A stretch of DNA of 64,000 bases from Flammula alnicola (taxonomy: Eukaryota > Basidiomycota > Agaricomycetes > Agaricales > Strophariaceae), in the NCBI GenBank assembly GCA_015499995.1, contig JADNRV010000150.1, forward strand, positions 1 through 64,000. Reading direction: 5' to 3'. Below the pieces are notes generated by a model. It did no database searches. It was not told where the DNA came from and was given only the letters and a program-made list of their open reading frames with translations. The translations under genes and the position numbers were made by a program. This document shows, in pieces, positions 1 to 64,000 of this stretch (the first letter of the stretch is position 1; each line of letters starts with the position of its first letter).

Positions 1-874
1 GATCTACGGATGCGGAGGAGTCAAATATTAACAAGATACAGCTTGTAAATCAATTTAAAACGACTGACTCATTGAAGGTCTTGACAGCAGGCTGCTTGGG
101 ATTCCCCATGGCATTAATGCAGCGCCGCATCACCGCAACCTGGGAAGGCTGAATGAAATAGATCATGAGCTCGCCTGCCGAGTCTGCGCCAGAGTTGATC
201 TTCTTACATTTAAACAGGTTTTCATGAACGAAAGGACTACGGTGTCCACAGAAACATCGGTTTTGCTCAGCGAATGAGCGTCGAATTTGAAGTTGCCGAC
301 CTGGTTAAAAAAAAAAGCAGGAAGATGATTCAGATGGCAGAAAACTGGACACGTTTGAATCTTACGACCCAGCCGACATTCTCGAGGACATATCTAAATC
401 GCCGTGGATTAGTGAAACGTGAGTGAATATGACAGCATAGGATCGCGCGTACATGTACTGTTCGTACCTGTGGATAAATTGATTCAGGGAGATGGAAAGG
501 AAATACTCGAAAAAAGCGCACCATTTTTCAGGGTTTTCGAAGCGATCGTACTTAGCATTGGCGGCGAGTTGGGCCAGCAAAGTAGAGCTCAAGACGTCTT
601 GCTAAACAATTGCATCAATAATTGCTCTAGTCAGATGATCAAGTCCTTCCAGTAAGATAAGCAGTCGTTCATACCTTGTTCTGCTCAGAAATTCCCGCCT
701 GTGAAAGCAAATGTCAACGAGGAATGAATACGGAGGCGAGACAGAGACACATACAATAAACGCAGTAGCCTGTGCTGCGGATACCGCTGCGGTATCATCG
801 ACAGTTCTAGAAGAGAGGATGCATTCAAGCATAGTAGTGCTAAGCACAAGTTCGTCGACGGAGAAAGGAGGCAT
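1..874 (-). CDS. Family F protein, copy 1 (3' end outside window)
   Basis: Function unknown. The product starts at position 874 with MPPFSVDELVLS and is built from small exons separated by GT-AG introns. The second coding exon reads AGISEQNK, the third contains SSTLLAQLAANAKYDRF, and later exons contain NFKFDAHSLSKTDVSVDTV and PSQVAVMRRCINAMGNPKQ. Each segment lines up with copy 2 (41592-43106: FFSIQDLVLS, TGISDQNK, NSTLLAQLAASGRYDRL, NFRFDDHSIGNTAISVDAI) and with copy 3, so the exon structure is supported by paralogy. The gene runs off the window near PAVKTFNES, so its last two or three exons are not seen. No signal peptide or transmembrane segment is visible. I have a vague memory of similar uncharacterised proteins in fungi and some bacteria, but I assign no activity. 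Exact splice sites between 360 and 600 are uncertain. Confidence 0.6.
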
Positions 875-2761
875 TGTAAAATCGAGTGATATAGAACTGA
901 AGAGAGAATTTACTGGGTGTGCAGTGTTAGTAGTTCAGGGATCTTACGATGGGTATTTATACTGAGACGAAGAGACGGGTCACAAGCGTATTCACGGTCA
1001 CTATTCTATTCGATACATAGCGACGAATCTCGTTGTTTCTCGTAAATTCAGATGGTGAATTGCTGAGTATGGCTGGTAACCCTTTCGAAGTTAGGAATCC
1101 ATAGGGACGTCACTTTCTTCCACTGTTTATGTGGCGCATCCTGGCCCTCCATACCACATAAATATATGCTCAAATAATTGGAGCAGTAATCGCAGTCTAC
1201 ATAAACGAGAAAGCCAACACCACCTAGAATTACAATGTAATGTAATATCTCGTATTTTGAGTAGAAAAATGGATATGAATTTTCTCGACTGCTTCGAATC
1301 TGACTTCCATTTCGCGCTTAATTGAAGAGTGGACATGATTTCCATATTTGGGCTGTGATTGTGCCTCCGCAGAATCTGGATGACCCTGACTACCCCTTTC
1401 CGACTCTGAAAGCGTCACTAGTGATTCCAAGACAGATACACTACTCTGCTCTAGCTTAGTTGGATTTCTACGTTCCTTCCTTCCACAAGTGTGTGGGCCG
1501 AACCTGTCTCAGGCCATCATAAAAGCTACATTTTGAAGTAGGTGATGCCTTTGAGAGATACAGCAAAGGAGATATTGCAGATATTCGACAGAGATGAGTT
1601 GCTGTAAAAGTACTTCAGGTTGACATCTTCCATAATTGTACGTGAAATTTTTAAACTTACATCTACTTCTTAGTCCCGTCTTTCTTTGGTCAACTTATGA
1701 ACGGACTATGGACGACGCCGACCATGGACTGCCAACTTTGAAACGGTCGTATTGAGAAGTGTGGTCATGGGTGCGCCATTTTCCCCATTGTAACAAGTTT
1801 CCGAGGAAACAGGGAATTAACCTTTAGGAGGCGACTTCCTTTAATACATTTCCTCTGCGTGGCGGACAGCGATAAAGTAAGTAAACGCCCAACGCTAGGT
1901 AAAATTCGACTATCTATATCTAGCCCGACATAGTTGAGTCCACAGATTTTCGACGCTACTGTTCAATCTGCGGAGCTCTGTAGAGTGTATGATTATCTTT
2001 TGACGAGAGTCCAAGGAAAGTGTTAAGCTCCGACGTCCATCAGATCGTCTGAAGCATAGCGGCTTCTTGGACGAAAGGCATGGAAGCACGAATACATCTG
2101 AATCGTGCAAGAATGCTCGAATTGACAATACCTTTCATCACAAGGCATTGAGTTACATGATTGCGCAAACTTCGTTTTACCGCCCCTTCAACACCCCCCT
2201 TCCTGGAGGTGGTGCGACGGAGATGACCATCAGCGTTGCCTCCACAAAAAGATGAGAAGCATCGTTGACATCGAAAATGGCCGTTCAGGGCAGTGGCTGA
2301 CGCGATGGTAGTCCGACTCGTCCCGAGGACCTTAACTTTTAAGACGATTTCCATTGTTTTACACGACATTTTTTTTGTTATACAAACAAATACTCACTTT
2401 GTAAGCTGTACCAGGCCGTGGACGGCCGTCTCCAAACCGTACCCGATCCGACTGAGGCCAAGAGTGTTGCAGAGAGGGGCCGTCTCCTCACGGTCCATCT
2501 ACCGCCTGGTATATGTTTTCAGGTGACGGCCGTTCCCGTGCACGGGATGGTTGGCAGCCCTACTCATTCTCCGTCATGCGCCCAAGTAAAATATTTCGAA
2601 TAAAAACTATGAACTCTCTGAATACCAGGTCGCTGTATACTGTTCTCAAGTGCACGCAATCGTAACGGCACGTGATGTGACCATCAACGCGGTTATGGTA
2701 CATAGTGACTGAGTTTGAACTTTATCTCGACTCTTTTTCGACTTCTACTCTCTCAACTACG
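875..2761. other. Intergenic, no supported gene
   Basis: About 1.9 kb between the divergently arranged family F copy 1 and the Crinkler-like gene. Open frames here are under 110 codons, overlap on both strands and resemble no family I know. I see no terminal repeats or RNA gene. It must contain the promoters of both neighbours, but I cannot place them. Confidence 0.5.
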
Positions 2762-4840
2762 ATGCCAAGCAAAATCTACAAGCTTTTTTGCTTGATTCTT
2801 CCTAGCCAAAATCCTAGCATGAATTCCTTTACAATTGTGATCGATAGTGGAGAATATGTCGCCGATCTTAGGCGGGTCATCAAACATGAGGAACTTAACG
2901 CCAGCACCTGGTGTGCGCACCAACTCAAACTCTGGAAGTGCGCCCTTCCTGCTGATGATAACTTACAACAAACCTTGAACACTCTTCGGTTTGATGGTAC
3001 CGATGAACGGCTTGTTCTCCTAGACAACCCCTTCTTCATACTTTCTCATCATTTCGGAGATGAAGACTTAGCCGGAGGAGTCATCCATATCCTTGTTGAG
3101 GTACCTGGCGACTGTGAGTTTGGCACCCATTTCTCCTGTTCAACGAGTCTTCTATCGAGTCAGATATTCGCCTACAACACGCCGATGCCCACAATGAAAT
3201 TACCGAAATTGCGGAGAATATACGTGCGTCATGTTCCGTCTGTTCCTCAATAGATCCACTTATATGATATCAGGTTTTCTCAAGATTGTCACGAACGCAG
3301 GCATGCACCATCTACAGCGGCGAAGTCGACCGAATACGTCAAGATCCAGGCGAAACAAGAATTCGCCATCCATGATGGGCTATCCGCCCCTTCCAAATCG
3401 ACAACGACAGTGCCATTGACGACAGTTGCCCCGCCGATCCACATCTTCCACCCGATTTTTGAGCAGTTTAGTCACGATTACAGCGATCCCAATCTTGAAC
3501 TATCCCGCGAATTTCTTTTACAGGTCCGAGACTTGATGTCCTTCGCCTCCCAGCTCCAGCCTTCGGAGGTGCCCTCCAATGCAACATGGCGATTGTTACT
3601 GTCGAGACTCTTGGGGATTAGTGTTCAGGATGTGGAAAACCCCGATACAACTCATACCGACGGTATCGCTCTTGTTAACATAACGGACCTCGGCGAAACT
3701 GTTCCATTCTTTTTCTCGGAGCTCAAGAATAACCTTGGTGAAGGCGGCTGTGACCCTTCCATCCAAGCCGGTTGTAGCATGAGACGAGCGTGGGTCCAGT
3801 CCGACGTGAGTCCCATTTCGCGTTCACCCTATTGTGTTACGTTCTCACATATAAGCTAGCGAGCTCAGATGCGCGACAAGGGCTGCTGTCCTTGCCTTAT
3901 CCTAGCGGGCGGTGGCCCATGGATGTGCATTCTCGGGGCCGTGTTTACGGACAAAGTCATCGTCCAAAGACTCACAGACATGATGTGGATAGGACTCTCA
4001 TCAACGAACGAAGATAGTCGCATCCGTCGTTTTGCATCTGTCATGATGGCTCTGCGTCGAAGCCTTCACGACCTCCAGGTCTATTACAACAAAATCGGTA
4101 CCGCCCAAATTCCGCCGTTCGATCGGCATTCTCCTCACCCCCGTTTCTATCCCTATCCGACATCCTTCGTTGAGAACGATGAAATCATCTACTTTGACTA
4201 CGTAATGATGTTGGAAGACGATCCACGATGCATAACATATCTAGCGAAGATCAGAGGGGATGTTGCAAACATTGTCGTCAAGTTCGTCGATCGATATGGT
4301 CTCAAAGTGCATCGATTCCTCGCCGATAAAGGGTACTCCCCAAAGCTTCGATATTATGGTCGACTGGAGAATGGCGATTATTCCCCAGCAAATGACTCGT
4401 CTGGCGACCTTTCGAGCGGTTCGATGAAGATGGTTGTCATGGATTACGTCACCCCTCACTGTCGCCGACCAGCAAACGCTCTTGATCAGCTTTTGCGGAT
4501 ATTAACTGACTTGCATGTGGAGGGATACGTCTTTGGCGATTTGCGCGAACCCAACGTCCTTTTCAATCAGGGTGGGAAGGTTCTGCTCATTGATCTCGAC
4601 TGGGCTGGTCGGTATGACATGAACATTGTTGATACTCGTCTCCCTCTCGGTCTCGAGAAGAAGATCCGCGACAATACCGAACGTATCCAAGGTCCAAATT
4701 CCACTCCGACTGAATTTGCACACTATCCGTTGAATCTGTCACGCAACGTTTCTTGGCCGGAGGGTGTAGCCGAACTTTTACCCATTCGACCTCAGCATGA
4801 TTGGGACATGTTAAATAAGCTTTGGGCACCGAATAACTAA
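2762..4840 (+). CDS. Crinkler-like (CRN) protein: ubiquitin-like header, PD-(D/E)XK-like and kinase-like domains
   Basis: Exons are 2762-3113, 3164-3223, 3285-3805 and 3869-4840. The ATG at 2762 is chosen because family members start just before the KLFCLILPS-type strand; an in-frame ATG at 2705 is possible. Residues about 1-115 form the CRN ubiquitin-like header (TWCAHQLKLWKCALPADDN, then an IHILVEVPG end). A middle domain contains FFFSELKNNLGEGGCDPS, where the ELK triplet fits the E-x-K of a restriction-endonuclease-like fold, followed by AGGGPWMCILGAVFTDK. The C-terminal 200 residues look like a kinase fold: YVFGDLREPNVLF replaces the HRD loop and LLIDLDWAG replaces DFG. Crinkler-type proteins are modular effectors known from oomycetes and basidiomycetes, probably acting in nuclei of hosts or rival cells; that role is inferred from the family. 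All four exons join in frame and no break is seen. Confidence 0.75.
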
Positions 4841-5848
4841 ACTTGTACCTTGCCTCTTGTCGTTTACCTCAAACCAGATTATGTCTTACACTTCTCATCT
4901 TCTTCATGGTTCCTTCACACTACTCAAGCAAGCATCAACTCGGGGTATCTCTTTCTTGTAGCTCGTGGTCTTTTATCAAACCGTATAGCATTGCTTAGGA
5001 TGCTGCTTTATGTCTTTATGTCCCGAGCTGATTGTACACATCTGTCCAATTGCTTCTTGGTGACTTTCAGGCGCAAGCTCACTTTGGCCCTCTCAATCAC
5101 TAAAGTAACTGAGATAAAGTTTTGAAAGTGGGCCAGGACCGTAATCTTTCGCCGCCTGATACCTCACCGCTTCAGTCCTTATCTACTACTGTCAGTGTAG
5201 GTTGGGTAATGGCCTTACTGCCTCACCTCAGCAAATACTAACCCCCGCATAATGATCATCTGTCAATATTCTCGTCCACCGCTGTCGATATCCTTGGTTC
5301 TTTTGTTACAGGGTCTTGCATAAAAACCTGGAGTCATCAAATCACGACTGGTCTGTTTGTACGGCTTTGCCCCTGTACTAAAAAGGATATCTGCTCATCT
5401 GTTTCCTCGAAAAAACATATTTTCTCCAGTGCAAATGGTTCACGACACTTGGGTTGGATAATTGGAACCCGCCAGGTTCGATTTTCTAGACCTATCCTGG
5501 AGGACTGTACGATATGAGGCTTTCTCGCGACAGGTGGACCTCACGGTATTGCTGTTTTGGGCGTTGTGCAACGTGTTACAAACAAATGCGCGAGAATATC
5601 AACTCCAGGTTTTTATGCAAGACCCTGTAAATACCAAGCGCTATATTTGACACTTGTGGGCGCCGAGCGGTGCCATATGATACAGCTATCAGCGGCGGGA
5701 GATAGAATCTTCGACTCCTGCTCTTTCTGCGCCATCGCATCCCCACCCTGATCAGCTGTGTTGAGGCGGTGTTGTCCATCAGCCGACTTATCTCTGTTCA
5801 ACTTCGTCCATCCGCCCCCCTTCTTCTCGCTCCCTCTCCCACCTACAA
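4841..5848. other. Intergenic, contains a 29-bp inverted repeat
   Basis: No supported gene between the Crinkler-like and pseudokinase genes. The stretch includes the inverted repeat listed separately (5306-5630) and, just before 5849, a pyrimidine-rich leader typical of fungal 5' untranslated regions. Confidence 0.5.
5306..5630. repeat. Perfect 29-bp inverted repeat with 267-bp spacer
   Basis: The left arm at 5306-5334 begins TTACAGGGTCTTGCAT; the right arm at 5602-5630 is its exact reverse complement. Sequence just outside the arms also has weak inverted similarity (CTTGGT on the left, ACCAAG on the right). It could be a small miniature element or a transcribed hairpin. No target duplication was recognised. 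Confidence 0.6.
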
Positions 5849-7320
5849 ATGTCTCAATTTCCAGAGGAACCTCTCAACTTACCTTCAAGCGAAGGATTTG
5901 GATATTTCCCCGCATACCCTGGCCTGCAGCTGAACAAAGATCAGTACGAGATAATCAGGAAGCTTGGCTATGGACCTAGGTCATCAGCGTGGCTGGCTAT
6001 GAACTCAGAGTGTGTAATTGGAAATTGGACTGTCTTTTGTTTCTGAAGAGAATAAGCTCATGCTGATTTTCACAGAATTAATGAATATCTCGTTGTCAAG
6101 ATATTTACTGCCTGTGAAACACTCCAGGAGCCATCCTACGAACTCGATGCTTTAGAGGTCGCCGCAACCGCAAAAGAGGCTTATATTAACTTATACCCAA
6201 CGTTTACGGAAACCAGCCATCATGGCAAGCATTTGTGTCTAGTGCTCGATGTTGCAGGTCCTTCCTTCGAGGATCTCAGATTGTCCTCACCGACGAAGTC
6301 GCTCCCTAGGCACATTGTGCAGAGAGCGATTGCATGCGCGGTGGAGGATCTGCAAAAGCTGCACAACATGTGCGGTCTCATTCACGGTGGTTAGTGTTAC
6401 ACACTCACTGGCCACTTCATGTTATCTGAACTTTCGCGGAATAGCGGTTACAGCGGGGAATCTTGTCTTCGAGATCGATGCTAGCCGGGCTGTGCTCGAC
6501 CGAGCATTGGCCACACTACCTCCTTGTACGATTGAGAAAAGGATATCGGTCGACGGTGTAGAATATCCTGTCGTCAGGTCGCACCCGGTACCATACCGTA
6601 TGTACTGGAACGCCTCTTGGGCTGCCATCAACAGATGCATAATTAAACTGATTAATTTTGGGCATGGTACGTGGCTATTTCACTATTCGGTTTCAGATGT
6701 ATCTCCCACTAACCGCTATTCCTGTCATCGTAGCTCAAAAGAAGACAAGTTCACCAACCTGGGAAAAGTCTCGTATGGACAAATCTCTTCGTCCGCCAGA
6801 AGTTATCCTTGGCCTGCCATATTCTTTGAAGGTGGACGTTTGGATGCTTGGTTGTGCTGTAGGTTTACGCATTATACAATAGTGTTTCACTTATCCCATT
6901 TTCCTCCTCTTTGAAGACGTACTATATGTTGACGGGAAAACCACTCGTTCCCGAGGAAAAGGCAGCAGATGATGGAGTAATGCTTGGCTGGCTCATCGCC
7001 ATGTCCGGGGGTCGTATTCCACCGGAAGTGGCGCTCAAGTCCAAAAAAGCGGAATATTTTAACGAACTCGGTACGAGTATTTGCCTTGATTCCCTCGGCC
7101 TCCCTTTGAGATCATTTATCGTTCCACAGGGACATTTAAACTCGAAATACCTATGGAGACATTGCAAAGCCAGATCTCTTCCTGTGCGGTCGTTCAAGCA
7201 GAAGACATCTCAGGAGTTGTCGAGTTCATTCAGGCGTGCCTGACCTTGGACCCAGCCAGCAGGCCTACACCTGACGACTTGTTCCAGGCCGAGTGGGTGC
7301 AACCTGGGTTTGAGGGCTGA
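5849..7320 (+). CDS. SRPK-like protein kinase fold, probable pseudokinase
   Basis: Six exons: 5849-6009, 6076-6389, 6445-6666, 6734-6858, 6917-7070 and 7130-7320; all introns are GT-AG and join in frame. The product starts MSQFPEEPLNLPSS and has a glycine-loop region (IIRKLGYGPRSSAWLA), the lysine strand (YLVVKIFTA), an alpha-E and catalytic-loop region, and a late region with the APE-like RPPEVILGLPYS, a C-lobe segment and the ending DPASRPTPDDLFQAEW. This order is that of SR-protein-kinase-like fungal kinases. The catalytic loop reads LIHGAVTAGNLVF, so the HRD aspartate is alanine and the following lysine is threonine; the metal-binding DFG is INFGHA. With both aspartates missing it is probably catalytically dead and may act as a scaffold. 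The A codon spans a splice junction, so the intron at 6390-6444 should be confirmed. Confidence 0.7.
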
Positions 7321-7500
7321 CGCTGGCGTGATTGGTTAACGTGTCTGCGTAGTCACTTTCCATGTAGGTCGCGAGAAATCCATAACGGTGCAAGAAGGTT
7401 GAACCTGGCCTGACTCGTCGTCGATGGGAGGTAGAAAAGTTGATTCATATAAAATGTTCGAAATAACTAGAAGTCCAATAAACTGCCAATGGAGTCAAAT

Positions 7501-9716
7501 CTAAGCAAGGTATAGGGGCGTGGCTAATGGCGCGGATGGCGCGTCAGGAATTCCGGCTATACCAGTGAAACCTCCACAAACCGGGTTGGTAGCCGTTGGC
7601 TTCGCTATGTCATACCACGGATACACACCATATGGTCCCTCGACTCTCACTGTAGGCCACCCCGAATCGTTGAGGGTCTGCCAGTTGAACTCTGCAGGGA
7701 CCCAATTTAGACATCTCCAGCTTGCATCCGTCACGACCTTGTAGCTCTGTCTACGCGGGTTACGACTATCCCAAATTGTCCCCGCAGCAATGATCCCGGC
7801 CTGGGCTTGCGAGACCGGGTCATTCGCTGCGTACACGGCGATCACGACTCTGCTGGTGAGCGCGAAAGTGATGCTGTAGCGCTGAGCAATGGTCCAGTCT
7901 CCCCCAGACCCGACCACGCATCCGTTAACGTACAGAGTGTAGAAGTTGTCGCATGTGATGTCGATGACAGCCGAGTTGACGAATTGACCCTCCGGTATGA
8001 TCAGAGTTTTTCGAAACGAGCGTGGACCGACAGGTGGGCTATGGTAAGGCTGTTCGTGAGTCCAAATCCACTCGCTCGTTCCAATATCCGGGTACTCGAT
8101 TGCAAAGGGGTTGCTGGGGTCGTCTTGCCCGCCATTTACACTGACCCAGTCTTGATCATCTACCTCAGATTGCAGAGCGCGACAAAGTTCCCGGACTTCC
8201 GAGATAGATGGACGCGCAAGAGGCTCATGCTGACAGCATTTTAAAATAAACTGCCAGCAGTCGTCCGTCAGCAGGGGCTCCTCAGGTCTGGGAAATATCT
8301 TGCCATCCATAATCTCCCTTGCGATGGCATAGGGACTTCTAATATGGTCGTACGGTATCCTTCCCGAGATCACCTGTAGTTTTATTCACACACAATTTCT
8401 TATATACAATTCGAGGGCTTACCCTTAGCGCGACACAACCAAGCGAATAGATGTCACATTGTGTAGTCAGGTCTGGTTGCGTTTCCAAATGCCCTGAACT
8501 GGTGAGCTCGGGCGCAGTCCATACAGGACCGCCACCCACTGTTGAGGTCAAGAGAGATTTGGTTTGCGCGTCAGGTATGACATTGGAAAGACCAAAGTCA
8601 GTCAAGTGTGCTATCCCGTTATCCATTAATATGTTGGCCTTGATCGGATGATCAGCCGCGTGCACTGAGCGAAAGGTCGTGATTACTTACGGGTGAAAGG
8701 TCGCCATGAATGATGGGAACTGACAGATTGTGCACTGTTAGAAGTAAATTAGAAAACGTGAACGAGACCGAACGATTAAACGTACGATAGGAAAGTCCTT
8801 CTACAACTTCCGAGACCTGTCATCGCCGAGTCAGTTTGCGCTCGGAAAAGGATTGTACGGGGATATTACAATTTGTAGCCGACGTTTGAGGTTAAGATCA
8901 TCCTTCTTCTCATCGAGATATCTATCAAGATTCCCTTCGTTCATCCAGGGGCTAACCATTGCAGGGTGCGAGCTCAGGCGAGACTTGTCGATAGTGCCCA
9001 GTAGCGGGACGACATTGGGATGGTTGATTCGAGACCAAAGCCGAATTTCCCTTTTCAACCTCTAGGTATCACTGTTGTTTAGTAACTGACGGAATCGTAG
9101 GGAATGTAATGTACCTTCTCAGCTTTCTCTGGTTCTGTAATCAGCATATAAGGACGAATGACTTTGATCGCAACCTGGCAAAAAATTATCGGTACTCGTA
9201 GATTGTTGGGGCGATGACTGGCGCACGAACCTTTATCTTCCTCTCATTCCTTGATAGAGTGCCAATATACACGTCCGCAAAGCTTCCCCCACCAATATGA
9301 TACGGAACGTCCAAAGTGATATAATTCGTAAGATCTTCGGGCTCTGCATAATCGCTGCTAGACGTTATTCTCCTCTGACTGCATCGCTCAAAGATCGAAT
9401 CAACGTACCTCGTATCAAGTTCCTGTGCCATTCCAGTCATCAGAGCGCCAGAAGACGCCACAACCGATCTCATGGTCGAACCCTCCACTAGTTGCACCCG
9501 TAGTTGTTGATTCGTAGGGCCTAAAATGTGCAGATTGGGCGAAAATAAGAAGGATACGAACACATCGTTGAATTCTGCTGTCAATGGTGCCAGTTTTGAC
9601 GGGACCGATGTCGCTGACTTCGGAGCGGACCTTGAAGCTGGGCTGAAATTAGAGGAAGCCGGCCCACGGCTTTCAGCGTTTCTTCTCCGTCGGACATCTC
9701 GTCCTTCAAATAACAA
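7501..9716 (-). CDS. TKL-type protein kinase with C-terminal galactose-binding-like domain
   Basis: Transcribed leftward from about 9716 to the TAG at 7501-7503. The kinase domain shows a glycine loop (IGGGSFADVYIGTL), a KREIRLWSRINHPNVVPLLG helix region, the hinge (MVSPWMNEGNLDRYL), the catalytic loop IIHGDLSPANILMDNG, the DFG motif (LTDFGLSNV), an activation segment with WTAPEL, and CDIYSLGCVALRVISGRIP. The catalytic residues are present. After the kinase C-lobe (LARPSISEVRELCRAL) comes a domain of about 170 residues beginning WIWTHEQPYHSPPVGPRSF, with LYVNGCVVGSGGDW and ending VEGPYGVYPW. This pattern is a jelly-roll, galactose-binding-like module usually seen in secreted fungal proteins. 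The single exon 7501-8373 holds the kinase C-lobe and this module together, which supports a true fusion. The first 100 residues and the start codon are uncertain; a start at 9685-9687 in another frame is possible. Confidence 0.7.
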
Positions 9717-10684
9717 CCTGGCAGTAGAGTCACTCGTTTTGCCTCAAAGGTATGTATTTGAACCACTTTGAATCGGCCAATATCCCTGTTATTTCCTTAA
9801 CTCGTAAATCTGTCAACCCCAGAGTGTCAGTAGGAGATCCAAGACTCAATCTTCGGTTTTGTCTCTCTTCGAACAGGACAAATACCGAAGATAGAACGCA
9901 CTGAAAGCATCTAAATATTCTGGATGACCCTGGAATAGTTTGGAATGTGTGACAACATGCAAGCCAAGCCTCCCGTCGGTACCTGCCTCGTGGTGATCTC
10001 TTTGTTTCCTCCTTGGGAACACAGCTATTCTTTCAAGCTGAAACGTATAATAAAGAGACGTTATGCGTTTTAAAGTCAACCATCACCATCTTCGACATAG
10101 TTATTGGGCCTGACTCGACCGTTTAACGTTTATTCTTCAGCATACGACGTTCAAAGTCTCCTCCGCTGACCGATTCAGAGGTCTGGATGTCCCGTTTGGA
10201 CGCGAATTTTTGAACGTTCCTGAGGTCGATATGACATAACGTTCACGTATTTATATCTTGGCTGGCATCTGCCCTCGTCCAGCCTCATCCACACGGGCGC
10301 CGGTGATATTTTCGCAATTGCTGTACTATGTACTAAGTAAGCCAGTGTAAGTACTCCGAATGGAACCAATTGCATGAACCAATGATGTCGTCTCGGTCAG
10401 ACATGTGATAAAAATGATGTCCCAAAAATATCTGCCCATCTCGCGCACATTTCACGGGCTGATTTACCTTTGATTAAAAACGAATGGCGGTCGGCTTGAT
10501 ATCGATTTCATGCGATTACTACTTACATGACAAAGAAAGATATAATAAAGTTCGTGAAATTCATACTCGAGACTTGCAAGAAACGGTGCTTTAACTAACC
10601 CTTAACACGGCTGATTGACGCCTGAGAAAAGAAATCTGGAATCATAACTTTGAATCTACCTCTTAATCCAATCAACTCCCAATA
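9717..10684. other. Intergenic, no supported gene
   Basis: Low-information sequence upstream of the TKL kinase gene. Open frames are below 80 codons and unlike known families. No terminal repeats or RNA genes were recognised. Confidence 0.45.
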
Positions 10685-10692
10685 CTCACAGC

Positions 10693-11184
10693 TAGTGTAG
10701 GTGGCAGAATTATTTTCGGTCAGTTCTGCCATTCTGCCGGCAGAACGGCAGTTGCCGGGTTGGCAGAACTGGCAGATAAAACCTTCATATCGACGACAAT
10801 TTACTGAATTCCTTTGGAATTCCTTTCGACACCATCATGGCCTTGGTATCCCATCCTCTACCCTCTGCCTCCCCAATGATAATTGGATCTTCTATGGTGT
10901 TCATTGGGGCCATTTCATTATCTATTACATCCAATTCCATCAAATCATAGACAATACCTTCTAGAATTTCATTTCCATCCACTACACTCTCTGAGATTCC
11001 CGCTGTAGCTGCAGCTGCTTTTTCCTCATGAAGTTATGTGCCAAGTTTGTCGAAGGCTTTGTCAATATCTTCAGGGGTAATTGATATTCTGCCGAGTTCT
11101 GCCAGACCCCTCTCGGCAACTGCCAGGCAATTGCCGGTTTTTGGCAGAATTCGGCAGAATGGCAGAGTTCTGCCAACGGCATTA
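10693..11184. mobile_element. Non-autonomous hAT-type element (element A) with transposase remnant
   Basis: The left end is TAGTGTAGGTGGCAGAA and the right end, read inward, is TAATGCCGTTGGCAGAA. The 8-bp duplication CTCACAGC lies at 10685-10692 and again at 11888-11895, beyond a second element sitting at the right tip. Both subterminal regions are packed with TGCC/GGCA/CAGAA motifs. The interior, read leftward, keeps a coding remnant with one stop: ITPEDIDKAFDKLGT, stop, then EILEGIVYDLMELDVIDNE. This may derive from a hAT transposase, but the resemblance is weak. The 8-bp duplication and TAG-type ends place it in hAT. Confidence 0.7.
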
Positions 11185-11884
11185 GAGTGCGTTCGGCAAC
11201 TCTTCACCTGTCAGTACTTTAGTTCAGATTTCCGTATATAGTAAAATCTTACAGGCGAGGCATCACGTGCATCATAACCGTGACACAGCCGGCATTAAGC
11301 GGTTACCTGTTGCCGAAATTGATGCCGAACAGGAGTCAATTGCAAGTTCAACAGCGCATGTCCCGGCGGCGGCGCGCAGTGCTATCTGTGGATCGGCAGG
11401 AATGGCATGGTGGGACAAGCTGCTCAGTCAAAGTGCCGCAGACGTGTTTGACTGGCGCGTTTAGCAGTTTACAGTGGAAACTGGATTATATATCCATACA
11501 GATTTTTTGTGAACCTACCGGGTGCCTCGCGGCATTCCTCTGCCAAAAATTGATTTCTCGGGACCAACGCTCTGCAATAGAAAATTTCCCACAGATCAAC
11601 TCTGAGGAGCCCCTTGCACATCGGAATCAGAATGTCATCCAACAACTGGCTTTTGGCGACAGTGGACACGGAAGCACCTGGCAGGGGTTCGGAAGTGGGA
11701 GCCGCCAACGTTCGGCATCCACCCGCCGAGAGGGACCATCAATCTGTCAGCAAATTCAAGACACACACAGCCTGATCAAGACACTGTAGTCACAATGTGA
11801 TGGTATGTGACTCAAAGTCGCGAGATACTATTTACGGAAATATGAACTACAGTACTGACAGGTGAAGAGTTGCCGAACGCACTC
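11185..11884. mobile_element. 700-bp terminal-inverted-repeat element (element B) nested in element A
   Basis: Ends are perfect 34-bp inverted repeats: the left one starts GAGTGCGTTCGGCAACTCTT at 11185, and the right one is its reverse complement ending at 11884. It is flanked by TTA at 11182-11184 and 11885-11887. Removing element B and one TTA restores the right end of element A next to its own target copy CTCACAGC. A 3-bp TTA duplication is typical of PIF/Harbinger elements, so this is a probable non-autonomous member. It contains a 169-codon open frame (11280-11789) with no recognisable domain. Confidence 0.75.
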
Positions 11885-11895
11885 TTACTCACAGC

Positions 11896-12425
11896 GTAAG
11901 TACTCGCTCGGCATGTTAAATGATCGGGCCGGCCGCCGACGTACTAAAAGAACTTACGTAATATTCTTCCTTACGACAAACAAACTGAGCCTTTCTTCCA
12001 TCCTGCCAGATCCTGCCTCGGTCGACGGTAATGACTCCAAATCCCGGAGCTCTACGCTTGCTCGTACATGCGAACGAGGAACAATATTTAAACCTAAAAA
12101 CCCCCATTAGGATTGCCAAGTCCCTGCAGACTCGGAAGCAAGGCTGCCGGCCACTGAAATGCTGCATCAATTGAGTCTGGGCTCGGGGATTTAGCCAATT
12201 TGCTGACACCCACGAGGATTCGGAGGAACCACACAGCTCGAGCTAGAATCTGCGGAATACGGACACCCAGACCGACACCATGTACGTCGATGTCTTGAGC
12301 ACATTGCGCGATTATATCATGGCTTTATTCACCACGGGCGCCGCCAATCTCACTCTTCAAACTATCATACCTACTACCGCAAGTCGATATCTTTTCTTGT
12401 GTTTTCGTCGTTCTGCGCGCGTTGT
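11896..12425. other. Upstream region of the ABC transporter
   Basis: No supported gene. It holds the presumed promoter and leader of the transporter gene starting at 12426. A 97-codon open frame on the minus strand (11916-12209) has no recognisable features. Confidence 0.4.
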
Positions 12426-15400
12426 ATGGATTCTCATCAGGATTCCACCGCAAGTGGCTCTGCGCCAACACCGGAAAAATCAAATGACGTCGAGGAAACA
12501 TTCAATTTTGAAGGGATTCTTCATAACATTGTGAATAGGTATGTGTTCATTTTATCGAGGAATAGCTTAACTCTGACACAGTTTTCTTATCACAGCCGCG
12601 ATGAAGCTGGAATTGAGGCCCGAGAACTCGGTGTCATGTTCCAAGACCTACGCGTTGTAGGGCTTGGAGCGACAGCCTCCCACCAGGAAACCATCGGATC
12701 CGCAATCAACCCTCTCAACCTCGTTGGTTATGTCAAGAAAGTTCGCCATCCACCCATCCGCGACCTCATAACCGGCTTCGAAGGCGTCGTCTGCCCAGGC
12801 GAAATGCTGCGTAAGCGAATCTTCCCTGTACAAGTACACTCACAAAACCTGAATCTTTCCGTATGTGCAGTCGTTCTGGGACGGCCGGGCTCCGGATGCA
12901 GCACACTTTTAAAATCTCTAGCCGACAGAGGAGAAGAATACTACGCCATGCACGGAGAGGTGCACTACGACGCCCTCACGCCAGCCGACATCACCAAATA
13001 CTTCCGCGGTGACGTACAATATGTCCCTGAGGACGATATCCACTTCCCCACTCTCACAGTTGCACAGACAATCCGGTTCGCAGCACGCATGCGGGCACCG
13101 CGCAACCGCGTCGGGGGCGAGTCGAGAGAAGAGTACGAGGAGCGTGTCACGGAGGTGTTGTTGAGCCTTTTTGGGCTGCAGCATGCGAAGAACACGCTGG
13201 TTGGGGATGCCGTGGTGCACGGTGTATCTGGAGGTGAGAAGAAGAGGGTGTCGATTTGTGAAGCGATGGCATGTAGGGCGCGAATCACAGCATGGGATAA
13301 GTGAGTAGAGCTTGTTTTTGAGTGGGATTTGGACTGAGGATATTCAACTAGCACGACACGTGGCCTCGACGCTTCGACGGCACTGGAGTACGTCAAAGCA
13401 TTGCGCACAGCTACAGACATCGCTCGCCTGACAACCATCGTGACGTTATACCAAACTGGCGAGCTCTTATATAACGAGTTTGATAAAGTGCGTTGTTTCT
13501 CTCTCCTTAGAGTAGAGTAATCTAATCTCTTAAACTCCCCCAGGTCTGCGTCATCTACGAAGGCAAAATGGCCTATTTCGGATCTGCAAAGACCGCACGA
13601 CAGTACTTCTTCGACCTAGGGTATACACCCGCACACCGACAAACCACGGCAGACTTTCTCGTCGCCGTTACCGACCCGCACGCGCGAATACCTTCTCAGG
13701 TTCATCCAAATGTCCCAGTTCCGCGCAATGCAGCCGAGTTCGCTGCGGCGTTCTTGGCATCGGAGACGGGGAAGCAGAATAGGGCAGAGGTGGATGCATA
13801 TCGGGAGGCCTTTGGGTTAGCTGGAGCGGGAGGGAATCCGGAGAAGAGAGACGCGTATGTGAGGAGTGCGTTGGCGGAGCACTCGAAGCTGGCGAGGAAG
13901 GGCGAGCCGTACCTCCTCTCGATCCCGAGGCAGGTTCGCGCGGTGGTGAGGAGACGGTATCAGATCTTTCTCAGCACATTGTTGGTTACGGGGATCAATT
14001 TATTGTGCGTCTCCTTTTCTTGTTTTCTTTCTTTCCATCTTTTCTGTCTTTCCTCAGTCTGCGTCATCCACCTCTTAGCGCTGACACGTTCGTTTTCTTC
14101 TGACAGTGTATTCACCTTCGAGGCCATCGTTGTTGGCACAGTGTTCCTTAATTCGCCCAGTACAACAGCCGGCTTCTTCCCTCGCTCCGGCGTGCTCTAC
14201 TTGTACGTTTCCTCATCGCTCTCACAAGCACGGAAACTAATCCAACCTTGACTACTAGTGCTCTCCTGTTCAGCGCCCTCATGTCCATGTCCGAAATCCC
14301 TTCCCTCTTCTCCCAGCGCCCCATCGTTCTGCGGCACCGGCAATGGGGTATGTACCACCCCTTTATCGAGCCCGTCGCCCACACGGTCGTCGATATCCCT
14401 GTTACTTTCACGTTTATGATCATATTTGGAATCATTGTCTACTTCCTGGTCGGGCTGCAGAGAACTGCGGGGCAATTTTTGTAAGTCATGTTCGAAGTCT
14501 CGCATGAGGGTTATCTGGATCCGGAACTGATTCTTTCTTCTTTCGTACAGTATATATTTCCTGATCATCTTTACGATGTCTTTATCGATGAAAGCATTCT
14601 TCCGAGCCCTGGCAGCAGCATGCGCACATGAAGGTCAGCAGCAGATCCCTCTTCGTATTGTCGTGGCAACCTCAAACGAGCTCATACATTTTCCCATTTT
14701 CCCAGCGGCTGCCCAAACTCTGGCCGGTATGGCGATATTCGCCCTTGCGCTATATACAGGTTACTCCATCCCTCAAAATTCGATGATCTGGGCGCTTCGG
14801 TGGATAACTTACATCAACGTAAGTCCTTTTCCGCACCTCTCTCTTTTTCTTTCTATCTTGCTCATCCAAAAAAAAATTACCAGCCCTTCAAATATGGCTT
14901 CGACTCCCTTATGACGAACGAATTCCATTCCCTAAACGGGACTTGCACGACCCTCGTCCCTAGGGGTCCAGGGTACGAGAACGTCACTCTGGCAAACCAG
15001 GTTTGTACGACGGTCGGATCGCTACCTGGGCAACCAAAGGTCGAGGGCAGTAGGTTCGTTGAGCTGTCCATGGGGTATACGTATAATAATCTTTGGCGCG
15101 TCAGTACTGCTTTTTTAATGTCCAGACATGTATTCTGATGATTCACCTTCGGACCAGAACTTTGGAATAATGGTCGTGTTCGCCATCGCATTCGCGTCCG
15201 CTCTGTTCCTTTTCACCGAGATCAACACCAAAGTCTCAGGCCTGTCGATGGTTGTGCTTTACAAACGGGGTACGGAGCTGGATGTCGCTGCTCCTGCGGA
15301 AGAGTCTCCAGCGGATATCGAGAAACGCGCCGATTCTATCATCGGGCATCCTTCGCTCGACAGTAAGGCAGATTTGCATGCGCCCACGGACGATGAGAAA

Positions 15401-18188
15401 CACGCCGAGTCGAATGGGGACGCATCGCCTGATGGCACTGTAAATATCGGTGATTCAGCCACAACCACGGATGTCGAGAAGACCGCCGAGGCTAACGGAC
15501 ATTCCACTTCCAACGGAAACGACACCTCTGCGGGGAAGCCAAAAACATTCGCCAAAACCATCGGGGGAGACGACGTGTTTACATTTGAGCATATCTATTA
15601 CACCCTTCCCCCACACGCAGGAGAGGTCAAACAACTGCTGGACGACGTCTGTGGGTATGTCGCCCCTGGTAAACTCACTGCGCTCATGGGAGAATCTGGG
15701 GCAGGCAAAGTGCGTAATTTTCCCCTTAATTTCTTGATATCGATACAAGAAGATCTAATTTGTCGGATTTTAGACAACATTGCTCAACGCCCTTGCAGAA
15801 CGATTCGAAGTTGGCATCGTGTCCGGTGATCGCTTTATCAACGGACATGCGCTGCCTCAAGATTTCCAGTCACAGACGTCAGTGGTTTTATTATTTTCGC
15901 GATTTTGCTTACTTACGCCTTCCTTTCTTACAGCGGTTATTGCCAACAGGTTGATACGCATTTGCCCAGAGCAACGATTCGCGAGGCACTTTTGTTTTCC
16001 GCTAAATTGCGCCAACCACCGTCCGTTCCCTTGTCCGAGAAAGAGGGATAGTGCGCCCGTTTATCATTTCGTTGACCGCATATATCATGCTCATACATCG
16101 CTTTGAACGCTAGTGTCGATTTGTGCTTGCACATGTGCGGACTTTGGGCCCAGCGGAATGCGATCATCGGCTCACTTAATGTCGAGTTCCGAAAGAGGAC
16201 CACCATTGGGGTCGAGTTGGCAGCAAAGCCACGTCTCTTACTCTTCCTTGACGAGCCTACATCCGGCCTCGACTCCCAAAGTGCATGGAATATCATGGCA
16301 TTCCTGCGGAGTCTAGCAAATCACGGCCAGGCTATTCTATGCACGTGAGTTCAAGTTTGGCTTATCTCTGAATGACTATCACATACTGATGTTGAATCAG
16401 TATTCATCAACCGTCAGCGGAATTGTTCCACGTAAGTCATCGTCGTTCGTCTGCGTTGATGTTCATCTAACTAAATGTCCGTCTTCAGTTTTTCGACAAA
16501 TTACTCCTTCTCCGAAAAGGAGGCCAGACTGTATACTTTGGAGATCTTGGGCACAACGCGACCACCCTGCTTCACTACTTTGAGAAAAACGGTGCCCACT
16601 TATGTGGTCCTAAAGAGAATCCGTAAGTCGTTCCCAAAATATGGACTGCCCTTTGTTCACGATATGCGTCTATCATAGCGCGGAATACATGCTTGACATC
16701 ATCGGCGCTGGGGCTACGGCGCACAGTAAAGAAGACTGGCATACTATCTGGACGAATTCTCCCGAAAACGAGACCTTGCGTCGCGAAATCGAAGAAATCC
16801 ACGAAGAAGGACGCAAGCACCCTGCTGTTGCGACGGAATTCGAGTCGGAGTTTGCTACTCCGTGGTGGACTCAGCTGATCGAGCTCATCAAACGCGGAGG
16901 GTCAGACTATTACCGCAATTCGACGTATCTCCTTGCCAAGTTGGTGCTGAACATATATTGCGGGCTTTTCATCGGGTTCTCGTTCTTCAAGCGAGAAGAA
17001 AGTCAACAAGGAGCGCAAGATAAACTTTTCGTACGCACTCTTTTAAGCCCTCTCGTTTCATATAACTAATTGAATTTTAGGCGGTATTCATGAGCATCAT
17101 TCTAAGGTGAGTTTCAGTCGAGGTCAACTCAATACGTTGGGCTGACGGTCGATACATAGTGTACCGATCGCGCATCAGTTACAGCTCCCGTATATCGCCA
17201 CTCGTACTGTGTACGAGGTTAGGGAACGCCCGAGCCGCACGTACAGCTGGACGGCTTTAGTGACCTCCCAGATCCTTGTCGAAACGCCCTGGAATTTACT
17301 GGGTTCTACTCTCTACTTCATAACTTGGTACTGGACCTGTGGGTTCGCAACCGACAGGGCCGGTTATGCATATCTTCTTATGGGGATTGTCTACCCGCTG
17401 TATTACACAACTATTGGTGAGGCTATTGCCAGCATGGCTCCGACTGCCGAAATTGCGGGTATTGTCTTTGGTTTCCTGTTCTCCTTCATCCTTGCTTTGT
17501 ACGTTTTTTTCTTATCTCTCATTAATCGGCTTACTGAACACCTCTTAGTAATGGTATCATGCAACCGTACTCGCAGCTCAATTGGTGGAGGTGGATGTGC
17601 GTATATCTTCACCTGCTTGTCCAACATGCTAATTTTTTCGCTTATAGGTACTTCGTATCTCCCTACACATATATCATAGAAGGACTCTCAGGCGAAGGTG
17701 GGTCATCATAAGCTACCGTCATTTAATCATCTAACCCTTTCAAAGTGATTGGGCACCGTACTGTTACTTGTTCCTCGATCGAATTCGTGCACCTCAACCC
17801 GCCCAGCGGCCTCACATGCGGAGGGTACATGGCCAATTTCATCTCTTTCGCTGGTGGCTACCTCGCCAATCCGGACGCTTCAAGTGACTGCCAGTTCTGC
17901 AGTATGCGAAGTACGGATGAATTCCTGGGGTTGACTTTCAATATTTTCTTTCACCACCGATGGAGGGATATGGGTATTCTGCTTGCATTCATCCTTTGGA
18001 ATGTATGTGTTTCGTTTTTTGGATGGCTTTGCCTGTGATGCTAACTTGGTCTATTGTGCTAGATTGCGACGGCGTACCTATTTACATATTTATTCCGTAT
18101 ACGCACAGGCAGTTTGTTCAAAAAATTCAAATGGCCGAAACGGAAATCGGGAACGCATAGCACAGAAATCAAAGAGCATAGTACATAG
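12426..18188 (+). CDS. PDR/ABCG full-size ABC transporter
   Basis: A plasma-membrane drug/xenobiotic exporter of the fungal pleiotropic-drug-resistance family, arranged NBD1-TMD1-NBD2-TMD2 over about 20 exons. The start [18 protein letters not shown] is chosen because it begins a typical acidic, serine-rich leader. NBD1 has the degenerate Walker [13 protein letters not shown] (Cys for Lys), signature [16 protein letters not shown] and Walker [13 protein letters not shown], as is normal for PDR proteins. TMD1 covers about 13930-15250. NBD2 has Walker [18 protein letters not shown] (split by an intron at 15709-15772), the degenerate second signature [19 protein letters not shown] and Walker [20 protein letters not shown], then IHQPSAELF. 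The intron 16051-16113 restores [19 protein letters not shown]2 ends in a basic tail. The linker before NBD2 is long and rich in Asp, Glu and Asn. No frame break was found, so it is probably functional. Confidence 0.85.
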
Positions 18189-18268
18189 ACTTCATAGACA
18201 TCATATCTACAGGCCGGCAGTATTTCTGAACTAATTGTATAATTTCAACGCTATGGATTTGGACCTTG

Positions 18269-19350
18269 TTATACGATTAGAGTTTTCTGGAACCATTCCA
18301 CAGTCTGTTCGAACGCTTGTTCATGAGCCTCCTTGATTTCCGGTAAACTCAGGTTTGGACGAGCAGCGAATCCGTGGGCAGTACCTGGAAAAATATCGGT
18401 ATCGTCTGAGATGAGGATCAGAGAAGCGAACCTTTGTAATCTCTGAATTCATATTCCACGAAGTTGTCCTTGTCTTTCCGTGCAGCGAGAATTGCTTCGG
18501 TTTTCATACGCCGATCGTGTGGCCAGAAGAGATCATCTGGCAACAAATCGATGAGCCTTACAGCTGTGCAGCTTGAAGAGCGTAACGTAAACCTTCGGCA
18601 CAAGCCCACGAAATAGGAACCCGGATTGCTTCCACCTGCTTTAACGAACAGCCTCCCGGGTGGCACACCACAGCACTGTCAACATAACTCGTTCCAGCAA
18701 AACGAACAGATGCTGACCCTCCGTAGCAGTATCTGAAGATATCGAATTTGGAACTCAGAATTGACGTCAAGACACATGGGTAATAATAGGTTACTCACCC
18801 AACTACCCCTAACTTCTCATAATTTTTCTTCTCTTTCAGCAAGTCTATAAACTACATACACAATGGCTAGTTAGCTCGCAAAAGACTTTAAGTCGTGGAC
18901 AAACCGAAACAACCCGCTCGTCCGCGACAGAGGGTCTGCTACTGATATATGCAGGGATGTTTGGAATTCCAGTGAAGAGAATGAACTTGATCCAGTCCAA
19001 AATAGACAGCTTCACTCCCGCACGGTCTGGGGCACTCAAGTTATTGACAGAAATGAGGGGCTTTCCTGCAGAAGTCGTCAATAAGTCTTCGGCAGTGCTG
19101 GACAAGTTGACTTGCCATTGAAGTAATCCGGGACCCAAACGTCGCATTCAAGTCGTTCAGCCAAATTATCCGCCATTATCTTGCAGTTCTTAAGAGGTAA
19201 TCCAAAACCATCTGTAAGAAACAAAATGGCACGCTTTGAGGGTTCGCCGTTTGGAGCGGGGGCGTGATATGCTCCTCGATAGTCCTGTTGAATGCTACCA
19301 GTTGGCTCTCCCGGAAGAACGAATCCTTCCTGACATTTTGGACAGGTCAT
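18269..19350 (-). CDS. Dienelactone hydrolase family protein
   Basis: An alpha/beta hydrolase of the dienelactone hydrolase family, which opens lactone rings in aromatic-compound breakdown or acts on related esters. It starts MTCPKCQEGFVLPGEPTGS at 19350 and ends FEQTVEWFQKTLIV before TAA at 18269-18271. The nucleophile motif is GYCYGGSASVRFAGT (catalytic Cys), the acid is in the segment AEDDLFWPHDRR, and the His is in GTAHGFAARPN, so the Cys-Asp-His triad is intact. A 58-nt intron joins ISWACAE to DDLFWPHD; without it the frame is broken. The intron at 19066-19115 uses a GC-AG donor (GCAAGT), needed to join DYFNG to KPLISVNN. The product is cytosolic by appearance (no signal peptide). It lies tail to tail with the ABC transporter. 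Confidence 0.8.
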
Positions 19351-19556
19351 TAAAGAGTCAAGATCAGGATAGCTTCCAATGTTGACTATCCACTAGTCCT
19401 TGTAGAGCTGAACGAGGGAGATTAGGAAAATAACTACGAGCTTTCGCTCCTGCACTTGGAGATATGGTCTCAGGGTTGTGCGCCCTTCCACGATTCTGTC
19501 GCGTGTGGTGGGAGACATGGCATCCCCGATTATGTAATGCGCCTGCGGATACGGTT

Positions 19557-19589
19557 CGACGTTTAACGTTTAACGTTTAACGTTCACCG
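19557..19589. repeat. Short tandem heptamer (GTTTAAC)n
   Basis: Several near-perfect copies of the 7-bp unit GTTTAAC. Related GTTGAAC runs occur at 32525-32549 and near 57570. Confidence 0.7.
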
Positions 19590-19739
19590 GCACCAGTCGT
19601 CTTGTAGCCTTGATGATCTTCCTGGAAGTCGACTGGGAATGGCTCGAGGCTTCATGTAATACTGTCTTCATCTCCCAACTTCGACACAAAATTCTCTCTA
19701 ACACTGTCGGAGTACTTGCACACATCAGGAAAACTACAC

Positions 19740-22700
19740 ATTCCTTATAGGGCTTACATCACTTGAGAACACTTCACTGCTGCGGCCGGAATATTTTGAC
19801 GGAGGGTCAAAATGTGACAGCAGGTTGTTAAGATTTTGCGCATATTTTGCCGCTATATTTTGCCTTCACTTAAGGTGGAATACATGACTGCAAAATGTGA
19901 GGGCAAAATTCAAACAACTTGCCGCGCATTTTGACCCCCCGGCAAAATAGTCTGGGCACAGCAGTGCTTGAGAGCTGGCTTGGATCACTTAGCACTTGAG
20001 GTTACAACCACAAACAAAGTCTGACAACCCAAGTCAATCCAAGTGAGACCCCAAGTGCATAAGCTGTCAGAGCTCGATCCACCATCCAAGTGAGAATTCC
20101 GACACTGAAAGAACACAAGAAATAAACGTTCAGTTCGTTGAAACTCCGCTTCACATGACCGCGTTTCCTCATCGTGAAATTTTCACCGTTATCTTTTGTT
20201 TATCAACTACATCGATCCCCCTCCGCAATCCCAATCCCAATGCTTCCTCTACCGCAGCTACCGCTTCCTGCTTTGTGAAGACTTGTGCCATCCCTTGGGT
20301 TGAATCAACCAACGCACCCTTCAATTCGGAATGGCTACTCCTAATGTCTCGGGTTTGTAGGACATTCTGAAGCTCTGACCACCCGACGAGGTGCCATCCA
20401 CTTGGTTTCCGTTTTGCGCACATCGCTAGGAATGTCGTTTCGATGGTGAGCTTGATTTATTATCTGCGAATATCCATCTAACTCTTGCTGCTTGATAGAG
20501 GCAGGATTACGTGAATACTTCCTCGGCCAGCAGGCTCTTGCGCAATCCATATTGGAGGACGGACCGACAGTCGGTGACTACTGAAGTACGGGAGAATTTG
20601 CTGGTTGAGCATCACAGGGCTGCGCCTGTCATAGTAAGCTTGGTCTGCATCTTAGCTTCAAGAGGCCGTTAGCAAGCACATCGCCATGTCCTCGGACATC
20701 TGGTATGTTGCTTTACCTCTATTTCTAGCTGCTACTAACAAATATCTATTATATCCTGACCAGTATGCATGCTCAGAGTGTCACCGCGAGAATCTCAACA
20801 AAGAATTTGGTCGAACGAGGCGCGAGCAACGACAGCCACGACCCACCACGTTCTGCCCCTAGACCCCCGACAACGAACTGCCACCTATTGTCACCCTCGA
20901 TAGGCATAATCAAGCACGGCGGCGTGATGGATGTGGTGAGCAGGACGGGAATGAAGACAATATCTCAACGGGTGATGGTGCCTTTACATCAGTAAATTGT
21001 GGAAATTTGTGTAATGCCTTATAAGGGCAATATCAGTGCTGCCATATCATGTCACCGGGATAATTTCCAATCACATGGCAGCACCCGTTACAATGGCAAT
21101 ACATCGACACCCCTCCTTAATATCTTTGCCGCCATTTTGCTGCCATTCCGATAGCAATGTGTCATTGCTGTAAGGTTGAGACAGCATTTCAAGGCCTTGT
21201 ATTGCTAGGTATTTCTGAGTAGCCTTTGTAATGACAATGTAACTATTCCATCGGTTTAATATAGCTTGCATCGCTTCGAGAATACGGTAGCAGGTTTCAA
21301 ATCTGATTTATTTCAATACTACTAATATAGTACTGGAAAGTAGACGCTACAGAACGGACACTGCCACGAATGTGATCAGAGCGGTAAATAAGAAAGTGAG
21401 ACTTCGACAAAGGTGCACCCAAATTCCAGCATCAAGATACGACAAGCTTGTACTTGAAGATGACTCGATGACATGGCAGCGCGTGGCTCGAGCACAAAGG
21501 TGACGAGCTTGCTAGAACCTCGGAAGCTCTAAAATAAACAAGGGTTAGTGAAGGAGATAACAATGATCCAAGAACAAACATACCAATTGCTCGTAAACGA
21601 GGCAAGTTGCAACGTTTCCGACGACGTGAAAGAAACCGAAGAGCTGCTGACTGCGGCGGTCTAGTGGCAATGAGTGGAAGAGATGTACGCCCGTCAGCGC
21701 CATTTCCACCATCCATGAACCAAACCAATGTCGGAGTTGGGCTTGGGGCGCTCGTCAGCGTCCCAAGCCCAACAACGACATGGGAGGAGAGACGGGCAGG
21801 ATCAGAAGTACTCTGGTTCTTTTCCTATAGGTTTTTCGCATTAGAAGGAGTGACCTTGGGGGAGAGCAGCAGCAGGCTGAGGAGGGGAGTGAGAACATAT
21901 TGGTGGGAGGGAAAGATGCAAGCAACGATTCCGAAGTTCAACCCACATCAATTTCCTTTTCCGACCGTTGAATGCGTTCACATGATCTCCGGCTTAACGC
22001 GTTCCGTTCTTTTCCGTTCTGTTCCGTTGTCGATGTGCCTGTCCCTCAATAATTCTCTAAGTCCCTCTTACGACTTGAGAAATATTCTTGCAAGAGGTTT
22101 GAAGGGTCCGAGTCTGGATGAGTTCTGAGGACTTGGAGTAATTTAAATTCTGTTTCATTCCCGACTCGATTCTTAAGTCCGCGACTCAACATTCAGTAAC
22201 ATTCAGTAACCTACTCCAAGCAGCACTGCCGCCTGGCTCTGCAATAGAATAAGGCAGAGGCGTGATGCCCGGGTTGACTTCATATTCGCTGGCAGTCGTG
22301 AGTTTACAGACTTACGGGGAGAAATAGTTCTGACCTCACTCGGAGCGCGACTCGGATGTCTAGTCCATAAAAGGATCGCCGAAGGCTTTCTTCAAGTTGG
22401 CGAGATTCAAAGAGGTTATGCCCAACCTGAAATACTGATTAGCAAGTTACAATCCTCTGGCAATTATGAAAACTTCATTATAAATTTTAATCATACTGAC
22501 GAGCATTTACATGACCCCCGAAATGCTGGTACTACTTTTGCAACTGAGTATAATTAATGTCTAATAATGATCACTCACTCATAACCTTCATATCATTCTG
22601 AGAGAGGCAATATATTGATCTATAAGATTTACATGAGCTTACAAAAATCTGACCAGAATATTACATTCCGATAACGTCTCGACCATATCGGCAACCAAGA

Positions 22701-23130
22701 TATAATGCCATATCTGGTGTTGTCAGAAGCCGCAACACTGCCACCGGGTTGTCGAAGCCACAACCACATACCAACTTTTCCACGATTTACTGATGTATTG
22801 CGGGAGGATCACAAGTACTTAGATATATTAATTGGGGATCGAGGACCAATGTGTAGTAGACAGACACTGCAATCCATTATTTTAACCCATTCATACCATT
22901 TTTACCGTGAACCGTGCACAGTTACGACCCGGAATTCAGTCTCTTATTCACTTTGAGAGTCACTTGACAGACGACTTATTGACTTGAATGCTCACTTGAG
23001 CTGACATATATAAGAGAGATTCACTTGCTAAGAACGGAACCTCCTGAAACAAGTGACCATTGCTTAACTACTTGAGCTCACTTTCGTCACTTTATTACTT
23101 GTCAAAGTGATATAAGCTGCCAAAGAGAAT
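19740..23130. mobile_element. Possible 3.4-kb element with ACTTG-rich ends
   Basis: Both edges are dense in ACTTG/CAAGT motifs (19757-20090 and 22965-23115), and a short inverted match GCTTAYATCACTT occurs at 19753 and 23118. The interior has only weak open frames (for example 84 codons on the minus strand at 20169-20423, no known domain). No target duplication was found, so the boundaries are tentative. A small element at 19775-19966 is inserted in its left array. Confidence 0.35.
19775..19966. mobile_element. 192-bp MITE
   Basis: Inverted ends of about 40 bp with several mismatches begin CACTGCTG and include the shared block GGGTCAAAATG. It is flanked by CTT at 19772-19774 and 19967-19969. 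Removing it with one CTT restores an uninterrupted ACTTGAGAACACTTGAGAG run of the surrounding array, which supports the boundaries. Confidence 0.6.
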
Positions 23131-24378
23131 GTGTAGTTTTCCTGATGCATAGGTTGTGACTTTTTCATTCCCCATGGCACACTCCCAGCCGCACTCCCAC
23201 TATGTTCCTCCAGTCAATAGGCCATGCTCATTGGCAAGGCTGTCGTGTCAAAGCTCTCATAAGGGTCAGATTTATCTCTCTTCGGACTTCGGCAGGACTG
23301 GTCAAGAATCCCCTTTAGATTTCCTTCGGGCTAAAGGCGTGTTTGGGGTCGGGACAAAGCGACGGCTTCTCTGCTGCATAAGTAACCTGAATGCGGTCTT
23401 TGGACCGCATTCCTATGATAACTTCAATGATGATCATCAATGTCAATGACTGTCAATGGACATTGACTGGCGGCAGTTTACAATTGTCTTTGTCTCGTCG
23501 CGCCACTGGGTGCCTTCCCATCACTCCCGTAGAAGAATCTCGCCTAAGTACAATTACAGCTATCTACCAGCCAAAACCCGTGCGATAATGATATTCACTA
23601 CATATTAAAGAATAAGAACAGAAGCGCCATAAGTACCTGAGAATTTTCCGAGAGCTTGTCATTCACCTCAAGATAGACCGGTATTATTCTGATTTAAGCC
23701 AGATGAGAAAGATTCCGACTTGTCATGACCTGGAAAACCGATACGTCGAATAAGGTGATATGTGGTTCACTCCATAGAAAGGGCTCGATGTTTGACGTTT
23801 ACCGGTTACTGCGCATGGACAGTAGCAATGTAGCCCAACTTCCGATGAGGAGTCAGGAGGTCAAAGACATCCGAGTAGTGGCGCTAATGCTGACTATTGC
23901 AGAGGAGATTCTGTAGGTCATCGGTGTCCGCTCAAGGGCCGTGGTACATCCCCAAGCATACCTGGGATTCTCCGGGGATGAGAGAAGAACGTGAAGACGA
24001 AAGCAGCAATATCGACATTGCACTGCTAACATTGGAACATAATCTCCCCCTCAAACCATGTCACATTATGAAGATCTTCTCCGCTGCTCGCAATCCAGTG
24101 GTAGATTTAGATGTCGGGACTGGCCTTCCTCCGCGATTGGGTAGTTCCCCCGTTCTCGGAGATTATGTGGCTACAACATAGATTCACATATTGTCGTTGG
24201 CATATATTTATAACACGATCTCAACCAAGCTATTTTTGTACTAAGGGAATTTCCGACGATGCAAATGCACACTCTGTAAAAGGTTGCGGCATTGGGCTCG
24301 ATTATCCCAGACACTATGAAAATGTCACGACATCGAATTCAAAGGGGCAAAAACTTGATGAAGTCCTGAAGGTCAAGT
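23131..24378. other. Gene-poor stretch left of family F copy 3 last exon
   Basis: Open frames here (about 95-130 codons) overlap and resemble nothing known. Before the KDZ insertion this was the 3' flank of family F copy 3. No RNA gene or terminal repeat was recognised. Confidence 0.4.
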
Positions 24379-24485
24379 TCAGTACAGGTCACGAAATGCC
24401 GCAATGCCGGAAATGCCCACATCGACATAACCTTCGAGTCTTTCTTGCACGGTTTTGCGAACAAAAGAATATCTCTCCAGGTTCA
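24379..24485 (-). pseudogene. Last exon of family F copy 3, separated from the gene by the KDZ element
   Basis: Read leftward after an AG acceptor (CTCTGCAG), this frame gives VNLERYSFVRKTVQERLEG and stops with TGA at 24379-24381. It matches the penultimate part of copy 2 (VYAEVRQTVLEKLGTNAQ), the conserved end of the family. The rest of copy 3 lies at 39160-40269 on the same strand, and the 14.5-kb KDZ element with its 8-bp target duplication sits exactly between the two parts. The assignment rests on sequence similarity of about 20 residues and on position. Confidence 0.65.
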
Positions 24486-24531
24486 CTGCAGAGGATTACA
24501 GATCAATTTTAGCCAGCGAGCAATCAGTAAC

Positions 24532-24955
24532 TTCATGAGTTTCTATTAAACATTCAACATCTTGGACGTCAAAAGGCATTCAAACATATGATGTTTAAAC
24601 ATAAAATTTAAATGATTCTACAGAGTACTAGGTATTAGATAGGCTAGGTTGAAGTCTACATTTAAACATGTTTAAAATTTCTACAGGAAATGACCCAAAG
24701 ACATGTTTGAACGATGTAGTTTAAATGCATCAGAAAGTCAATAAACAGTTATTTAAATGAATGACTTTAAACATAAAGATTAAATGAGACGTTCACGACA
24801 AAGGGAAACGCACTTGAACGGTAATGTTTGAATGCAAAAAGGTAAGTAATATAGGTGTTTAAACAGTCTGTTTAAGTGAAATTGGCCGTCACAAAATGTG
24901 GAGTAATGTCTTTAAATGCCAGTTTAAATGGTCAGTTTAAACAGTGTTATACTTT
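24532..24955. repeat. Left subterminal TTTAAAC array of the KDZ element
   Basis: About a dozen copies of GTTTAAAC-like half-palindromes (TTTAAAC, TTTAAATG, TTCAAAC) at irregular spacing, matching the array at the other end. They are probably transposase-binding sites, by analogy with other DNA transposons. Confidence 0.75.
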
Positions 24956-25173
24956 ACCCGTATGTCCAGTACTTTGAATTCTTGAGCGGCTTTCCAGTGC
25001 GAGAGAGATGGACTGGCAAAGTTCCCGAACCGTCTGCACTTATACCGCCAGCCGAGGCGGTCACATCTGTGGTTGTCACGGTCGAGACAGTCACATCCAA
25101 TTGTGCAATTTGAGATGTCGTGGCGCGATTGCTGCGTCGAGGTGCTGCAGTTGCAGTAGCGGTGGTTGCGCTG

Positions 25174-27396
25174 TCAATGTACCATTAGTGGCTGTGAATG
25201 GGATATGTGGCCAACTTGCCTTTTACGACGCTTTGACGACTTTGAAGGTTTATCGGTAGACGCGGGACGTTTTGTTCCGCGAGTGACCTTGGTGATAGAA
25301 GAGGTCAATAAAGAGGTAACAGTAGCGGCAGGACTGGAAGCTAAAGTTTCTGGTAAGGAGGGATCTGGCACGGCTTGATCGACTAAAGACCCAGTGGAGG
25401 TCATAGTTGAAGTGCCAGGAGCGGCAACTAGAGTACTTGGCGATGTGGGAGCTTGTGCGTGAGTGATTTCTGAGAATGAAGACGTGGTGGAGGCCATGAC
25501 GACTGTGGTAGGAGTAACAGCCTGACTACTGATGTTTTCAGCAGTGAAGGAATGAGCTGGCTTAGCGAGCGAAGGCTTGTCAGTCAGAGCAGCAGTAGCA
25601 ACAGCGACTTTGGGCATGCCAGGAATGGGATCTAACAGGATAGGTTCGTCAGTCAATCTATCGAAAAGAAATCATAAACATGGTTTGCATACCTTTCTTT
25701 CGAGAGGATTCCGACGGAGAGAGCATTGCTTTAGGCAAGTTTGCAAGAGAGGACGGGGTGTCAGAATTCGTGGATGAGGCAGGCAATGGATTCACATTAT
25801 AGGCTCGAAGGGCGTTAATGTCAAGGTTGAAGATCCGCAGCCTTGCATCTGCAGCTTGCTGCGAGTTGAAGTGGTCATGGAGTCCAAACAAAGAGACCGG
25901 GTTCAGAGCAGATGGGTTCGCAAGGTCCTTGAATGGTGCGGAAAGGAGGAAGGTAAAGTTCTTATCCATCCAGGGAATCTCGGATGGAATGTAGTCAATT
26001 TCGGTGAGTGAAAGTGATTTGGACCATGCTGAGAAGAATGTGAGTTGAAATGCGAAACGAGGGAGGCAAAAAAGGCTTACCCCATTGCGCCTCGACATAT
26101 TCGAGAAGCACTTTCCGAAGGGCATCAACAGTGACGTTGTCCATTTCAATGTCTGGCAGGAGAGGGCATCCGTCTTCATCGTAAGTGAACAATGTTGCTG
26201 ACCCTTTCATGGGGGAGGTGTTTTCTATAAAGAGGTTAGCAATGTTCTTGCGCAACAATAAGTGACTTACTGCCAACTGTCTTCTGGCAGCAATCACGCC
26301 ATGGGCTCATAACGTTTCCAACGTAGTGTTTATTGAAGAGCTCGTAGTCAGGTGTCTCGCCAAATTGCTCGCCAGTAATATCGAGACTATAATTCAATAT
26401 AATATCAAGATGGATACCGATATTGATATATTTTGCTTACCAACCGGTCTTCAGGTTTTCCTGGGCATCGCGATATGAGTAGAGAACATGGAAGTGGCTC
26501 TTCCCGATCTTGTGGCCGCCATCTTCAATGGGCCCAATAAGGCTGCTCAGAAGAGTAGAAATGTTGTCGGGCATGAGTGCTTGATTGCTAGGGAATCATA
26601 CATTGTTATTAGCTCATTGCAATGATAGAGAAAATTGAACATACCGATAAATAAGCTTCTGTTCTTCCGAATCCTTGAGCGCAGATGCCTTGTCCTCCCA
26701 CTCCTGTTGCTTATCCTTCAGCTCATCCCACAGAACCTTGAGTCTCGCATTCATCATGCCAACATGCATCTTCGGGCTGATTGAATCGCGTTTACGGGTA
26801 GCATTGATCTCGTCGCTAACAGTTGGGCGGTGTTCATTCTCGAAAAGTTTTCGACCCGTGATTGTGCCACCTTTGAGAAGTGAGGACCAGAGCAGTTTGA
26901 CGCTTGAATCCACAGATGTGGTTCGTAAGGAAAGGGCTGAAGTAGAGGATGAGGATGAGGATCCAGAGTCGGCAGCGACAAGACCCTGTGCGATAAGGTT
27001 CTTCACACCAGTAGCAGCAGTTTTCTCCCATTTGACCTTGGCTTTGTGCTTGGCATTTCGAAAGAAAGCGTTGAAGCTCTGCATAATTAAGGAGAATCAA
27101 AATCAACCATAATCTGAAGAAATTTTAATGTTACTCACCTCGCGTATCTTGTTGGGTGACTTGTCTTCGGAGTTGTCGACAGATTGAAGTCCAGCATTGA
27201 GTTCTTCAGTGAACTTCTGCTCGAATTCGGTGCGGCGTGCTTTAACCCATTGTGAAAGGTCTACATCATCTGTCGGAAGCGGCTCGCCAGGAGTGGCAGG
27301 CTTGCCATACGCGGTCTTGGCAAGGTACTGGGAAACAAGGTTGACAAGAAATTCGCGCTGAGCGCCCTTGAATCCTGAACCTTTTCCGGAGGTCAT
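25174..27396 (-). CDS. KDZ cargo protein 1, unknown function, nuclear-like basic tail
   Basis: Not recognised. About eight exons with GT-AG introns run leftward from MTSGKGSGFKGAQREFL at 27396 to a stop at 25174. The N-terminal half is charged and helical (KARRTEFEQKFTEELNAGL, then FNAFFRNAKHKAKVKWEK). The middle contains ISPKMHVGMMNARLKVLW, a GKSHFHVLYSYRDAQENL segment and GCPLLPDIEMDNVTVDALRK. The last exon is rich in Ser, Thr and Pro and ends in a basic stretch (KPSKSSKRRKRQVGHISH) that looks like a nuclear localisation signal. No catalytic motif is evident. It faces away from cargo 2, with a shared 0.7-kb upstream region. Its place inside the KDZ boundaries suggests a role in transposition or silencing escape, but this is inference from location only. 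Confidence 0.65.
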
Positions 27397-27489
27397 AGTT
27401 GAGATAAAATTTTGAGATCAGGGAGATAAATAGAGGCAGTGAATTGGGGGAGATGTCGTCCGAAAAGTTGGAAAGAGCATTGTTTAAAG

Positions 27490-27645
27490 AGGAGAGCAGG
27501 CAAAGCGGTGATGGTAATGAGGCCAGGATGGAGGGCCATGATTCTATCATTGCAGAAGAGGCCTGAAATAAGCGCAAAGCGCGTTGAACAGGCAAAGCAG
27601 CGATGCTAGCCAGGCCAGGACGGAGGGCCAAATTCTATCGCCACT
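27490..27645. repeat. Direct repeat between the divergent cargo genes
   Basis: Two diverged copies of about 55 bp, each with CAGGCAAAGC followed by GGCCAGGAYGGAGGGCCA and TTCTATC, at about 27492-27548 and 27590-27645. They lie upstream of cargo gene 1 and may be promoter elements. Confidence 0.5.
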
Positions 27646-28104
27646 GAACAAAGCGCGTTGAAACGTGAAACTATCACATATATTTGACTATATTGGGTCT
27701 TGAAGCCAATAGCTTTATCTCTCGAGCGCTTGAGTTGGTGGCTGGCGTTTATCTAATTGGTCGGGTAAACAGTACAATTAACCCTGCCTCTTCCTCTGGT
27801 AGTGGTCCATGTACAATTAACTGCCTTACAATTACGAATGCATTGCGCAGAAGTTGCAATATCTCCTATTTGTCGGTGCTCAAAGCCATGGTCAAAGCTC
27901 CCGCAGATTTTTCAGTTTCGCAGACTTGCAACATAATTGTGTTCAATGTATGCTCTGTACGGTCAGTTACCCCATTTATTGTCTCACACAAAAGAACGAG
28001 TAACTGATAATCACATAAATTGCCACAGACACTTGGAAATTCCCCAGAAACTTACCCCTCCAAATCACTCAGTTATCATATATCAACCTCCATCCTTCTA
28101 CATA

Positions 28105-29217
28105 ATGCCTGCAACCCGCAACCAAAAGTGTCGCAACACCAGGCCTTCACCTCCCCCTACTCCACCCAAGAAACGCCGTTCACCTCGCAAACGATATGGA
28201 CCTTTTGGGCCATATTCTGCCGCAGATCGAGAACTTGATGGAATGACTCGAGTAGAAGCAGTGAAGCACAACGACGAGCGCATTTCTCGAATACTGGAAG
28301 TACTTGCCGGTAAGGCTCGAACTTGCCACCACAGTCTCCAGCATCGGATGAGTGCACCTCGGCTATCAACCGGCAAGACTGATCGACTTGATGCAGGAAG
28401 GTGGTTCCAAAAGGTCAATTTAATCCTTCTTCCGATCACATTTTCTCAACATATTATTTTATTTTATTCCAGTGCCTCGAAGGTTCATCTGGGCCTTGTC
28501 GATACGTTCATTGGGCTACGGAACGATTTGACCCAAGCATTCTATTTGAGAGCGACATTCTGGGTCCCTTGTTCAAAATTCGTGAAGAGCTTGATGCCTA
28601 TGACAACGGCTATTCTGTTCCCAGAATAATAAGAACAATGTGGCACCCCCTGCACGACCTCTTCCGGAAATCCGTCCCTTTCCATCGCTTTCACCCCTAA
28701 ATAACTCCCCGAGTCCTCCTCCAATTGCGTCGACCTCACAACGGGTATTGGATCGCCCTTTTTCTAGGAATAACACCCCAGATATTCAAGCCACCGTCTT
28801 CGATAAGTCCTTGGGTGTTACTCTGATGGCCTGGACCAAGGTGAGTTTCTATGCATTTAATTGAGTGTCGATATTCTAACGCAAGCATTCAAGAACAATG
28901 CGCGATTCGTAGAAATGGTCCTCTACCCTCGTGAGGACGCCCGCGTCCGTCTGTCAGACTTCAAGGTCTTGCTCGGCTCCAAAGGTATTGAGCAGACACA
29001 AGACATCGAGATCTATCATTTCGGTCACGCACGTTGGCTTCCTGCCTTATGGAATACTCCCCACATTGTCCCTTCTCGAGGGCATGCGTTACTGATGCGA
29101 TATGCAGATGTTACGCATCTTGACGACTTTGAACATCATCTCCCTTGGCTCTCGGCAGCATCTACTTCTGCTATTGTCACCCCTCCGCCCACAGACCACA
29201 AAGGTAAAGCACGCTGA
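28105..29217 (+). CDS. KDZ cargo protein 2, unknown function
   Basis: Not recognised. It starts MPATRNQKCRNTRPSPPPTP, a basic proline-rich N-terminus with KKRRSPRKRYG that could serve as a nuclear signal, followed by DRELDGMTRVEAVKHNDER. An intron follows GRWFQK and the next exon opens CLEGSSGPCRYVHWATERF. A second intron (28840-28893) joins LGVTLMAWTK to NNARFVEMVLYPREDARV, and the protein ends TDHKGKAR. The frame between about 28590 and 28650 does not carry through directly (IIRTMWHPL versus NNVAPPARPLPE), so an extra intron or a frameshift must lie there. It is divergent from cargo gene 1 and upstream of the TET/JBP gene. Confidence 0.5.
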
Positions 29218-31250
29218 AGAGACCGCGAGCGGCTAGCTCTGAACGGAATACTATTCTCCTTACCTGAGCTATTTTTAGCACTTAGTAAAGCTTACAATGT
29301 AGTCTCAATGTTACAAGTCCGGACATTACAATAACAAGACTACTAAGGACTAGAGGAAACTATGCAAGATAACGAGGAACGCGCGGTCAATTAAAGACAT
29401 TATCATTAGTAACTATTGAGATACTAGTCAATACATCTAATGAAGTGTACGGAAATAGGCGCCTTTCAGTAATATCTTAACCATCCGGCCTATACAGCGA
29501 GGGTGCGGATCTCTAGATTAAAAGAACGGACATCTAGGCACACTACAGGACAGGTCGCGTGACATTGCCGAAGGCATCGAGGACAGTGGAGCAGCCGGGG
29601 TAAAGCAGACGCCCATAAACGCGCCTGTAGCAACGCCAATCAAAGCTCGGATCAGAGGGATACCTAATTGGGAACACATACCATATCGGGTAATAACTTG
29701 GTACAGGAAGATTTCCGGGGTGCATAACTCGACATAGCGAGATCCCAGATGCACGCCGAGGGTACCAGAGTATCGGGTACAGAGGACGAAGGGTTACAAC
29801 CCTAATCACGAGCATTATCTCGGACAGAACGTGCGTGGATTGCCCGAGCGTCTCCGACGAGATGTAGGCGCGTCTATGCTCCGGTCAGTCGATAGCCAAT
29901 GACAAGACAAGATACCAATGAAAACGAAAGGTCACGAGCCTGTATACCACGCGGTCGAGGAGGAGTAAGTCTTAGGTGCTTAAGTTAGCCGAGCCGACGA
30001 CGATCTGAGCTCCCGATCCAACCAAAAAGGCATGATTGAGCGGACGCGCACGGAAACTGTACTCCACAAGGCCGCCGCTCGCGCACAAATGCCCATGAAA
30101 TCTCTATATTCTTGTCATTGCGTCTATGTAATAATATATCGTCTCAGTAGTATATAAGCAGCCCTGTAACACCGTAGAATACAAGCAATTTACCACCACG
30201 AGATACAAGCGCTTAAGAGTTATATCTTAAGTGTTTCGCCTCTAAGTACTAGGTAGCTTCAAAGCGAGAGTCCATAATATAAAAGAAACCAAGTAACGAT
30301 ATAAACGAACTGTTAAGAGAGAGAACAAGTGTCTAAGTGCGCTTCCAAGCCAAAGAAAGAGAGTTATAAGCCAAGGAACCTGTCTAAGTGACTTGTTCAA
30401 AACCTACCCTTTGTCAAAGGACATCTGGGGACCTGGACTGTAGTGTCGGTAGACGAAGCGTCTACGCGCCTCTGGCCATTGTTTAGGAACTGTAGTGTCG
30501 GCAGATAAGGAGTCTGCGCGCCTCTTTCCACTAGTAGAGTTTTTGAGACAAGTAAAGACAAGTAAAGGGCATAGAGCCATCTTCTCAATTGGAGAACAAG
30601 TTAGAACGAGATCAGCTAGCAGTTTGTGCATAGAGCACTAGTTTCAGGCCACCAGTTACGAAATCACACAAGTCTATTGGACTTAAAACGACCTATTGAC
30701 TATTAACGCGTCTAAGGCCTTGCCCCAGCCGTTACTTAGTTAGAAACCTTCTTTTATCGCAAACCTTTCATCAGGTATCGATACTATAAAACTATTATCC
30801 TCCCCTTGGACGAACTAAGTCAACTAAACATTGATTTGGGTGTTTGAAGTGTAGACTAGTAGTATTAAAAGTGAAGCAGATTAGATTTGATAGTGATCCT
30901 TTAATAGACATTACCGAGTCTATTAAACGCGACTACTTGGTTATCTAGTAGTTCACACACACCCCGCACTAAGCATCTTAACGCGCTCCATTTTAGCCGC
31001 ATTCAACTTCATGTGACGATCCCCTATCGACAATGTGATTTCCACCTCGCTCCATGATATTATACCCGCACGATACACCAAGTTGTTATACCCCGTGATA
31101 GCCATAGAGTCTTAGAGGGCCTCGTGAATGGTAGTTACATATAATAATATAAAGACATGTCTGGTACAGTCATTCTTTATTTCCAATTGTTCTCCGATCA
31201 TCCTTTGAGCAGCGGTACGGATACTACTTACGAGGCTCGCCCAGCGTCGA
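29218..31250. other. Decayed repeat sequence inside the KDZ element
   Basis: A plus-strand frame at about 29570-30110 reads like a broken coding region with several in-frame stops (for example RIRGIPNWEHIPYRVITWY, later RGLPERLRRDVGASMLRS). Around 30150-30250 there is an LTR-like stretch with TATAAGCAGCCCTGTAAC. Two diverged copies of CTGTAGTGTCGGYAGAYRARG, each followed by TCTRCGCGCCTCT, lie at about 30434 and 30491. I cannot delimit an element. It is probably an old insertion into the KDZ transposon. Confidence 0.35.
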
Positions 31251-32335
31251 CTACGAGTCGTCATCGTGCGTACTCGAATCAAACACCATGGGATCATCCG
31301 CACTGCCCATCCCCAGCGCAGCCGCCGAGTCCTTGAACTTGTCGTGACGTCGCCCTTCACGGCGGCGATGCCAAATGAGAACCAGAAACCTCGCGCTCCT
31401 TGATCTTGCGTAGCAACGCCTCGTGTCGGTTGACTGTCCGAGGCGTGTCGGGTCCGAGATCGTGTCGCTGTTCCGCCGTCTCAAGGCTCTTGTCTCCCTC
31501 ATGTTTGTGTCGCTCCCAAATGCCTGGAATAAATACAGACCACTGACAAAATTTATGTACGCTGAGACGCCTCTGGGTCGACAAGAGAAAGGTAGACGCA
31601 GACGTACGTAGCACGGAACATGATCGATTTCAGGCCTGCATTGACCCTCTTCAAGTCTGCACGATTTGTAGTTGGACGTAGGAAAGACTGCAAAACGTTT
31701 TAACTCGACGCCCGTACGAAATGTATAGTCATGACTCACGCGGCCCCGGGGTACCATTGCAAAGGCTCCTACGAAAATGAGAGCGCCAAAAACTGCTGAT
31801 GATCTATAGAGAATCGTTTGAATAGGTTTTGGGGAGTCTGCGTCAATTGGACGAACCGTGGGTCAAGAGAAAAATCCGTGGATCGTGGCCCTGCAATCTG
31901 CAGTGCAACAGGTATGTTTTGGTTTTAATCTATTCAGAAAGAATTTGATTAGGTTTATGGTAAAGGCTGGACATGCTCACGAGGCTTTCAGCGAGGCTTT
32001 GCGGAGTCATGACGGCAGCGATTCTGTGTTCGAAAGGTAAGACAATCTCGTGTGTAGACGAAATCCACTAACAAAGCAGAAAAGGTAGTCTGCCCCATCG
32101 TATCTCCTGACGTCCTCGCCACCAGGGGTATCATGGTCGTTGCGAAGGCAGCACAACATCGGACGAAAGTCTTGAGGGTGCGTCGTGACTGAAAGGCGGG
32201 TTTGACCAAGGAAAAGGGGCCTGGTGTTGCCCTTCGTGGCTTTGTAGGCGAGCTATTCACCCTTTCCGACGACATGGGCGTGAGATGTATGCCTGAACGA
32301 GGCGCGCACGGTGGGAGCAAAAGAGGGGAATGCCT
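31250..32335 (-). pseudogene. FUSC-type (aromatic acid exporter-like) membrane protein fragment
   Basis: Read leftward, 32200-32030 encodes SRRTLKTFVRCCAAFATTM and SGDTMGQTTFSALLV, resembling the first membrane segment of fungal FUSC/ArAE-type transporters. Further on (about 31830-31740) SSAVFGALIFVGAFAM resembles a later membrane segment of the same family. Between and after them the frame is broken by stops and the pieces are in different frames. The downstream part (31250-31620) has charged frames such as SLETAEQRHDLGPDTPRTV with no recognised homology. This is most simply a truncated host gene carried within the KDZ element, no longer functional. Confidence 0.4.
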
Positions 32336-32479
32336 CGGAGTCGCCGCTTGGAATTTGGAAAAGCCAAGAAAAAGCTCAAGTGGGAGCTAAATTCGTCGTG
32401 TTCCGGGCGTTAAAATATTTCTTCCTCGAGACGGTCATGCCGCGTTGATAACGAAGTTACGAGACGGCCCTTGAGCTTG

Positions 32480-32549
32480 AGTACTTGAGTACTCAAGTAC
32501 TCATGCACATGGCGATGCATCATGACCGTTGAACGTTGAACGTTGAACA
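32480..32549. repeat. 22-bp perfect palindrome followed by GTTGAAC heptamers
   Basis: The palindrome at 32480-32501 has half-site AGTACTTGAGT. About 25 bp later come three tandem GTTGAAC units (32525-32549). Confidence 0.7.
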
Positions 32550-32773
32550 TTTGCACTTGTGTGGCTTTGCCATTGTAGCCAAACTTGGCCGCCCAATTTT
32601 CTTGCGCTTGCTGTTCAATACTGTCAATTCAATTCTTTCATTGAATCTGTATACTCCAACCTGGACGCTAAATGAGTGTTGAAACCCTTGGTACCCATAG
32701 CCCTGTAAATCCCCATTTTACTTATCATGTATTGTATTCTTCACCCCTCGGTCAGGCCATCCTATTTGCTTTG

Positions 32774-32957
32774 CGCGCTGGGTCTTACCATAGGCTCTAT
32801 GGCAAGTGAATGCGGAATAGGCCAGTCAGAGGGGGAATTTGGGCTTTCCGGAACCCGTTGTGCCATACGGAATACCGATTGCTCCAATGTCTGTCGGCTC
32901 ATAGGCCATTTGTGTAAACGAGCTACGCGCTGGGTCTTACCATAGGCTCTATGGTGC
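32774..32957. repeat. Direct repeat upstream of the TET/JBP gene
   Basis: The block starting CGCGCTGGGTCTTACCATAG (about 30 bp, ending in GCTCTATGG) occurs at about 32774-32803 and again about 154 bp downstream, within 290 bp of the TET/JBP start codon. It may be a promoter duplication. Confidence 0.65.
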
Positions 32958-33059
32958 TCTTTCCAATGCTAATGGATCGAAAGCTTTTAATTGCCTTTCA
33001 CATCTTTTAATCTGCTATAATTCAATGATCTAATTCTTGCCTTGGTCTAGGTAAATATC

Positions 33060-34730
33060 ATGGAAGCATTGAAAACTCGGGCAGGGCGTATATTTTCCCC
33101 TTATAGTTTATGGAAACTACCCTTTGCGCGAACAAAAGAAGACCCACCAATCAGTACCACCGTTGATCTCGAGTTGCTTGTGCAAACCTCATGCAAGCTT
33201 GAGAGCCACCGCTTTCTCGATGGGTCTGGTGATTCAGAAGGAATGGAGTTATCATCCCACCCACCATCGCCGTTAATTGATCTAGATTCCGATTCCAATT
33301 CCGATTTGGAAGATAACACTGCGATCACCCCGGAAACGCTTGCAGGGGTCACCGACGCAGATCGAAAAGCTGAAAACTCGGAGTCGATTTCGAAAAAGCG
33401 CAAACGAGAGGCAAAAAAGGCGCGTCGGAGTCGTAAGCGTGTAGAGAAAGCCAGCGCGACTCATCCCGCTGAAAACTATGCTCCAAACCCCGCTACAGCT
33501 AAGGTACACTCGAAGGAATCAACGCCAATCAAGCTATCCATTGACGTTAAATCCCTACCTTCATCGTCAGGAGGATCCTGGGTAGGAAAGCGACAGGCAG
33601 GTGAGAAGGATACACCGTGGACTCTTCAAGAATTTCTGGACAATGACTTTACACTGGTGGAATGGGACGGCGAGTAAGCTAGCTATCTATGCCTTCTCCT
33701 TTTACATGGACCTCACCATAAATGTTAGGAAAACACGTCTGATCCTTGACGTGAAGGGGCGCATTGTCGGAGTACTTGTTGGGCATCCAAACGACCCTCT
33801 CTGGCATTTGGTCATCAATGATGCATCTGAGGTTATGGCGAGTGTTCAGGAGCTTGGACTCCAGCAAGATGCCTTTACCGAAAACCACCTCAGTCACCGT
33901 CGTGGAGATTTTTTGGCCCTTCCAGTTGGGGCATCATTTGGTGGTGGGCAATCGGTAAGAAGGTACTCAGTTCTGCTTGTGCATCCTCAGTTTTAATGCC
34001 TTCCTTAGGTACCGGGTAACCTGGTCCATTCGAAGGAGCAGCGTCGACTAATTCAACGGCTCCTCGATTGCCATAGCATTCGCCGTATTTGTGGCTTTCA
34101 ATCGAGTGGGCTCATCTCAATACTTTTCTGTACAGATCATTTCCTTATTGAAAATTTACAGGCGCATTTGCTGCATTTGCTCCTAAGCTCTATCGATACT
34201 ATGCCAACACATTGGGAAAGCTCTTCGGGAAGCATCAGGGTCTGGTTCATAATTTCAGCAACAGTATCTTTCCAGCTGCCAGCTTCAACTGTGGCCCCGT
34301 CACTGTCTCGCTTGATCATACCGACTACGGGAACCTCTCTCACGGTCTTTGCGCATTGACTGCCCTGGGGTCATATGATTTCACCAAAGGTGGCCACATT
34401 GCCTTCCTCAACTTCAAGCTTGTTGTACAATTTCCTCCAGGATTGACTGCCCTTATTCCATCTGGCTGCGTAGCTCACGGAAACACCCCTATTCAAGATG
34501 GGGAAACCCGCCTTTCAATCACTCAATATGCCGCAGGAGGCTTATTCCGATGGGTTGCATATGGTTTCAAATCAGCGAAGTCAATTATGAAGACAAAGGC
34601 GGGAAAGAAGGAAAAGGAAAAGATTGACATGGAGGATGGCGTTCGCTGGACCCAGGGGCTGGATATGTTTTCAAAGGTAGACGAGCTTCAATCTGATTTA
34701 TTGGAAACTTTTGGCCACTCCATAGATTAG
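33060..34730 (+). CDS. TET/JBP-family 2OG-Fe(II) dioxygenase carried by the KDZ element
   Basis: TET/JBP enzymes oxidise 5-methylcytosine or thymine in DNA using Fe(II) and 2-oxoglutarate. The N-terminal 200 residues are low-complexity with a basic nuclear-type segment (KKRKREAKKARRSRKR). The catalytic part starts after an intron at 33674-33728: KTRLILDVKGRIVGVLVGHP, then HLSHRRGDFLALPVGASFG. An intron restores RRICGFQSSAFAAFAPKLYR. The iron-binding HxD lies in LDHTDYGNLSHG, the distal His in SGCVAHGNTPI and the 2OG-binding Arg in GETRLSITQYAAGGLFRWV. All predicted metal and cosubstrate residues are present, and the four exons join without a frame break. Such genes are known to be expanded together with KDZ transposons in mushrooms (Iyer, Aravind and colleagues). 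The 5mC substrate is inferred from the family. Confidence 0.85.
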
Positions 34731-35045
34731 ACAATTGTATACAATGTTTAATAATTTCTCAACTGGTAATAAAGATGCCCTTCTACTCTGCAAACATCAA
34801 TGCTCCAACAATCTATGTAACAGCAACTTGATTAAATTTGTCGAATTCTGGATATGCCTACCTGAGTTTGAATTTCTTGTGGCACAGTCGGTCTGTTGCT
34901 TGGCCGTCACAATTGTCTGTCGTGTTGTCTTAGGCCCTGTCCTCCAAGCTTGCGATTGAGGAATGCATTCTACCTACCCGCTACCCCTCTTGCATTTTCT
35001 TACCCTTCCTCGTCCTCGCACTATCTGCCAACAATCGCTCAAAGA

Positions 35046-38000
35046 ATGAAACAAGCAAAAAAGCAAGCAAAGAAACGTACACGACATCACGAGTACGATG
35101 ATCTCAATGCCAGCCCATCAGCTCCAAGTCCAATCCCTGCAGCTCAAGAAACCGCCACTCACCTTGAAGAACACGATGAAAGCCAACAGAAATGTCCACG
35201 TCTTGAAGCTGAACCCAAGTCACCCACAATTCAGGCTGATGAACAAGTTCTGAAACGTGTTTATACCAAGCCACAGGTATGTTGGTCTCAACCTTGATCA
35301 TTCTATGTCAATGCTTATGCTCTGTCCAGGGAGCTTCCGCTTTTATGGATGCCTTTAGGCCGAAATTCGGGGATATTCTTCATGCAATGCTGGCAACTGA
35401 ATCACTGCCCACCATCAGCGAACACTGCAGCTGTGGCATGACCGACGCACTCCGCCTGTGCCACTGCAATGACTGCAGCTTCTTTGAACCATGTTGCGCT
35501 AGTTGTTTTATCAAGCGCCACCAGGGCATGCCTTACCACTGGGTCGAGTTTTGGAACGGCACCTTTTTCGAACGGAAGGATATTTCAGAGATTGGCCACG
35601 TAATCACATATGGACACGACCCATATGGTGGTCATTGCCCCTATGCTAAACCTCTCGAATTCACCATTGTCAACTTGAACGGAGTCCACAAGACGAAGGT
35701 TGGATTCTGCGCCTGTTTCGGAAAAACCCAAGAACGATTCGACCATTTGATCAAGGCCGGCATATTCCCTGCCACCGTCTCAGCACCTCAAATTGGCTTC
35801 ACATTCACGCTCTTGAAGGATTTTCATCTCCATACATTGACCTCAAAGAAATCGCCATATGATTACCTCATGGCTATTCGACAGAAGACCAGCAACGCAT
35901 TCGTTGAAGATGTTCCAGTACGTGAAATTCATGATCCAATATACCTAGATTATTTATTTACTCAACGAAATTCCAGAATCCTTATTCCCAGTTTCTTCGC
36001 GTTCAGAGGATCTGGCGGGCGTTGACCCTCATCAAAAATAGCGGGCAGGCCCACAACGTTGATAGGTTCTTCCCGCTTCGTCGTCCAGGAAACGTAATGG
36101 TTGTGTGCTTTGCTTGTCCTGAACCCGGCTTCAATATTCCTGACGAACAGTGGAATTCACTCGATGATGACTTAAAGTATGTCATACATGCTCAGGTTTA
36201 TGTTTATTACTCACAGACACTCATTAGATTCCTCAATACACTTTTTATTATGAAAGATGGTCACTTTGGCTTGCAGCGACTGGCAAAGACGTCAATGGAC
36301 GACCCAGACGATGTATCACTATTAGAGGGAGCAGGGCTTTTCCCACCGGATAAAGAATATAACGAGTATGTCCGTAACGTGGTTGCGTACTCTGAAGAGG
36401 TCAGTCGCATTTATCAAATATGAAGGATTACCTTAATTAACCCACTCTTCGGAACAGAAAACAACCTGTTCAAAGTTCAATGCTCTGGAGATGCAGAATA
36501 AAATGAAATTCAAGGGCGCTATCATAACTGGTGTTCTGGCTGTGGAGTGTATGCGTCATATTATTTTTCTATCAATGGTTGACTTGCAAGTCGGGGAGAG
36601 GTATGCTTCATTCTACCTTTGTGATTTGGCATATTATTCTTACAAGTTACCACCCTTTAATCTAGATATGCCAACGCCGACTTCTGTCTCGCGTATTTCT
36701 TAAAGCGTTTTCTCTTCTTCCAGTGGATGGAAAGAGCCAAATACTTCTTACGGATTGTCGAGACCTATGATGTGGCATGCCAATATTACGTCCACCTGAA
36801 GAAGCGTTTCAAGTCCAACTTTCCAGATCTCGCTGATGTCATCGACATTATTCGTCTCCTTGTCCCAAAGAAGCATCTTGACGGTCATAAGGATGACTGC
36901 AAGTATGGATTTTCTCTCAACTACGAAGAAGGTGTAGGCTGCAGTCATGGAGAGGGGATTGAAGAATCTTGGGCTGAGTCAAAGCAATCCGGCGGAAGCA
37001 CACACCAAATGAACCACGGCCATCGGCATGACACGCTCAACGATTTTCATAATTATTGGAATTGGAACAAGCTTCGTCGGCTAGGTGCGTGTTTCGAGCA
37101 TAGCTTTTACTTATCCACTGCTAACAAACTACTAGGTCAATCCCTTTTTGATGGGCTTCAGAAAGCATACAAAAAACGCGAAAGCATGATCGACCATTTC
37201 ATTGGGCTATGTATTGTACGCGGAGAGGAGAACGTCAAGAAATGGGAGACTGAGAAGACGGAAGCATGGTTTAAGGATAGAGAATGGCATAGCGTTTACC
37301 GACTGAAGCAGTCAAAGCGTACGTCTACTCTTTGAATAATTATCTCATCCAACCTTTTATGACACTGATATTGCCCATTCAGTCCCAAGCCAGACGGCCA
37401 TTTTCCAGGCCCTTGAAGGAGCTGAAAAGGCACAGGAGGCTACCAATGAAGCTTTCTCAGTGCGTTCAGCCTCCTTACCACGGCTTCTTCATCTTGGGAT
37501 TAAACTGCAAGAGAAGCAGTACGTTCCTTTCTCCGTGACGTGAATTTGTGAATTTCCTTTCCCTAAATATATTGCTAGGCGAGATCTTCGACATGCGATC
37601 AAGTATCCACCCGATGGCTCAGATAGTAGTGGCATTCCATCCTGAAGACAGTCATTAGCAGTGGAAATCCTCTCTTGGCGCAAGACTCAACTGCGTTCCC
37701 TGCCTCAGTTCAAAGCTCTTCTCAGCACTATTGACCCCAATGTCAACGCTGAAGATGACATCCTCTTTCTTCCCTCTGACATTGACCGGAGCAGTCATGA
37801 AAGCTTGGGAATTGTCTCTCTCACATCTATGGAATTTCGACTTCGAGAAGGCCAAGCTAACGACGCCGTCACATCACTTTGCAATGTTATTCTCTATAGT
37901 ATGGTCCTCCATGACGCCAAAACGGCGCACGCTCGTGGAGTTTATCAGAACACCCGTGCCTTGAAATTCATCAATGCAGTCAAAGGAAAAAAGACAACCT

Positions 38001-38750
38001 GGATAGCTCGTTATCGTGAAGCTCGAGCCAGGCTGCTCGCCCTGACCAATTCTGACCCAAAAACCCTTGACGACTTTCCCGAATTGACCGATGAGGACAC
38101 TTACGCCAAGAATGCTAATTCAGCACGAAACATTGGAGACGGCGCGAAAACTGATAGCTGGATATGGACGTTTGGCCGTCTGAAAGGTCTGAGTCAAGCA
38201 GAACAGGATGATTTTGTCTTTGAAAGTAAGTCACCCAGATTCCTCTTACATATTTAAATGATATCTAATTTCTATCCAACTCCAGCGAAGAAAGTTCAGT
38301 GGTTTCGGGCTCGTGCAGATATGATGCGTTGGGTGGAAGAGCTTGAACTGCTGGAAGAGGAATTTCGCCGCCTGATTCGCAGATTGGAAAAGATGGCATC
38401 CATATGGGAATCTCTCGCATCGATGTCAACTGCTGCCCTCAAATACCCTCCTACCTCATCTTCGGGTACAACCTTGTCTGGTTACTCAGCTTATGCATCT
38501 CGGAAAGCGGCAATGTATCACAAGATGGCTGAGAAGGAACGCCAGCGCTTCAAGGATGCTGGTGGTCAATGGCCTGCAGAGAATGAATCTCTTTCGGAGC
38601 ATGTCCGGAAGCGTCGACCAGCATTGGCCGTCAACTGGACTGAGGTTGACAAAGATCTTGAGAATGAGGAGCTGGAGGAGGTCGAGGTAAGTGTCTATTC
38701 ACCTTTGTCAAGCCACTAATACTCAATCTTCTATTCAGCTTGATACCTGA
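35046..38750 (+). CDS. KDZ transposase with CxC2-type cysteine cluster; one in-frame stop
   Basis: It starts MKQAKKQAKKRTRHHEYD, a basic leader, then after an intron FMDAFRPKFGDILHAML. The cysteine cluster CSCGMTDALRLCHCNDCSF with EPCCASCFIKRHQGMPYHW matches the CxC2 domain found with KDZ transposases. Candidate catalytic acids are D in MKDGHFGLQRL, D in ETYDVACQYY and E in SHGEGIEESWAE, with HLDGHKDDCKYGFSLNY before the last. The C-terminal part (WIWTFGRLKGLSQAEQDDF, then a coiled helix RADMMRWVEELELLEEEF) is typical of the family. After an intron the protein ends in EEVELDT before TGA at 38748-38750. A TGA at 37643-37645 interrupts the frame shortly after HAIKYPPDGSDSSGIPS; the frame resumes at RQSLAVEILSW, downstream of all candidate catalytic residues. 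The copy may be inactive or make a truncated enzyme. Confidence 0.8.
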
Positions 38751-38774
38751 TCTATCTTTGTACATGTCTTGCGG

Positions 38775-39056
38775 CTCCCATTTAAACTGTCCGTTTAAAT
38801 TATTGTTCAAACTGTCTGTTTAAGTTATTGTTCAAACTGTCCGTTCAAATGGCTGTTCAAATAAATCTTTGTTTAAAATGAATTTAAACAGTTTAAACGA
38901 TATTAGTTATGCTCCAATAAATCATATGTTTATTTAAACAGTTTAAACATGTTGTCAACTATCTCGAGGTGAGGGTGCAAGGGTCTGTTTAAACGGCAAA
39001 ATGTTTAAATGGAAAATTACATCGAAGATGGAAAGTGTTTAAATAAAAGTCATGAA
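38775..39056. repeat. Right subterminal TTTAAAC array of the KDZ element
   Basis: Same motif set as the left end (GTCCGTTTAAAT, TTCAAACTGTC, CAGTTTAAAC), including a short tandem unit with TTATTGTTCAAACTGTC repeated near 38800-38845. It starts just after the transposase stop codon at 38750. Confidence 0.75.
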
Positions 39057-39159
39057 GAGTCACGAGCAATATTGCAGGTCTTACAGACGGCCACTGTTGG
39101 TGCTAAGCGAACACACAAGGCAATGAGTTACACGATCACTGAGACTCAAAATTACGCAT

Positions 39160-40269
39160 ACCATTCATGTACTTGATTGTATAAGTGCTGGGATTACCGA
39201 TAGGCTGAAATATAGCGCTGGTAACAGGCTCGGTCGTTTCTAAATGGCGAATAATTGGGTTGTTCAAGTTAGTAAAAGCATTACAAGATTTCGAAAATAT
39301 TTGACATACCGAACACATATGGACTCATGCCTTGGGGAATGTCCGATATCCTCAGGAGCTTTTCAGATTGGGTGGGAGAGAGACTCACGAATTAAAAGCT
39401 TTCAAACGGAAATTATTAGCTGCTTGAATACACTCCGCAGATTTCAGCTACGTACATCTCCGAATTCTAATTTTTCACATACAACTAGCTGGAATGCTCC
39501 TGAGTTTGTGGCTCTTCCGTTCCTAAAGAAAGCGCCGTAGAAATGTAAAAGTTAGTTTAAATAAATAATACTTTTTGTATGAATGGCTCACTCTTCGATA
39601 ATATCCAGTCCTTGAGAGTTCTTTCCTTTAAGATATAAGAGCGTTTCCAAGCCTCGGAGTGGAAGAGTCTCGACGGCCTGGGAAATAAGGTGAAATCAGT
39701 GTGGATCCAATCAATTAAAGGCAGTTTTACCCCTTCCGTAGCGCGCAAGAGCTTTACGGCGACCTGAAAAAAGTAGTATTAGAACCTAGAGGTTCATTCA
39801 ACATGCCTGAAGTTCAACGTACCGCGTCGATAGAAATGTGTATGACTTCACTCGATGCTGTTTTCAACGTAGAGCCAGACTGGATCTGTGAAAGATAATA
39901 ATGTTAAAACATAGGTTGAGATCAACGTTAACTAAATAGTTGCTCACTGTCAACCCTAGGGATGCCGCTGTGTCCCTATACATGTAATAATGAATACAAT
40001 AACCACAATTGGCTCTCAGTGAAATCAATGTACGTGTAGGTTTTCATCCTGCATAGTCCATGAGCAAGTCTCATGCGATCAATGAAGATAGAAATTAACG
40101 AACCAGGCATCGGCCTTCTCGACAGACTTGGCACTGTCGCTTGCAGCCAATTGGGCGAGGAGGGTGCAATCGACCACGTCGGTCTAGGCAGTCAAACAAA
40201 ACTTAGCTCTAGAGGATTCATGTACGTGTCAAGGACTTTATTTACCTTATCCTGGTCTGTTATCTGACC
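39160..40269 (-). pseudogene. Family F protein, copy 3, split by the KDZ element
   Basis: Exons read leftward: GQITDQDK (40246-40269), CTLLAQLAASDSAKSVEK, an exon with SEVIHISIDA, GAFQLVVCEKLEFGD and TTEPVTSAIFQPIGNPS. They match in order copy 2 segments TGISDQNK, STLLAQLAASGRYDRL, NTAISVDA, EANFQLGVCSEDRDK and TDETITNVLFTKIRSG. After an intron donor at about 39160 the sequence reaches the KDZ right end (39062); the family's last exon is found beyond the left end at 24379-24485. The first exon is not identified with confidence (a candidate lies at 40330-40480). It is more diverged than copies 1 and 2 and is now certainly disrupted. Confidence 0.6.
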
Positions 40270-41591
40270 CTGCAAAGATATCAGATATCATTTCAAACTA
40301 TACACAAGTGAAGACAATTACTGACACTCTTTCCAGGGACAAAGCAGAAGATGTGGGTATTTACAACAGCAAAGTCAGAAAGTGTATTTTTAGTCTTCTG
40401 ATCCATAGTGAATTTCCTGGGGATGCTAGGATGGCGAGGGCGAGGAAATGAGCATATCGATCTTATAGCTTCTCTCATGTTTGAATCTGTTGAAGTAATG
40501 CCGCAACTATCCCATTCTCATGGATGTCGCAGTATCTCTAATCGAGACGAAGTGGGATATTTGTCCTCGGCATTACACGCAGGCCGTTCCTAATTTTATC
40601 TTGAGACAGACAGTATGTTTTGTCGATTTCCCGGAAAAGGCTTTCAGGTACGATCACAAGCCCAAACATGGGCTTCATGTTTCCAAAAGTGGGTTTGTCG
40701 ATCAAGCGCCACATCCCAAATCCCTTATCGACCGTGACCCAAAGTAAAATGCCGATGAGACAATGGATTTTTTTGCACGAGGTGCAATCTTTCCTGCGTA
40801 GAAGACAAGGTTATGTCCATGACTTAATTTAACGCATGTGGCGTGAACAGCTACATCATGCATAACGGCTGACTTCTGGTTCTCATTGGGCACCGGTGAA
40901 GTTTGAGATACATATCCGAGTCTCTCACCTCCGCTAAAATTATGAGGTATCATGCAGTAGCTTTGGGCATAATAACTATGCGTAGTTATAATGATGGATA
41001 TTTCGAAGTGAAACCGTTGAGGTATCACACGCAACTCGGAAGCTAGGTACTGGAAGTTGATGGAAAAACTAGACCTTAAATTCACTTGATATGCCTAAGG
41101 TGAGGTCTTTATCTCTGTCTCTTACGGCAACTTTGCTTGATATTTCAGCGCACTACTTATGGTTGAGATAAGACCACAGTCATATCGTTAGAAATTTCCT
41201 AAATTACTACCCTTGCTGACATGGTGTAACCACGATGTTAACCATTTCATATTTTTACTAACGGTATTTCCGGGAACTGTGGGATAAACATTCAGGTGGA
41301 AGGAGTTGTAAAATATGCAGCATAGCTTTCAAAATCCCGGTGTATTGAAATCCCGATCTTTAGCGATAAAAGGGGCACAAATGATATTCGGTTGCAGGAC
41401 GTCAAGAAACCCCGGGACTGGGAATTTTTTTCCCGACATGTTGAATGATAACGTAGGTCGACGGATGTGCCCAAGTCCCAAAAGATGATTTCCAGTTATA
41501 TCTCTTCTTCGATGTATAAATACTGCGAGAGAGATCGCTGAAGTCCCAGCAAACCAACCTCACAAAGCGCACCATATCACACATTTCTACA
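40270..41591. other. Region between divergent family F copies 3 and 2
   Basis: Contains the likely first exon of copy 3 and the promoter of copy 2. A minus-strand frame at 40640-40960 encodes segments such as SSAFYFGSRSIRDLGCGA and, in another frame, KPTFGNMKPMFGLVIVPES, which look like fragments of a decayed gene I cannot name. Confidence 0.35.
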
Positions 41592-43106
41592 ATGGCTTTT
41601 TTCTCAATCCAAGACCTTGTTCTAAGCTCTGCTCCCAGCGATTTCTCCACGTCTGCCGGCGAGGATGCCACTGCGTCAGTCGGCAGCGGCCAGGCTACTG
41701 CATTCGTTGTATGTGCTCGTGCTGCAGACATGTTCCTAGACTAATGCAGTCTTTCTTCTGTAGACTGGGATCTCTGATCAGAACAAGGTAGGCATTATTG
41801 GTCAACGCTTGAACCACTCGAGCACGTGGTTAAAACATTCATCGAATGTGAATTTAGAAAGATGTAATGAACTCCACATTGTTGGCCCAGCTTGCTGCGT
41901 CTGGCCGATATGATCGCTTGAAACAGACCGACAAATGGTAAGCATGGTCTTCACCATTATCCTAGACTTTAGCTCATGAAAATTTAATAGGTATGACTTC
42001 TACAAGTAAGTTTGCGTCGATTCCTTGCGGGCCACTTGCTTTTTTACTCATCTAGAGCAATATAGATCTGTTCTCGAGGGCCTCGGCTGGGATGTAAGTT
42101 CCAATCTGACAAGTGTTCAATTTTATAACTCGCTTCTTTTCTAGGTCACGAACTTCAGATTCGACGATCACTCTATTGGAAATACCGCTATTTCGGTTGA
42201 TGCCATTGTCGTTGATTTTTTGAAGACTTTTATGGATGTACGAAGCCCGTCTCAGGTGTAGACTAGTGACACTGACAGACCTTCATCTACCAACGATAGC
42301 CTGAGCAGCTGGAACTCATGACGCGCGTCATCGCCGCCTTGGAAAACTCCAAAGATCCCTCTGTTAACATCTTTACTAGGTAAGCCATTGATCGTCAACT
42401 TTACGCTGAAAATCATGGCGACGATGGACCCACACGTCCTTGCAGCTCTAGTGCGAACGACCATGAAGCCAACTTCCAGTTAGGAGTCTGCAGCGAAGAT
42501 CGCGATAAGAATGTAGGTATTCTCTGTGTTGTTCAAAGGATCCTACCTAACATACTGGTTCTTAGATTATGTTCTGTGAGTGTTGATAGATCTTGGCGCA
42601 GTAAACGCAACTCTCATATGGTTGGACAATATAAAAGCCATTGGCGCATTCGCCTACAGTAAGTGAAAGACGACAAGCTTGAAAGAGATGTACTAAAGAG
42701 AGCTGTGAATTTCAGCTACTGACGAGACGATCACAAATGTGCTCTTCACCAAGATTCGTAGCGGTTCCGCATCGTTCAGGAATGGTAAGCCATCATCGCC
42801 AAACGCTCTTAATGAACAATAATCCGTAAATGCATGTCCCAACGCAATAGCCTTCCAGAAGATGACCCATGAGTATCCTCCTGAGCCAAGTTGAATTAAA
42901 ATAGATACTAACAGGATAAAATATCAGTCGACAAGCAGGTCTACGCGGAGGTTCGTCAGACAGTCCTTGAAAAGCTTGGGACAAACGCCCAGGTATGCAG
43001 CTACTAGATTTGGTCGCGAAGATTAATACTGACACACCATTGGGCCTACACGCAGACTTTGATCAGAAACCTCGTCCTCCTCCCTCCCAAGAACTCGAAG
43101 AAGTAG
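41592..43106 (+). CDS. Family F protein, copy 2 (apparently intact)
   Basis: Function unknown. Exon 1 is 41592-41708 (MAFFSIQDLVLSSAPSDF to ATAFV). It is followed by very small exons: TGISDQNK, KDVMNSTLLAQLAASGR, YDFYK (about 14 nt), LEGLGWD, VTNFRFDDHSIGNTAISV, PEQLELMTRVIAALENSK, SSANDHEANFQLGVCSED, then segments with NATLIWLDNIKAIGAFAYS, TDETITNVLFTKIRSGSAS, DKQVYAEVRQTVLEKLG and TLIRNLVLLPPKNSKK, stop TAG at 43104-43106. The predicted protein is about 240 residues, soluble, without signal peptide or cysteine pattern. Exon borders from 42530 to 42700 are uncertain. All blocks recur in copies 1 or 3, which argues that the gene is or was functional. The tiny exons make automated annotation likely to miss it. 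Confidence 0.65.
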
Positions 43107-43981
43107 GCTGCGACTCCGCCTACCTGCATCGTGCCATGGACAGTGTCATATTGGACTTGAAGGAAGAAGGGAGAGGCCGTCAATAGTGTCATATTACCAG
43201 TGTCGTTTAACGAGTGGTTTCAATGGTATTCGTCTATAAGTGGGTGATATTTTGGTATTTGGTTCGTCTGGAAAAGCCCCTCGCGTGACTCCGCGATTGC
43301 TAGACAGAGGTCGAGGGGTGTGTGGGTCCATCAGTCAAAGTATAAAAAAGGCTGATCAGTTGCGTCAATATGATTTTTGCACAGAGAGAGCGGACTCGGT
43401 AGAGGTCATTATTCACTTGGCTTTTCTAGCCGACTCGGAGACTCCCGTTCATTTTATAGCCATTCGTGTACCTAAGACACAGTGATAGGTCCAGATACTG
43501 GATGTTGACTGACTCACCTATGAGGAGTTTGAGACTCCTTTATGTGCTAGGAATTGAACCTGGGAGGACGGAGCTAATTGCGGGGTCATGACAATGGAGG
43601 GACTGACTCCAACCAAACTCCAACAAGTCTCCGAGTCCTCTCCTTCAGAGCTTGATGTCAAATGAAGCTTGAAGCTTGAAGGCTTGTCCAAATTTCAATC
43701 GAAGACAGATATGAGGGAGGCAGGTGCTGGTGGTTGACTGGTAAGATAGCCGCCTCCAATTCTGGCAGGACATCAGTTTCCCAGGACTATCTGGCTAAAC
43801 AAAGTCCGTTCTATGATACTTAGTCAAAGGGCAATTCGGAAGTCGACACCAAGCTTCAAGCTTCAAGTCCTATAAAGGTATTCATCCTAAATCATTGCAA
43901 TTTTGAACTACACACGAAGCAACTAAAAATCACGATAGAACTTTTAAACGAGGCCTAAGTTTAACATGAATCACCAATGTA
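43107..43981. other. Intergenic with tRNA-like B-box segment
   Basis: No supported gene. At about 43553-43570, read on the minus strand, CCCAGGTTCAATTCCTAGCA resembles a polymerase III B box. A related segment lies at about 46155-46175, so the two flank the oxygenase gene. Inverted AAGCTTCAAGC motifs occur near 43661 and 43853. Confidence 0.35.
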
Positions 43982-46006
43982 TCAAGTGCGCATCTCAGCA
44001 GGAAGAACATTTGCGACAAGACACACTTCACCGTATGCGTGACCAATAGACGCTTCGTTGCCATAGGCAATGTACAAACTCTGGAAGGCGTTGGAAGCAC
44101 TCAGGGATTTGATCCACGCGATGCTAACAACATCATCGGCGTCATTATCGTATGTCGGCGCCCCGCCGTCGTCCTTTGCCATGATACCCACGGTGTTCTC
44201 CTTAAGATAAGTCAAAATATCATCTTCAATCTGGTCCTCAGCCTCGAGATCTGCAAAGGCGTCAAGCAAATAAACATGGTGCTCTTTGGCTCTTTCGTCT
44301 GACATGTATAGGGCCTTGAGGCAGACTTTGAGGGAAAGGCTTTCACAAAGTTGCTTGACAAGGGCATCAGTCCCCTTGAGACGCTTCTCAATATCGGACA
44401 GGCGCGTGGAAGAAGGGTTGAAAGGGTATCTGTGCGAAAGTCCGAACCCAAGAAAGCCCCCATATGGGAGAAATTTCGGGTCCGCAATAGTGATGTGCCA
44501 GCTCCGGCTTGGCCTGAAAGCCCCGGCTTTGGCCCGGCTTTAGGCGGCTCAGGCTTGGTCAAATCACGAGCCGGGCCAAAAGCCGGAAATCAGGCTTGGC
44601 CCGGCCCGGCTTTGGCTCAAGCCGGGGCTTTGCTGACAAATTAGCTAAAACATAATATAATAAAAATATTTTGATATCTACACGTAGATGCAACTCTAAA
44701 GTACATATTTAACTAATATACGGGTGCCTAAGGCATGTTGTCAACGTGCAATACCACCTGCAACCTGTTTTCGCACCCAAAATGAACATTGATGGTATTT
44801 CAAACTCAGCCGGACTTGTCCGTCAATGCATGGCCACATTACCACACGATCAAGTCGTCATCAAACTGACTTTAAAACTATTATTAGACCAAACTTTCGT
44901 GAAAGTACAGTACAAAAGTAAGTTTTGGTTACTCAAAGGTCAATTTTTCTCCGTTTAAATTCAACAAAAATCCTGCAGAAAGCCCCGGCCTGGGCCGACG
45001 GCTCGGGCTTTTCAAAACTTCAGGCCGGGCCAAAGCCGGCTCCAGGCCAATACCTTTGGCCCGGCTTGGCCCGGCTTCTTTGGGCCCGGCTTGGCTCGGC
45101 TTCTGGCCTCAGGCCGGAGCCGGCACATCACTAGTCCGCAAGCACAGATTGCAAAGTGGATTTCATCCGAGCAAGAGTGTTATCGACTCCGACGACGGCA
45201 GATGGAGGGAACCTTGACACTTGCTTCGCGTAGTATAGATTGTAAGTGAGTGTGACGCGATATCCTGAAGTTACGGGGGTAACCTCGTGCTCGACGTCGC
45301 TGAAGAAGGCAACAAATGCAGCATGTGGAGAGGTTGGAGTAGAGACAGCCTTGGCGGAGTCGAAGGTCCACTCGCGTCCGCGATGGCGGAAGACAAGAGA
45401 TCCACCCTCGTGCCGGGTAGGAAGCACGACAACGAGTGAGCCGAACATCGTATCACTTCGCGGGGTGTCGACATGGGCCTTGAAGAAAGATCCAGGACCT
45501 AACAATAAATCATTAATCTAGAGGCCGAGAAAGGTGAACTGGTACTATTGACGTACCATAAACGTTGAGCTTGTACAGCTCAATCTTCATGGAGTTCGGG
45601 GAAATCTTTTCCTTGAGAAGTGAGTCGATGATGATGCCGATGATGTCGCAGCTCATCGGAGAGAACTGGGTCGCAAACTGTCCTGCATCCATCTTGCCCG
45701 CCTGGCGATATGACTCGTCCAGAACGTCTTTTTGATCAACACCGAAAGATGCTGGTTGGCACGCCTTCGCAAGAGCCTCGAGCTGAGCGTCTGCCACGTT
45801 GGAGAAGTCAAGTGCCCTGAGAGATATAATCAGGATAGGAACAAATGGTATGTCTGTTATCTGTCTTACTCTGCGTTATCTCCTGAGCGATAGAAGACGG
45901 TCGATGTTGTCGAATCGAGAGGGACAGAGCCAGTGCAATATGGAAGCTCGTCAATTTCCGCAAAAGCGGCTTTCAAAGAGGAGAGAGCTGAGACAGTAGA
46001 GGTCAT
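43982..46006 (-). pseudogene. 2OG-Fe(II) oxygenase gene interrupted by a hAT-type element
   Basis: Transcribed leftward from MTSTVSALSSLKAAFAEID at 46006. An intron follows SGDNAE, then FSNVADAQLEALAKACQ and MSCDIIGIIIDSLLKE. After a second intron the catalytic core reads GSFFKAHVDTPRSDTMFGSL (HxD iron ligands), ending with FFSDVEHEVTPVTSGYRVTL (distal His and the 2OG-binding Arg). This is the fold of prolyl-hydroxylase-like fungal oxygenases. At codons for SVLAD the frame meets a 646-bp element (44488-45133) flanked by GTCCGCAA. Beyond the element the frame resumes exactly with PKFLPYGGFLGFGLSHRYPF and runs to a stop at 43982 (VLPAEMRT). Upstream of the insertion the catalytic domain is complete; a truncated protein could still be made. 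Confidence 0.75.
44488..45133. mobile_element. Non-autonomous hAT-type element, 646 bp
   Basis: Ends are TAGTGATGTGCCAGCTCCGG on the left and, reading inward on the other strand, TAGTGATGTGCCGGCTCCGG on the right. The exact 8-bp duplication GTCCGCAA is at 44480-44487 and 45134-45141. Both subterminal 150 bp are arrays of GGCCCGGCTT/AAGCCGGGCC. The AT-rich core has no transposase. The exact duplication and the intact flanking frame suggest a young insertion. Confidence 0.9.
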
Positions 46007-47692
46007 TGCGAGATTGTGTTGAACTGGAGAATTCTGAAGAGCTCAGTGCGTTTTTATAGCAGGGCGTTCCGCTTATGTAACCTAAGAAACTTGGGGTCCA
46101 CAGGACAATTTGGGCTATATTGACTCTGACTCACACTTCGATGAAGGGTTTATGCCAGGAATTGAACCTGGGCAGAGGGAGTCATGACGGGACCAGACTG
46201 GGGACGTAAAAGAATGATCGATCGATCCTCGAGGTACCTCCGAGTCAATAACACTGCATTGATTCGAGGACAAGTCGGATATGAGAAATCCGCCTCACCG
46301 CCTCATGTCCGGACTCCGCCTCACTGTCCGCCTCATATGACTTGGGTCCAGTATCATATATTGACAGTACATGTACTAGGTACTGCTAAGAGAACACATT
46401 TGACTAATTCAACCCAACCAAAATCTCATCGAGAAAGCTGTGGTGCCTGAAAAATTAAAATATTTGAAGGCATAGCGATGGCAGCTAACTGAAATTGTTC
46501 AAATAATCGACTGGTACTGTTGTTATTCCTTTCACGAAGCAGCAGTGTATTCCACTGGATGGTGGGAAGAAGTCCTGGTCGTTGTAAAGTAATGGGCCTT
46601 TCACGGTGATAATAGGGTAAAAAAAAAGTGATATTCACGGTGTTAAGTTACAGCGAATGGACGGGTATGGAAATTCCAGAAAGTCACGTCGACGGGCAGG
46701 GTTCCTTGCAATGAACCTGCGGTCCTACGGCCAGTAATATCATGGAAAGTAGGTGGGGGGACATTGGTTGTACTCGCAAATAGCTGCGGTGCGAGCCTAA
46801 CGAATTTAGGCAAGGCGGTGCAGCCCAGCGTTGGCGGTTGGTGTCGCTCTCCTTGGTGCATGGGGTGTAAGCAGGAATTCGATCGCGTTGTCGTTCTTTG
46901 CGTCGCTTGTACACGTCTTCCAACGAGCCGGGGATACCAGAGCCACGGTGGAGACCACGTCAACTCCTTGATCCAGACTGAAAGAATGCCAATCGTAACT
47001 AGGAATGCAAAAGACCTTCAATCAACGAGTTACTCAGAAAATGAATGGTGGTATACCAATACTCACGACGCGGTAACTCACGACTCGGACGCGGTCAGTC
47101 AGCGCTACACATCTGGCATACTGAGCTTCCCGTCATAGTGAGCAAGGGATGATCCAAATAGAGGCGTGATGTCGGGTGCAATATATGTGGCCTCGTTTAG
47201 TTTTGCGAATGGCGGGTGAGGCCAGGTGAGGTGAACATGAGCAACGATGGTGGAGGACGACAAGCAAGCTAGCAAGCGTTGATGGGGAGCGATCCTATAT
47301 TTAGACATGATGATCGACCAAAGCAAAATAACCATTTTCGTCATGCTCTCTGCAGATTTGGAGAAAATTGTTTTCAGTGAGAATGTAATAGGTAGAAGTG
47401 ATCGTCGAGGCTATGAAATTATGGGAATGGATATATAATGTGTGCAGGGGACGAAAACAGAGGATTTCGGTGGCCGGACAATGAAGCGCAGTCCGGCCTG
47501 AAGCGGTGAGGCGGATTTCTCAATTCCGACTTTCTCTGATTGATTCGACCACGCGTCAGCTTCTTTTTCCAATTCTCTGACTCAAGTTTTTCACTTTTCA
47601 GGCGGTTCCTCTCGCCGTTTCCGAATCCAAACCTCAACGTCTCCAATAAGGTAAGCCCTGCGACACCACACGTGCCATCTGCCAATGATCTG
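46007..47692. other. No well-supported gene; weak minus-strand frames
   Basis: A minus-strand frame at 47105-47344 begins MTKMVILLWSIIMSKYRIAP. After a possible intron it could join 46640-47000 frames, but the alternatives (LDQGVDVVSTVALVSPA versus another frame) cannot be decided and no family is recognised. A 5' leader-like segment with a GT-AG-type boundary occurs at 47560-47660. Confidence 0.3.
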
Positions 47693-47699
47693 GGCCGTG

Positions 47700-48622
47700 T
47701 ATGACTGCCCAGGTGCACTTTTATTCCCACGCGCGCGCGCGCGCGAGTTGTGTCTGTGTGTGCACCCGAGGTGGCCTCAACTCAAGTAAAACTACAATTC
47801 CGTCAGGCTGTCAGCTCATTGGACCTCCCTCCGTATATTTATTAGTTGTAAATAGTGTTTATCACCATTTGTTAACCCAAAATGAAGTGAACGGAACCAT
47901 TTTTGACAATGGTCAAACACTTTCCCACGGGTGCTACAATCTCTACCGAGAAAGCATTTGGGAGTTCAATGGAGAAATTTGAAGGCGACAATCCTTTCGT
48001 CAAATCTATTATAGCAATAATTTAAATTTCTTACAAGTTTTATATTAAAGACCTCTTAATAGCAGATTAATTTTTACATTCAGACTTTGGTGTATGCATG
48101 CCTCCACTGTCCAGGCTGACTCAAATCCAAAATCTCTGAACCTTCAGTCAACCTACAATGGCCTTGAAAATAAATGAATAGACCTTTCCACAACTATTTT
48201 TTTTAGAAAATATTAATATTTGTTGAACCTTAAGCAGGTCTTAATGATAGTCTTTTAGATTTGAGGTGCATGAGGCCTTCAAAGTGTAACTAAGCTCAAA
48301 TTGTAAGAAATTTAGATTATTGCTACAAAAGAATCACCTTCAAATTTCTCCCCTGAACTCCCGGATGCTTTCACGGTAGAGATTGTAGCACCCGTGGGAA
48401 AGTGTTTGACCATTGTCAAAAATGGTTCCGTTCACTTCATTTTGGGTTAACAAATGGTGATAAACACTATTTACAACTAATAAATATATGGAGGGAGGTC
48501 CAATGAGCTGACAGCCTGACGGAATCGTAGTTTTACTTGAGTTGAGGCCACCTCGGGTGCACACACAGACACAACTCGCGCGCGCGCGCGCGTGGGAATA
48601 AAAGTGCACCTGGGCAGTCATA
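47700..48622. mobile_element. Foldback element with about 335-bp inverted arms
   Basis: The arms (about 47700-48035 and 48290-48622) are near-identical reverse complements starting TATGACTGCCCAGGTGCAC. Each includes a long GC dinucleotide run (at about 47730 and 48578). The spacer of about 255 bp is AT-rich with no transposase. GGCCGTG flanks both sides (47693-47699 and 48623-48629), a 7-bp direct duplication. Long arms suggest a Mutator-like or foldback element, but the 7-bp duplication is atypical for either. The 93-codon open frames in each arm mirror each other and are not considered genes. Confidence 0.85.
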
Positions 48623-49665
48623 GGCCGTGCGGTTCAACGTTAAATATGAGAATATCCTGCCCTTCGGATCACGATATAAGAATATCCCCGCTCTCTGAAT
48701 CGCCCTTCAAGCTTCAATCGTGTTTCCGCCTTTCGTCCTCTAGGGCCCCAGATCAGTTGAGCCAATCGGTTCTTTGCCCAGGTACATGAACGACGAATAA
48801 ATGTATATACGACGAATAAATGTATATGCTCATCAGGCGTTACAGCTAAACTCATATCGATAGACGCACTGCTTCGAAAATACAGCGCTCAGGGACCATT
48901 GTCCGCTTACCATCAAAAATTGCTTGAAAAGGTTTGGGAAGCTTCGCCAACCAATCGCTAGGTCGTATTCTCTTCGGCCGGCCCCAAAACTAAACACAAA
49001 CGCTAAACACTGTATTTCGTAAGTGGCTCCTTCGATATGAGCTTACATAGCTGTAAGGATCATCAAGTTATCGACATATTATATATCCAATCATTTACCG
49101 ATATCTCGGACAGATGTCCCGAACCTTACCTCACCGACGTCTCTGTTCGTCTGCCTTTGGATGTCCAATCCCCATGTCTCTCACATGCGCGTTCTGAAGC
49201 GGTGCACGAGATGCACTCGTCGCATTGAAATCAAGAAAATATTTCTTTGCGGCGATACTAATTCTACTAGGTCCAGTGTGTCAACGTTTATATATATATA
49301 CCTTGCTGTGAAGTTCTAAGTGTCAGTCTAAATATCCTAGTAGGCCTCATGCACAGACTTGACCAGTGAAGCTACAGGCTCTTACCTGTGTTTCCTCCGC
49401 TCCACCAACATTATGCCATGCACCACTTCAGGCGGCTCTGGATTTTTTTGGAGCTTTGGTGACTAGTTCTGGTAAATTTCTTGAATTGTGTCCCTCAGTT
49501 GCGTAACACATTTTAGAAAGTCGACTCGTGCCGGACTCGAGTTCGCAATCAAGCATTTAGCGGACCGGGCAAGTTACTTACTCTGGTCAGGTGTCGGGCC
49601 CACACCGTGATAAGATGATGCCTTTACGCAACAACCGTAAATAAGGCTTACTCTTCCCTTCCATC
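48623..49665. other. Intergenic upstream of the ubiquilin gene
   Basis: No supported gene. A 19-bp unit ACGACGAATAAATGTATAT is repeated in tandem at about 48789-48827. The presumed DSK2 promoter lies at the right edge. Confidence 0.5.
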
Positions 49666-51415
49666 ATGTCCGACGAACAAGCCCCAGAAATCCAGATTAA
49701 CGTCAAAGGTATGTTTCGTATGAGCCTATATCCTCCGAAAACATTCTAACGGCCTGTCTGTTGCAGGTCCAAGCGAGCTGAAGCTCCAAATATCAATAAC
49801 GACAGATAAGACCGTGTTGGAGCTGAAGCAAGCGATCGCAGCGAAATCGGATGTAGAGGCCGAGAGGCAGAGGCTCATTTATTCAGGCGAGTTATCCTCT
49901 TTCGTACGTAGAGTATGGCGAGTTAACATGATTGGAACTTCAGGTCGCGTATTGAAGGTTTGTCTACTTTGTAGGCTCATGAACCCAGTGATTAATCTCA
50001 TCGTGTTCGACTCAGGATGACGATCTGCTATCGGTGTACAAGATCCAGTCGTCACATACGATCCATATGGTGAAAGGCGTGTCAAGATCAGCAGGTGGTG
50101 CATCATCGTCATCAGGAGCACCTGCTGCACCACAGCAGCTGCCGACGATGCAGACAGGGCAGAACGTGCACGATCCCCTGACGCAACTCAACGGCCACAT
50201 GGGATTCGGCGCAATGGCTGGTTTGAATCCATTCGGAGAGATGGGACTGAACCAGAATGATCCTAACATGGTGAGCATCGCTTTGACTTTTACTTCGGTT
50301 TCTTTGCAATTTGTTGTTACTTCTCTCTGCTGCATGTGCCACTGGCACGCCTCGAAGCCTGTTTCTCATTCCACATATTTTTATACCATGAAGGAAGTCA
50401 CGTTGATTCTGTTTAATCGTAGATGCAAACGATGTTGAATTCGCCACAATTCCTTGAACAAATGTCCACGATGATGTCCAACCCCGCGATCATCGACCAA
50501 GTAATTGCCATGAACCCACAATTAGCGGCCATGGGCCCGCAAGTCCGTCAAGCTTTCCAAGACGAACATTTCAGGCAAATGATGTACGTCCCCTCTCTTC
50601 ATATGATTTATTCTTTCCTATCTCCGCCAACGAGATACCCCACCGCGTTCTGTCTTATTCTCGAATATTCCATCACCTTCTATCTCTGGAATGCCAATCT
50701 AACTCAAAACTCTGGTTCACAGCTCCAACCCGGAATCGCTGCAGCAGATGCTGCGCATGGCGTCCGTGATGCAAGGTGCCGGACTAGGCCCCGGTGCGGG
50801 CATGGGATCGCCCTTCGGCGCTCCACCACCTGCTTTCCCAGCGCCGGGTAACCCCAACGCCCCTCCGTCATCAACCACATCGCCCTCATCACCGACGCCA
50901 GCTAGCACAACGGGTGCGGGCTCCCCTCCTCTCGCCGGCGTGCCCCCTGTGAACCCTTTCGGCTTCCTTGCAGGGCTGTCAGCAGCCGGTGCCGGTGCCA
51001 ATGCTGGTGTGACTCCTGGGTCGCCGGGCGCTAACGCGGGTACTGGTGCTGCTGCTCCCAATCCATTCGGATTCAACCCTGCGCTGATGCAACAGATGCT
51101 CGGAATGGGATCGCCGTATGGTCCTGGTGCTGGGGGCCTGGGCGGGTACGGTGGTGGTTTCGGTGCTGCGTCTCCCCCTCCGGCTGACACGAGGCCACCA
51201 GAGGAGAGGTTCCAGGTGCAACTTCAGGTATGTCTTTTTGTTTTGTTCCTGCTTTGCGTGTTTCAACTTTTCGGGTGCTAACGGTGAACACGACAAATTA
51301 GCAATTACAAGATATGGGGTTCACGAACGCGGCACAGAATATCAGGGCGCTGCTTGCGACGGGTGGTAATGTGCAGAGTGCTATCGATTATATCTTCAGC
51401 GGGGGAGGTCTATAA
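49666..51415 (+). CDS. DSK2: Ubiquilin / Dsk2-like UBL-UBA shuttle protein
   Basis: Carries ubiquitinated proteins to the proteasome. It starts MSDEQAPEIQINVK; the ubiquitin-like domain covers about residues 9-80 (LKLQISITTDKTVLELKQAI to IQSSHTIHMVKG). A serine/glutamine-rich linker follows, then the STI1-type region MLNSPQFLEQMSTMMSNP with NPAIIDQVIAMNPQLAAMG and SNPESLQQMLRMASVMQ. A Gly/Pro/Ala-rich stretch leads to the C-terminal UBA domain (QLQDMGFTNAAQNIRALLAT, ending DYIFSGGGL). Seven exons. The intron at 49887-49943 has a GC-AG donor (GCGAGT), required to join LIYSG to RVLKDDDLL. Domain order and length match the family. It is convergent with ETFB, 261 bp apart. Confidence 0.9.
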
Positions 51416-51676
51416 CGAGCCTTTGACGTGTACCATTCATTACTCTAGGAGCCAGACGGAGCTGGTGGATGTGTGTGGACAATGTAGTGCGATGGAGTTT
51501 TTCTTGTAAACTACTTAATGGGAAAGCAAATATTTTCTTGAGGATTCGGACTCTGTAAGGGAGGTTTTTAACGTTCGCCTTCGTCATGTTTATGGCTTAT
51601 AGGAATGTTAAAATCCGTTATGTAATTTTTAGCGCCTTGTGTGTATTGCCTACTCCAATTCTGCCGTCACCAGAGT

Positions 51677-52734
51677 TTAGACCGCCTCAATGCCTGCCTC
51701 CTTGAGTTTGGCAATAAGCTCATCGACATTCGCGACCTTTCCTCCACCAACGCGCTTTGGTGGTTCCGTGACTTTCAGGGTCTCCAGCTGGGGCGTGTAG
51801 TCGACACCGAGATCAGACGGTGACAACTTCTCGACGGGTTTCTTTTTGGCTTTCATGATATTGGGGAGGGAGGCGTAGCGAGGTTCGTTCAGTCTACGAC
51901 GAGGAACATGTCAGTGATATCCCGGAGTAAGTACGGCAAATTAACGCACCGTAGATCGGTCGTAAGGACCAAAGGCAGCCGACACCTAATCTCTTCAGCA
52001 CCGCCATCAATCTCGCGCACCACCAGCGCCTCGTTCTTCGCCACGTCCACCTCGACCTTGCTCGCGAACGTCGCCTGGCTCCATCCCAACAGGCCCGCAA
52101 GCATCTGGCCCGTCACGCCCAGGTCATCGTCGATGGCCTGCTTGCCCAGGATCACCAGGTCCACCTTCTCCTCGGGGGTCTTCGCGGCGGCGTTCTGGCG
52201 TTCGATAATTGCGCGGAGCGTCTTGGCGACGGCGAGGGGCTCAGGGGCGGCTGCGGCGTCGGGAACCTCGACGTGGATGGCGGAGTCTGCGCCCATGGCC
52301 AGCGCGGTGCGCAGGGTGTCGACGGACTTTGGAGGGCCAATCGTCACGGCTCGGATGGACTTGACAGAGTCCTTGAGTTTCTCTCGTAGGCGTACGGCCT
52401 CCTCGACGGCTGACGGTACGTATTAGAAGAACTTTCAAGGAGAGGGGTGCAACACAAACACACCGATTTCATCGAATGGGTTCTGAAGGTTGAGAATTCG
52501 ACATTATTTTTATTCTTCTCGAATTTATCACGATGCTCACCATGGAATGCTTGACATTGGTATCAATACCCGTCTGCTGGGGATTCACGCGAATTTTGAC
52601 AGCGTAATCCACTGCCCTTTCCGTGGGTCAGTCTCTTCGCTTCCTATCGTTTCTTTAAGCACAGAGGCTGTAAGCCGTACTCACCGTTTCACTGGGACCA
52701 AAATGTTAAGCAAACGGACTGCAGACGGCCGCAT
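51677..52734 (-). CDS. Electron transfer flavoprotein beta subunit
   Basis: Mitochondrial partner of ETF-alpha that accepts electrons from acyl-CoA dehydrogenases. The start [17 protein letters not shown] at 52734 opens the first strand. Next exons give [37 protein letters not shown] and [19 protein letters not shown]. The FAD/AMP-site region is [20 protein letters not shown], followed by [19 protein letters not shown]. The C-terminal arm reads [19 protein letters not shown] and the end is [10 protein letters not shown] before TAA at 51677-51679. Five or six exons join with GT-AG introns, and length matches the family (about 255 residues). No break is seen. The ortholog in yeast is CIR1; I leave the symbol empty because fungal naming varies. 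Confidence 0.9.
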
Positions 52735-53289
52735 CTTTGCTCCCTTGGACGGACGAGGTGGTAAGGAAGAGAAATATAACCCGTCGGGAGCCGGAACACC
52801 GGATCCCGCAAAGTTCGATTCTCACGGGACTGATTAGATAATTATTCGTGGGAAGTTGGACAACGAACACCTTCGCTTCACTTGACTCGGCTCGCATGCT
52901 TTTCTTTTCACTACAGGGCTCTCCCGCTATTGAAACTTGTCTGTGAAAAGCTCTGAAGCTTGGACAGTAACTAGTGACTCTTTATATATTTCGGCGAAGG
53001 AGGTGGCTCTGCTCGATGGCACCCGCCAAGCAGCCACAAAAGGTGTAATGGTGAAGCCGATTGCAGAGAGCAACTTTGCAATGCCAGAGTCTCTGGCAGG
53101 CTGTCGAACGACTTCCCCAAAATGCGGCTAGAGATACGCCCTATTTATTCACTTTGTCCAGCTGTACCTCGGCTCGAAGCCAGCAAGTCCATTCCAAAGT
53201 ATTCGAAAGCTTTCATATCTCCAATCTTTGCGGCTTTAAGCGAGAGTGACCCTGTCAAGCCTGCGTCGCTCGAATGAAGGCTCTATGAT
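52735..53289. other. Intergenic, no supported gene
   Basis: Sequence between the ETF-beta promoter and the hydrophobin remnant. Open frames are under 66 codons with no recognisable features. Confidence 0.45.
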
Positions 53290-54297
53290 GTGGGTTATTC
53301 CTCTGATTCCATACCACTTTACATTTATCTCATTCGTTATGAACAGAGGGAGATTGATGACCTATGGCCTCTTCGTCGTCAAATCTTCCAGCCGCGTCCT
53401 TGCGGAGACTTGGATTTCTTCTGCTGCGACTCTACCCACCCCGTGAGCCATTCCAAAGACATCCAGTCTCATCTTATTAATGCATGACATTAAGGCTTCA
53501 GATTTCTCAGCGTCCCAGCTACTCGGCTTGCTTAATCTCAGTGCTGACCCCACGAGCCTGGTCGGCGGGACCTGCCAAATAATCCCAGAGGGTACAGTAT
53601 GGGTTAATTGCAATGCGCAACCCAGGTGGTTAACAAAGTTACTTGTCGGACTAACTTATTCCTGCAACAAGTTAGCTTGTGCTAACTTTTGGCGGGCAAG
53701 TTGATTTGTCGCAAGTTACAAGTTAACTTGGCCCCGCGATTATGCCCGCAACAAGTTAACTTGGCACACCTCGCTTGCACAGTAAGTTGGCTTGGCCCAC
53801 CTGCAGCCGGCTACATGCTGCGCCCGCCCGACTGCTGCTCTTGCCGCCCTCTGTGTGCCTTTACTTAACAAGTACCTTGTATTAAGTTAGTAGCTACCAA
53901 TATATAGACCATAAATATACAAAATTACATCTCAAGCTAGGATTTTATGTCACGAAGCTGACCAGTTAGCTGGTGCATTCCGTAGAACTAACTTACAGGT
54001 TGAGCATCAGCACAATGGTACGCTTGACTTAAAAAAAGGCTAACCTGCATTTGTATCAGGTGCATTCTTGTATAATAATTACACTCTTCCACATCCACCA
54101 ATAGCATGAAAAATTAGATAGATCATATCTTAAAGGATTATTATCCCAGGAAAAAATGAAATTCATTGTGAAGTTATGACATGAATTAGCAGCCGTACCA
54201 AATGTCGCATACTTAAGTCGTGCGCACTTACGCGTGATCCATGGGCGCTTAACGGGCGCTTGCACGCGCACTCACACAGCATGCGACAACTTACGTC

Positions 54298-54913
54298 TAG
54301 TGTTTTGAAGTCCGGTCCAGTCCGGTCTTTTGGCCCCCAGGGACATGGACCGAGACCGAGACCGGTCCATATACATCCCAAGATGTCAAAAAACCGGACT
54401 GGACCGATTCAGACCGGTCTACATTGGTCTTTTGCAGTCTTGGACCGGTCTGAACCAGATTCCGGTCTGAACCAGTCTTAACCGGTCTAAGACCGGTTTT
54501 TCGATGCAAACCACCAGTAATTTGATATATATGTATCAGTAATATTTGTAGACATAATATATACCTTTAAATTGAGCCCTGGAACGTTAAATTTCGTTGA
54601 GAATTGACTGTTCTACACTAATATTCCGCATTTTCTACTCTTTTGGAAACTTTTTGACTGTTTTATTTATTTCTCAGCCAAAACTTTACCAATCTGGATG
54701 CCCTTGGGGCCGATTTGAAGGGATAAATCAGGGCTACAAAGTAGCCGGTTCAGACCGGTCTTAACCGCAAAGACCGGTCCATCCAGACCGGTCTTTTTGC
54801 GGTCCTTGATTCTCAAAAATCAAAAGACCGGACTGCTGGTCCGGTCTTTTTGCGGTCCAGTCTGGTCTGGTTGCGGTCTTTTTCCAGTCTTGGGACTGGA
54901 CCTTTAAGCACTA
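54298..54913. mobile_element. Non-autonomous hAT-type element with ACCGGTCT arrays, 616 bp
   Basis: The left end is TAGTGTTTTGAAGTCCGG and the right end, inward, TAGTGCTTAAAGGTCCAG. The exact 8-bp duplication CTTACGTC is at 54290-54297 and 54914-54921. Both subterminal regions are dense arrays of GACCGGTCT and relatives. The AT-rich core has no gene. Confidence 0.9.
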
Positions 54914-54939
54914 CTTACGTCTGCACTCACTCCACACTA

Positions 54940-55130
54940 ACCTGAGCCACTCACCCTCACTGACCCTCATTGACCCTCACTGACCTTCACTCACTCACAT
55001 GCACTTGCATGTACTTGCAAGCACTCATACACGCACTTGCACGCACTTGCATGCACTTGTACGCACTCGCGCTAACATGCACGCCCTCGGGCTAACTTGC
55101 ACGCACTTGCATGCACACATACTACTTGGT
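54940..55130. repeat. Short tandem repeats inside the AAGTTA element
   Basis: Degenerate units of CACTGACCCT and then ACGCACTTGC/ATGCACTTGC follow one another for about 190 bp. Similar CACTTGC units lie to the left of the nested element (54210-54280), so the nested insertion split this array. Confidence 0.7.
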
Positions 55131-55752
55131 TGTGATTTGCACGAGCTAACTTGGAGCCACCGCGTTGCATAAGTTACTAGAAGTTAGTCTAAGTGAGGGG
55201 CAAGTTGCAAGTTAGATTGTCGTCAGCATGGGAATAAGTTGAATATTCATCCCCTGCACCGGCATCTTGGCCACTGCAGGCCGCAAGTTAGCAAGTTGAC
55301 CCGGAAAAGTAACTTTATTGACAGTCCGCAACCCATCTGCTGCGCCAGAAGTTTCTATGTTGGTAATATATTCCTGTCATCCGATAGATAATCTTCTGAC
55401 ACGGAATTCTGATTCTGTTGGTTCTAGGGCGGATTGATTGGATTGCTACATCTACTCGGGTCCACTTTGAGAGGCCAGCTTTACCTAAATGCCAAACGAC
55501 AAATGCGCCTGACCCCGAGCTATCGACTGTTTCTGGAATGGCGAGCAATTGGTGGCCTTTCGTGTAAAATTAAGCATGAATTTAAATGTTGCTAAAATGT
55601 CAAGTAGGGAAATGAATCCAGCAAATTTCCACCTTCAAAAACAACCTGAACATATTTCTGTCGTAGCAACTGTCCTTTCCTTCAACGTACGTATGTGAGA
55701 ACAGAGGTACCCCTAACATCCTATTTAGACAATGAAATGCGAGAAATGTGGC

Positions 55753-56260
55753 TCAGTCAGCAGGGGAGCAAGAAAACGAGCTAACCTGGTCGTTGAAGTT
55801 GACGAGGTTGCCTTGTCCATCTGGCACCAACCCGGAGGCAAGGTTGAAAGTTCCCGCTAGGACAACAGAATCAGTCAAGGTAAGGCTTTCACATGCAAAG
55901 TTCCTGCCAGCACAGTAGCAGACAAATTGAGTGTCCTAATCTTTAATGTGATGTGTAGATAGATGAACTCACTGGAAGAAAGTGCATATAAAGCCATTGG
56001 GGGTTTGCACACCTGATACTGCGTGATTGAATTCGGTCCTGCCACCCGTGAAGTCCACACAAGTGTCTGCGACCACATGGATGCCGACACAGCCTACTGA
56101 GGGTACAACAGTCCCGGTGCAGACGGCAACGATGGGAAATATGTCCTATTAATTCGACACAAGACTGAGTTAGCATGTGTTTGCCGTGACAGGAGTCAGA
56201 TACCGACAGTGTCTCTGTGGTTGTGCTGGGCAGGTAATGCAGATACTACGGCAAGGACAT
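55753..56260 (-). CDS. Six-cysteine small secreted protein, copy 2 (5' end missing)
   Basis: Read leftward. The first exon (56208-56260) encodes VLAVVSALPAQHNHRDT, the end of a signal peptide. After an intron, FPIVAVCTGTVVPSVGC, VVADTCVDFTGG and GFICTFFP follow; the next exon reads NFACESLTLTDSVVLAGTF and ends NFNDQVSSFSCSPAD, stop at 55753-55755. Cysteine positions (six) and the NFNDQ-SSFSCS ending match the protein at 59733-60712, which defines a family I do not recognise. Upstream of 56260 the gene abuts the right tip of another element (read on this strand). Beyond that element (58093-58145) the minus strand reads TIVVIAIFILSALAFH in the same frame, which could be the displaced start of the signal peptide, though no ATG is seen there. 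It probably lacks a proper start and is likely non-functional. Confidence 0.65.
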
Positions 56261-58092
56261 CAGGGAAAAGGGAGAATGGAAATTGTAGGAAATAACTTGG
56301 AGATTACTCTCAATTGCCGGCAATAACCCTCAATAACCTCAATTACTCAATTACCCAGAATTACCGAAAATTGGAGAGGTTCCCAGTTTATGACAGGTAA
56401 TTGTGGGTAATTGGATCACAATTAGTTGGGGTTACTTCACAATTTACAGCATTTCCACTCAGTCTGATCATTTTCCATACTATTATTTATTGATATTCAC
56501 ATTCAAGGAGAGAAAATCAATGATATATTCAAACTACTACTGACAAATGTAGGTACAATCGGAGACAGACATATTCTGACCAACATCATCCTACATACAC
56601 CAATCTATCATACATATTATGCATGAAAATCTTGTCATAGTTATAAGCAGGGATTTTCGACCAAGACAAGCAATTACTTACCACTCCTCCGCACATGTCT
56701 TCCAAGATAGGCTTTATCCTTAGTTGCTAGTGTTCTAAGATTCAGAACTGTGTAAGCGCTAGAGAAGTCGAGTGAGATATTAAGCACTTACATTGACGCC
56801 ATGATGGGCTCACTATATTGCACCGAGGTACATAGTTGGGTACAGGTTGCGAGGGAGGCCCCGGCTGCTTGGTGTTGGCATTCCGGGGTTTGTGGCATTG
56901 GTGGCGGTCCTGGATGTTGATTTATTAGTGGGGTCATCAGTGCTGATGGGTTGGTGGTGGCCGCGGTTGCTCATGGATCCAACAAGGGACTAGGCGAGGT
57001 GACAGTCACCAGCCCTGTTATCTGCACAAAAACAGTTGTGCATGGGTTAGTGTCATTGCATAGAATGGGTTGGGTGCCTGCTTACCGGTTGTTGTCATAT
57101 CCTTGCTTGAATTCTGGCTGCTGAACGTAACGATGTTCACCGCCCTCGTTCGTGGCCTTTGCGCTTGCCTATGGGGTAGTGGACAATCTCGCAATGGAAC
57201 AAGGTATGGCGGGACTAGCGACAGCCTCCAGGCCACGCATCTGCACAGAAAGGGTGGATGGACAGTCAGTGGCATTGTACGGGGTAGTTTGCCACGTACC
57301 TGGGGACCCTCATCCTCTTCCTCATCCTCCGTGTGCCCTTTCTTGCTGGCGTTGCTAGGCATGTGGTTCGCTGGCAACTTGCAACGTACAATATTGACGA
57401 CGAACGGTCGTGCTTGTGTTTCTTGGGTCGTTGTTGTCTTCGTGGGGCTGTGGGTAAAGCAAGAGTGTGTACTTAGTCGTCAACATTGATGGTGGATTGG
57501 GTGAACAGACAGCATTCAGTGGCGGAGCGAGTGACTGGAAGATGGTGTTGATGGTAAGAGGACAAGTTCAAGTTGAACGTTGAACGTTTGAACGGAATTC
57601 AACCACAATCAACAATGTCACGTGCATCGGAGTTTGAACTGACTCGACACAATTCTCGAAATTTGTGTCAGCCACTGTGTGCGCACTGTGTCATGGTTGA
57701 TAGCGACATGAGCCTTCACTCAGTGCTGATGTCTCCTGTGAGTATGCAAAACTTCTCATTTTATTCTACATTTTGCTGCATACAGTTAGATGTATTGCAT
57801 CCAGATAAATTCACTATTCATATTGAATCCCAGCATGCATCCAAGAGCCTAGTTACTTAATTTGTACCTCTGTAAAACCTCTGGATGTGCTTTAGGGAAT
57901 ATCAAGTAATGGAAAGAAATTCAAGAGTAATTCCCTACCTGACAAAGTATTTGAAGGAAATCAAATCAAATTTCCTCGTTATTACTCAAGCATTACCTCG
58001 GTTTCCCTAAATTACTCACAATTACCCACGACTACTTTGGTTCCAGGAAATGGATGGAAATAAACTTGAATTTCCATTTCTCGTTTTCCCTG
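56261..58092. mobile_element. Possible hAT-type element with CAGGGAAAA ends, 1.8 kb
   Basis: The left end is CAGGGAAAAGGGAGAATGGAAA and the right end, inward, is CAGGGAAAACGAGAAATGGAAA; trimmed here to show the shared CAGGGAAAA start and ATGGAAATT block. Subterminal regions are rich in AATTACC and GGAAAT. No target duplication was found (left flank AAGGACAT, right flank ATGGAAAG), so one side may have been deleted. Open frames inside (for example 57070-57489) overlap on both strands and match nothing I know. Confidence 0.6.
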
Positions 58093-59732
58093 ATGGAAAG
58101 CGAGGGCGCTGAGGATGAATATGGCGATTACGACGATTGTGTCAGGTCTTCAGACGGTGCTATCCTTTCTGAGTGTGTAGGAGTATAGCAAGGACGCTGT
58201 GCACGTAAAATGTGTTTTTATACTTGAACCGCTGAGTACTTCCAGTTGTTGATTGACAACGGTCATTCAGGATTTAGATATCTATCATTAGTTGTTTTCG
58301 GATTAGAGAAAGCGCTGGGTAAATTCTGCTCAAACGACCTGGACAAACGAGAATCTGACTGACCAAGACAGACATATTGGATAGAACATGAGAATGTGAG
58401 GAGGATTAGCCACGGTGATCGCGCATCCAAACATTCCTGCCGATCCGGCATTTAAGCGCTCAGTTAGCCCGTGAAATACGCGTGAAGTGAGCGCAAATTT
58501 GTTCCGATCATAGATATCTTTGTGGGTCTACGGGAAAGTAAGGCAGAAACGTCATTCTATATGCAATTAACTTCTCACCAAGCACTGCATACATATGCGA
58601 TTTGTGCACTTTTTCCCTGCCGCTGTTGATGTCACGGAGTTAATAATAAGCATGGCCATGAACTCAGCTTAACAGCCGGATCGGCAAGAAAATCGTTGTG
58701 GGCGCCGGGCGGTACCATGCCGAAGTTATGCCGGCCCATCCTCTCGGAAACAACCGAAATGATTTAAGTACTCTAATGTGCGTCAATGGAATGGCTTTCG
58801 AATGATTCCCAAGAATAGTGTAGCTTCGCTAATGGCATGTGCATGTACATGGAATTATCGGATGATAACCTGTACCGGTATTCCTCTGGGGGATAGGCCG
58901 CAGTGCGAAATCTGTTGCGCCCTGAAAAACAGGACCTCGAAGCAAATAGATCATTCACTCGAGACAGGTCTTCGAAGAGAGAATATGGAAGACGGCTAAG
59001 GCTATTTAATTAGCTTCTGGCTATCAATAGCTACCTACTCTGGCAATGCTGCTTCCCCGAGATTTCATTTAGACAGGCAACAATGGAAGATTTCCTTAAA
59101 CTCCTGACATTGAATAACCCCTCCAGCCATTCGAAGAGAGAATATGGAAGACGGTTAAGCTAATGAATTAGCTTCTGGCTATCAGTAGCTACCGACTCCA
59201 GTCATGTTGCTGCCCCAAGACCAAACATGGAGATCATTGCACAGACTGGGAAACAAGTAAGCGTGCACCCCTAGGATATTCACGCATGATTCATCCATGC
59301 TCGGTGTGCGCCTCACCAACGCCTCACATTCTTCCCAGAGGGTGTAATTTCAGTGCATATTTTTAAATTCCAACCATTCATTGGCGACGGCGAAATTACT
59401 CAAAGGGGGGCATAGCCTTAGGCACAGGTCAATGTCAATGTCGATGGAATAGCACATAGTCGACGCGTGTGTTAACAGAACTCGTCCCGTTCTAATTCAA
59501 GGCAGTTCTCCCGACTTCGTCTCATAGACTAGATCAACAGTCGTGTCATCGAATTTAGACAGGTAACAATGGAAGGTAACCGAAAATTTCCTTAGACTCC
59601 GGACGTTGAATATCCCCTCTAGCCATTCGTGGAACTCATATTCTAACGTTGTCCCAAATAAAAGAAGCACAAACGTACCACAATGTCTCTCCAATCCTCT
59701 CTTAGGTTTCTCCTCATCTACAATTTAACATT
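58093..59732. other. Intergenic with a duplicated segment
   Basis: No supported gene. A block starting TTCGAAGAGAGAATATGGAA recurs at about 58972-59060 and 59133-59220. Another, with TTTAGACAGGYAACAATGGAAG, recurs at about 59070-59136 and 59548-59632. The second block ends about 100 bp before the secreted-protein start, so promoter sequence has been duplicated locally. Confidence 0.6.
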
Positions 59733-60712
59733 ATGTTCAAATCCTCTACTTCTTATGTCCTCGGTGCCATGACCCTCTTAGTATGCGCTGCTGTTACCTC
59801 AGCCGTGCCCACCCAGCTAGAGGCCAGACACGAGGTATGTTTATGATTAATATGTATATGTACTTTGGATTGGCGTGGAACTCATCACATCTGTGCACAT
59901 CATGCAGGACGCCTCTCCCAATGTCCTAGTCTGCTCCGGTGCCGTTAATCCTCCCTCTGGATGTGTCACGATTCCTGTTACCTCCGACAATTGTATCAAT
60001 CTCACCGGGGGGCTCAGCTTTTTGAACAAGGAAATATCCAGTGCTCAGATCCAAGATGGCTTAGTGTGCACCTTCTTTGCCTCGTATCCGCAAGAATTCT
60101 ATGTAACTCACTCTCTCGCGACCATTCCACGTAACTAGAAATTTCGGTTGCCTTGCTCCCGCTAATGGAGGTGACGTCGTATTACAAGGTGGAACTTGGA
60201 ATTTTTTCTCCGTGCCAGGGACGGCCAGCACTAGTGATGGGCACGGGTAACCCACGGGCGAATTTTTGTCGACCCGCACCCGTACCCGCCAAAACCCGCA
60301 CCCATGGCCACGGGTACGGGATCCCGTGCTTGCAGGTGCGGGTTTGCAGGTGACCCGTGGGTACAGAAACCCGTGCGGGTTTGATGGGGATGTCGTGAGA
60401 ACTTGTGCTATTGTAACAATGTTGAATTAGAATTAGAATAAATTTTATCAAACTACATTACATAATTAACTATTCTGGTAACTAAAGAACATTTTTGACA
60501 CACATTTCGGAGTTTTCCGTGTGCCGGCCGAAAACCCGTGACCCGGCTCATGGGTACGGGTTTGCCTGAGGGTGACTCAATTCCCACCCGCACCCGTACC
60601 CGCTAGACCCGTACCCGCAAACCCGCACGGGTGTCGATACCCGTGCCCATCACTAGCCAGCACAGTCAATTTCAATGACCAGACAAGCTCTTTCAGCTGC
60701 TCCCTGGTTTAG
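59733..60712 (+). pseudogene. Six-cysteine small secreted protein, copy 1, interrupted by a hAT-type element
   Basis: Exon 1 (59733-59834) encodes a signal peptide, MFKSSTSYVLGAMTLLVCAA, with a cleavage-like site after TSA and the start of the mature protein VPTQLEARHE. Exon 2 (59908-60083) has NVLVCSGAVNPPSGCVTIP, SDNCINLTGGLSFLNKE and GLVCTFFAS. After an intron (60084-60138) exon 3 reads NFGCLAPANGGDVVLQGG and WNFFSVPGTAST, where the element 60232-60655 interrupts it. Beyond the element the frame resumes: VNFNDQTSSFSCSLV, stop TAG at 60710-60712. The same ending occurs in the paralogue at 55753. The mature protein would have six cysteines and about 100 residues. Function unknown; it could be an effector or a wall protein. 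The spacing is not that of hydrophobins. Confidence 0.75.
60232..60655. mobile_element. Non-autonomous hAT-type element with CGGGTACGGG arrays, 424 bp
   Basis: Perfect terminal inverted repeats TAGTGATGGGCACGGGTA at each end, flanked by an exact 8-bp duplication GCCAGCAC (60224-60231 and 60656-60663). Both subterminal regions are arrays of ACCCGTACCCGC/GCGGGTACGGGT. The core is AT-rich without coding capacity. Its ends closely resemble those of the element at 44488-45133. Confidence 0.92.
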
Positions 60713-62778
60713 TCAGTAAGTCTAGACAGACTTCTCTATCTCCGAAGAACTGACAAGGACGTAGCAACATTACTAAATCGATCAATGGCCGATTTCTGAT
60801 GGAATTGTGTATATCGGAGGGTAGATAGTGGGATGAACAATATACTGGGATTTTCTGCATTTACCATGGTAGAAATTAAATCCAAAGTTCCCAGCAAAAA
60901 AAGACTTCACAAGGAACATACTCTGCCACTGAGAAGCGCTAAACAAAACAAGAAAGGAATAATTGACCGAATGCAGATAACGATCCCCATGTTCGTGCCC
61001 GAGTTCATGAAGCCTTCCAACACTACTTCCTTTCTTATTGCCAGGATAATGGTCACCTTACTACTTGCACAAGTCAACGATGCTGTTACTGTACTGGTGG
61101 GATCGTGTAACAGAGAGCGAAGCTACGCCTGGAAGAAGTGGAGGAGAAGGGCGCCCTAAGTTCCATGAGCGTGTTTTGCCCCTGTTAGATTCTAATTTGA
61201 TGGTATAAGGACTGGGATGAATTAGTTGTACTTGGAGAGGTCGACAGAGCGGTTTAGGAGGGTTGATGTGACAGAACATGAAGAGGACAGAACTGATGAA
61301 AGAAACGAAGAACCCGATGAAGGAAACAGTTGATGCTGGGCCCGGCCAGCACCCTTCGTCGGAATTGTATCCACGATTCTACTTATTAATGAAGTATGAA
61401 ACAAGGCTTATCAAAAGTAAATTTCAATGATGGGAGGCCTTGCAGTGAAACATGTGCCAGCCGAGTGAGATGAACTTCGAAAGTGAATAAGTATCATCCT
61501 ATTGCGACTCTCTTGAAACCTTTTTTTAGTTGTCTTTTTTTTGAAGTCTAACTTCCCACGAGTTATATCTAATCAATCCCACGGTTCCGCTGTTCCGGCT
61601 CCCATCCTTTCCAAGGAGCCAAGACGTGGCGATGGGCAGTCTATTTCGTTTAACATTTTGGCCCCAGTGAAACCGTGAATACGGCTTATAGTATATGCTG
61701 ACACATCAGCTCGGAGTCGAAGAAACTGACCGTAGTGGATTCTTCCAACGCCTTGACCGGCGAAAAATCAACTTGACAACACTCAAACTCAACCTAAATC
61801 CTCGAGGGCCCTTTGCACTTTTCTCTACATGTTATATATCCTTGGCCTGGATTCCCAAGCGGACATTAGCCTTTCACAGCAGCAGAAAAGTCACAATCCG
61901 CGCCATTTCGGCTGGTATTCTTCGGGAAAGGGGTGGCGCACAGCTGGCATCTTTGTCTCGTCATGAGTTCGAGTTTAGGTCAGAGACCCCACTCACAATA
62001 AAGGATTCAATATGCCCTTCAGGAGTTTTCATGAAACGAGTACACCCCTGCCAGTCTGAGCGGCCAAAGAGCATCCTCAATTTCTATCATATATGACGGG
62101 CCTCCGCCAGAAAATTGGAGTCAATCCCATCAGCAAATCAGGGAGATTCCGATTTAGCCATGTAACACCTAGCCTGTCACAACCTTATGGCCAGCTTGCA
62201 ATAGCTCGTAACTACTTGCGAGAAGTTAATCAGCTTGCAAAAATGTTGTATACCAGCTGCAGGATCAATATAATATTATACTTGAAAGATGAGATGGATG
62301 TAAGGTTTTATTGAGGTGATACCTGTCTTGTGAGTTGGCTGTCAGGTTTTTACCAGGCTTACAGGTTCAATATCAGCCTCTGGATAACTCATGGCTCATT
62401 ATAAGTATGGCACAATCTTTCGAAGGAAATATAACGAGCATCTAATATTATATGGACTTTGTAAAAGTGCGGCCTAAACATCATGCATCGATCATCATCG
62501 GGTTTGCTCAGAGGCGAATGAAATGCCTTTCAGTCGAGATTAAGAAAATGTTCTCCTGAACTCTTCCAAACAGCCTCTGAATGACAATTTCGCAACAGAC
62601 ATGCATGCACAGCAGTGTGCGTGGACTCGGATATCAAAGATTCAAACGGCCATTCGTCTGGGCAGCGAAACAAATTTTGTTCGAGTCCATTCAAACTCCG
62701 AATACTTGCATGTGCAACATCAACAAAGTTCGAAAGCCGGATACAGTATATTTACTTTCGTCCTTCCTTCCTTCTCCC
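60713..62778. other. Gene-poor stretch
   Basis: A 108-codon frame (60833-61159) and a 133-codon frame (61695-62096) are present on the plus strand, but neither has a signal peptide, motif or resemblance I recognise. No repeats were recognised. Confidence 0.35.
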
Positions 62779-63540
62779 ATCATGTCCTCATTCACTTTGA
62801 ACCCTTCGTGGCATCCTAGGCTCTTCCTGCTCTCGTATGGCCTGTTAGGTGAGAAACTAGAATATTTACTCCTAGTCATGACCCAATTACTGACAATTTG
62901 CAGCTGCTTGAACATCACGTCCGAATGTGGGCGGTCCTTGCGACTTGGGTCAGTTAGAAATCTTTCAGTCACCTGCCTTTCCTTGCCTCGATCTCACTAC
63001 CTCTCACCACAGTATTGCAAAGAACAAGAATATTCATGGAGACTAGCTGGGTGCCATTCCCAGGTGAGTGACTCTGGCGGTGTGTCTGCCTCGGGGAACT
63101 CACCGTATTTTTTCACGAGAGGCACAACTGATGGAATACCTATCCAGAACGGCAGGTATATCAATTTCTCTATACTTTACCTTTATTCTCGCTGAATCAG
63201 AAGCCGGTCTAGTCTGACACACCTGACGTTAACGACATCGGTGAGTGGCTGAATTCGGATATCTCTCTGGCTGCCTGCAACAAGTGAGTCGACATATCTA
63301 TTCTTCGTCACAGTTAGTTGCTCATTTACCTTGTTGGCATGGCATCTCTCAGAGGACAGTGCCCGTGGTTAAAGCCGCTTCCATTTCAGGTGGGTTGCTT
63401 TTTGATTTTATAATTTTATATTGATGATTTGTCTAGTTCCGTGTCAACTTACACACCGACGCTCGCTGGTCGATGCGAAATCGATTGAAGATGTTGATTA
63501 TCATGGCCTTCGTGCCATGCCCGAGATTAGTATGTTGATT
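62779..63540 (+). CDS. Uncertain multi-exon gene, unknown function
   Basis: A start at 62779 gives MSSFTLNPSWHPRLFLLSYG, a hydrophobic N-terminus. Further exons appear to include YCKEQEYSWRLAGCHSQVSD, FFTRGTTDGIPIQNGR, then SDTPDVNDIGEWLNSDISL and CNKGQCPWLKPLPF, and FRVNLHTDARWSMRNRLKM followed by a hydrophobic LIIMAFVPC segment. The order loosely recalls a family of mushroom membrane proteins of unknown function, which I cannot name with confidence. Splice sites are plausible (GT-AG) but not proven, and the 3' end is not determined. Confidence 0.35.
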
Positions 63541-63756
63541 CTCATTCTTAAACAAACTGTTCAACTCTAAATTCCTTTGCAGTCTTTCTGGCTCCCACTC
63601 CTCGTCATCCAACGGGCTGAAGGACCAGAATTTCGTGAGTCCCGGTCATTCACATACCTGATATTCTCCACCTCAACATGTATCCCTTTTATTATTGATA
63701 CGATTTCCTAATATTATTTGCTTCTCTACTGCGACGATTTTGAGTGTGATATCTAG

Positions 63757-64000
63757 GGTTGGGTAAGTAATTCAGAGGGCGGTAAGTTACCAGTAAGTTA
63801 CCACTCAAAATTTTTCTTCCCTCAGAGGGGTGGTAAGTTACTAGTAAGTTACCGTAAGTTACCAGTCACGTGGTCAATTTTTCGTTTTTTATTATTTTCT
63901 GTTGATTGAATTAATACTGGGCAGTAAAAATGAAAATCATAATGCCAAAGACCACTTTACAGCTTTAAAACCATACTTGAGTGTTGTGAAGCTTTGACTA
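63757..64000. mobile_element. Left end of a possible hAT-type element (cut by window end)
   Basis: The sequence TAGGGTTGGGTAAGTAATTC begins a stretch with repeated GTAAGTTACC/AGTAAGTTAC units (63780-63870), followed by AT-rich sequence. This is the architecture of the complete hAT-type elements in this window, but the right end is outside it. Confidence 0.4.

Follow-up and report, generated by a model that had tools for sequence, protein, structure and literature searches.

A KDZ transposon with a TET-fold dioxygenase gene, very probably inserted within a diverged family-F gene of Flammula alnicola

What is the DNA that lies between the parts of a minus-strand gene in Flammula alnicola, where does it end, and what has it done to that gene? 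We analysed a window of 64,000 nucleotides (assembly GCA_015499995.1, contig JADNRV010000150.1, positions 1 to 64,000), in which 24525-39062 is a KDZ DNA transposon (Table 1). It is very probably a complete or near-complete, TET-carrying element that moved by cut-and-paste into a family-F gene, most likely into an intron, duplicated a target of 7-8 bp and cut off the C-terminal exon from the remaining gene.

Table 1. Coordinates of the transposon, its parts and the surrounding family-F genes in the window.
Feature	Position	Strand	Detail
KDZ DNA transposon	24525..39062	+	14,538 bp; extends to 39063 with a 7-bp duplication
Left target-site duplication CGAGCAAT	24517..24524	.	8 bp; GAGCAAT if 7 bp
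Right target-site duplication CGAGCAAT	39063..39070	.	
Left terminal inverted repeat, imperfect	24525..24601	+	aligned portion 24531-24601
Right terminal inverted repeat, imperfect	38986..39062	-	aligned portion 38986-39057
Left subterminal array of TTTAAA / GTTTAAAC motifs	24594..24941	.	TTTAAA x11
Right subterminal array of TTTAAA motifs	38781..39043	.	TTTAAA x10
Accessory gene, several exons	25174..27417	-	relative orientation conserved in sister element without TET gene
Second accessory gene	27937..29217	+	28909-29094 matches sister element, inverted orientation
Nested dispersed repeat, ~1.77 kb	29212..30982	.	40 matches elsewhere in genome, 87-99%
TET-fold 2OG-Fe(II) dioxygenase gene	33060..34730	+	~4 exons, last junction provisional
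KDZ transposase gene	35046..38719	+	CxC2 in ORF 35243-36025, KDZ in ORF 36661-37335; conserved blocks open, provisional gene model
Stranded C-terminal exon, family-F copy 3	24379..24487	-	acceptor ..CTGCAG, phase as in paralogue
Remainder of host gene	39172..40269	-	E2, E3, E7, E8
Host E2	40246-40269	-	splice sites and length only
Host E3	40100-40183	-	strong
Host E7	39447-39524	-	weak singly; picked after ranks inspected
Host E8	39172-39261	-	weak singly; picked after ranks inspected
Intact family-F paralogue	41592..43106	+	annotation BDZ97DRAFT_1764409
Family-F copy 1	2..874	-	truncated by contig start

The transposase gene encodes a KDZ domain (PF18758; E 5e-29, 102 bits) and a CxC2 domain (PF18803; E 7e-24, 84.5 bits), both over the Pfam cut-off, and this pairing of the transposase domain with an N-terminal CxC zinc cluster is that of the KDZ superfamily. 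In the gene model, six of the nine block junctions carry a canonical-looking intron; with altered edges, some open solution was found at each junction tried, not all of them canonical. The several-exon accessory gene gave no Pfam match over the cut-off, and of the 7,995 candidates scored against its protein none was a homologue at E ≤ 0.001, for which serine-rich words are perhaps to blame. An HMG-box protein, suggested for it by the impression of the sequence, was rejected: Pfam gave no HMG match and the lone model was poor (pLDDT 57.5). The segment of the second accessory gene that is shared with the sister element matches it at 48% over 62 amino acids. Beside this gene lies the nested dispersed repeat, which the first-pass annotation had overlooked.

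The remaining gene encodes a dioxygenase whose fold is closest to that of TET enzymes and in which the HxD, H and R active-site residues of the TET/JBP fold are present; H156, D158, H209 and R220 are invariant in all 32 aligned relatives, hand-picked from 120 listed. By sequence, ORF 34152-34730 alone matched nothing in Pfam or the PDB; no TET entry came up when the PDB was queried with one ORF and with two profiles, and the gene is absent from the 49 matches of a Tet_JBP search of the genome at E ≤ 10. Seven of ten relatives gave a Tet_JBP match below the cut-off of PF12851 (34.9 bits), the best reaching 28.6 bits (P0122), and three gave none. It is the fold, together with these sub-threshold matches, that shows the kinship with TET.

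Does this gene belong to the element? The 14.5 kb might be a composite, an older and smaller KDZ element that later took up mobile insertions, with TET as a passenger among them; we consider this unlikely. The nested high-copy repeat fits such a history, as does the sister element, which has no convincing TET match (C23 and C232 give none in the TET searches), yet for 15 of the 41 genomic TET places of the window type a KDZ match is no more than 7.5 kb away (in six of them at 3.17 kb, perhaps copies of one element). A TET copy on contig C446, which has no KDZ match, is 91% identical to 32703-34762, and a palindromic 44-bp stretch (32469-32512) sits close to the left edge of the shared segment (first match 32544), but by eye neither 32.5 nor 34.9 kb showed a direct repeat on its flank.

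The first-pass annotation had placed the KDZ element inside a minus-strand family-F gene with the last exon on its far side, and the comparison with the paralogue bears this out. To the right, host exon E3 is unmistakable, with a profile score of 57 against 18.5 at the next non-paralogue position; to the left, a C-terminal profile match at 24424-24486 ranks second among 125,176 non-paralogue positions. These similarities support a reading of the flanks as parts of one diverged gene, whose C-terminal exon, about 38 bp from the insertion on its downstream side, has very probably been separated by it. Five of the ten tested segments (E1, E4, E5, E6 and E10) escaped recognition, which gives the host gene a decayed look; it is probably either a pseudogene or a very diverged gene.

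It is quite improbable that the element is real and the split gene an error, with a decayed family-F remnant in the right flank and a left exon that resembles the family by chance. The missing segments would suit such an account, and the left exon is weak by ordinary search (tblastn E 16 alone) and second rather than first in rank, but random placements equalled its score in only 11 of 16,155 cases and never (0/16,155) reached the joint score. It also has the correct strand, order and splice-acceptor phase and lies less than 40 bp from the junction. The earlier claim that 24379-24485 matches the paralogue's end stands for the profile-matched portion; the interval is the C-terminal exon extended to the stop, and its residues past 24424 (the last ~14 codons), which do not align with the paralogue, also speak for chance resemblance.

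The ends of the element are marked by CGAGCAAT on both sides, exactly where it had been reported. The window has 27,762 pairs of identical 8-mers spaced 3-40 kb apart, and when the 30 bases next to each copy are compared in inverted orientation, with shifts of up to 2 permitted, this pair scores highest (20; runner-up 19). The inverted ends that had been described are likewise present, imperfect over ~72 bp (51/72 aligned, 71%, E 3e-8), and the termini read 5'-CAG..TCA(C)-3'; inverted ends with a flanking duplication of at most 8 bp are again those of the KDZ superfamily. The duplication itself had been given as 8 bp: the repeat is there, while its length is 7 or 8 bp with a single base ambiguous, and applying identical ends makes it 7 bp at C23 and 8 bp at C232. 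Duplication length was dropped as a classifier given this one-base ambiguity. There are 11 copies of TTTAAA in the 450 bp at the left end and 10 in the 362 bp at the right end, whereas 2,000 base-shuffled versions of either stretch never held more than 4; every 450-bp window tried outside both ends has two at most.

Other copies in the genome bear on the same boundaries. A sister family has two independent insertions, C23 and C232, with ends homologous to those of the window element, and the insertion site of C23 occurs uninterrupted at C24; the boundaries of the window element are thereby independently supported. Across the assembly of 74 Mb, a 21-base terminal pattern has 32 matches when up to two mismatches are allowed, against 4 for its reversed control. 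The six exact ones all fall at the ends of the window element (C58, C467) or of the sister (C23, C232). The remaining 26 have two mismatches: two of these mark the left end of the element in C58 and in C467, and the other 24 are at other places. Copies of the element ending at other positions, which would have told against its limits, are not among the best matches listed. That the 8-mer and the inverted ends coincide by accident and the true ends lie elsewhere has next to no probability and, judging from the sister copies and as far as they allow, is refuted already, for although 8-mer pairs are frequent within 64 kb and rarity lies in the combination only, sister ends align at matching positions and every exact match of the pattern is at such ends. 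For the window insertion, a search of the assembly with each flank separately over 1.5 kb found no empty site: the flanks match C58 and C467 only, bar a short dispersed repeat at 23000-23150, and C467 is another copy of the same insertion, also filled. An uninterrupted site is shown for the sister insertion, through C24, and not for this one.

By analogy with known families, the transposase would cut at the inverted ends, and the TTTAAA arrays may be bound by it or by an accessory protein, while the TET-fold enzyme could counteract silencing of the element by DNA methylation. The host gene would have been inactivated, its intron now exceeding 14 kb, or its decay may already have been under way.

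The dioxygenase departs from the published types. The AG-type residues of Kyakuja (CcTet-like; Gly/Ser at H+5, Asp at H+11) are replaced by Asn and Cys in 32/32 relatives, and HxD stands in 32/32 where the PE type has HxE, so that the enzyme lacks the residues of both. In the same genome, G/S and D do occupy the AG positions at two loci that exceed the Pfam cut-off. The KDZ transposases beside one enzyme type are never those beside the other (15 versus 14 KDZ matches, none in common). Tentatively, and at somewhat less than even chances, we propose that in Agaricales an inverted-end KDZ lineage carries a fourth transposon-borne TET-fold type (HxDxxN.....C), not recognisable by sequence against CcTet and apart from the Kyakuja/AG partnership. 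It would look as though every lineage of transposases had acquired and retained an enzyme of its own, perhaps for a substrate other than 5mC or 6mA.

The ends of a mushroom KDZ group are now fixed by three insertions, two related families and one uninterrupted site, and its copies can therefore be found by pattern. With two TET types paired with two KDZ transposase sets in one genome, the role of transposon-borne TET enzymes becomes testable; whether they are retained for the benefit of the transposon that carries them can be addressed by comparison and by assay of the type without the CcTet substrate residues.

Among known enzymes, CcTet of Coprinopsis cinerea (PDB 8jkk, 7w5p, 7vpn) shares 17% identity with the window enzyme and gives no sequence profile match; its Gly331 and Asp337 correspond to Asn and Cys by an ungapped count from the HxD motif, which is not a residue-level structural alignment. 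As far as described in PMC12730594, the TET+ Kyakuja elements of Agaricomycetes likewise combine a KDZ transposase with a TET/JBP-type dioxygenase, but Kyakuja-1_LB and -2_LB have a 7-bp duplication, 5'-CA..TG-3' ends without inverted repeats and an AG-type enzyme (Kojima 2025), whereas the window element has a duplication of 7 or 8 bp, inverted ends (5'-CAG..TCA(C)-3') and an enzyme without the AG residues. By the description in the same source, Zisupton resembles it in its inverted ends and 8-bp duplications (here 7-8 bp), although the TET+ Zisupton of Agaricales (Agaricus bisporus) seems from the text to be of PE type (HxE). KDZ ends with inverted repeats have been published for Marasmius (PMC8290104) and Cryptococcus (PMC12810828). 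According to the available part of the latter, KDZ1, KDZ2 and KDZ3 of C. neoformans are ~9-11 kb long, with inverted ends of 139-241 bp and 4-8 bp duplications, and KDZ2 and KDZ3 insertions occur in introns and exons. Like the window element, they encode a transposase that joins KDZ to a CxC zinc domain, and their ends are inverted and flanked by short duplications. In the window element the zinc domain is CxC2 rather than CxC1, the inverted ends are shorter and have diverged further, and there is a TET-fold gene, of which that part makes no mention for KDZ1-3; the window element is known from sequence alone, whereas transposition has been observed for the Cryptococcus elements. That KDZ elements can have inverted ends and short duplications was known before, and the insertion is a further member of that kind; the least ordinary part of the find is the type of enzyme, together with the way it is paired with one KDZ transposase set.

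The KDZ transposon at window 24525-39062 (14,538 bp) splits a minus-strand gene of family F and, as the first-pass annotation had proposed, the last exon of this host gene lies on the far side of the element. In a profile scan of the window with segments of the family-F gene (E1-E10), E3 scored 57 at 40100-40183, against 18.5 for the next position outside the paralogue, and the C-terminal segment (24424-24486) ranked 2 of 125,176 non-paralogue positions. The acceptor of the stranded exon has a phase identical to that of the intact paralogue (41592-43106, plus strand; protein BDZ97DRAFT_1764409 of Flammula alnicola). The element inserted some 38 bp before this acceptor, most likely in an intron. 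Random placement (16,155 trials) equalled the C-terminal score 11 times, that of the ordered pair E7 and E8 62 times and the sum of both scores never, a joint figure (0/16,155) flattered by the choice of E7 and E8 after the ranks had been seen. Neither the scan nor the random placements recognised E1, E4, E5, E6 or E10. On these matches the gene is split, but it probably was, or is, decaying. A database search at E<=10 gave six members of family F (F. alnicola, three Pholiota molesta, one unnamed and one Cubamyces menziesii), and the paralogue carries no Pfam domain.

The repeat CGAGCAAT stands at both 24517-24524 and 39063-39070, enclosing ends that read CAGTAACTTCATGAG...AAGAGTCA. The inverted ends held up as a sign of the boundaries: 51/72 alignment columns are identical (E = 3e-8), and among 27,762 identical 8-mer pairs 3-40 kb apart in the window, the CGAGCAAT pair ranks first when its 30 neighbouring bases on either side are compared in inverted orientation (20 matches versus 19 for the next). 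Just inside the ends lie 11 (left) and 10 (right) copies of TTTAAA; shuffling each end 2,000 times gave no more than 4, and the 450-bp windows tried elsewhere held 2 or fewer.

The nearest KDZ relatives outside C58 (the window's contig) and C467 are sister elements on contigs C23 and C232 (59% amino acid identity). The right-hand blastn match between the window element and C23 breaks off at window 39063. The C23 element ends, in window orientation, in CAGGAAATTCATGAG...AATAATCA, is flanked on both sides by GGAATTTGG (C23 orientation) and has 14 + 14 copies of TTTAAA at its ends and 3 between. It sits within an ORF that we take to be a Plavaka-type transposase; the piece scanned gave no Pfam match. 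Its joined flanks match 155/155 bases at C24:369331-369485, an uninterrupted site that is either the allelic locus or a further copy of the gene into which the element inserted; three more places match at 72-78% across the junction. C232 carries the same element in a different place (99.9% over 3,657 bp); identity ends at the terminus, the flanks are unlike and GAGTCTGT forms the repeat. Measured between its two end matches, the C232 copy (C232:24540-42515) is about 5 kb longer than that in C23, which probably reflects a further nested insertion. The terminal pattern TTCATGANTTTTNTTTAAANA has 6 exact matches in 74 Mb: two each on C23 and C232, at either end of the sister element, and one each on C58 and C467, at the right end. 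With two mismatches there are 26, of which 2 mark the left end of the element on C58 and on C467 and 24 lie elsewhere in the assembly; the reversed pattern gave 4 in all. Since the same ends yield a duplication of 7 bp in C23 and 8 bp in C232, the 8-bp duplication first claimed for the window stands as a repeat on both sides, with a length of 7-8 bp and an ambiguous last right-hand base.

For the window insertion itself, the genome search found no empty site: apart from a short dispersed repeat, the flanks match C58 and C467 alone, and C467 is filled. C58 (129,893 bp, the window being its first 64 kb) belongs to a 74.4-Mb assembly of 861 contigs from Flammula alnicola (Strophariaceae, Agaricales). 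C467 shares 99.9% identity with window 19967-39373 and 98.9% with 11889-19774, apart from minor structural differences; near-identical and carrying the element, it possibly represents either the second haplotype or a duplicate from assembly. Window 11889-19774 differs from C467:251-8111 by 1.1% and several indels, divergence being below 0.1% from 19967 to 39373. A dispersed repeat of about 150 bp lies left of the host gene at 23000-23150, with 29 matches elsewhere (72-99%).

Features of the host remnant and the element (window positions)
Feature	Position	Strand	Remarks
E2	40246-40269	minus	splice sites and length, by eye; poor score, rank 214
E7	39447-39524	minus	profile score, ordered pair with E8
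E8	39172-39261	minus	profile score, ordered pair with E7
KDZ transposase gene	35046-38719	plus	CxC2 and KDZ domains; conserved blocks open, splice model provisional
Accessory gene	25174-27417	minus	strand opposite to transposase; conserved in sister element
Second accessory gene	27937-29217	plus	conserved in part in sister element
Dioxygenase gene	33060-34730	plus	TET-fold
Nested repeat, 1.77 kb	about 29212-30982		40 of 44 matches are copies elsewhere

The nested repeat has at least 40 matches elsewhere (40 of 281 candidates were scored), at 87-99% identity and mostly near 98-99% or near 93% among the matches listed. A TATATAAG stretch lies in it near 30150; the repeat is possibly a solo LTR, with provisional ends. 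A TET-like gene at C446:88724-89712 (L058), on a contig without a KDZ match, is 91% identical to window 32703-34762; the enzyme gene of the element may derive from it or have given rise to it. A 44-bp palindrome (32469-32512, 86% self-match in reverse) lies near the left boundary of the stretch that matches C446.

Beyond the structure, duplication and uninterrupted sister site observed here, known families suggest that the KDZ transposase would cut and paste at the inverted ends, that the TTTAAA arrays would be recognised, that the TET-fold enzyme may relieve methylation silencing and that the host gene's normal transcript would be lost.

KDZ elements carrying TET have already been published (PMC12730594). 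For the HxDxxN.....C type of dioxygenase, the literature searched yielded no description; Iyer et al. 2014, which that literature cites, lies outside the search and may include one. In Marasmius oreades, the inverted repeats of both KDZ and Plavaka elements have published motifs (PMC8290104), and KDZ elements of Cryptococcus have inverted ends, 4-8-bp duplications and mobility in the laboratory (PMC12810828).
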